Source: a virus | DNA: 22,622 nt | IMG/VR virus record: IMGVR_UViG_3300029319_000558 | Coordinates: 1-22,622 of that record | Strand: one strand, 5' to 3' | Part shown: positions 1 to 22,622 of the stretch, piece after piece | How the letters are laid out: the number at the start of each line of letters is the position of its first letter | How positions within the stretch are numbered: position 1 is the first letter of the stretch | Position numbers and translations under genes: made by a program | Notes under the pieces: model-generated | What the model saw: only the letters and a program-made list of their open reading frames with translations | Told to the model about the DNA's origin: nothing | Databases searched by the model: none

Positions 1-1
1 A

Positions 2-580
2 GAATATCAAGAAGCGCTAAATATATTGCAAAGACAAATGCTTACTGCGGCTGTTATGGGTAAAGGACCTGCTATGGGTGGAATCAAACCACTCAGAAAT
101 CCATTGGCTGGCCCTGCTAGTGGAGTTGCATCAGCGATTGGAAGTTTAGCAAATACAAAATTAAAAATGAGAATGGGTAGAGCGGCTAAAGCAGCACAAG
201 ATGCAGTAGAGGGTATGGGAGCTTTTGGACCCAATTTACCGATAGAAAAAATGTATGGTGGACCTGTAATGGCTTATGCTCAAGGTGGAGCTGTTTCCTT
301 GCAAGAGGGTGGTGAGCTTGATCCAAGCCAATTCCCTAGAATGGACGGCGACATAAATGGCCCAGGCACAGAAACAAGTGACGATATACCAGCCATGCTT
401 TCAGACGGCGAGTTTGTTATGACAGGCCGAGCCGTAAGAGGCGCTGGTTCTTACGATATGCAAAAAGATAACAAGGGTATTATTAGTTTGATACCAAGTT
501 TTAATGAAGACAGAGAAAGAGGTATGGACCTTATGTATAAGATGATGGACACTTTCGCTGGCGAAGCTAAACCGAGTTAA
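2..580 (+). CDS. Phage virion-associated protein, 5' end cut off by window
   Basis: The reading frame is open from base 2 with no stop before the window edge, so the gene begins outside; the in-frame TTG at 26 is not a convincing start. The first half is rich in Gly, Ala, Met and Lys (probably helical). The second half carries GPGTETSDDIPAMLSDGEFV, a motif I recognise from many marine phage virion proteins, often near tail or tape-measure genes. The C-terminus is charged and ends in KPS. The next gene starts 2 bases after the stop, so the two are co-transcribed. A structural or internal virion role is inferred from the motif and from the long virion-type proteins that follow. No enzymatic motif is visible. 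Confidence 0.7.
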   Translation, partial: EYQEALNILQRQMLTAAVMGKGPAMGGIKPLRNPLAGPASGVASAIGSLANTKLKMRMGRAAKAAQDAVEGMGAFGPNLPIEKMYGGPVMAYAQGGAVSLQEGGELDPSQFPRMDGDINGPGTETSDDIPAMLSDGEFVMTGRAVRGAGSYDMQKDNKGIISLIPSFNEDRERGMDLMYKMMDTFAGEAKPS

Positions 581-582
581 TT

Positions 583-2418
583 ATGGGTTTGTTAAGTAAT
601 TTAAGAGCTAGGTTGGGTACAATAGGCATAGATCCAAATGTTTCCATACCTCCAAAATTAACACCATCTCTTCCTCGTGGACCTGCGATTAAATTGCCTA
701 AAATACCAAGGCGTCCAATAGGATTGCCACCAAGAAACATTGGTAGAATAAGAGAAGATGTTGGAGGTATTGTTGAAAGGTCTTTACCTGTTGGCGAGTC
801 AATACCATTCGTGCCACCAACAATACAACCGGAACCAATGCCTGCTCCGATGCCAATAAGTCCACCGGTATTAGGAAAACCAATAATGCAACAACCACGA
901 CCACCTCAGATAGGCGGTATTTCAGTAACAGGTGGTGGACCATTAGGAAGTGGTATTTTACCTATAGCTAATTTACCGACAGGCCTAGTATCGCCACCAA
1001 TAAATACAGGCAGACTTATAACAACAGATGCCCCTGGAGTCATAAGCGCTGTGCCACAAGAACCTATAGAATTAGAAACTGGACCAGTAACTATCGGTGG
1101 ACCTAAAGATTTAGGTGGTGTAGGTCCTACACCAGGTTTAAACGTTCCGCAGATTGGTAATTTTAATTTACAAAAAATGCCTTTACCACCCAAGCGTGAT
1201 GATTTAATGTCTATAGGTGGTCCTGGTGGTGGGTTTACAGATGACAGAGCAATTAGTCCCTTAGAAAGGCTTAATTTTATTGACAGGTCAAGAGAACAAA
1301 TAGGTGATGGCATGACAGAACCAAGTTTAATTGGGCAAGAAATAAACGCACCAATGCCTATGCCTACTTCTGTGCCAGAGCCAGTCACGACTCCTACTCC
1401 AGTCACAACCTCTGCTCCGGTTACACCAGCAGAGATAGTTCCTTCACCAGCATCTACAACTGTTGCAAATAATCAACCTACTGAAACAACGGCTCCTGTT
1501 AATGTATCAAATCAAGATCCTTTTGCTAGTAGCGTAAGACAAGTAGCTTCTGGGTTAGATCCACTTACAGAACAATTATTGTTTGGCATTGGTGGACAAG
1601 GCGGATTTATACCTGGTGCAATGCGAGCTGCTGAAAGAACTTTTTATGATGACGAAGGCAACCCTATTGTTATAGATGAACAAGTAGCAGGATTTAGTCC
1701 AGACCAAATTGCGGCTATAGAGATGCAAAGACAATCACTTGGATTACAAGATCCGTATATACAAGATGCAAGATCTGCTTTACAAGCATCTATGCAAGCC
1801 TATGATCCGAGTATTACAGGCCAATTTTTCAATCCTTTTGAAGATAGAGTAGTACAACAAACCATACAAGATGTTATGGAGCAAGGTGCTAAATCAGATA
1901 TAGGAGCGTTAGCTGGCGATATTGCAAGAGGTGGTCAGTCTGCATTTGGCTCTAGAGCGCGTTTAGGCGCCGCAGAGCGACAAGAAGCTCTTGGCAGAGG
2001 ATTATCAGAGGCTTTAGGTAGTTTACGCGCTAGAGGCTTCTCAGAAGCTCAGAGAGCTGGTATGGGCGAGTTTGCAAGACAAAAGGCTGCTCAAAGAGCT
2101 GGAGCTTCTGGTATAGCAGGTTTAGGTGCACAAGCCGCTGGTGCTTCATTAAGTGATATTGGAGCTTTATTTGGCATGGGCACACAACAACAAACACAGG
2201 CTCAAGCAATGTTAGATGCACAACGTAGAAACTTACAACAAAGACAAATGACTCCGTTGCTACAGTATCAAGCATTACAACCATTTGTGAGCATGGCACC
2301 AGCTGGACAGTTCCAAACTATTACAGATTTTACACCTAGACCGAGTGCAATGATGACAGGCATAGGTACAGGGTTACAGGCTTTTGGTTCTTTGGGTAAT
2401 CTGTATGGAGGAAAGTAG
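583..2418 (+). CDS. Large virion/internal structural protein, proline-rich N-terminus
   Basis: This 611-residue protein has two halves. Residues 1 to about 300 are low-complexity, rich in Pro, Gly, Ile and Met, with a Pro/Thr/Val linker near 260-300. Residues about 330-611 are Ala/Gln/Arg-rich and helical, with the stretch GGQSAFGSRARLGAAERQ followed by a long Ala/Gln region. That FGSR-type Ala/Gln segment is common in internal or DNA-ejection proteins of marine podoviruses, so an ejected internal virion protein is the best guess; no catalytic site is visible. ATG is 2 bases after the previous stop with no good Shine-Dalgarno, suggesting translational coupling. The stop overlaps the next GTG start by one base. 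Confidence 0.7.
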   Translation: MGLLSNLRARLGTIGIDPNVSIPPKLTPSLPRGPAIKLPKIPRRPIGLPPRNIGRIREDVGGIVERSLPVGESIPFVPPTIQPEPMPAPMPISPPVLGKPIMQQPRPPQIGGISVTGGGPLGSGILPIANLPTGLVSPPINTGRLITTDAPGVISAVPQEPIELETGPVTIGGPKDLGGVGPTPGLNVPQIGNFNLQKMPLPPKRDDLMSIGGPGGGFTDDRAISPLERLNFIDRSREQIGDGMTEPSLIGQEINAPMPMPTSVPEPVTTPTPVTTSAPVTPAEIVPSPASTTVANNQPTETTAPVNVSNQDPFASSVRQVASGLDPLTEQLLFGIGGQGGFIPGAMRAAERTFYDDEGNPIVIDEQVAGFSPDQIAAIEMQRQSLGLQDPYIQDARSALQASMQAYDPSITGQFFNPFEDRVVQQTIQDVMEQGAKSDIGALAGDIARGGQSAFGSRARLGAAERQEALGRGLSEALGSLRARGFSEAQRAGMGEFARQKAAQRAGASGIAGLGAQAAGASLSDIGALFGMGTQQQTQAQAMLDAQRRNLQQRQMTPLLQYQALQPFVSMAPAGQFQTITDFTPRPSAMMTGIGTGLQAFGSLGNLYGGK

Positions 2419-3215
2419 TGGCTATCAGCAGAGCACAAATACCAGAGCAAGTAGACATATTTGAAGAAGGCGGAGGCGTAGGTGACGTTGTTTCTTCTTT
2501 GACGCCAGAGGATATTATTGCTTTGTACGGCGCACAAACTAGCGCACCAATCACAGCAGCAGATATACAAGCACAAGCAGCAGAAATGTCTGGTTTGTTT
2601 CCAGAGCCAAAAAAACAAAATATTTATGATTTAGCATCTGCTGTAGGTGCAGGTTTAGTTGGTGCTGCCTCAGATCCGCGTGGATTAGGTGCTGGCCTTA
2701 CTGCTGGCTTTCAATCATTTAATGAAAGAGCAAAAAAAATACAAGCAGAAAAAGATGCTATAAAACAACAAATGACAATGCTTGCGTATGAACAAGTACA
2801 AGCCAAACGAAAACAACAAGCTGAAACCTCTAACGAAGTTTTAAAAATGCAATTTAAAGCAGCTTTGGAGGGTAAAGGCAATATGTTTTCAGATGGCACT
2901 ACACAAGGCGCAGCTTTGAATTATATTTTATCTGCGGAAGCAAATCCTGCTCTAAAAGATACGCCAGAATATAAAATAGCAGTTGCTTTAGTAGAACAGA
3001 AAAAAACAACTTTTAGAACAACAGAAACGGGAACAATACCTGTTGAAGTGCCTGGTTTAAATATTGAAGAAATATTAGGACCACAAGACACACCAGTTCC
3101 CCCCACAATAGATATTGGTGAAACAACTTGGACTTTTACACAAAGAAGAGATCAAAATGGTGATCCTATTTATACAGATGGCGAAACAGAAAAAGTAATA
3201 AAACCAAAAACATGA
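2418..3215 (+). CDS. Virion-associated coiled-coil protein
   Basis: The gene starts with GTG, overlapping the previous stop by one base; GGAGGAAAG just upstream is a strong Shine-Dalgarno and fixes the start. The 265-residue protein has an Asp/Glu-rich N-terminus, a short Gly/Ala-rich hydrophobic stretch (about 75-100) and a long Lys/Gln/Glu helix (about 100-160) that looks like coiled coil. The C-terminal third is beta-like. I recognise no family with certainty. Position between ejection-type proteins and the ATGA overlap with the next gene suggest a virion protein working with its neighbour. In related phages the two regions may belong to one longer protein. Confidence 0.65.
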   Translation: MAISRAQIPEQVDIFEEGGGVGDVVSSLTPEDIIALYGAQTSAPITAADIQAQAAEMSGLFPEPKKQNIYDLASAVGAGLVGAASDPRGLGAGLTAGFQSFNERAKKIQAEKDAIKQQMTMLAYEQVQAKRKQQAETSNEVLKMQFKAALEGKGNMFSDGTTQGAALNYILSAEANPALKDTPEYKIAVALVEQKKTTFRTTETGTIPVEVPGLNIEEILGPQDTPVPPTIDIGETTWTFTQRRDQNGDPIYTDGETEKVIKPKT

Positions 3216-3823
3216 CACAAGAAATAGAATACATATTATCTGATCCAATAGAAGTACCACCTCCGCCTATACTACCAGGCACAGAAGTTTCTAAAGATCC
3301 TTTTACTGAGGCTCAAAAAAAACAAGCAGGATTTGCTTTGCGTATGGAAAGCTCGTTAAAACAGCTTGAGGCTTTGGAAAATGCAGGGTTTAATCCGGTC
3401 AACTTTCGTGATTTTTTTGTAAACAATATAATACCTTTTACACCAGAATTTATTGATAACTTTTTAAGTAGTCCTGAATATAAACAATATCAAAGAGCAA
3501 GATTAGATTTTGCGACCGCACAGTTAAGACAAGAAACTGGTGCTCAAATAAATGCAGGTGAAATTGTGTGGATAGACAAAACTTATTTTCCTGAATTTGG
3601 CGATGACCAACAAACTATTTTAGATAAAAGACAAGCGAGAAGAGATGCGCTGGCTGCTATGAAAGGACAGGCTGGCAAAGCATACGACAGAACAAAAAAA
3701 ACAATGATTGAAAGTGGCACTGGTTATGAAGAAGAAGAGGCATTGAATGAATTAATAAAAAGAGCTGAAAACGATCCGGAGCTAAAACAAAAACTAATTG
3801 AAAAAGGTTTGATTGATGAGTGA
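3212..3823 (+). CDS. Virion-associated protein with phage ejection-protein motif
   Basis: This 203-residue protein overlaps the previous stop as ATGA. Residues about 90-150 contain RQETGAQINAGEIV followed by a YFPEFGDDQQTI segment and a Lys/Arg/Ala helix. The pattern (R.E.GA.I...E...YFP..GD....I..K...R..A) recurs at the C-termini of internal or ejection proteins in many phages. Here it sits on a short separate polypeptide behind a Pro-rich N-terminus, so it may be the detached C-terminal part of a bipartite protein whose first half is the preceding gene. The role in DNA delivery is inferred. Confidence 0.65.
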   Translation: MTQEIEYILSDPIEVPPPPILPGTEVSKDPFTEAQKKQAGFALRMESSLKQLEALENAGFNPVNFRDFFVNNIIPFTPEFIDNFLSSPEYKQYQRARLDFATAQLRQETGAQINAGEIVWIDKTYFPEFGDDQQTILDKRQARRDALAAMKGQAGKAYDRTKKTMIESGTGYEEEEALNELIKRAENDPELKQKLIEKGLIDE

Positions 3824-6245
3824 TAGTAGAAAGAATACTTACGAAACATTAGAAGACAGCGCTTTAATTGAAATGGCGTTAGGCTCTAATGTAGTCGACA
3901 GAGAAAATGCCTATGAAGATATGCTAATTGAAAAGCTATCTTTAGAAAAAATAAAAAGCGGTATAGATAGAACCACAGGTGCTCCAAGTAATGTAAGGTT
4001 TAGCGTTGGAGCTGCTCAGAGTCCAGAAGATAAATTAGCTACACTTCAAGTATTTTATCCAGATGCTATGCGTGTAGAGGACTTAGATCCACAAAACGGA
4101 GCTATGGAATTTGGTTATGGCAACTTTGCTTTTACCAATCCCGAAACAGGAAAGCTAACTTTATATGATGAATTTAACCCAAAATTTTTAGGCGTACCGA
4201 TACCAACAGGTAGAGATTTTCTTGATGCTGGTCCAGAGGTAGCAGAAACAGTAGGAGCTATCGGCGGTATGATTGGCGGAGGTATCGGAGGTGCTTATGC
4301 AGCTCCCGTTACTGCTGGAATAGTAAATCCAGTAACCGGTGCTATAGCGGGAGAGGGTTTAGGATCTGCGACAGCAAGAGAGTTATACATAGGTATTGCA
4401 GATGTTTTTGGCGAAACAGTAGACACCAGAAATCTAGGTGAAAGAGCAGTAGATTTTACACAAACAGCTACATTCAATGCTGCTGCTGGGCCAATACTTA
4501 GCAAGACTTGGCAGGGTATAAAATATGTAGGAGGCCAACCCATAAGATATATGACAGGTGGTACCTCACCAGCAGCCAAAGAAACTTTAGAAGCGTTTGA
4601 TTCAGTAGGCATAACAAACCCAACAGCAGGACAGATTACCAGTAATCCAACTTTAAATTTAATTGAAGAAGGTTTGAGTGCCATGCCGACCTCCACAAAA
4701 ATTATGCACCAAAACGCTGCCCAAACTGTTGCTGAAATAGATGCTTTCGCTAAACAACTTGCCACAAAGTACGGAGGTATTAGGACTACAGATGAAGCTG
4801 GTTTAGCTTTAATGACAGGTGCTAGAGCAGCAAGACAAAGGTACACCAACACAATAGATCAAATGTATAACAAGGTAAACATTGGGTTAAATCAAGACAT
4901 TTCTTCACAAGCAAAACACACACAAGAATTTGTTAAAGAATATATGGCACAAGCTAAAACTGCAACTGGTGAAGATACACTAAAACCTGTTATGGAAATG
5001 GCGGCAAAAGTGCTAGCAGATGCCGACGCAGGTGTTTTAAATTACAACAATCTTAAAAACTTTAGAACTTATCTTAGACAAAATGAAGCCTCTGCAACAG
5101 CAGCGGGCGGTGAATTAGATGCGACTGGTAGAAAAATGAAGGAACTTTATGGCTATATATCTTTAGATCTTGCAGATTTAGTAGAAGAAGCTGGTAACGA
5201 TTTTTCTAAGCTAGCTTTTAGAGAAGCTAATGAATATGTTGCAAAAATGCAAGGCGAAGTTGGTGCTATTACATATTTAGATAACGTGATTGGTAAAGGA
5301 AAAGTAACTGCAAACAAAGCATTAAAATACGTTTTATCTGGAGCTAAAGATGGTGGCGATGATTTGCTAAAACTCAAAGAGGTTTTAAAACCAGATGAAT
5401 ACAATGTTATGTCTGGTTACATGCTTGGTAGAATGGGATTACCAACTCCAGGTGTATCGCAAGGTGTTGAGCTCGGAGCAGAGGGCGTTGTAAAAGAGGG
5501 TGCTGAATATATAGCCGAGCAAGGATTCTCACCAAAAAGATTTCTTACTAATTGGAACACTTTAAGTAAAGAGGCCAAAGAAGCATTATTTAAAGGAACT
5601 GAGTATGAAGACTTGATACCAGAATTAGATAATTTGGTATTTACAGTCGATAAAATAGGTCTTGCAGCACAACAAATGGCCAACCCAAGTGGAACTGCAA
5701 GAGTTGCAGGTACTATAGCTTACTTTACTGGGGGTTTAGGTGGTGGCGCTGGTGTTAGCTATGACTTTGGATTGGGCGCATTAGCTGCACCTTATATGAG
5801 CGCTAAACTTATGACTAACAAATCTTTTGTGCGTTGGCTAACCGAGGGTTTAGAAAAAACAGCTTATGATCCAGAAAGCTATGGGCAACACATAAGAAGG
5901 CTTTATCAAATCTATGAGCTAAACCCAGAGATTAGAGAAGAGGTCAGAGCAATACTTGAAGGACAACAATTTGAAACACTAGAGCCGATTGAAGACAGAA
6001 ATGCTGCTAATGTGCCACCTGTTACTACAGCTGTTCCAAACGAACAAGCCTTTAGAGAGGTTACAAATCCAGAGATTGCTGGCAAACTTTTACCGGATAT
6101 ACAGCTTGCAGAACAAGTAGTTGAGTTTGAAGCACCACAAGTTAGTGATCCAGAAGTTGTTATGTCGCCAACAGTTTTACCAGATGAAGCGGATAGAGAA
6201 ATTGCTATGCGTCAACAAGCTGGTGGGATTGGTTCTCTAGGGTAA
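3816..6245 (+). CDS. Large internal virion (ejection-type) protein
   Basis: I place the start at ATG 3816 rather than the in-frame TTG at 3813; it overlaps the previous gene by 8 bases. The product is about 809 residues. Residues about 140-190 form a Gly/Ala hydrophobic segment (GGMIGGGIGGAYAAP) that could cross or destabilise a membrane. The middle, about 260-560, is largely helical with coiled-coil character. A second Gly-rich hydrophobic stretch follows near 650-680, and the C-terminus is acidic. Size, hydrophobic glycine zippers, and position at the end of a virion block before early genes fit the large internal proteins that podoviruses eject with their DNA. No lytic transglycosylase motif was found. 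Confidence 0.65.
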   Translation: MSDSRKNTYETLEDSALIEMALGSNVVDRENAYEDMLIEKLSLEKIKSGIDRTTGAPSNVRFSVGAAQSPEDKLATLQVFYPDAMRVEDLDPQNGAMEFGYGNFAFTNPETGKLTLYDEFNPKFLGVPIPTGRDFLDAGPEVAETVGAIGGMIGGGIGGAYAAPVTAGIVNPVTGAIAGEGLGSATARELYIGIADVFGETVDTRNLGERAVDFTQTATFNAAAGPILSKTWQGIKYVGGQPIRYMTGGTSPAAKETLEAFDSVGITNPTAGQITSNPTLNLIEEGLSAMPTSTKIMHQNAAQTVAEIDAFAKQLATKYGGIRTTDEAGLALMTGARAARQRYTNTIDQMYNKVNIGLNQDISSQAKHTQEFVKEYMAQAKTATGEDTLKPVMEMAAKVLADADAGVLNYNNLKNFRTYLRQNEASATAAGGELDATGRKMKELYGYISLDLADLVEEAGNDFSKLAFREANEYVAKMQGEVGAITYLDNVIGKGKVTANKALKYVLSGAKDGGDDLLKLKEVLKPDEYNVMSGYMLGRMGLPTPGVSQGVELGAEGVVKEGAEYIAEQGFSPKRFLTNWNTLSKEAKEALFKGTEYEDLIPELDNLVFTVDKIGLAAQQMANPSGTARVAGTIAYFTGGLGGGAGVSYDFGLGALAAPYMSAKLMTNKSFVRWLTEGLEKTAYDPESYGQHIRRLYQIYELNPEIREEVRAILEGQQFETLEPIEDRNAANVPPVTTAVPNEQAFREVTNPEIAGKLLPDIQLAEQVVEFEAPQVSDPEVVMSPTVLPDEADREIAMRQQAGGIGSLG

Positions 6246-6249
6246 GGTT

Positions 6250-6501
6250 ATGGCCCGCAACTACGCGAAAGAATATGCCAACTATCATTCTCGACCAGAG
6301 CAAATAAAAAGAAGATCCTCACGCAACAAAGCAAGACGCCTGGCTATCAAGGCGGGTAAGGCAAAAGTCGGCGATGGCAAAGACATACATCATAAAGACG
6401 GCAACCCTTTGAATAATAAAAATGGTAATTTAAGATCTATGAATAAAAGCAAAAATAGATCTTTTGCTCGGACTAAAACAGCTCGAAAGAAAAGAGTTTA
6501 G
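6250..6501 (+). CDS. Small HNH-type endonuclease-like protein
   Basis: This 83-residue, very basic protein contains DIHHKDGNPLNNKNGNLRSM (about 45-64): the HH, the Asn residues and the spacing match the beta-beta-alpha metal core of small HNH proteins. The N-terminus is rich in Arg and Lys. Such genes are common in phages, some as free-standing homing nucleases and some linked to packaging. Only a few bases separate it from the virion block, so it probably shares that mRNA. Its last codons overlap the end of the convergent gene on the minus strand. The role, whether homing or DNA processing, cannot be told from sequence. Confidence 0.75.
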   Translation: MARNYAKEYANYHSRPEQIKRRSSRNKARRLAIKAGKAKVGDGKDIHHKDGNPLNNKNGNLRSMNKSKNRSFARTKTARKKRV

Positions 6502-6743
6502 TTTGACGCCTCAGAAGCTCGTATAATCGCTCCTACGACCTCATAATCAAAGTCATAACCCATGTGGCTATCCTCACCTATAACTACCTCAAGGTTGCGA
6601 GATATGAGCCTCATAAGAGCTGCTTGTTGGTGCAAGGTAAGTCTGCTAAATACGTCAATAACTTCCTGGGCCTCTAACACCGGTTTATACGATTGAGGTT
6701 TTGGTTTGTCTGGTTTGGACATCTTGTTTTTAAATATGTTCAT
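6498..6743 (-). CDS. Small hypothetical protein
   Basis: This protein of up to 81 residues was not recognised. The N-terminal third is basic and Pro/Lys-rich (MSKPDKPKPQSYKP); the rest is a helical, mildly acidic domain with LTLHQQAALMRLISRNLE. Two starts are possible: ATG 6743, overlapping the upstream RHH gene by 14 bases, or ATG 6722, 7 bases after that gene's stop. Neither has a clear Shine-Dalgarno, so translation is probably coupled to the RHH gene. It is the second and last gene of a short leftward unit and converges on the HNH gene. Confidence 0.55.
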   Translation of the reverse strand: MNIFKNKMSKPDKPKPQSYKPVLEAQEVIDVFSRLTLHQQAALMRLISRNLEVVIGEDSHMGYDFDYEVVGAIIRASEASN

Positions 6744-6930
6744 GTTCGGATAAGCTCATAAGTCTTTTGTGTTCTTTCTGTATCAATACTTTGAGCTGAT
6801 CTATCTTAGATCTGTGCTCCATATCGCAAATTGATTGCAGAAGATCATAAGTAGCTGGATCAACAGCCAAACTTTTCCTTATTTCTTTTCCGTCTTTTTT
6901 ATGGTCCATGTTGTCTAAGTCTGTATTCAT
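6730..6930 (-). CDS. Ribbon-helix-helix (CopG/Arc-like) DNA-binding protein
   Basis: The segment KEIRKSLAVDPATYDLLQSI, followed by a second helix with DQLKVLIQKEH, has the pattern of a ribbon-helix-helix repressor: one beta strand (RKSLAVD), then two helices. I choose ATG 6930 (66 residues) over the longer in-frame start at 6978, because bases 6938-6966 form a good promoter whose start point would fall on this ATG; the longer frame would run back through that promoter. There is no Shine-Dalgarno, consistent with a leaderless mRNA. Lying head-to-head with the 2OG oxygenase at 7002, it is a natural candidate to repress both promoters. Family assignment is by pattern only. Confidence 0.6.
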   Translation of the reverse strand: MNTDLDNMDHKKDGKEIRKSLAVDPATYDLLQSICDMEHRSKIDQLKVLIQKEHKRLMSLSEHEHI

Positions 6931-6937
6931 TTGGTTA

Positions 6938-6966
6938 ATTCTATAACTTTTAGCACAATTATACAA
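6938..6966 (-). promoter_or_regulatory. Leftward promoter, probably giving a leaderless mRNA
   Basis: Read leftward, the -35 box TTGTAT (6961-6966), a 17-base spacer and the -10 box TAGAAT (6938-6943) are followed by 7 bases and then the ATG at 6930. The expected start point coincides with the start codon, and no Shine-Dalgarno exists. Confidence 0.55.
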
Positions 6967-6985
6967 ATAAATATTCAAATTTATC

Positions 6986-6994
6986 TGATATACT
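6986..6994 (+). promoter_or_regulatory. Rightward extended -10 promoter, probably leaderless
   Basis: TGATATACT is an extended -10 element (TG, one base, TATACT) ending 7 bases before ATG 7002. There is no good -35 box, which an extended -10 can tolerate, and no Shine-Dalgarno before the ATG. It is the mirror partner of the leftward promoter at 6938-6966. Confidence 0.5.
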
Positions 6995-7001
6995 AAAAAC
7001 C

Positions 7002-7715
7002 ATGTATCAACTGAAAAATTACTTACTGAGCATGCAGTCGCATTGGATGATTAACCATACGACATATAAGGCTGTCCAGGACACTTTGCCAGATATAGTA
7101 AAGTTCAAAGGTCAGCAGGGTATGGAGGATATGGGCAAAACTCCGATACACAAAGTTATAAAAAAGATACATCCAGAAATATACCGGGTGCCTTTATTTC
7201 GCCGCAAATTTTGTTCTATGTTAATTAAAGAAATAGAACACATGAAAAAAGAAATACCATTTGAGGCCAATACAGATGAGGACCAGCTGCGCCAAATACC
7301 AGAGATTGTATTGCGTGAACATGTCCCAGAGTTATATCGCAGCATGTGGTTTGTGGTACAAAGCGTACTTAATCCTATGTTCAATGCGATATGGCAAAGA
7401 GATTGTAAAGATCCGTCAACAATACAAATAGCTAACTATAATTTGCGAGATAAAAAACAAGGTGCCTGGCACCATGACGAAAGCGCTGATATTTCGGTGG
7501 TTGTGCCGCTCAATACTGGTAAGTATAAAGGCGGTGGCACCGCGTTTCACAACTACGGCGAAATAAGTCCGTTGCCAACGGGACATGCGCTAATCTTCCC
7601 AAGTTTCATCAATCTGCATAAGGGCCTGCCGGTCGAAAGCGGTGATAGATACCTGTTGGTTTTTTGGCTACATGATCGTCAAAGAATCATAGAATTGTAC
7701 GAAAACTACCTCTAA
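7002..7715 (+). CDS. 2OG-Fe(II) oxygenase (prolyl-hydroxylase-like), divergent unit
   Basis: This 237-residue protein has the C-terminal double-stranded beta-helix of 2-oxoglutarate/Fe(II) dioxygenases. The first iron motif is H157-H-D159 (AWHHDESADISVVVPLN), then GGGT (177-180), the distal iron ligand H206 (INLHKGLPV) and the likely 2OG-binding R216 (SGDRYLLVFW). The N-terminal about 140 residues are helical and unassigned. The fold couples 2OG decarboxylation to hydroxylation of a protein, peptide or small molecule; the substrate cannot be read. ATG 7002 has no Shine-Dalgarno and sits at the predicted transcription start; ATG 7032 is an alternative. It is unrelated in detail to the other two 2OG oxygenases here. 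Confidence 0.85.
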   Translation: MYQLKNYLLSMQSHWMINHTTYKAVQDTLPDIVKFKGQQGMEDMGKTPIHKVIKKIHPEIYRVPLFRRKFCSMLIKEIEHMKKEIPFEANTDEDQLRQIPEIVLREHVPELYRSMWFVVQSVLNPMFNAIWQRDCKDPSTIQIANYNLRDKKQGAWHHDESADISVVVPLNTGKYKGGGTAFHNYGEISPLPTGHALIFPSFINLHKGLPVESGDRYLLVFWLHDRQRIIELYENYL

Positions 7716-7744
7716 AAATAACTGTTATTATTGTCTGTAAATAG

Positions 7745-7773
7745 TTGCATATAGTTGCAACTTATGGCATTAT
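7745..7773 (+). promoter_or_regulatory. Candidate promoter for the 7819-8313 pair
   Basis: TTGCAT (7745-7750), a 17-base spacer and CATTAT (7768-7773) resemble a sigma-70 promoter. A second TTGCAA lies at 7755-7760, giving GTTGCATATAGTTGCAAC, which could also be an operator. The -10 match is moderate (4 of 6). Confidence 0.35.
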
Positions 7774-7818
7774 ATCTATGTGGGAATTTTAATTGAAAAC
7801 AAAAAAAAGGAGGGTAAT

Positions 7819-8070
7819 GTGAAAAATAAATATGAAATCTTTACTGTGCCAGCATATAACGGTAACGCTTATATTATGGAAACAGCAGGTAATGGAGGTT
7901 GTGAGTTTTTATGGACAGCGCCGTTGTTTCAAGACGATACTGTTGATAACACACAATGGGGACCAGTAGAGGACGACGAAATCGTCAATACTGTTTTAGA
8001 TAGCAACGAAAAAATAGTTTTAAAAGAAATATCTGTTGCAGATTTTAATAAATTTCTAGGAATAAATTAA
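7819..8070 (+). CDS. Small hypothetical protein
   Basis: I place the start at GTG 7819, because AAGGAGG lies at the proper distance upstream; the longer frame from GTG 7780 would read through this ribosome site. The product is 83 residues, acidic, predicted mostly beta with a helical C-terminus (VADFNKFLGIN), and carries no motif I recognise. It is followed 12 bases later by another small gene with its own strong Shine-Dalgarno, so the two form a small early-type operon. Confidence 0.6.
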   Translation: MKNKYEIFTVPAYNGNAYIMETAGNGGCEFLWTAPLFQDDTVDNTQWGPVEDDEIVNTVLDSNEKIVLKEISVADFNKFLGIN

Positions 8071-8082
8071 GGAGGTGGCGTA

Positions 8083-8313
8083 ATGTTAAATACAAAAACC
8101 AAAAAAGTTACTGGGTTTTGGGGTGCTGGTATCCCATTAGACTTTGGTAAGGTTGTCAATGTTTATACTGACCATACTGTTGACATCCTTTGGGATGACG
8201 GCAGAAAAGTTAATCACAGACTAGACAATATCAAAGTGGGCAACCACGAAAACGGCATAGGTATTTATTGGGGTGTCGATTATGACGGCACACCATTCAG
8301 CAGCTATTGGTAA
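8083..8313 (+). CDS. Small hypothetical protein, SH3/Tudor-like barrel
   Basis: The Shine-Dalgarno AAGGAGGTGGCGTA directly precedes ATG. The 76-residue product has alternating hydrophobic strands and the segment VYTDHTVDILWDDGRKVNHR, the type of short beta-barrel seen in SH3/Tudor/KOW-like small proteins. No catalytic motif is present. A similar small barrel-like protein is encoded at 17086-17259. The gene ends 1 base before the stop of the convergent nuclease gene, with no room for a separate terminator. Confidence 0.55.
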   Translation: MLNTKTKKVTGFWGAGIPLDFGKVVNVYTDHTVDILWDDGRKVNHRLDNIKVGNHENGIGIYWGVDYDGTPFSSYW

Positions 8314-8314
8314 A

Positions 8315-9091
8315 TCAATAAAGATCTGATAACTCTACAGTCTGGATTCCTTCCAAGTTGTAGGGTTTAAAATCATCATTATCTTTACATCTAAGTAATA
8401 GATCCAACGCTTGCTCATTCCTTTGGCGTGCATACACCAGCGCTTCATCTGATAAGGTATAGATCACATAAGGATATGGATGTTGCTTTTCTTGTGCTAA
8501 AAAGTTAAAACCTTTAGCAGTCAAACCTAGCTCTCTACAAGCGTCAACATAGAGTGCTGCTTGCATGTGATAGTTGAAGCTATTGATTGCGCCTCTAAAG
8601 CCACGAGGCGAAGCGTCACGGCATGTTTTAAGATCCCATACATATTCATTGTCATACCAATCCATACGACACTTAAAAGGATGGCCGTGCCATTCAAAGA
8701 CCAGAGTGTGCTCTACCTTATCGGTTTCTTTGGGTATGTAGTTTTTGACTACCTCCCGGCGTTCCATACAAACGTCATACAAGTCTTGAGTAATAGCTGT
8801 ACGATTACCAATGGTTTCCATAAAGTTTGCATATTCTTCTTTGCCGGATTTAGTTCTGCGGTCAAACTTTGGCTGAATTACAAACTCTTCACCAAACTTA
8901 TGGTGTTCTAAAAATACAGTGTGTTGCACTCGGCCCTCAAGTAGAGCTGGTGTTTGCACAATATCTTTTTTATTCTTCCAGCTGTACGGGCATTTGATGA
9001 CCGAAGTTAGATCGTGAGATCTAAAGGCTGGTATCTCTGCATACACTTCATAGGGTATGTCGTCATATATTCCTGGTTTAAACTCCTGCAT
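8315..9091 (-). CDS. PD-(D/E)XK nuclease, RecB/exonuclease VIII-like
   Basis: This 258-residue protein shows the RecB-type nuclease series: G53xxxH57 (EGRVQHTVF), an acidic strand around CRMDWY (D144), the metal site D153-L-K155 (VWDLKT) and the Q177xxxY181 motif (MQAALY). That order matches the Exo8-like PDDEXK family (DUF3799) of phages, which resect double-strand ends to give 3' tails for recombination. The SSB-like protein first in the same leftward operon would coat those tails. Its start overlaps the upstream oxygenase gene by 14 bases. No annealing protein of the RecT/Erf/Beta type is seen in the window. Confidence 0.85.
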   Translation of the reverse strand: MQEFKPGIYDDIPYEVYAEIPAFRSHDLTSVIKCPYSWKNKKDIVQTPALLEGRVQHTVFLEHHKFGEEFVIQPKFDRRTKSGKEEYANFMETIGNRTAITQDLYDVCMERREVVKNYIPKETDKVEHTLVFEWHGHPFKCRMDWYDNEYVWDLKTCRDASPRGFRGAINSFNYHMQAALYVDACRELGLTAKGFNFLAQEKQHPYPYVIYTLSDEALVYARQRNEQALDLLLRCKDNDDFKPYNLEGIQTVELSDLY

Positions 9092-9803
9092 TTTTTTTCA
9101 TCTCCTCTATTTCTTCTGGTGTTAAGTTAAAACAATTAAGATTGCCAGCAACAGTTCTGCGCTCTCCCTCACCAAAAAAAGGATAGACACAATGTTGCAT
9201 CCATGAAGGGAACAACAACAGCTTGCCGGGTTCTGGTTTGATGTATCGTGATTGAGAAGGACGCAAGCGTTCCGGATCTCCAATCTGATTTAAACCATAA
9301 GTAAAATTTATAAATCCATCTATAGAGCCAGAGCTTCTGTAAAGGTCATACCTTTTTTCAGCATCTTCATCTGGTCTGTGGATTTGTTCTGGAACTAAAG
9401 TCCAGGTAGTAAAAGATAATCCCATGTTGGATGCAGTTATATGATCGTGGATGGGATTATAGTCACCCTCAAAACTATGAACTGACCACAGCTTATCTAT
9501 ACTTATTTTCTTCGGCTGGAGAGGAGATTTGGTTAGCTCGACGAAATGTTTTAGATAAGCCATGCCCAGGTTCTCAACGATACTTACGAAAGGGAGTAGG
9601 CTCTGATCTGTGAAATCCATTTTTAATTGTTCGCCGTTATGTATCTGACCAACCAAAGTGTCAGATGCAGACTCACGTTTATCATTAGATCTCAAAGCAT
9701 CAAGATACTCGTTGAGAGTCGTCACTACCTCGGAGGGTAATTGGTGCTGCAACATAATTGCAGCTGGCAGAGAAAAAACTTGGTACTCAATTTGGTTACT
9801 CAT
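9078..9803 (-). CDS. 2OG-Fe(II) oxygenase, TIGR02466-like
   Basis: This 241-residue protein resembles the phage/cyanobacterial putative 2OG-Fe(II) oxygenase family TIGR02466. Features are SIDKLWSVHS leading to NPIHDH (H119-D-H121, the first iron motif with His where most families have Asp), the strand LLLFPSWMQHCVYPF with distal H204, and E-R-R at 214-216 as likely 2OG anchor. Between them lies an insert of about 50 residues (DEDAEKRYDLYRSS). The substrate is unknown. It sits inside a replication/recombination operon, overlapping both neighbours, so its expression is tied to DNA metabolism. The H-x-H arrangement is normal for this family as far as I recall. Confidence 0.8.
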   Translation of the reverse strand: MSNQIEYQVFSLPAAIMLQHQLPSEVVTTLNEYLDALRSNDKRESASDTLVGQIHNGEQLKMDFTDQSLLPFVSIVENLGMAYLKHFVELTKSPLQPKKISIDKLWSVHSFEGDYNPIHDHITASNMGLSFTTWTLVPEQIHRPDEDAEKRYDLYRSSGSIDGFINFTYGLNQIGDPERLRPSQSRYIKPEPGKLLLFPSWMQHCVYPFFGEGERRTVAGNLNCFNLTPEEIEEMKKNAGV

Positions 9804-10143
9804 GTTCCTGCTCTGACAGTTTCACTAACTCAGTCATTATCAACGAATAGCCAACAAGATCGTCGGCACTGTCAATATGCTCTGGGTTATTGATGATTCG
9901 GCAAGACTTAAAGACAATCATCATGGCACAACACTGCGAGGGTGTAAGCTCTACGCCTAGAAGTCCACTCCAGGCATTTGCAAGTTGCACAAAGAAAGCA
10001 TCCGGTTTGGCATAGGCTTCGCCTTTGCTGTCTAAAAGTTTTGCTATTTGTTCTGCTTTGTCTGTAAACATATTTAGGTGGTGAGCAACCGCCTCTTCGT
10101 TATGAAAAGGTTGATGTGAGAAACTCGGAGAATGGTCACTCAC
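9796..10143 (-). CDS. DUF6378-like phage protein
   Basis: This 115-residue protein has the order GEAYAKPDAFF, then a Trp/Leu core (NAWSGLLGVELTPSQCC), then a Met/Lys helix (MMIVFKSCRI), NPEHIDSADDLVGYS and a final helix. This matches the widespread small phage family known as DUF6378, whose biochemistry is unknown to me. The N-terminus is His-rich and acidic. The gene lies 8 bases after the SSB-like gene and overlaps the downstream oxygenase start by 8 bases, so it is co-translated with replication functions. Confidence 0.7.
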   Translation of the reverse strand: MSDHSPSFSHQPFHNEEAVAHHLNMFTDKAEQIAKLLDSKGEAYAKPDAFFVQLANAWSGLLGVELTPSQCCAMMIVFKSCRIINNPEHIDSADDLVGYSLIMTELVKLSEQEHE

Positions 10144-10151
10144 CTTAACTG

Positions 10152-10886
10152 TTAAAAGGGTATGTTGTCTTCGTCGAAAGAGCTGTCGTTCATATCTTTG
10201 GCAGCCTGCTCGGTTAAGTTGCTAACCTCATCTGCCATAGATCCTGGTGCTGAGTCTTGTCCAGGATTAACTGCTTGATACTCATAGCTACTTTCAATAT
10301 CGCTTTGTTGCCAAGTCGGTAAACCAAAAAATATGTCGCACATGGCTTTACTCTCTGGACTTTGCTTGCCTCTAAAATCATCAAGGTAAACATCTAAGTC
10401 AAAGATAACAGCGTCGTTGATAGTATCGACTTTCTTGACGCCTTCTCTTGGCTCACGCAATGCTAAAATCTTTGGCTTACCTCCAGGTGAGAAATCAGTT
10501 TTTGCTGTATGGCCTACTTCTATTCTTGCTGTACAACCAATCAGATTAGATATATCAAAACCTTTTAGCTCTTGCTCGGTAAAACTTTTACCACGCCAGC
10601 TCTCTAAATCTTTGCGCAGAGCCGCAGCTTCAAATAAAGATGCAGTGTAAGTTTTAAAGACACCGAAAGGTCTGCCGTCATCCATGGTTATTGGATTGTT
10701 TTCTGGATCCAGTGCATGAGTAATTTCAAAACACAGATGCACTCTGGTTTTCTTGCTAGTAACACCTTTGTATTCTTGGTCAGTTGTGCCCATATCTACA
10801 ATGCTGTAGCAAGTGCCTTGGTAAATACCTGGTTGTAAATTCGGTAGATCTCCGCCACCACCTTCGCCACTAATTGTTAAGCTCAT
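10152..10886 (-). CDS. SSB-like single-strand DNA-binding protein
   Basis: This 244-residue protein has a beta-rich core (about 18-165), fitting an OB-type fold, with YKGVTSKKTRVHLCFEI and a basic/aromatic pattern. A disordered acidic linker then ends in DEDNIPF (238-244). That terminal acidic-IPF tail is the hallmark of bacterial SSB, which uses it to dock replication and repair proteins; it suggests this phage protein recruits host or phage partners the same way. ATG 10886 has CTCCTCC (read leftward GGAGGAG) 7 bases away. It heads the leftward operon and is divergent from the primase-helicase. Family assignment of the core is inferred; the tail is directly visible. Confidence 0.7.
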   Translation of the reverse strand: MSLTISGEGGGGDLPNLQPGIYQGTCYSIVDMGTTDQEYKGVTSKKTRVHLCFEITHALDPENNPITMDDGRPFGVFKTYTASLFEAAALRKDLESWRGKSFTEQELKGFDISNLIGCTARIEVGHTAKTDFSPGGKPKILALREPREGVKKVDTINDAVIFDLDVYLDDFRGKQSPESKAMCDIFFGLPTWQQSDIESSYEYQAVNPGQDSAPGSMADEVSNLTEQAAKDMNDSSFDEDNIPF

Positions 10887-10909
10887 ATTATTTCTCCTCC
10901 ATAATGTGT

Positions 10910-10938
10910 TTGCAAAATTTAATAAACTTGGATATTAT
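10910..10938 (+). promoter_or_regulatory. Rightward promoter for the primase-helicase operon
   Basis: TTGCAA (10910-10915), exactly 17 bases, then TATTAT (10933-10938) form a good sigma-70-type promoter. The start would be near 10945, giving a leader of about 45 bases before ATG 10990. Confidence 0.6.
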
Positions 10939-10965
10939 TCTATAACCATTTGCAATACAAAGCAA
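10937..10965 (-). promoter_or_regulatory. Leftward promoter for the SSB-like operon
   Basis: Read leftward, TTGCTT (10960-10965), 17 bases, then TAGAAT (10937-10942). Its -10 box overlaps the last two bases of the rightward -10, so the two promoters should compete for polymerase. Confidence 0.5.
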
Positions 10966-10989
10966 ACAACAATTTAAACGGGATGATTG

Positions 10990-13155
10990 ATGTCATTAAA
11001 AATAAAAGGACCTAACAAAAATTTCAACGCACCATTCACAAAAGATTATGTATCACAGTTTCAAGATTTTCTAGCCACCAATGGCTACGAACCCGATCCC
11101 AAAAAGGGACTGATTACCGATGGCTCGGTAGGTCGAGCGTACATCAACATTGGTAATCAGAGAAAGCTCGTCGGCTGGTATCAAGCATGGCTTGACCAAT
11201 CAACCCCCTTTGGCCGTATAGGTGATTATCGTATCAGCACGGACCAGCCGACAGCGATCTGGAAACCAGAGAACAGTCAAAAGTTTCGCATGACTAAAGA
11301 GCAACGCGCCGAGATTGAGGAGCTCAGACGCCAAGCCGAAGTCAAGTCAGCAGAAAAGTATTCGCAGGCCGCGCAGCGTTCGCAGTCTATTTGGGAGCAA
11401 TGTGAGGAAGTACAAAAACATGCTTACCTGGAAAAGAAACAAGTCTTGTCCTATGGGTTACGCAAAGACAAACATGATAATTTAGTTATCCCACTCAAAG
11501 ACAAGCAGGGTTCTATTGTTGGACTACAGTTTATCGCTCCCGATGGCACCAAGCGTTTTCTCACTGGTTCTAAAAAAAGCGGTAGCTTTTTTCTTCTCGG
11601 CAGAGAAATATTTAAAACAAGCGACAGCTTAAATTATGCCGAAGGCTATGCCACTGCCGCATCTATATACGCTGACCGCTCACAGCCGGTGGTCGTGGCT
11701 TTTGATGCTTACAACTTAGTCAAGGTCGCAGAGGTTATGTATCAGTATTTTCCAAGGCATAAGCACGTTTTTGTAGCTGATAATGATGATAGTAAAACAG
11801 GTGAGAAAGAAGCACAGAAGGCAGCAGCTTATATACAAAAGCAGGGCGGTTACGCCGAGATACAAATGCCAGAAACAAAGGGCGACTATAACGATCATAA
11901 GAACGAAGTTGAAGTGGTGGAAGGCGAAGTGATCTTGCAGAATGTCGATGTCCCGGTGGAGTACGACTTTAGTCGTAGTGCAAGCGGACGCTTCCTAAAC
12001 ACCAAAGACAATATAGGTGGGGTAATGAAAGTGCACAATATTGATGTGCGCTACAACGTGATAAAAAAGAAGATGGAGATAGACATACCAGACACAACCT
12101 TTATCGCTGACATGCAAGAAGAGGCGTCGCTGATTGAGGTTGAAAACCGATGTATCAATATGGGCATACCGCATACCAAGGTAAGGGATTATCTCAAGAT
12201 CTTAGCGCGTGAATACAACCCGGTAAAAGAATGGATTGATAGCGAGCCGTGGGATGGACAAGACCGACTACCTGCCTTTCTCAATTCGCTGACTACAGAG
12301 GAGTCCGCGCAGCTTCGAGATTTGCTACTCAAGAAATGGTTAATCTCTTGTGTGGCCGCAGCCTATGAAAAGAATGGCGTTGAGTTAGAGGGCATCCTCG
12401 TTTTGCAGGGCGCCCAAGGACTCGGTAAGACCTTATGGTTCAAGCGCCTATGTGATTACAATAAAGGCTGGCTCTTAGAGGGTGCAACGCTCAACCCTTC
12501 TGACAAGGACTCTGTAAAGAGAGCGGTGAGTCATTGGATTGTAGAGCTAGGCGAAATCGAGTCTACCTTTAAAAAATCCGACATAGACCAGCTGAAAGCG
12601 TTTGTGACGTCGAAGACGGATGAACTGAGGTTACCCTATGACCGAGCATTTACGACCTATCAGCGCCGCACGGCGTTTTATGCCAGTGTCAATGCCCGCG
12701 AGTTCTTAACGGACACGTCTGGGAATCGTAGATTCTGGGTACTCGCTGTCAGAGATATAGACGTCAATCACGGCGTCAACATGCAACAGTTGTGGGCCCA
12801 GGTCAAAGAAACAATGTATGTGCCTGGACAAAAGAATTGGTTTCTCTCGCCAGATGAGCGTGAGCTCTTGCAGGATAGTAATGAGCAATACCGAACACAA
12901 TCGAGTGTGGAGGATCTTATTCTAGAACATGTGGACTTTACGAGCGACCGCACCAAGGGAGTCCAGATGACTAAGCTCTTGCGCGATTTGGGGATCAAAT
13001 CCCCGAGGATGCCAGACTTCAAAGAAGCAAGCCGTGTCCTACACGAAAGAGGCATCGAGCCGCGCAGAAGTAATGGCAAGAAGATATATGACATAGATTA
13101 CACGCCAATAGAGGATGACCTGGGCGGATCATTAGGGAGTAATTGGAGTGATTAA
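10990..13155 (+). CDS. Primase-helicase with Toprim and VapE-type ATPase domains
   Basis: I use ATG 10990 over the in-frame TTG at 10987. The product is about 721 residues (numbering below from the TTG). The N-terminal part holds a Toprim-type primase domain, about 160-300: E219 (NYAEGYATA), then D240, D265 and D267 (FVADNDDS). The C-terminal part is a VapE/VirE-type superfamily-3-like ATPase: Walker A GAQGLGKT (475-482), Walker B WIVELGEIE (517-525), and a sensor/arginine segment ending TSGNRRFW (577-584). The last about 80 residues are basic and winged-helix-like. It should prime and unwind at the phage origin. The start lacks a strong Shine-Dalgarno. G+C is visibly higher than in the methyltransferase genes behind it. 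Confidence 0.88.
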   Translation: MSLKIKGPNKNFNAPFTKDYVSQFQDFLATNGYEPDPKKGLITDGSVGRAYINIGNQRKLVGWYQAWLDQSTPFGRIGDYRISTDQPTAIWKPENSQKFRMTKEQRAEIEELRRQAEVKSAEKYSQAAQRSQSIWEQCEEVQKHAYLEKKQVLSYGLRKDKHDNLVIPLKDKQGSIVGLQFIAPDGTKRFLTGSKKSGSFFLLGREIFKTSDSLNYAEGYATAASIYADRSQPVVVAFDAYNLVKVAEVMYQYFPRHKHVFVADNDDSKTGEKEAQKAAAYIQKQGGYAEIQMPETKGDYNDHKNEVEVVEGEVILQNVDVPVEYDFSRSASGRFLNTKDNIGGVMKVHNIDVRYNVIKKKMEIDIPDTTFIADMQEEASLIEVENRCINMGIPHTKVRDYLKILAREYNPVKEWIDSEPWDGQDRLPAFLNSLTTEESAQLRDLLLKKWLISCVAAAYEKNGVELEGILVLQGAQGLGKTLWFKRLCDYNKGWLLEGATLNPSDKDSVKRAVSHWIVELGEIESTFKKSDIDQLKAFVTSKTDELRLPYDRAFTTYQRRTAFYASVNAREFLTDTSGNRRFWVLAVRDIDVNHGVNMQQLWAQVKETMYVPGQKNWFLSPDERELLQDSNEQYRTQSSVEDLILEHVDFTSDRTKGVQMTKLLRDLGIKSPRMPDFKEASRVLHERGIEPRRSNGKKIYDIDYTPIEDDLGGSLGSNWSD

Positions 13156-13711
13156 ATTACCAGATAAAAAGTACAATATTATTTATGCTGATCCGCCTTG
13201 GAGTTTTGGAAGTAAAGAGTTGCAAAAGTATGGTGGTGTTAGATTTACAAGCATGGATAAACATTACCCAACACAATCGAAAAGATGGATTAAAGATTTA
13301 CCCGTAAAAAATATTACTCGTCAAGACTGCGCTTTGTTTATGTGGTCAACAGACGCACACATCGAAGATGCAATACAAACTATGCGTAGTTGGGGTTTTA
13401 AGTATGTAACTGTAATATTTGTTTGGGAAAAGCTAACAAAAACAGGTAAGACAGTTGCTAATTTAGGAGCTTGGACAATGAAAAATTATGAGCTATGTTT
13501 GTTTGGAACGAAAGGAAGTATGTTAAAACACAAGCAGGTTAATAATATATATCAAAAGGTAGCAGCAGAGAGAACAAAACACTCAAAAAAACCTAACGAA
13601 GTTAGAATAAGAATTGAAAAGTTGTTTGGCGATCTTCCGAAAATAGAACTATTTGCAAGAGAAAAAGTAAAAGGTTGGGATTGTTGGGGTGACGAGATAG
13701 TAGATGATTGA
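13148..13711 (+). CDS. MT-A70-type N6-adenine DNA methyltransferase
   Basis: The start is GTG, 8 bases before the primase stop, with AGGGAG upstream. The 187-residue protein carries NIIYADPPWSFG (catalytic DPPW at 15-18), CALFMWSTDAHIEDA and the C-terminal ELFAREKVKGWDCWGDE, all diagnostic of the MT-A70 family, whose phage and bacterial members methylate adenine N6 in DNA. No restriction enzyme is adjacent, so it is probably an orphan enzyme protecting the phage genome or altering regulatory sites. Base composition drops sharply at its start compared with the primase, suggesting separate acquisition. Confidence 0.88.
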   Translation: MIKLPDKKYNIIYADPPWSFGSKELQKYGGVRFTSMDKHYPTQSKRWIKDLPVKNITRQDCALFMWSTDAHIEDAIQTMRSWGFKYVTVIFVWEKLTKTGKTVANLGAWTMKNYELCLFGTKGSMLKHKQVNNIYQKVAAERTKHSKKPNEVRIRIEKLFGDLPKIELFAREKVKGWDCWGDEIVDD

Positions 13712-14513
13712 GAAAGTAAAACAAGTAATAGGTAATAGTACGTTGTATTGTGCTGATTGTGATGCGGTGGTGCGGAGTTTATTAGACAACTCTATAGATA
13801 TTGTTGTTAGTAGTCCGCCCTACAATATTGGCAGAGAGTATGGTTTGTATCAAGATAGAAAAATTAATTATCTTGAGTGGCAGATAAATTTATGGAACGA
13901 GGTTTGCAAAAAAATGTCTGATACGGGCCATGTATTTTTAAATATACAGCCATCAAGAAAAAATCCGCTATGGTGCTATGAGTTAGTATCTGCGTTAGAT
14001 TGGACAATACAAAACACTTTTATTTGGAATAAGAGAATTGAAATAGATGGATATGTGCGGGGACAAGGTACTACATCACAAAGCAAAAAATATATATGCA
14101 ATGGTTGGGAGTATGTTTTTCATTTAACAAAAAAAGGTAAAACAGAAATATCACAAAAGCAAAGCGGTGTTAGTTACCACCCAAAATGGGCAGAAGAAAA
14201 CGCAAAACGCTTTGGCAAAACTTGGAGGCCTACTGTAAATTCTTGGCATATACCTTACGAAACAATAGGACATGGAAAAATTAGTAAAGATAAAATGAAA
14301 AGCAATCACCCTGCAATATTTCCTAAAAAACTTGTAGAAAAGTGTATTAAAGTCACTGGCATTAAAAAGGGCCTAATACTAGATCCGTTTGTTGGAACAG
14401 GAACAACTTGTATTGTTGCAGATCAAATGGGTTTTGAATCAATCGGCATAGACATAAACTCTGATTATATAGCTTTTGCATTAAAGAAATTACAGGAGAA
14501 GGTCGATGATTGA
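13704..14513 (+). CDS. Beta-class DNA methyltransferase (N4-cytosine or N6-adenine)
   Basis: The ATG overlaps the previous stop by 8 bases. The 269-residue protein has the catalytic motif SPPY at 37-40 (VVSSPPYNIG) near the N-terminus and the SAM-binding motif DPFVGTGTT (227-235), followed by GIDIN, near the C-terminus. This order defines the beta class. SPPY is commoner in N4-cytosine enzymes, but N6-adenine activity cannot be excluded. The target-recognition region would be about 60-200. It is paired with the MT-A70 enzyme, shares its AT-rich composition, and has no restriction partner. Confidence 0.88.
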   Translation: MIEKVKQVIGNSTLYCADCDAVVRSLLDNSIDIVVSSPPYNIGREYGLYQDRKINYLEWQINLWNEVCKKMSDTGHVFLNIQPSRKNPLWCYELVSALDWTIQNTFIWNKRIEIDGYVRGQGTTSQSKKYICNGWEYVFHLTKKGKTEISQKQSGVSYHPKWAEENAKRFGKTWRPTVNSWHIPYETIGHGKISKDKMKSNHPAIFPKKLVEKCIKVTGIKKGLILDPFVGTGTTCIVADQMGFESIGIDINSDYIAFALKKLQEKVDD

Positions 14514-14604
14514 CCTAGTGCTTGGAGTGTTAGGTACACTGTTTGGAATGATTGCAGCGAGCGTTCTCTTATTCATGCTGTATATAATATTTGATAAAGA
14601 TTAG
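14506..14604 (+). CDS. 32-residue single-span membrane protein
   Basis: A short frame starts at ATG 14506, overlapping the methyltransferase stop, with AGGAG 8 bases upstream. It encodes MIDLVLGVLGTLFGMIAASV followed by LLFMLYIIFDKD: nearly the whole protein is one hydrophobic helix of about 25 residues with a charged C-terminus. The good ribosome site and the coherent membrane segment support a real gene despite its size. It could be a small membrane toxin, a lysis accessory or a superinfection factor; nothing visible decides this. No endolysin is adjacent, so a holin role is only a weak guess. Confidence 0.55.
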   Translation: MIDLVLGVLGTLFGMIAASVLLFMLYIIFDKD

Positions 14605-14629
14605 CAGATATATGCAAAGGTTTATAATA

Positions 14630-14665
14630 AAAGGGTATAGCAAAGGGTATAGTAAAGGGTATGCT
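14630..14665 (+). repeat. Three tandem 12-base iteron-like repeats
   Basis: AAAGGGTATAGC (14630-14641), AAAGGGTATAGT (14642-14653) and AAAGGGTATGCT (14654-14665) are directly adjacent. A dispersed AGGGTAT core recurs at 14775-14781. The units are about one helical turn and precede the small terminase gene by 180 bases. They could bind the small terminase (packaging site), an initiator (origin) or a regulator. Confidence 0.7.
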
Positions 14666-14700
14666 GAAATGCTGTATCTATGGGGGTTTAAGCTACTATT

Positions 14701-14814
14701 AGTGTATAGTGTATCTATATATAAAGATATTATTATTTAGTGGTTATAAGATGGTATTCTTATGGGTTACAAATAGGGTATTTAGAAATGGTTATACACT
14801 GCCCTCTATACACT
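14701..14814. repeat. Heptamer AGTGTAT/ATACACT inverted repeats and hairpin
   Basis: AGTGTAT occurs twice in tandem (14701-14714) and its complement ATACACT twice (14794-14800, 14808-14814), so two pairs face each other across about 80 bases. Between them is a perfect dyad ATAAGA-TGGTAT-TCTTAT (14746-14763). TGGTTATA is repeated at 14741 and 14789. TGATACAAT (14822-14830), an extended -10, lies just beyond and could start the terminase mRNA. The non-coding region is 14605-14844; no other gene is seen in it. Confidence 0.5.
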
Positions 14815-14844
14815 GGTTGAATGATACAATGTTAGGAAGACATT

Positions 14845-15351
14845 ATGCCAAAGAAGATTAAGAAAAAACCAATCGCCGATGCGCCATTGCAATTTGACAA
14901 AGATGAGGAGCACGGCTTAACCGAAATGCAGGCCAGCTTTGTTTGGCATTACACCGAAGGTGCGTGCGGTATGACGGAGGCAGCCAGAAAAGCTGGGTAT
15001 GAGTTTCCAAGTCAGTCGGCGAATAAATTATTGAACGGCAAAGATTATCCGAATGTGGTTAAAGCCATTCGGATCAAACAAGATGAGCTCGCAGAAAAAT
15101 ATGCAATCACTCCACAAAAGACAGGCACGATGTTGTGGAAAGTTATGGAGAGTGCATACGAAAGCGGGCAGTTCAATGCAGCGGTCAGTGCCATCAAAGA
15201 GCTGAATCAACTCGCTGGTTTATCAATCAATAGATCTCAGAATATAAACATTAATGCCAACTTGGAGAAGATGAGCAGGGAGCAAATCAAAGAAAGATTA
15301 GGACAGCTGCTCGGTGCTGAAACCTCAAACTACTCTGCAAAAGATAAATAG
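14845..15351 (+). CDS. terS: Terminase small subunit
   Basis: This 168-residue protein begins with a Lys-rich tail, then LTEMQASFVWHYTEGACGMT and EAARKAGYEF, a helix-turn-helix typical of small terminases that bind the packaging site. A central helical part follows (YAITPQKTGTMLWKVMESAY), with SAIKELNQLAGLS and a final helix LEKMSREQIKERLGQLL that may contact the large subunit. Partner and role: recognition of phage DNA for the packaging motor. AGGAAG precedes the ATG. The large terminase is not next to it, and none is recognised in the window, which is unusual; it may lie outside. The tandem repeats upstream are a candidate binding site. Confidence 0.8.
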   Translation: MPKKIKKKPIADAPLQFDKDEEHGLTEMQASFVWHYTEGACGMTEAARKAGYEFPSQSANKLLNGKDYPNVVKAIRIKQDELAEKYAITPQKTGTMLWKVMESAYESGQFNAAVSAIKELNQLAGLSINRSQNININANLEKMSREQIKERLGQLLGAETSNYSAKDK

Positions 15352-15721
15352 ATAAATAACTTGCAAATGGCCGTCTGCCGTCCAGGAGCAAAAATTTTTT
15401 GATTTTTTTAAAAAATGCCGTAAGTTATTGATTTTGCGTGCTTTTTTTAGTGTGCAATCCTGTATTCTTTTGTGCAACTATGTGCAACTTGTGAGCACAA
15501 TAGTAACGCGTAACAAATTGGAGTCCCTAGAGGCCGCTTTTTTACTGGCATTTGGTTTTTTTAGGATCCCTACACCCCCATATTTGCCAACGCGTATGCA
15601 AGTGCGTATAGAACTAAGTTAGACACACTAAATCACAAAAAAAACTCAAGGCAAAAAAATTTTGTGAAAAAAATTTTGCAATGCGTTTGCAATTTTTTGC
15701 ATATTTTGAGAAACTCTATCA
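15352..15721. other. 370-base non-coding region with repeated TGTGCAA/TTGCAA elements
   Basis: No convincing gene is present. Visible elements are: a small G+C-rich tandem GCCGTCTGCCGTCC (15370-15383) followed by A/T runs; TGTGCAA at 15451, 15471 and 15481 (spacing 20 and 10, on one helix face); the palindrome TTGTGAGCACAA (15489-15500); GCGTAT at 15592 and 15604; and TTGCAA at 15361, 15676 and 15687, with TTGCAT at 15697. It could be a control region, origin or cohesive/packaging site. A promoter for the gene at 15722 probably lies here, but no pair of boxes has good spacing. Confidence 0.5.
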
Positions 15722-16141
15722 ATGCCGATTAACTCCAGAAATAAAGGCGCAGCATTTGAACGTGACATTGCAAAGATCCTCAATGGTTTTTTTGCCGACA
15801 ACGACATCGATTTCCAGACCAAACGCAACCTAGACCAATACCAACAAAAAGATCTATGCGATTTGGATATACCCTTTCATGCGGTTGAGTGCAAATTCTA
15901 CAAAGAAGGCGAATGGTTAAAGTCCGCCTGGTGGGATCAAGTTTGCAGTGCCAGTAATGGCAAGATTCCTGTATTGATATTTAAGTTCAACCGCAGACCG
16001 ATTCGTGTTTGCATACCCTTGTATGCGATTAACCTAGAGTGGCCGCACGAAAACGACAAAATCTGTGTCATGGCGATAGATGATTGGCTTGATACGCTAA
16101 AAAATAACTGGCAGAACTATGAGCGACAATATTCTACCTAA
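15722..16141 (+). CDS. PD-(D/E)XK endonuclease, Holliday-junction-resolvase-like
   Basis: This 139-residue protein opens with NSRNKGAAFERDIAKIL, the conserved Gly/Glu helix of small archaeal-type resolvases and related phage nucleases (E13). The region DLCDLDIPFHAVECKFYKEG follows, with an Asp before E56-C-K58, the metal-binding core. Such phage enzymes cut branched DNA before packaging or during recombination. The size suits this group. It overlaps the next gene by 23 bases. The ATG has no strong Shine-Dalgarno. A VRR-NUC-type nuclease is the main alternative. Confidence 0.7.
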   Translation: MPINSRNKGAAFERDIAKILNGFFADNDIDFQTKRNLDQYQQKDLCDLDIPFHAVECKFYKEGEWLKSAWWDQVCSASNGKIPVLIFKFNRRPIRVCIPLYAINLEWPHENDKICVMAIDDWLDTLKNNWQNYERQYST

Positions 16142-16673
16142 TCACGGCGTAACTGGTCTGTCTGTCAGCCAAGATGATGTAGAACTGTTCTTAGATTATG
16201 TAGTTGAAGCCGAGGGAATTGTGGCCAAAGTGCACGATAAAGGCGATGAAATCGAGCAAACAACTGTCCGGGACGCTACTATTTATTATATTGATGAAAA
16301 ACAGACGCGTTTGTATCAAATTTTGAACAAAATTGCCTTTTCAGCCAATAAATACTTCAAATATGACATTACTGGAATAGAAAAAGCGCAGATAATTCAC
16401 TATAAAGCGCCATCTAACGGCTATGAATACCATTTGGACATAGGACCAGAGGGTACAGCTGCTACACGCAAGATCAGTATGAGCCTTTTGCTAAACGAAG
16501 ACTACGAAGGCGGCGAAATTTGCTTCCGTTCCAGCGAAAATGAAAGCTGTACGCGGCCAAAGATGGGTGAAGTGGTAGCATTTAGCTCGTTTTTGTCACA
16601 TAAAGTCAAACCTGTGACCAAAGGCGACAGATATGTAGTTGTTGCTTGGTTTAACGGACCGCCGTTTCGTTAG
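16119..16673 (+). CDS. 2OG-Fe(II) oxygenase, P4H/PKHD-like
   Basis: This 184-residue protein is the shortest of three 2OG oxygenases here. Motifs: H105-L-D107 (YEYHLDIGP), the strand ISMSLLLNEDYEGGEICF, distal H161 (FLSHKVKPV) and R171 (KGDRYVVVAWF). This is the standard prolyl-4-hydroxylase-type core, close to the PKHD/PiuC-like phage enzymes. The substrate is unknown. The ATG lies inside the nuclease gene (23-base overlap), implying coupled translation. The end overlaps the convergent minus-strand gene by 23 bases. Confidence 0.85.
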   Translation: MSDNILPNHGVTGLSVSQDDVELFLDYVVEAEGIVAKVHDKGDEIEQTTVRDATIYYIDEKQTRLYQILNKIAFSANKYFKYDITGIEKAQIIHYKAPSNGYEYHLDIGPEGTAATRKISMSLLLNEDYEGGEICFRSSENESCTRPKMGEVVAFSSFLSHKVKPVTKGDRYVVVAWFNGPPFR

Positions 16674-16929
16674 GATCCTTATTATCCTGGTTTTTTTCTA
16701 GGATTTCTTTTTTTCTAGCCTTAAAATCTGCAATTAATTTATCGTAATGCTTGGGACTCATACGTCGCATAGTTGCTACAGCTTTTTTGTTGTCCCGGTA
16801 ATGATTTTCTAGGCTTTCTACTGTATTGGTCGGCATAAAATGAAACATGGCTAAGTAAATGCTTTCTGCAAAGTCAAATTTCTTTTTACTCTCTGGATCC
16901 CAGAAAGGAACGGGTGGTATTTGTGGCAT
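16651..16929 (-). CDS. Small hypothetical protein, last gene of leftward micro-operon
   Basis: This 92-residue protein was not recognised. The N-terminus is Pro-rich (MPQIPPVPFWDPE), the middle helical with aromatic residues (FAESIYLAMFHFMP), and the C-terminus highly charged (KARKKEILEKNQDNK). ATG is 2 bases after the previous stop without a clear Shine-Dalgarno, implying coupled translation. Its tail overlaps the convergent oxygenase gene by 23 bases. Confidence 0.55.
   Translation of the reverse strand: MPQIPPVPFWDPESKKKFDFAESIYLAMFHFMPTNTVESLENHYRDNKKAVATMRRMSPKHYDKLIADFKARKKEILEKNQDNKDPNETAVR
16672..16697 (+). terminator. Weak candidate terminator after the 2OG oxygenase
   Basis: AGGAT (16672-16676) and ATCCT (16684-16688) can pair, followed by GG and seven T bases. 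The stem is only 5 pairs and lies within the antisense gene, so this is weak. Confidence 0.25.
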
Positions 16930-16931
16930 AA

Positions 16932-17102
16932 CTAATTCCAGATAGGAAAGTCAAAGCCTTGTTTTACGAGGTCGTTATAGATTCTTTCACCTTCTTCTTT
17001 TGAATACGGCTCAAGTTGATCTTTGCGACGCTCACTAGAATTTTCTGTGTACCAATCTTGGAAAGTCGGCACATAGATTTCTTTTTCAGCTCCCTTTCTC
17101 AT
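16932..17102 (-). CDS. 56-residue hypothetical protein
   Basis: I set the start at ATG 17102 because GGAGG (read leftward, 17109-17113) lies 6 bases before it; the upstream in-frame ATG at 17120 would place that site inside the gene. The product is acidic/basic mixed and helical (KEEGERIYNDLVKQGFDFPIW), with no known motif. It overlaps the end of the upstream 57-residue gene by 17 bases. Confidence 0.55.
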   Translation of the reverse strand: MRKGAEKEIYVPTFQDWYTENSSERRKDQLEPYSKEEGERIYNDLVKQGFDFPIWN

Positions 17103-17259
17103 AAGTTTCCTCCAAATCATCTTCGTTTACAAAACTTACCTGGTTAGTTTCTTCGTCTAGGAATCTAACCTTACCCTCATCATTATAGCCATAAAAATAT
17201 CCGAATATAGCATGACCTAATAATTTTACACGTTGGCCGTGTTCAAGATTTGCTTTCAT
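17086..17259 (-). CDS. 57-residue protein, small SH3-like barrel
   Basis: A frame of 57 codons starts at ATG 17259 with the ideal site AAGGAGGAG just upstream. It encodes MKANLEHGQRVKLLGHAIFG, then a Tyr/Gly-rich turn, VRFLDEETNQVSF and an acidic helix. The pattern (G.RV..L......G...GYN..G.V.FLDE....SFV...DL) looks like a small KOW/SH3-type barrel, as in the 8083-8313 protein. It overlaps both neighbours. It is easy to miss because of its length. Confidence 0.55.
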   Translation of the reverse strand: MKANLEHGQRVKLLGHAIFGYFYGYNDEGKVRFLDEETNQVSFVNEDDLEETYEKGS

Positions 17260-17476
17260 CTCTCCTCCTTTTATATTCTTTGATTAATATTTCTGCCTCC
17301 CGATTACAGTTATCTGCAAGTTCATTAAGTGCATCAATCTCTTTTAGGATCTGGTCTTTTTCTAACAAGTTGGTCACATTCGGTAGCTGATCTTCTAAAT
17401 CTTCTATCTGCCTGGTGCAAAGGTCCCGAAAACGACTAGCCACATCTTCTAAATGAATGACGTTATCTTTACTCAT
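17243..17476 (-). CDS. Small coiled-coil hypothetical protein
   Basis: I choose ATG 17476 (77 residues), which shares its A with the TGA of the preceding gene (ATGA), over GTG 17488. The product is almost entirely charged helix with heptad-like Leu/Ile spacing (RQIEDLEDQLPNVTNLLEKD and ILKEIDALNELADNC), ending in a basic tail EYKRRRDESKS. It probably forms a coiled-coil dimer; the partner is unknown. The stop overlaps the next start by 17 bases. Confidence 0.55.
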   Translation of the reverse strand: MSKDNVIHLEDVASRFRDLCTRQIEDLEDQLPNVTNLLEKDQILKEIDALNELADNCNREAEILIKEYKRRRDESKS

Positions 17477-17649
17477 CAATGCAACCACTTAGGCAAGCCG
17501 TTCGGATATTTAAACGCCAGCTTGAATTGTTGTAGATCTTTAGGATCAGTAATAATGTTTTCCATAATATCGATTATAGAATCATTGTCTGTAAATTTAT
17601 ATTTAGCCTTTAGCTTTGGCATTACCTGGTCAAAGTATTTAAACTTCAT
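17476..17649 (-). CDS. 57-residue hypothetical protein
   Basis: ATG 17649 overlaps the TGA of the RHH gene as ATGA and has AAGGAGGAG just upstream. The 57-codon product begins MKFKYFDQVMPKLKAKYKFT, continues with an acidic helix (DSIIDIMENI) and ends LAFKYPNGLPKWLH. It is not a family I know. Coupling at both ends with ATGA overlaps is strong support that it is translated. It may be an antitoxin-like or anti-host partner of the RHH protein, but that is speculation. Confidence 0.6.
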   Translation of the reverse strand: MKFKYFDQVMPKLKAKYKFTDNDSIIDIMENIITDPKDLQQFKLAFKYPNGLPKWLH

Positions 17650-17819
17650 AACTCCTCCTTAATAGACTTGTAACATTCTTGAATCATTTTTTTGAGCAGC
17701 TGGCCTGTGCCAACGCCATAATGTTTTTTCACAGCGGTCAACATCTTTTTGGTATTTGGATCTATTCTAAACTGAATAGTCGCTGTGTTTGGTTTCGATA
17801 TATCAAATTCTAATTTCAT
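17646..17819 (-). CDS. Small ribbon-helix-helix DNA-binding protein
   Basis: I choose ATG 17819, which has GGAGG (17824-17828 read leftward) 4 bases away; the longer frame would run into the promoter. The 57-residue product is MKLEFDISKPNTATIQFRID followed by two helices (TKKMLTAVKKHYG and GQLLKKMIQECYKSI). A short strand then two helices is the ribbon-helix-helix layout of Arc/CopG repressors. It heads six overlapping minus-strand genes and faces the 17931 gene across a divergent promoter, so autoregulation is likely. Confidence 0.6.
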   Translation of the reverse strand: MKLEFDISKPNTATIQFRIDPNTKKMLTAVKKHYGVGTGQLLKKMIQECYKSIKEEL

Positions 17820-17844
17820 AGGTCCTCCGAAATAATTCAAGACA

Positions 17845-17873
17845 AGAATACTATAAGTTATAAATAGTTGCAA
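17845..17873 (-). promoter_or_regulatory. Leftward promoter of the micro-operon
   Basis: Read leftward, TTGCAA (17868-17873), 17 bases, TATTCT (17845-17850). The start would be near 17838, giving a leader of about 18 bases that contains the RHH gene's Shine-Dalgarno. The -35 box is a perfect palindrome shared with the opposite promoter. Confidence 0.6.
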
Positions 17874-17895
17874 ATATTTGTGCATTTGTTATTAT
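17868..17895 (+). promoter_or_regulatory. Rightward promoter sharing the same -35 box
   Basis: The same TTGCAA (17868-17873), read rightward, is followed by 16 bases and TATTAT (17890-17895). It would drive the 17931-20226 genes. Both polymerases could not bind at once. Confidence 0.5.
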
Positions 17896-17930
17896 TGTCT
17901 TGTGAGTAACAAATTTAATAAGGAGGTTCT

Positions 17931-18185
17931 ATGTTATTTGTAGGTGATTGGCTTGGTTTGGAAGATGGACACGATTTTTGGTCAGATGAAAAGCTGGCCT
18001 TGTGGTATGACAGGGCCAGGAAGAGAGTGAGAGATAACATTGACTATGTTAGAAAGTATGGCTGGGACGATACCTTTGTTAAAAATGGATGTAACTGTCC
18101 GACCAGAGCTCTGGAAACTCTTAACGAATTTAGAAGAGAGATCAAGAGAAGAAGAAACTATAACGTGTATTTTGGAATCAAATAA
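17931..18185 (+). CDS. Small hypothetical protein
   Basis: The Shine-Dalgarno AAGGAGG sits 4 bases before the ATG. The 84-residue product is rich in Asp, Trp and Arg (FVGDWLGLEDGHDFWSDEKL), then helical and basic (REIKRRRNYNVYFGIK), with a Cys pair in NGCNCPTR. I recognise no family. It is first in a rightward operon with the cytosine methyltransferase, 9 bases apart, each gene having a strong ribosome site. Confidence 0.6.
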   Translation: MLFVGDWLGLEDGHDFWSDEKLALWYDRARKRVRDNIDYVRKYGWDDTFVKNGCNCPTRALETLNEFRREIKRRRNYNVYFGIK

Positions 18186-18194
18186 GGAGGCAGC

Positions 18195-18857
18195 ATGAAA
18201 ATATTAATAGCTTGTGAAACCAGCGGCATAGTTCGTGAGGCGTTTCTTGCTTCTGGCCATGATGCTTGGTCGTGTGACATCTTAAAATCAGATGTAGCCA
18301 CAAACAGACATATCCAGGACGACGTTAGAAATGTTTTAGCAATGGATGACTGGGATATGTTGATGGTTGCACATCCGCCATGCACTAGACTTTGTTTGTC
18401 TGGAGCCAGGTGGTATAAGGTGCCACCACCAGGTAAGACATTAGAACAAATGGAACAAGAACTAATAGATGGTTGTCAGCTGTTGTCTGATCTTTGGAAC
18501 GCAGATGTACCAAAAATCGCTATCGAGAATCCAGTAATGTTATCCAAAGCAAGAAAAAAAATCCAAGAAATATCTGATAGAGAGTTTCCCTGGAATCCTA
18601 CACAATATGTTCAACCCTACGAATTTGCAGAAAGTATAGATGCAGAAGACAACATAACAAAAAAAACAAGTCTTTGGCTAAAGAACCTGCCGCCACTAAT
18701 ACCGACAGGAACGCTAACAAAAGAAACAGCCAGGGACGATATACACAAAGCACCCCCTGGACCAGACAGATGGAAAATAAGAAGTAAGTTTCATCACGGC
18801 ATGGCCAAAGCCATGGCAGAACAATGGGGTGGCAATTTAATTAAGGAGGTAGCATGA
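18195..18857 (+). CDS. C5-cytosine DNA methyltransferase (Dcm-like, short form)
   Basis: This 220-residue protein starts with the SAM-binding motif ILIACETSGIVREAF, then has catalytic HPPC (60-63, HPPCTRLCLSG) and the ENP motif (111-113, variant of ENV). This is the C5-cytosine methyltransferase series, compressed; the target-recognition region after 120 is short compared with 300-400-residue enzymes. Such short forms are frequent in phages. Product: 5-methylcytosine at an unknown site, or an altered cytosine substrate. Shine-Dalgarno AAGGAGG is present, and the stop overlaps the next ATG (ATGA). Confidence 0.8.
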   Translation: MKILIACETSGIVREAFLASGHDAWSCDILKSDVATNRHIQDDVRNVLAMDDWDMLMVAHPPCTRLCLSGARWYKVPPPGKTLEQMEQELIDGCQLLSDLWNADVPKIAIENPVMLSKARKKIQEISDREFPWNPTQYVQPYEFAESIDAEDNITKKTSLWLKNLPPLIPTGTLTKETARDDIHKAPPGPDRWKIRSKFHHGMAKAMAEQWGGNLIKEVA

Positions 18858-19441
18858 AAACAATCCCGGTTACATTGCAGCTTGCTAAAATCTTTTACAG
18901 CGAGTTTCATAAAACCAACAAACCACCAGTAGGCCACAAGAAAAGTTATGTGGCCTTACTTGGTGACGAGTGGACTAAGTGCATAATGGTTGATCCGATA
19001 GATCTACCAGAAGCCTGGTTGAAAGACGAACACGAGGATCTAAGGGTTAGGTACGACGATGCTGGCGATTGGTATTTATACACCAGAGGACAGATAGTTG
19101 GTATCTGCACAATCGGCAGGCCCGTAGCTAGGTGGACAGATCCTAAAGTATATGAGTTTACTAGGATATGTTTTGAGTTCAATCCCAAAACTAACAAAGA
19201 AAAAAAGTATTACAGCAAGTTTATTAGACAAGCCATGTCCGATTTTCAGCTGTACCACCAGGTATCTAAATTTGTGACTTACATACACGATTACCAAAGC
19301 GGCAGATATTTAGAATACGCTGGATTCAAAAAAGATAAGCACATCAAATACAGTGCAAACAACAAAGGCTGGGCAACCAGGCCCAACAGATCACATTCAG
19401 ATTTAAAACCAAAACTAAGATTTATTAAGGAGGCAGCATGA
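18854..19441 (+). CDS. GNAT-like protein of the XF1762/Mom type
   Basis: This 195-residue protein has NKPPVGHKKS (22-31), VGICTIGRPVAR (82-93), EFTRICF (101-107), a helix with YYSKFIRQA and FVTYIHDYQSGRYLEYAGF (140-158). The order matches the XF1762 family of GNAT-fold proteins and recalls phage Mu Mom, which adds a group to adenine N6 in DNA. Whether it acts on DNA is inferred from its ATGA overlap with a cytosine methyltransferase. It also overlaps the recombinase start by ATGA. Alternative: acetylation of a protein or small molecule. Confidence 0.65.
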   Translation: MKTIPVTLQLAKIFYSEFHKTNKPPVGHKKSYVALLGDEWTKCIMVDPIDLPEAWLKDEHEDLRVRYDDAGDWYLYTRGQIVGICTIGRPVARWTDPKVYEFTRICFEFNPKTNKEKKYYSKFIRQAMSDFQLYHQVSKFVTYIHDYQSGRYLEYAGFKKDKHIKYSANNKGWATRPNRSHSDLKPKLRFIKEAA

Positions 19442-20226
19442 TTGAACCAAGAAAACAAGTAAACAATATCTACGGCTATATCAGAGTATCATCTGAGCAG
19501 CAGGTTAAAGACGGATCTTCACTTGAGGAGCAAAAGAAGTCGATTGAGGAGTTTGTTGCTAACAAATACGGCGGCAGGAAAGTTGACAAGTTCTTTACCG
19601 ACGCTGGCATTAGTGGCATGAAGCCATTGCTTGATAGGCCAGGCTCTAGAGAGCTGACTGACACTATGGACGCTAACGATGTGATAGTAGCAACCAAGTT
19701 AGATAGGCTTGCGAGATCTTTTTTAGAAATGGTCAACATGATTCCTGCCCTAGAAGATACAGGTATCACACTCTACTTCTGCGATATGTTTGCAGATATA
19801 CCAGTGGTTTTGCCCAGGCAAAAAGAACAAACGGGCCTAGCAGCAAAAATGGATATGACCAGAATAGCTAACCAAAATCTAGTGACCAATATGGCGCAGT
19901 TTGCTGAGATAGAAAGAGAAATGATTATGTCTAGGCTCAACGGCGGCAAGTTAGTCTATGCGGAAAAAGGTTACTCGATCGGTGGCAAGACACCTTTTGG
20001 CTATAGAAAAGAATACGACGAATCTGGTAGCAGAAGAAGAACTAAGCTAGTGCCAGTTCCAGAGGAGCAAGCGGTTCTTAAACACATCAAAGCGCTTAGA
20101 GAGAAAGGTTTGGGTGCTAGAAAGATAGCTACGCAGATACAAAATTCACATCCAGGCTATGAGGACTTTCCGTATCACAAAGTTCAGAGGATTCTTATGA
20201 GAAAGTTCCAAGGCCTTCACGATTAG
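19438..20226 (+). CDS. Serine recombinase (resolvase/invertase-like)
   Basis: The start overlaps the preceding TGA (ATGA) and has AAGGAGG upstream. In 262 residues it shows YIRVSS (14-19, catalytic Ser probably S18), GISG at 57-60, KLDRLARS (87-94) and AEIEREMIMSRLNGG (156-170): the full resolvase catalytic domain. A stretch about 121-148 (ADIPVVLPRQKEQ) is longer than usual. The first part of a Recombinase domain follows (GKTPFGYRKEY, GARKIATQI). It lacks the C-terminal zinc ribbon and coiled coil of large integrases, so inversion or resolution is likelier than integration. No crossover site or invertible segment was recognised nearby. Confidence 0.85.
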   Translation: MIEPRKQVNNIYGYIRVSSEQQVKDGSSLEEQKKSIEEFVANKYGGRKVDKFFTDAGISGMKPLLDRPGSRELTDTMDANDVIVATKLDRLARSFLEMVNMIPALEDTGITLYFCDMFADIPVVLPRQKEQTGLAAKMDMTRIANQNLVTNMAQFAEIEREMIMSRLNGGKLVYAEKGYSIGGKTPFGYRKEYDESGSRRRTKLVPVPEEQAVLKHIKALREKGLGARKIATQIQNSHPGYEDFPYHKVQRILMRKFQGLHD

Positions 20227-20245
20227 AAATCTTTAGAGTTTCAGT

Positions 20246-20251
20246 TATAAT
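20246..20251 (+). promoter_or_regulatory. Consensus -10 box directly before the kinase-toxin-like gene
   Basis: TATAAT lies 6 bases before ATG 20258, with no Shine-Dalgarno; the mRNA would start at or next to the ATG. At the standard spacing the -35 (TTAGAA, 20223-20228) is weak. Confidence 0.45.
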
Positions 20252-20257
20252 CATAAA

Positions 20258-21532
20258 ATGCGCGACATCAACGACATAAACATATTTGACAGAGCTATGT
20301 CCTTTGAGGATATAAATGACATCTTGTTGACAGCTCCTCGAACAGATATATCTCAATACATAAAACCCGATGACAGAGATTTTCTAGACAAAAGCATAGA
20401 AGAATACGAAGCAAACGTACCTTTGCTCACGCAAATAGGCGTAGGCTTTACTCCACCAGGTATGGCCATAGATGTTGCAGCTGCCGGTAAGTACGGCCGC
20501 GATGCTTTTAGAGATTTTGGCGAAGGCGAAATAGGTGAGGGGTTCAAAAATCTTGGTATCGCAGGATTATCTGGTCTTGCTGCGATTCCGCTAGTTGGTG
20601 AGCTTGCAGCTCTAGCCAAGCAACCAGTAAAAGCAACTCTAAAAGCGCCTGGAGGTATTAGGTCTTTGGACGAAGACATGTTAGATCTGCAAAAAATATT
20701 AGATGATCCAAAACTCTCTAATGCAGACAAAGCTAAACAAATAGAAAATCATCCAGCTATAGTCAAAGCTGAAAAGAAAATGAACGACATTATACCAACA
20801 GAACAAATGCCTGGATATGGCACTCCGGAGTGGGCAGCCAATAGACAATTTAATTTTGCTGGCAAAGATGTTGTTGGATATTCAGCTGCCGCAGATGAGC
20901 TTTATCAAGGCGGCAGATCTTTAGCCTATATTGAACAGGGATTAGAAGTTCCAGCAAATGTTATGGCAAAAAACTCTGGTAAAAAAATTGCTACTATAGT
21001 TATCGGTCCACCAGCAGCAGGAAAAAGTGCAATTTCAAACCCGCTTGCAATTAAATATAACGCCACGATTATAGATCCAGACGAAGCAAAAAAAGTTCTT
21101 CCAGAGTTTCAAGGGGGTGTAGGTGGCAATGCTGTACATGCAGAGTCACAAGCAATAATCAACGATGTTGCTGAAATCGCAATGCAAAGAGGTGATAATT
21201 TATTATTTCCAACTGTAGGAGGCAACCCGCAAAAAATTAGAAACAAAATAAACATTCTAAAAGACAATGGTTATGAGGTAAATTTGGTTTTAACAGACCT
21301 AGATCCAGATTTAGCCATGGTAAGGATGAACCAAAGGTTCATCAAAAAAGGACGTTTGATAAATTCCGATGCAGCAAATAACTATAAAGGAAAACCAAAC
21401 AAAACGTATGATATATTAAAAAAGGAGGGTATAGCAGATGGTTATGGAAAAATCGACACAACCACAAGGATTGGCGAGCCTAAAACAATCTTCGACGACA
21501 CCGCAGAAATCTTCAAAGACACTAATCTTTGA
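20258..21532 (+). CDS. Zeta-toxin-like P-loop kinase with virion/pre-toxin-like N-terminus
   Basis: This 424-residue protein has two parts. Residues about 240-424 resemble a zeta-type kinase: Walker A GPPAAGKS (250-257), IIDPDEAKKVLPEF (271-284, acidic catalytic candidates D273/D275), NAVHAESQAI (291-300) and the arginine-rich VRMNQRFIKKGRL. Zeta enzymes phosphorylate UDP-N-acetylglucosamine-type sugars and block cell-wall synthesis. Residues about 1-130 are acidic, then Gly/Ala hydrophobic (GFTPPGMAIDVAAAGKYGRD and LAAIPLVGEL), like pre-toxin segments or ejected virion proteins. Both ends of the gene are intact. No epsilon antitoxin is recognised, but the small gene overlapping its end is a candidate. 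It may be an injected effector or an early anti-host kinase. Function is inferred. Confidence 0.7.
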   Translation: MRDINDINIFDRAMSFEDINDILLTAPRTDISQYIKPDDRDFLDKSIEEYEANVPLLTQIGVGFTPPGMAIDVAAAGKYGRDAFRDFGEGEIGEGFKNLGIAGLSGLAAIPLVGELAALAKQPVKATLKAPGGIRSLDEDMLDLQKILDDPKLSNADKAKQIENHPAIVKAEKKMNDIIPTEQMPGYGTPEWAANRQFNFAGKDVVGYSAAADELYQGGRSLAYIEQGLEVPANVMAKNSGKKIATIVIGPPAAGKSAISNPLAIKYNATIIDPDEAKKVLPEFQGGVGGNAVHAESQAIINDVAEIAMQRGDNLLFPTVGGNPQKIRNKINILKDNGYEVNLVLTDLDPDLAMVRMNQRFIKKGRLINSDAANNYKGKPNKTYDILKKEGIADGYGKIDTTTRIGEPKTIFDDTAEIFKDTNL

Positions 21533-21623
21533 TTACGATGCAGCCGAAGACAGAGGCGAAGCTATGGCAAAAACAGCTGTGCACCGACAGGTAGTGCAAG
21601 ATGTATTAAAAAAATATGACTAA
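21438..21623 (+). CDS. 61-residue protein overlapping the kinase gene end
   Basis: The start ATG 21438 has AAGGAGGG 9 bases upstream and lies 95 bases inside the kinase gene in another frame. The product is polar, Gln/Ser/Lys-rich at first (MEKSTQPQGLASLKQSSTTP), then LIFDYDAAEDRGEAMAKTAV and a basic helix to QDVLKKYD. I recognise no family. The strong ribosome site and the end outside the overlap support it. An antitoxin role is conceivable from position alone. Confidence 0.5.
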   Translation: MVMEKSTQPQGLASLKQSSTTPQKSSKTLIFDYDAAEDRGEAMAKTAVHRQVVQDVLKKYD

Positions 21624-21753
21624 CAAAGAAAAAATCATAGCGGCTATAGCAAAAATAGACTCGATGCTGAGTTTAGACTTTATGACGGATCCTGTAAGGG
21701 AGGAGCTCAATAATGTCAAAACCTTGCTAGTAGAAGTCCGCGACAGTATGTAA
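21616..21753 (+). CDS. 45-residue hypothetical protein
   Basis: The ATG overlaps the stop of the previous gene by 8 bases; the stop TAA overlaps the next ATG by one base (TAATG). The product MTNKEKIIAAIAKIDSMLSL continues as an acidic amphipathic helix (REELNNVKTLLVEVRDSM). No family is recognised. It tiles exactly between two genes, supporting real translation. The Shine-Dalgarno is poor, so it is probably coupled. Confidence 0.45.
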   Translation: MTNKEKIIAAIAKIDSMLSLDFMTDPVREELNNVKTLLVEVRDSM

Positions 21754-22337
21754 TGGCCAACATTAACGGCTGGGGTAGAGGCACCTGGGGACAAGGCGCT
21801 TGGGGTACAGCTCTACCGGTAGAATTATCTAGTGTTGGATCAATAACCTCTGGTCTTGGCAGCGTAACTGTTGTTGCTAAAGCTAACGTAGTTCCAGCCA
21901 CTCAAGTTATAACCTCTGGACTAGGAACAACTAGCGTTATTGCAGCAGCGATTGTCCAGGTCACAGGCCAAGCAATTACATCTGGCTTGGGAGCTCCGGG
22001 AGTAGTTGCAAAAGCTAATGTAACGCCAGCTACACAAAGTATCACGTCAGCCATTGGATCGGTAATTGTTCACGAAAACGAGGTCATAAATCTAACTGGC
22101 TTTGATGTAGCTGCAAATTTAGGCACACCAACCATAGATGCTGGAGCTATAGTTAGCATTACAGGTCTAAGCGTAACAGCGAGTGCAGGCTTTATTATGG
22201 TGTACGGAGAGATAGATACTGACCAAACTCCAAGCTATGCAGAGGTGAGTACCACACAAACACCTAGCTACTCAGAGGTTGCGACAAGTCAAACTCCAAA
22301 CTATACTGTTATAGACGCTGGCAGAGATGCAGCATGA
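21753..22337 (+). CDS. Repeat-rich tail adaptor/fibre-associated protein
   Basis: This 194-residue protein starts MANINGWGRGTWGQGAWGT, a Gly/Trp pattern typical of a marine phage protein found just before tail fibre genes. Residues about 25-110 hold three or four copies of a beta repeat with TSGLG or TSAIG and Val/Ala strands. Residues about 150-190 hold three 11-residue repeats built on QTPSYAEV, QTPSYSEV and QTPNYTVI. The repeats suggest an elongated beta structure on the tail. TAATG overlap with the upstream gene implies coupling. Molecular role is inferred. Confidence 0.65.
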   Translation: MANINGWGRGTWGQGAWGTALPVELSSVGSITSGLGSVTVVAKANVVPATQVITSGLGTTSVIAAAIVQVTGQAITSGLGAPGVVAKANVTPATQSITSAIGSVIVHENEVINLTGFDVAANLGTPTIDAGAIVSITGLSVTASAGFIMVYGEIDTDQTPSYAEVSTTQTPSYSEVATSQTPNYTVIDAGRDAA

Positions 22338-22357
22338 TACATAAGAGGACATAAATA

Positions 22358-22622
22358 ATGGCAACGTATGTAAACGATTTAAGACTGAAAGAGATAGGCA
22401 CTGGAGAATCCAGTGGTACCTGGGGATCTGAAACAAATACCAATTTAGAATTAATCGGTGAAGCGCTTGGCTTTGGCACGGAGGCCATAACCACTAACGC
22501 CGATACACACACCACAACTGTAGCCGATGGATCGACTGATCCAGGTAGAGCTATGTATATCAAATACACAGGTGCTTTAGATTCTAACTGTACGATTACG
22601 ATTGCACCGAACACCATGAGTA
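22358..22622 (+). CDS. Tail fibre protein, N-terminal part (cut off by window end)
   Basis: The ATG is preceded by AGAGGA at 10 bases. The frame is open to the window end (88 codons visible). The N-terminus MATYVNDLRLKEIGTGESSG, then TWGSETNTNLELIGEAL, is a common start of tail fibre proteins in marine phages (a segment attaching the fibre to the tail). The C-terminal, host-binding part lies outside the window. It follows the repeat-rich adaptor, completing the tail module. Confidence 0.7.
   Translation, partial: MATYVNDLRLKEIGTGESSGTWGSETNTNLELIGEALGFGTEAITTNADTHTTTVADGSTDPGRAMYIKYTGALDSNCTITIAPNTMS

Follow-up and report, generated by a model that had tools for sequence, protein, structure and literature searches.

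Six small genes, which we call A to F, lie between positions 17819 and 16651 on the minus strand of the 22,622-nt viral sequence analysed here (the window), and they are probably one version of a two-sided accessory-gene operon of uncultured phages, with a conserved divergent sigma-70-type promoter, exchangeable cargo and gene C as a resident member (we put the probability of this reading at about 60%). The promoter element would be kept, and small genes on either side of it would be gained, lost and reordered.

The six open reading frames are tightly packed, and their positions are those given in a preliminary description of this DNA. Gene A (17646..17819; 57 aa) encodes a predicted ribbon-helix-helix (RHH) protein and is an optional operon head, gene B (17476..17649; 57 aa) has no assigned function, and gene C (17243..17476; 77 aa) encodes a predicted two-helix hairpin and is a near-constant operon member. 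Gene D (17086..17259; 57 aa) encodes a predicted five-stranded SH3/KOW/Tudor-like barrel, gene E (16932..17102; 56 aa) has no assigned function, and gene F (16651..16929; 92 aa) belongs to a family found at varying positions in other operons. A and B overlap by 4 nt (ATGA), B and C by 1 nt (TGATG), and C/D and D/E by 17 nt each; E and F are separated by 2 nt, and F shares 23 nt, tail to tail, with the convergent 2OG-oxygenase gene (16119-16673, plus strand). The packing, with genes that overlap or nearly touch, is thus as first described, while the ATGA overlap said to occur at some junctions is present at A/B only. Similarly, three products do have exactly 57 residues, but this is a coincidence, since lengths vary in relatives (57-65 aa for the RHH protein, 55-76 for B and 53-57 for D).

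The frames are not broken in relatives, a check that the preliminary description had proposed: internal stops were absent from all of the 11 to 41 distinct homologous stretches available per gene (A 0/38, B 0/14, C 0/41, D 0/11, E 0/14, F 0/23). Where computable, dN/dS against the window was 0 to 0.27 among the rows listed, which comprise up to 14 of the most similar stretches per gene, the others being saturated at synonymous sites. Conservation and dN/dS rule out chance open reading frames, and A to F are real genes. A search of 50,697 phage records gave no hit for the DNA from 16500 to 18900, nor for proteins A, B, C, D and F (E was covered by the DNA query only); none of the six proteins matches a Pfam or NCBIfam model at or above cut-off. 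Within these collections, the cluster is as undescribed as was initially supposed. Scanning the window for Rfam families and tRNAs gave nothing, and a host search in genome contigs, using C and the terminase small subunit as queries, returned no relative. The terminator candidate downstream of F is only a 5-pair stem (16421-16409, minus strand), and no convincing terminator of the operon's own was found.

The genes form a coherent operon, as had been proposed, and it starts at a conserved divergent promoter-like element. This intergenic element of about 75 bp (17838..17914), situated between A and the plus-strand gene at 17931, contains TGTTACTCAC, ACAATARTAAC and the palindromic hexamer TTGCAA; the element was located at 39 distinct sites among uncultured phages. 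The hexamer (17868..17873) is a candidate -35 common to both divergent promoters; it is followed on the minus strand by a candidate leftward -10, TATTCT (17845..17850), after a 17-bp spacer, and on the plus strand by a candidate rightward extended -10, TATTAT (17890..17895), preceded by TGT, after a 16-bp spacer. Both spacings are kept in all 36 distinct 125-nt versions of the element (28 are distinct in the 73-nt core), and TAnnnT stands at leftward spacer 17 in 36/36. Every version therefore carries predicted promoters of sigma-70 type, with conserved -35/-10 pairs at 16-18 bp on both strands and a shared -35; the pattern used in the search included TTGCAA and most of the rightward -10, but neither the leftward -10 nor the constancy of spacing. 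With the searched bases excluded, the element was more alike than the fourfold sites of core genes were in 29/29 relatives compared, which cover 29 of the 39 sites (for example, identity of 0.96 vs 0.57).

These features suggest that the operon would be expressed from a sigma-70-type divergent promoter in which the single TTGCAA serves as -35 for both directions; promoter activity is predicted here from the sequence, as is an early timing of expression. TTGCAA agrees with the -35 consensus TTGACA at 4/6 positions, this consensus being that of Escherichia coli and possibly not the host's. A plain promoter scan of 14500-22622 listed 15 sites against 19.0 expected, i.e. no excess, with the rightward pair scoring 9/12 and the leftward pair below listing level. 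Since the region is AT-rich, some versions have TAnnnT at further spacers as well (leftward 14 in 25/36 and 12 in 18/36, rightward 19 in 32/36). The element could instead be mainly a regulator-binding or replication site with promoter geometry as a by-product, given that a tandem of TGCAACTAT and ACAATARTAAC recurs at two other intergenic places. The window holds five matches to the tandem motif (one being the element itself and one intragenic) against 0.29 expected, and copies of the type seen at 15.47 kb were found in 22 distinct contexts in the window and its relatives and in none of five 300-kb Markov sequences. However, the element has a -10 at constant spacing on either side, and no -10 was seen by eye at the 15.47-kb copy, so we consider this explanation unlikely.

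The genes flanking the element change while the element does not. Among 19 pairs of sites with an identical 73-nt element, the first left family differs in 14, the first right family in 9, and both differ in 7. We collected 97 cargo families. Of these, 45 recur at more than one site: 24 on the right only, 20 on the left only, and one on both sides. That one family (left in L072, right in L077) is a single case among the 45, and the idea that genes generally flip promoter side was dropped. As gene calls were mechanical, some of the single-site families will be false, and the number of arrangements is inflated for the same reason and because some contigs are cut. An element kept amid changing genes points to an expression platform, and we infer from this that it also provides homology for recombinational exchange of cargo. 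The exonuclease VIII-like (PHROG 412, E 2e-58) and Holliday-junction-resolvase-like (PHROG 244, E 1.4e-17) proteins encoded in the window would offer a candidate recombination route.

Gene C is present at 37/39 element sites and would be the resident gene of the operon; it was not called at L119, which is cut, and at L044, where other genes are found instead. Conversely, the element lies upstream of C in 32/45 C-bearing contigs, and 7 of the other 13 begin less than 600 nt before C. The AlphaFold2 model of C (mean pLDDT 87.4) has helices at residues 3-33 and 37-76. A fold search in BFVD gave nothing at E 0.001, and sequence matches in the PDB (to E 1.8e-5, a spike stalk) were taken as coiled-coil artefacts because they rest on an 18-residue helical stretch. 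Genes B and E each occur at 12/39 sites and F at 24/39, and dN/dS for B is 0.10-0.21 where measurable. For D, which had been called barrel-like, the AlphaFold2 model bears this out with five strands (mean pLDDT 83.8); the best PDB matches in a fold search include KOW and Tudor domains, the best at E 5.1e-3 and none at 1e-3, which indicates a generic barrel only. Looking up sequences in the PDB gave no convincing relative of A, C, D or F, and a PADLOC match of F (E 0.0056) looks like chance. Homology gives no functional support for B, C, E or F.

RHH proteins have a strand-helix-helix fold, act as dimers and bind DNA by the strand. Gene A matches Pfam RelB at E 2.5e-4 (21.3 bits, cut-off 22.4) and NCBIfam RelB_DinJ at 19.4 bits against a cut-off of 45.65; at E<=0.1, RelB is matched by 14/20 members of the A family and RHH_1 by 9/20. 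The motif FRIDP, which we take to be the DNA-binding strand, is invariant across the 20 aligned members. Among A to F, A alone has a named match in PHROGs, a weak one (transcriptional repressor, E 7.1e-4). A is present at 18/39 element sites and is the first gene in all 18, and it would be an optional promoter-proximal regulator.

Its constant first place also fits an Aca-like arrangement, in which A is a dedicated autorepressor that binds an inverted repeat around the promoter and shuts off strongly transcribed anti-defence genes after entry. Two further observations agree with this: 10/20 A-family members match PHROG 876 (transcriptional repressor) at E<=0.01, and the window's arms CAAGACAATAATA and TATTCTTGTCTTG, which lie around both -10s, agree at 12/13 positions (0/400 shuffles were as good). 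This inverted repeat is, however, limited to the clade of the window and also present in a relative lacking A (L070/L071, 11/13), while A-bearing elements of other clades score like shuffles; it was therefore dropped as a general RHH operator. In addition, the wider RHH family has no such promoter within 140 nt upstream in 31/40 loci. Control of the operon by the RHH protein becomes less likely because the element stands without A at 21/39 sites and because no A homologue was found in 12/17 records searched, some of which are fragments (11/16 when only records in which the element was seen are counted). The same 12/17 led us to reject an RHH protein supplied from elsewhere in the genome, with the proviso that records may be incomplete (that of L082 is cut inside the operon). 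Taken together, we regard the Aca-like arrangement as somewhat unlikely. Far less probable is a type II toxin-antitoxin pair, with A as RelB-like RHH antitoxin, B as 57-aa toxin and the other genes as passengers. The resemblance of A to RelB and the ATGA overlap would suit such a pair, but A and B are not conserved as one: of the 18 sites with A, B is found at 7 and another family, B2, at 11, and B occurs without A at five sites (L071, L070, L029, L075 and L046). Moreover, B matched no toxin family in Pfam, PHROGs, NCBIfam or PADLOC.

On the other side of the element, all genes of the left block are on the plus strand. The first cargo gene (17931..18185; 84 aa, no assigned function) is followed by a start box GGAGGCAGCATGA (18186..18198) and a gene for a phage DNA methyltransferase-like protein (18195..18857; 220 aa; PHROG 757, E 5.4e-55; no Pfam match at E 0.01). 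A second box, GGAGGTAGCATGA, with one mismatch (18845..18857), precedes a gene for an XF1762-family, Mom-like protein (18854..19441; 195 aa; NCBIfam NF045478, 56.3 bits, cut-off 50; PHROG 1384, E 7.2e-7). A third, again GGAGGCAGCATGA (19429..19441), belongs to a serine recombinase gene with a resolvase domain (19438..20226; 262 aa; Pfam Resolvase, E 8.9e-26), at which we set the border of the variable block on the left. Left genes often have this common start box: exact GGAGGCAGYATGA was found in 20/51 distinct contexts (16/30 families) of left genes from the second onwards, in 1/30 contexts of the first left gene and in 0/180 right contexts. The right block has a different, rarer start box. 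Outside the island, the left box was found at 0/42 starts with one mismatch allowed. These 42 starts replaced a cruder control of 376 ORF starts (ORFs of 150 aa or more), island included, because that set contained the recombinase and other left genes (left box at 30 starts, 19 exact; right box at 2, one exact).

At 24/39 sites, a recombinase with an identical start is found to the left of the element, which raises the question of whether this enzyme runs a cassette system, inserting and removing genes at the conserved element or the start boxes. Among NCBIfam models, the cassette chromosome recombinase CcrB matches it best (E 2.7e-16; 59.3 of 900 bits, far below cut-off), its gene carries the left start box in 13/18 distinct contexts with at most one mismatch, and one inverted match of 17 nt (88%) links the element (17901-17917) with 19267-19283. 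On the other hand, the enzyme's 262 aa amount to roughly half of the 542 in the CcrB model, no clear attachment-like pair flanks the block in the repeats listed for 15300-22622, which comprise 20/34 direct and 25/31 inverted families, and related sites often differ by single genes, on both sides. We thus judge a cassette system to be quite improbable.

Returning to the accessory-gene operon, genes other than A and C would be interchangeable, with functions probably in host interaction or anti-restriction, and the cargo of the two-sided platform is probably a stock of tools for host interaction. An anti-host or anti-defence role is plausible because cargo turns over fast and includes, at 9/39 sites, a family of cytosine (C5) DNA methylases, one member of which was checked in Pfam. 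For A to F, PADLOC (defence models) gave no convincing defence-family match, and no relative of a known anti-defence gene was seen in Pfam, PHROGs and NCBIfam, which are not dedicated to anti-defence. Many small genes of phages lack an assigned role, and a constant element with changing flanking genes provides a testable collecting rule, namely that genes after the element are jointly controlled accessory cargo. Should this cargo prove to be anti-defence, the 97 families could serve as a screening list. More tentatively, we suggest as a possibility that this is a previously undescribed two-sided phage cargo platform, in which one promoter element would drive two operons in opposite directions from a common palindromic -35, with a separate repertoire of exchangeable small genes and a separate translation-start tag on each side and a single resident two-helix protein.

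In Aca-controlled anti-CRISPR operons, a small DNA-binding protein is found among small unknown genes. The operon described here likewise has a small, predicted DNA-binding protein, A, among small unknown genes, but this RHH-type candidate regulator stands at the operon head and is optional. The libraries searched include no Acr-specific one, and they showed no Acr or Aca relative. Lambdoid phage morons are extra genes with their own promoter and terminator, inserted between genes of another direction. Here, too, extra genes with their own promoter-like element lie amid genes of opposite direction; unlike morons, they are multi-gene and two-sided, combine a constant promoter with changing genes, and have no convincing terminator of their own.

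The left start box fits the description, in the portion of PMC3203893 used here, of the Start Associated Sequences of Cluster K mycobacteriophages, which are 13 bp long (GGGATAGGAGCCC), asymmetric, include the ribosome-binding site and lie upstream of unrelated non-structural genes: it is short, has a Shine-Dalgarno core and directly precedes the start codons of unrelated genes. Its letters differ from GGGATAGGAGCCC, and it is a feature of the left block, not of the right. Bidirectional bacterial promoters, as outlined in parts of PMC12825309 and PMC10268837, share a -10 and have start sites 7-25 bp apart, most often 18. Divergent transcription, predicted in our case, from one symmetric core promoter is common to both. 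In contrast to that class as outlined there, the -10s here flank TTGCAA at 16 and 17 bp, the -35 would be the common part, and start sites would be about 65 bp apart judging from the spacing; one -35 for two promoters is a directly testable geometry. Among the entries listed in our searches of open-access literature, none described a phage operon whose divergent promoter shares its -35. In archaeal virus early anti-defence regulons, according to the portion of Bhoobalan-Chitty 2024 (PMC11065993) used here, a conserved regulatory sequence and promoter precede a wide variety of unrelated accessory genes whose functions are unknown, and a conserved promoter-bearing sequence likewise precedes varied accessory genes in our phages. 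In the archaeal case, as reported there, several genes per genome carry the sequence and two inhibitors have been validated, whereas here one divergent element would serve two operons in presumed bacterial phages, and the cargo functions are predictions. If the platform reading is true, the element could be used, as conserved promoters were in archaeal viruses, as bait for dozens of new anti-defence or host-takeover proteins of uncultured bacterial phages.

The constant element, promoter-like in both directions, together with its changing cargo is a larger and more interesting object than the six genes beside it, and the best-supported reading is a candidate pair of accessory operons, one on each side, both run from a single divergent promoter. 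On the right side of the element lie six consecutive minus-strand open reading frames, from 17819 to 16651 of a 22,622-base virus record that carries no completeness estimate: A (17646..17819), B (17476..17649), C (17243..17476), D (17086..17259), E (16932..17102) and F (16651..16929). Neighbouring genes overlap in turn by 4, 1, 17 and 17 nt, and E and F are 2 nt apart. The preliminary description had claimed six tightly packed genes, and this structure is correct. Frames broken by stops in close relatives were looked for and none was found in the 11-41 distinct homologous stretches translated per gene (A 38, B 14, C 41, D 11, E 14, F 23), and dN/dS relative to the window was 0 to 0.27 in the computable rows among up to 14 stretches listed per gene, many of them saturated at synonymous sites. 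Judged by these comparisons, all six are real genes. The three products of 57 residues do have that length, but no meaning attaches to it: the equality is due to chance, since these families vary in length among relatives. A longer upstream start is possible for A (79 aa) and would cross the promoter-like element; conservation among relatives begins at Met 17819, which is preceded by GGAGG.

The product of A is probably a small ribbon-helix-helix protein, as indicated by weak but repeated profile matches. For C the predicted fold is a two-helix hairpin and for D a KOW/Tudor/SH3-type barrel with five strands; B, E and F matched nothing informative. Neither the DNA (16500-18900) nor proteins A, B, C, D and F had a match among 50,697 phage records, and the suggestion that the cluster is undescribed holds within the collections searched. 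In other phages (contigs L107, L109-L111 and L123-L125) a weak relative of D (34-38%) adjoins a protein related to B (59-75% identity with the B of contig L029), with a relative of A 1 to 4 kb off; these genes perhaps belong to a common pool of small genes.

The element (17838..17914) lies in the 111 bases that separate A from its divergent neighbour at 17931; relatives keep it while the genes on both sides differ. A pattern scan of IMG/VR gave 29 such stretches and protein searches with C and A gave further ones; removal of duplicates left 39 distinct sites, window included. Of 45 C-bearing contigs (41 from one search and four more from another), 32 have the element upstream of C when up to two mismatches are allowed. 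In seven of the 13 others the contig starts under 600 nt ahead of C, L085 has half an element cut off at the contig start, and no element was found in L074, L014, L019, L020 and L021. The head region differs in L014 and L020. In this sister group a 336-aa operon-head protein (L020:4376-5386, also in L014) replaces the ribbon-helix-helix protein; the L020 member matches Arm-DNA-bind_3 at 28.9 bits, against a cut-off of 27.

The 125-nt stretch has 36 distinct versions, or 28 when only the 73-nt core is compared. In all 36, 17 bases separate TTGCAA (17868..17873), a candidate -35 for both directions, from a leftward TAnnnT (17845..17850), and 16 bases separate it from a rightward TAnnnT (17890..17895) with TGn ahead of the latter. 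The search pattern already contained TTGCAA and most of the rightward -10, but neither the leftward -10 nor the constant spacing on either side. TAnnnT also occurs leftward at spacers of 14 (25/36), 12 (18/36) and 19 (17/36) and rightward at 19 (32/36), as would be expected where DNA is AT-rich; the only spacers present in every version are leftward 17 and rightward 16. The column consensus is tTGTTAcTCACaatACAATAaTAACAaat..acaaAtAtTTGCAACTaTTTaTaA..t.tagTATa.T. A generic promoter scan of the region showed no excess (15 found, 19.0 expected) and picked up the rightward pair only, so the case for a promoter rests on conservation and not on consensus. With the searched bases left out, the element was more alike than fourfold-degenerate core-gene sites in every one of 29 comparisons made against the window (for example 0.96 versus 0.57 in L048, and 0.82 versus 0.49 in L049); these took in 29 of the 39 sites, and 28 of the contigs were also reached by protein searches.

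Among 19 site pairs with an identical 73-nt element, the first left family differs in 14, the first right family in nine, and both in seven; five contigs sharing one element (L040, L022, L084, L044, L039) have three left and four right first-gene families. Mechanical gene calls over the 39 sites gave 34 right and 34 left arrangements, counts inflated by cut contigs; of the cargo families, 45 recur at two or more sites and 52 occur at a single one. Thirty-seven sites have C, the exceptions being L119 (cut) and L044 (other genes), and 18 have A, always as first gene. F varies in position, and in L072/L073 the operon is C-D-E-F alone, straight after the element. A cytosine-C5 DNA methylase family (431-589 aa; one member checked in Pfam) is right cargo at nine sites. 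Some relatives, unlike the window, carry a 787-aa gene between F and the 2OG gene (L036:9151-11514), for which Pfam gave no match at E 0.01.

A is an obvious candidate regulator and not a necessary one, because no copy was found in 12 of the 17 records searched, which reach 56.8 kb and include fragments, and an inverted repeat resembling an A operator is restricted to the window's clade and occurs there also without A. Viral contigs commonly carry members of the A family (50 loci); no promoter like the candidate one of the element was present within 140 nt upstream in 31 of 40 loci examined, and in 14 inspected more closely other genes usually close up against A upstream. Two element motifs, tandem TGCAACTAT (TGCAACTATnTGCAAC) and ACAATARTAAC, recur together between genes at 7722-7761 and 15471-15510. 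The latter pair, flanked by the genes for the terminase small subunit and the resolvase-like protein, is kept in relatives and its type has 22 distinct contexts, window included; the former type was met again in L062. This recurrence suggests a phage-wide regulator.

The remaining genes suggest a tailed phage, perhaps a short-tailed one: one protein shares 28% identity, across 42% of its length, with a putative injection protein of Rhizobium phage RHph_Y1_10, and a primase-helicase, an exonuclease VIII-like protein and a terminase small subunit are encoded. Three 2OG-Fe(II) oxygenase-like genes lie within the 22.6 kb (7002-7715, 9078-9803, 16119-16673). Since exonuclease VIII-like and resolvase-like proteins are encoded, the conserved element could serve cargo exchange by homologous recombination; a role of phage recombinases in causing mosaicism is discussed in PMC2327257 and PMC3945230. 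An anti-defence role of the cargo, one of the functions guessed in the preliminary description, may be proposed from the methylase and by analogy with archaeal viruses (PMC11065993).

Left cargo includes a Mom-like/XF1762-family protein (18854-19441). A serine recombinase, of 262 aa in the window (19438-20226) and with weak likeness to part of cassette chromosome recombinases, is located left of the element at 24 of 39 sites. A 17-nt inverted match (88%) between the element (17901-17917) and the Mom-like gene (19267-19283) may be chance. The sides are largely separate: 24 of the 45 recurrent families are right only, 20 left only and one on both, this last encoding near-identical proteins of 87-90 aa (MTKEIK...) left in L072 and right in L077. 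Left genes often open with a common box, GGAGGCAGYATGA. From the second left gene onward, 20 of 51 distinct contexts, spread over 16 of 30 families, have it exactly; the exact counts are 1/30 for contexts of left gene 1, 9/18 for the recombinase and 0/180 on the right. With up to one mismatch it precedes none of 42 starts outside the variable island, and 30 of 376 in a cruder control that included the island. Start choice favours the Shine-Dalgarno core, but not CAGY after it; in starts of the form GGAGGnnnnNTG, which is absent from all starts outside the island, nnnn reads CAGC or CAGT for 21 of 47 left starts versus 0 of 16 right ones. A second box, GGAGAAASAAAATG (one mismatch allowed), occurs in 14/180 right, 0/81 left and 1/18 recombinase contexts, and nowhere in the window. 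The left box is similar to the Start Associated Sequences of Cluster K mycobacteriophages (PMC3203893), but differs from them in its sequence and in its preference for one side.

Follow-up and report, generated by a model that had tools for sequence, protein, structure and literature searches.

A zeta-like kinase as an exchangeable, probable effector encoded between the serine recombinase and tail genes of uncultured phages

Introduction

What role does a kinase resembling bacterial zeta toxins have beside the tail genes of a phage? The question is raised by a 22,622-base IMG/VR virus record, analysed here over its whole length and referred to as the window, in which the gene concerned is present in one copy. 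A preliminary description had read its product as a kinase-toxin-like protein with a virion-like or pre-toxin-like front that, if carried in the virion, would be injected with the DNA. The occurrence of zeta-like kinases in polyvalent phage proteins, on which that description drew, is already on record: zeta-like kinases and RelA/SpoT domains have been described in MuF and polyvalent phage proteins, and injection has been proposed (Iyer et al. 2017, PMC5512222). Our main reading, which we consider reasonably probable, is of a polymorphic phage effector in which a virion-delivered head carries a swappable kinase acting on a host small molecule.

Kinase domain

The open reading frame was confirmed, and the features of its kinase portion are as follows.

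20258..21532, + strand: effector gene of 424 AA, consisting of head, linker and zeta-like kinase; ATG start, frame open
21005..21028, + strand: Walker A motif GPPAAGKS, residues 250-257; G250, G255, K256 and S257 invariant among 87 kinases
21074..21082, + strand: DPD, residues 273-275; D275 aligned by profile with the catalytic Asp of zeta (D67) and PezT (D66)
21209..21220, + strand: PTVG, residues 318-321, in place of EGTG, with V320 at zeta's T118 in the alignment
21335..21355, + strand: R360 to R366, the conserved arginines of the kinase (R360 in 86/86, R366 in 81/86)

The proposed zeta-like C-terminal core was borne out by a Pfam search, which matched residues 239-390 to Zeta_toxin (PF06414) far above chance (61.3 bits against a cut-off of 22.3, E 1.1e-16). 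Its motifs could all be placed, with GPPAAGKS at residues 250-257, DPDEAKKVLPEF beginning at residue 273 and HAES at 294-297, and an alignment of the kinases showed K256, S257, D275 and H294 to be invariant in 87/87. R360 pairs with an Arg of PezT in the alignment. The catalytic role of D66/D67 in PezT and zeta has been described, and a change of D66 to Thr abolished the toxicity of PezT (PMC3062530). When the kinase-family profile was compared with PDB sequences, zeta ranked first (E 5.8e-10) and PezT third (8.2e-07).

An AlphaFold2 model of the 424-AA protein, built with 12 aligned sequences, was poorly defined over residues 1-136 (pLDDT below 50) and reached mostly 76-97 from residue 141 onwards. 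The structural comparison with zeta toxin that the preliminary description had suggested gave a predicted zeta fold with the catalytic Asp present as D275; the closest solved structure was zeta 1gvn_B (Z 17.8, rmsd 2.8 over 200 residues), and 3q8x (Z 17.7), PezT (16.6), AvrRxo1 (14.9) and a polynucleotide kinase (14.1) were further matches. As judged from alignment and model, the payload is a zeta-superfamily kinase whose catalytic core is kept. Bacterial and T4 polynucleotide kinases are also among the fold matches (Z 12-14), as would be expected of an accessory metabolic, nucleic-acid or RNA-repair kinase fused by chance to a structural protein and having no effector role. We hold this reading to be highly improbable, since zeta and PezT score clearly higher and since alarmone-synthetase and ART-like modules, known elsewhere as effector domains, take the place of this payload in the same slot.

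Sugar pocket and substrate

The contacts of zeta with UDP-GlcNAc (UNAG) are D67, E100, T118, R120 and T128 (PMC3062530), and their equivalents in the profile alignment are D275, N302, V320, G322 and K330, so that the sugar pocket expected of a zeta toxin was not recovered. V320, at the position of zeta's beta-phosphate contact T118, is Val in 85/87 kinases, and the same change in PezT gives a nontoxic variant (PMC3062530). Among the 87 kinases, Glu occurs at position 302 in only 30, position 322 varies without Arg among its common residues, and position 330 varies with Thr in 7. A true zeta toxin, which would phosphorylate UDP-GlcNAc and weaken the wall of the cell while the DNA enters, as has been proposed for the zeta kinases of polyvalent proteins (PMC5512222), would share the fold and the catalytic Asp seen here, but the Val at T118 and the replacement of R120 by Gly, T128 by Lys and E100 by Asn make it very unlikely. 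Because zeta's UNAG contacts are missing, the substrate of the kinase probably differs from UDP-GlcNAc; the loss of the pocket also makes toxicity by zeta's known route unlikely, a point that we count against the effector reading.

AvrRxo1 may serve as a precedent by analogy, as it combines a zeta-like fold (Z 14.9) with a substrate other than UDP-GlcNAc, described as NAD, and like the proposed phage effector it is delivered, but it differs in being a plant-pathogen effector.

Slot organization and payload exchange

The kinase gene occupies a slot with the following parts.

19438..20226, + strand: serine recombinase, 262 AA, left border of the slot (Pfam Resolvase E 8.9e-26; PHROG integrase/invertase)
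20246..20251, + strand: TATAAT -10 box, 6 nt before the ATG; putative leaderless start
20258..20668, + strand: head, residues 1-137, Gly/Ala-rich, common to slot-mates with other payloads
20669..21529, + strand: exchangeable payload of linker and zeta-like kinase, residues 138-424 (homology to locus L008, AlphaFold2 model, fold match)
21616..21753, + strand: resident 45-AA ORF, outside the payload, directly after the promoter in empty slots
21753..22337, + strand: tail-region gene, right border of the slot, kept across the slot survey
22358..22622, + strand: start of a tail-fibre gene, cut by the end of the window, with a full homologue in locus L002

That tail genes adjoin the effector, as the preliminary description had it, was confirmed through the downstream gene at 22358, whose L002 homologue (704 AA) matches tail-fibre PHROGs (best E 3e-18); the tail-region gene before it had no PHROG match. 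We searched for further slots with the window's recombinase as query and obtained 52 loci, numbered with the prefix L, in 41 of which the slot was complete; all are uncultured contigs, some from near-identical genomes, and the counts are of contigs and not of independent events. This kinase filled 7 of the 41 complete slots, a second module, here called RelSpo, filled 26, nearly always on the same head as the kinase, and 8 held neither. Seven of these 8 were clean, running from the promoter through the 45-AA ORF to the tail gene, and the eighth (L132) was rearranged. That seven sister phages manage without the gene counts against an effector reading. The 45-AA ORF, which had no family match above the cut-off, was considered as an antitoxin and rejected because it also occurs in slots without the effector.

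Exchange was seen in both directions. The head is shared with L006 at 61-65% identity, with a different C-terminus, and in L008 the linker and kinase are 76% identical to those of the window on an unrelated head, which is in turn related (E 1e-8) to the head of L109, where the payload is RelSpo. At the DNA level, L119 (kinase) and L118 (RelSpo) are 94% identical over the recombinase and the head up to codon 107, unrelated over the payload, and 90% identical again after it. Based on these data, we concluded that a constant head is joined to a variable C-terminal enzyme, the same head occurring with different payloads and the same payload with different heads, and that the slot between the serine recombinase and the tail genes holds an exchangeable effector, of which the window's gene is one version. 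Inverted or direct repeats that could be crossover sites of the recombinase were sought around the slot, and within the window only short, chance-like ones were found; we therefore do not attribute the exchange to the recombinase. A separate case of head exchange was seen in a second slot, after a nuclease-like gene, where the kinase parts of L009 and L010 are 98.6% identical and their heads only 47%.

Pfam RelA_SpoT matched six RelSpo members under its cut-off (E 0.0017-0.04), and ART-PolyVal matched one (E 0.0087). In the predicted structure of the L106 protein, residues 112-335 were well modelled and resembled an exported small alarmone synthetase (Z 13.8), SAS1 (13.2), SAS2 (13.0) and the type VI effector Tas1 (12.8), the first 26 structural matches all being RelA/SpoT-type enzymes. 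On the strength of this model, the alternative payload appears to be an alarmone-synthetase-type module, sometimes with an ART-like domain. Five members (L111, L124, L140, L141 and L144) have an extra segment between head and RelSpo that by eye resembles a ParB-type nuclease.

All versions of the slot share the promoter. In 29/29 slot genes, divergent ones included, the start codon follows TATAAT by 6-8 nt, and where the slot is empty the box stands ahead of the 45-AA ORF. The leaderless -10 box noted earlier is thus conserved, and a leaderless transcript is likely. The accompanying suggestion of immediate early expression is not supported, because the same promoter precedes the slot even without an effector.

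Other genes of the window and its relatives

The appearance of its relatives hints at a marine source for the window. Three proteins of the window (7002-7715, 9078-9803 and 16119-16673) are by eye 2-oxoglutarate/iron oxygenase-like, and methyltransferase-like genes together with a Mom-like DNA-modification gene (PHROG 1384, E 7e-7) lie at 13148-14513 and 18195-19441. In L002, one different methyltransferase-like gene of 363 AA replaces the first methyltransferase-like pair of the window, and DNA modification genes therefore differ between close relatives. Downstream of phage tail and holin-like genes, three loci (L002 15737-18328, L003 7268-11604 and L006 18846-20415) carry genes for CsgG (E 1e-47), a curlin-repeat-like protein and a FecR-domain protein, followed in L003 by a membrane cyclase predicted by eye. 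Either the phages carry a curli-like locus, or these genes are host DNA flanking a shared integration site.

Small overlapping ORFs

Each payload type is accompanied by a small ORF overlapping the effector gene. That of the kinase is:

21438..21623, + strand: +1-frame ORF of 61 AA, overlapping the end of the kinase gene; same position in 12 kinase genes

In these 12 genes the +1 ORF has 58-70 codons, the same conserved start place (ATG in 11/12) and a conserved C-terminus, and the overlap stayed open in 1-42% of the synonymous recoding trials of each gene. In L119, the DNA exchanged relative to L118 ends on the right at the stop of this ORF. The kinase gene ends in CTT TGA, the RF2-type sequence for programmed +1 frameshifting, which is conserved in the closest group of kinase genes. 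Other kinase relatives end in ATT TAA, AGA TGA, AGA TAA or GAA TGA, and in L139 and L147 the kinase frame reads through; because of these varied endings and the read-through, we prefer a separate overlapping +1 ORF to programmed frameshifting.

With RelSpo genes the small ORF is antisense, has 74-81 AA and a net charge of -5 to -12, and is present in 26/26 complete RelSpo slots and in 0/7 kinase slots. Members of this acidic family (L104 6968-7204, antisense, and others) are convergent with the effector genes, contain W..GPAV...FGVIG..LP.LP and had no significant Pfam or PHROG match. A conserved, promoter-like TTGTA(A/G)-17 nt-TAAACT-like stretch precedes the ATG, but as it sits within the effector's own codons, its conservation is not independent proof. 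Divergence by codon position was 0.160, 0.173 and 0.465 in the antisense overlap and 0.324, 0.224 and 0.536 in the core; the first position being the least divergent in the overlap fits the antisense frame as the constrained one, by a small margin. RelSpo-type genes with different heads and in different contexts (L246, L260, L263, L264, L266, L269, L273 and L274) likewise have the acidic gene convergent at their 3' end. There is no overlap between the two in L246, and the overlapped tail is therefore dispensable for the effector. Strict specificity of the acidic gene for RelSpo was rejected, as the gene facing it in L265, L267 and L268 encodes a large protein without a match to the RelSpo profile, which may represent a further type of payload.

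The small ORFs of both payloads are candidate partner or immunity proteins. Bolder still, and in our view possible rather than probable, would be a new phage polymorphic effector family in which whole toxin-immunity cassettes swap behind a conserved leaderless promoter, the immunity genes being hidden in the toxin-gene overlap (antisense for the alarmone synthetase, +1 frame for the zeta-like kinase) and the kinase substrate not being UDP-GlcNAc.

Head and link to the virion

The Gly/Ala-rich hydrophobic N-terminus given in the preliminary description proved measurable. In a composition scan, the best 80-AA stretch of the 424-AA protein has 35% G+A and lies within the head. For comparison, 4/5 ejection-module and tail-region proteins of the window have 31-47%, and 23% is not exceeded by the fifth of these, an ejection-module protein, or by any tested replication, methylation or other protein of the window; in composition, the head groups with the ejection proteins. 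The pre-toxin-like front found no support in profiles: the search for named virion or pre-toxin families, run with 14 heads against Pfam and PHROGs, gave no match with E <0.04, and tblastn of the head against phage genomes gave nothing significant. MuF (PF04233) is missing from the 424-AA protein and from the heads in a scan that detects it in gp030 of cyanophage P-SS2. Heads of kinase and RelSpo slot types aligned by hhalign over 26 columns (probability 50%, E 1.7e-4), but the alignments behind this are thin and we do not count it as proof. A head that is poorly modelled and matches no profile counts against an injected effector.

The gene neighbourhoods of the kinase relatives point to the virion. 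In 57 of 83 distinct kinase contigs, the gene adjoins a gp15-like gene and/or a PHROG 684 virion protein (or lineage variants of these), and in 47 it sits between the two. The order is tail protein (PHROG 376), internal virion protein (PHROG 418), gp15-like protein, kinase fusion, PHROG 684 protein and tail fibre, and the cluster around most kinase relatives is a T7-like internal-virion-protein cluster. The kinase gene follows DNA-ejection proteins in L008 and the large terminase in L017. Within the window, it lies beside recombinase and tail-fibre genes and outside the ejection cluster (583-6245), a point against the main reading, so that virion carriage in this phage is a prediction from its relatives. 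A further relative, P-SS2 gp030, has both MuF (E 1.7e-8) and Zeta_toxin (E 9.8e-22) by Pfam, and ORF 030, which has the same coordinates, was represented in purified virions by 96.5 peptides on average, where the tape measure protein had 102 (PMC2784084). By analogy with such relatives, virion delivery of the window's effector is plausible. P-SS2 ORF 030 (NC_013021.1 17648-22147) was published as the 'major capsid protein', yet its Pfam domains are MuF and zeta; it is an abundant virion protein with a kinase domain.

These findings bear on a further explanation, that the gene encodes a prophage effector or toxin which is not virion-borne, acts in the lysogen or is freed at lysis against competitors or superinfecting phages, and has the small overlapping ORFs as immunity genes. 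The position beside a serine recombinase, the leaderless promoter that also stands ahead of empty slots, and the swapping of partner-like small genes with the payload, expected if the producing cell needs protection, all fit it. We nevertheless judge it unlikely, given that most kinase relatives lie within T7-like internal-virion-protein clusters, that a MuF and zeta relative is found in virions, and that the head resembles ejection proteins in composition.

In the main reading, a virion-delivered polymorphic effector, the Gly/Ala-rich head (residues 1 to ~130) would place the protein in the virion and take it through the ejection path, and the enzyme fused to it would be exchangeable, in the window's phage a zeta-superfamily kinase. 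Expressed from the leaderless promoter just upstream of the tail-fibre genes, the protein would most likely enter the host cell together with the DNA, where the kinase may use ATP to phosphorylate a host small molecule and so block or redirect host metabolism. In sister phages the same head would carry an alarmone synthetase, in some cases with an ART-like domain added, and a small overlapping ORF, possibly an immunity peptide, would come with each type of payload. Taken as a whole, the preliminary description was right about the zeta-type kinase fold, the catalytic Asp and the Gly/Ala-rich head, and was not upheld in the sugar pocket, the match to a pre-toxin or virion family and immediate early expression.

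Comparison with known systems and significance

The payload is like the Zeta/PezT toxins (PF06414) in fold, Walker A, catalytic Asp (D275 for zeta D67) and conserved Arg, but it differs from them in the replaced UNAG contacts (T118, R120, T128) and in its fusion to a phage head. No epsilon-type antitoxin gene was found directly upstream, where the window has the serine recombinase, and the small overlapping ORF lies downstream. With polyvalent proteins and MuF fusions (PMC5512222) the slot protein shares effector enzyme domains, a location near virion genes and predicted injection, but it lacks MuF, is small and two-part, has a head unmatched to any known family, alternates between kinase and RelSpo in one slot, and is associated with payload-specific overlapping small ORFs. 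The MuF polymorphic toxins of temperate phages (PMC5576092) similarly have a constant N-terminus, a variable C-terminal toxin and a neighbouring small gene that may confer immunity; the slot protein has another head, and its candidate partners are encoded in overlap with the toxin gene, on the antisense strand or out of frame. P-SS2 gp030 is alike in being a virion-associated protein of a marine phage with a zeta domain, found in virions by published MS, and differs in its MuF head, its 1499 AA and its place beside the portal gene. A literature search gave no papers on zeta kinases in podovirus ejection proteins among the matches listed. What is new, as far as our searches show, is that the head is not MuF, that one slot holds either of two enzymes with a clean DNA exchange between them, that zeta's UNAG contacts have been lost, and that each payload has its own small overlapping ORF.

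Zeta-like kinases and alarmone synthetases, enzymes of toxin-antitoxin and secretion systems, are interchangeable payloads in one slot of uncultured phages, which predicts virion-delivered (or lysogen-protecting) enzymes acting on host small-molecule pools. The two small overlapping ORF families are offered as testable immunity candidates, and the loss of UNAG contacts over 87 kinases makes the substrate question directly testable. Because sister phages hold an alarmone-synthetase enzyme or nothing in the same slot, our results suggest that these phages swap protein weapons, probably delivered to or acting inside the host cell.
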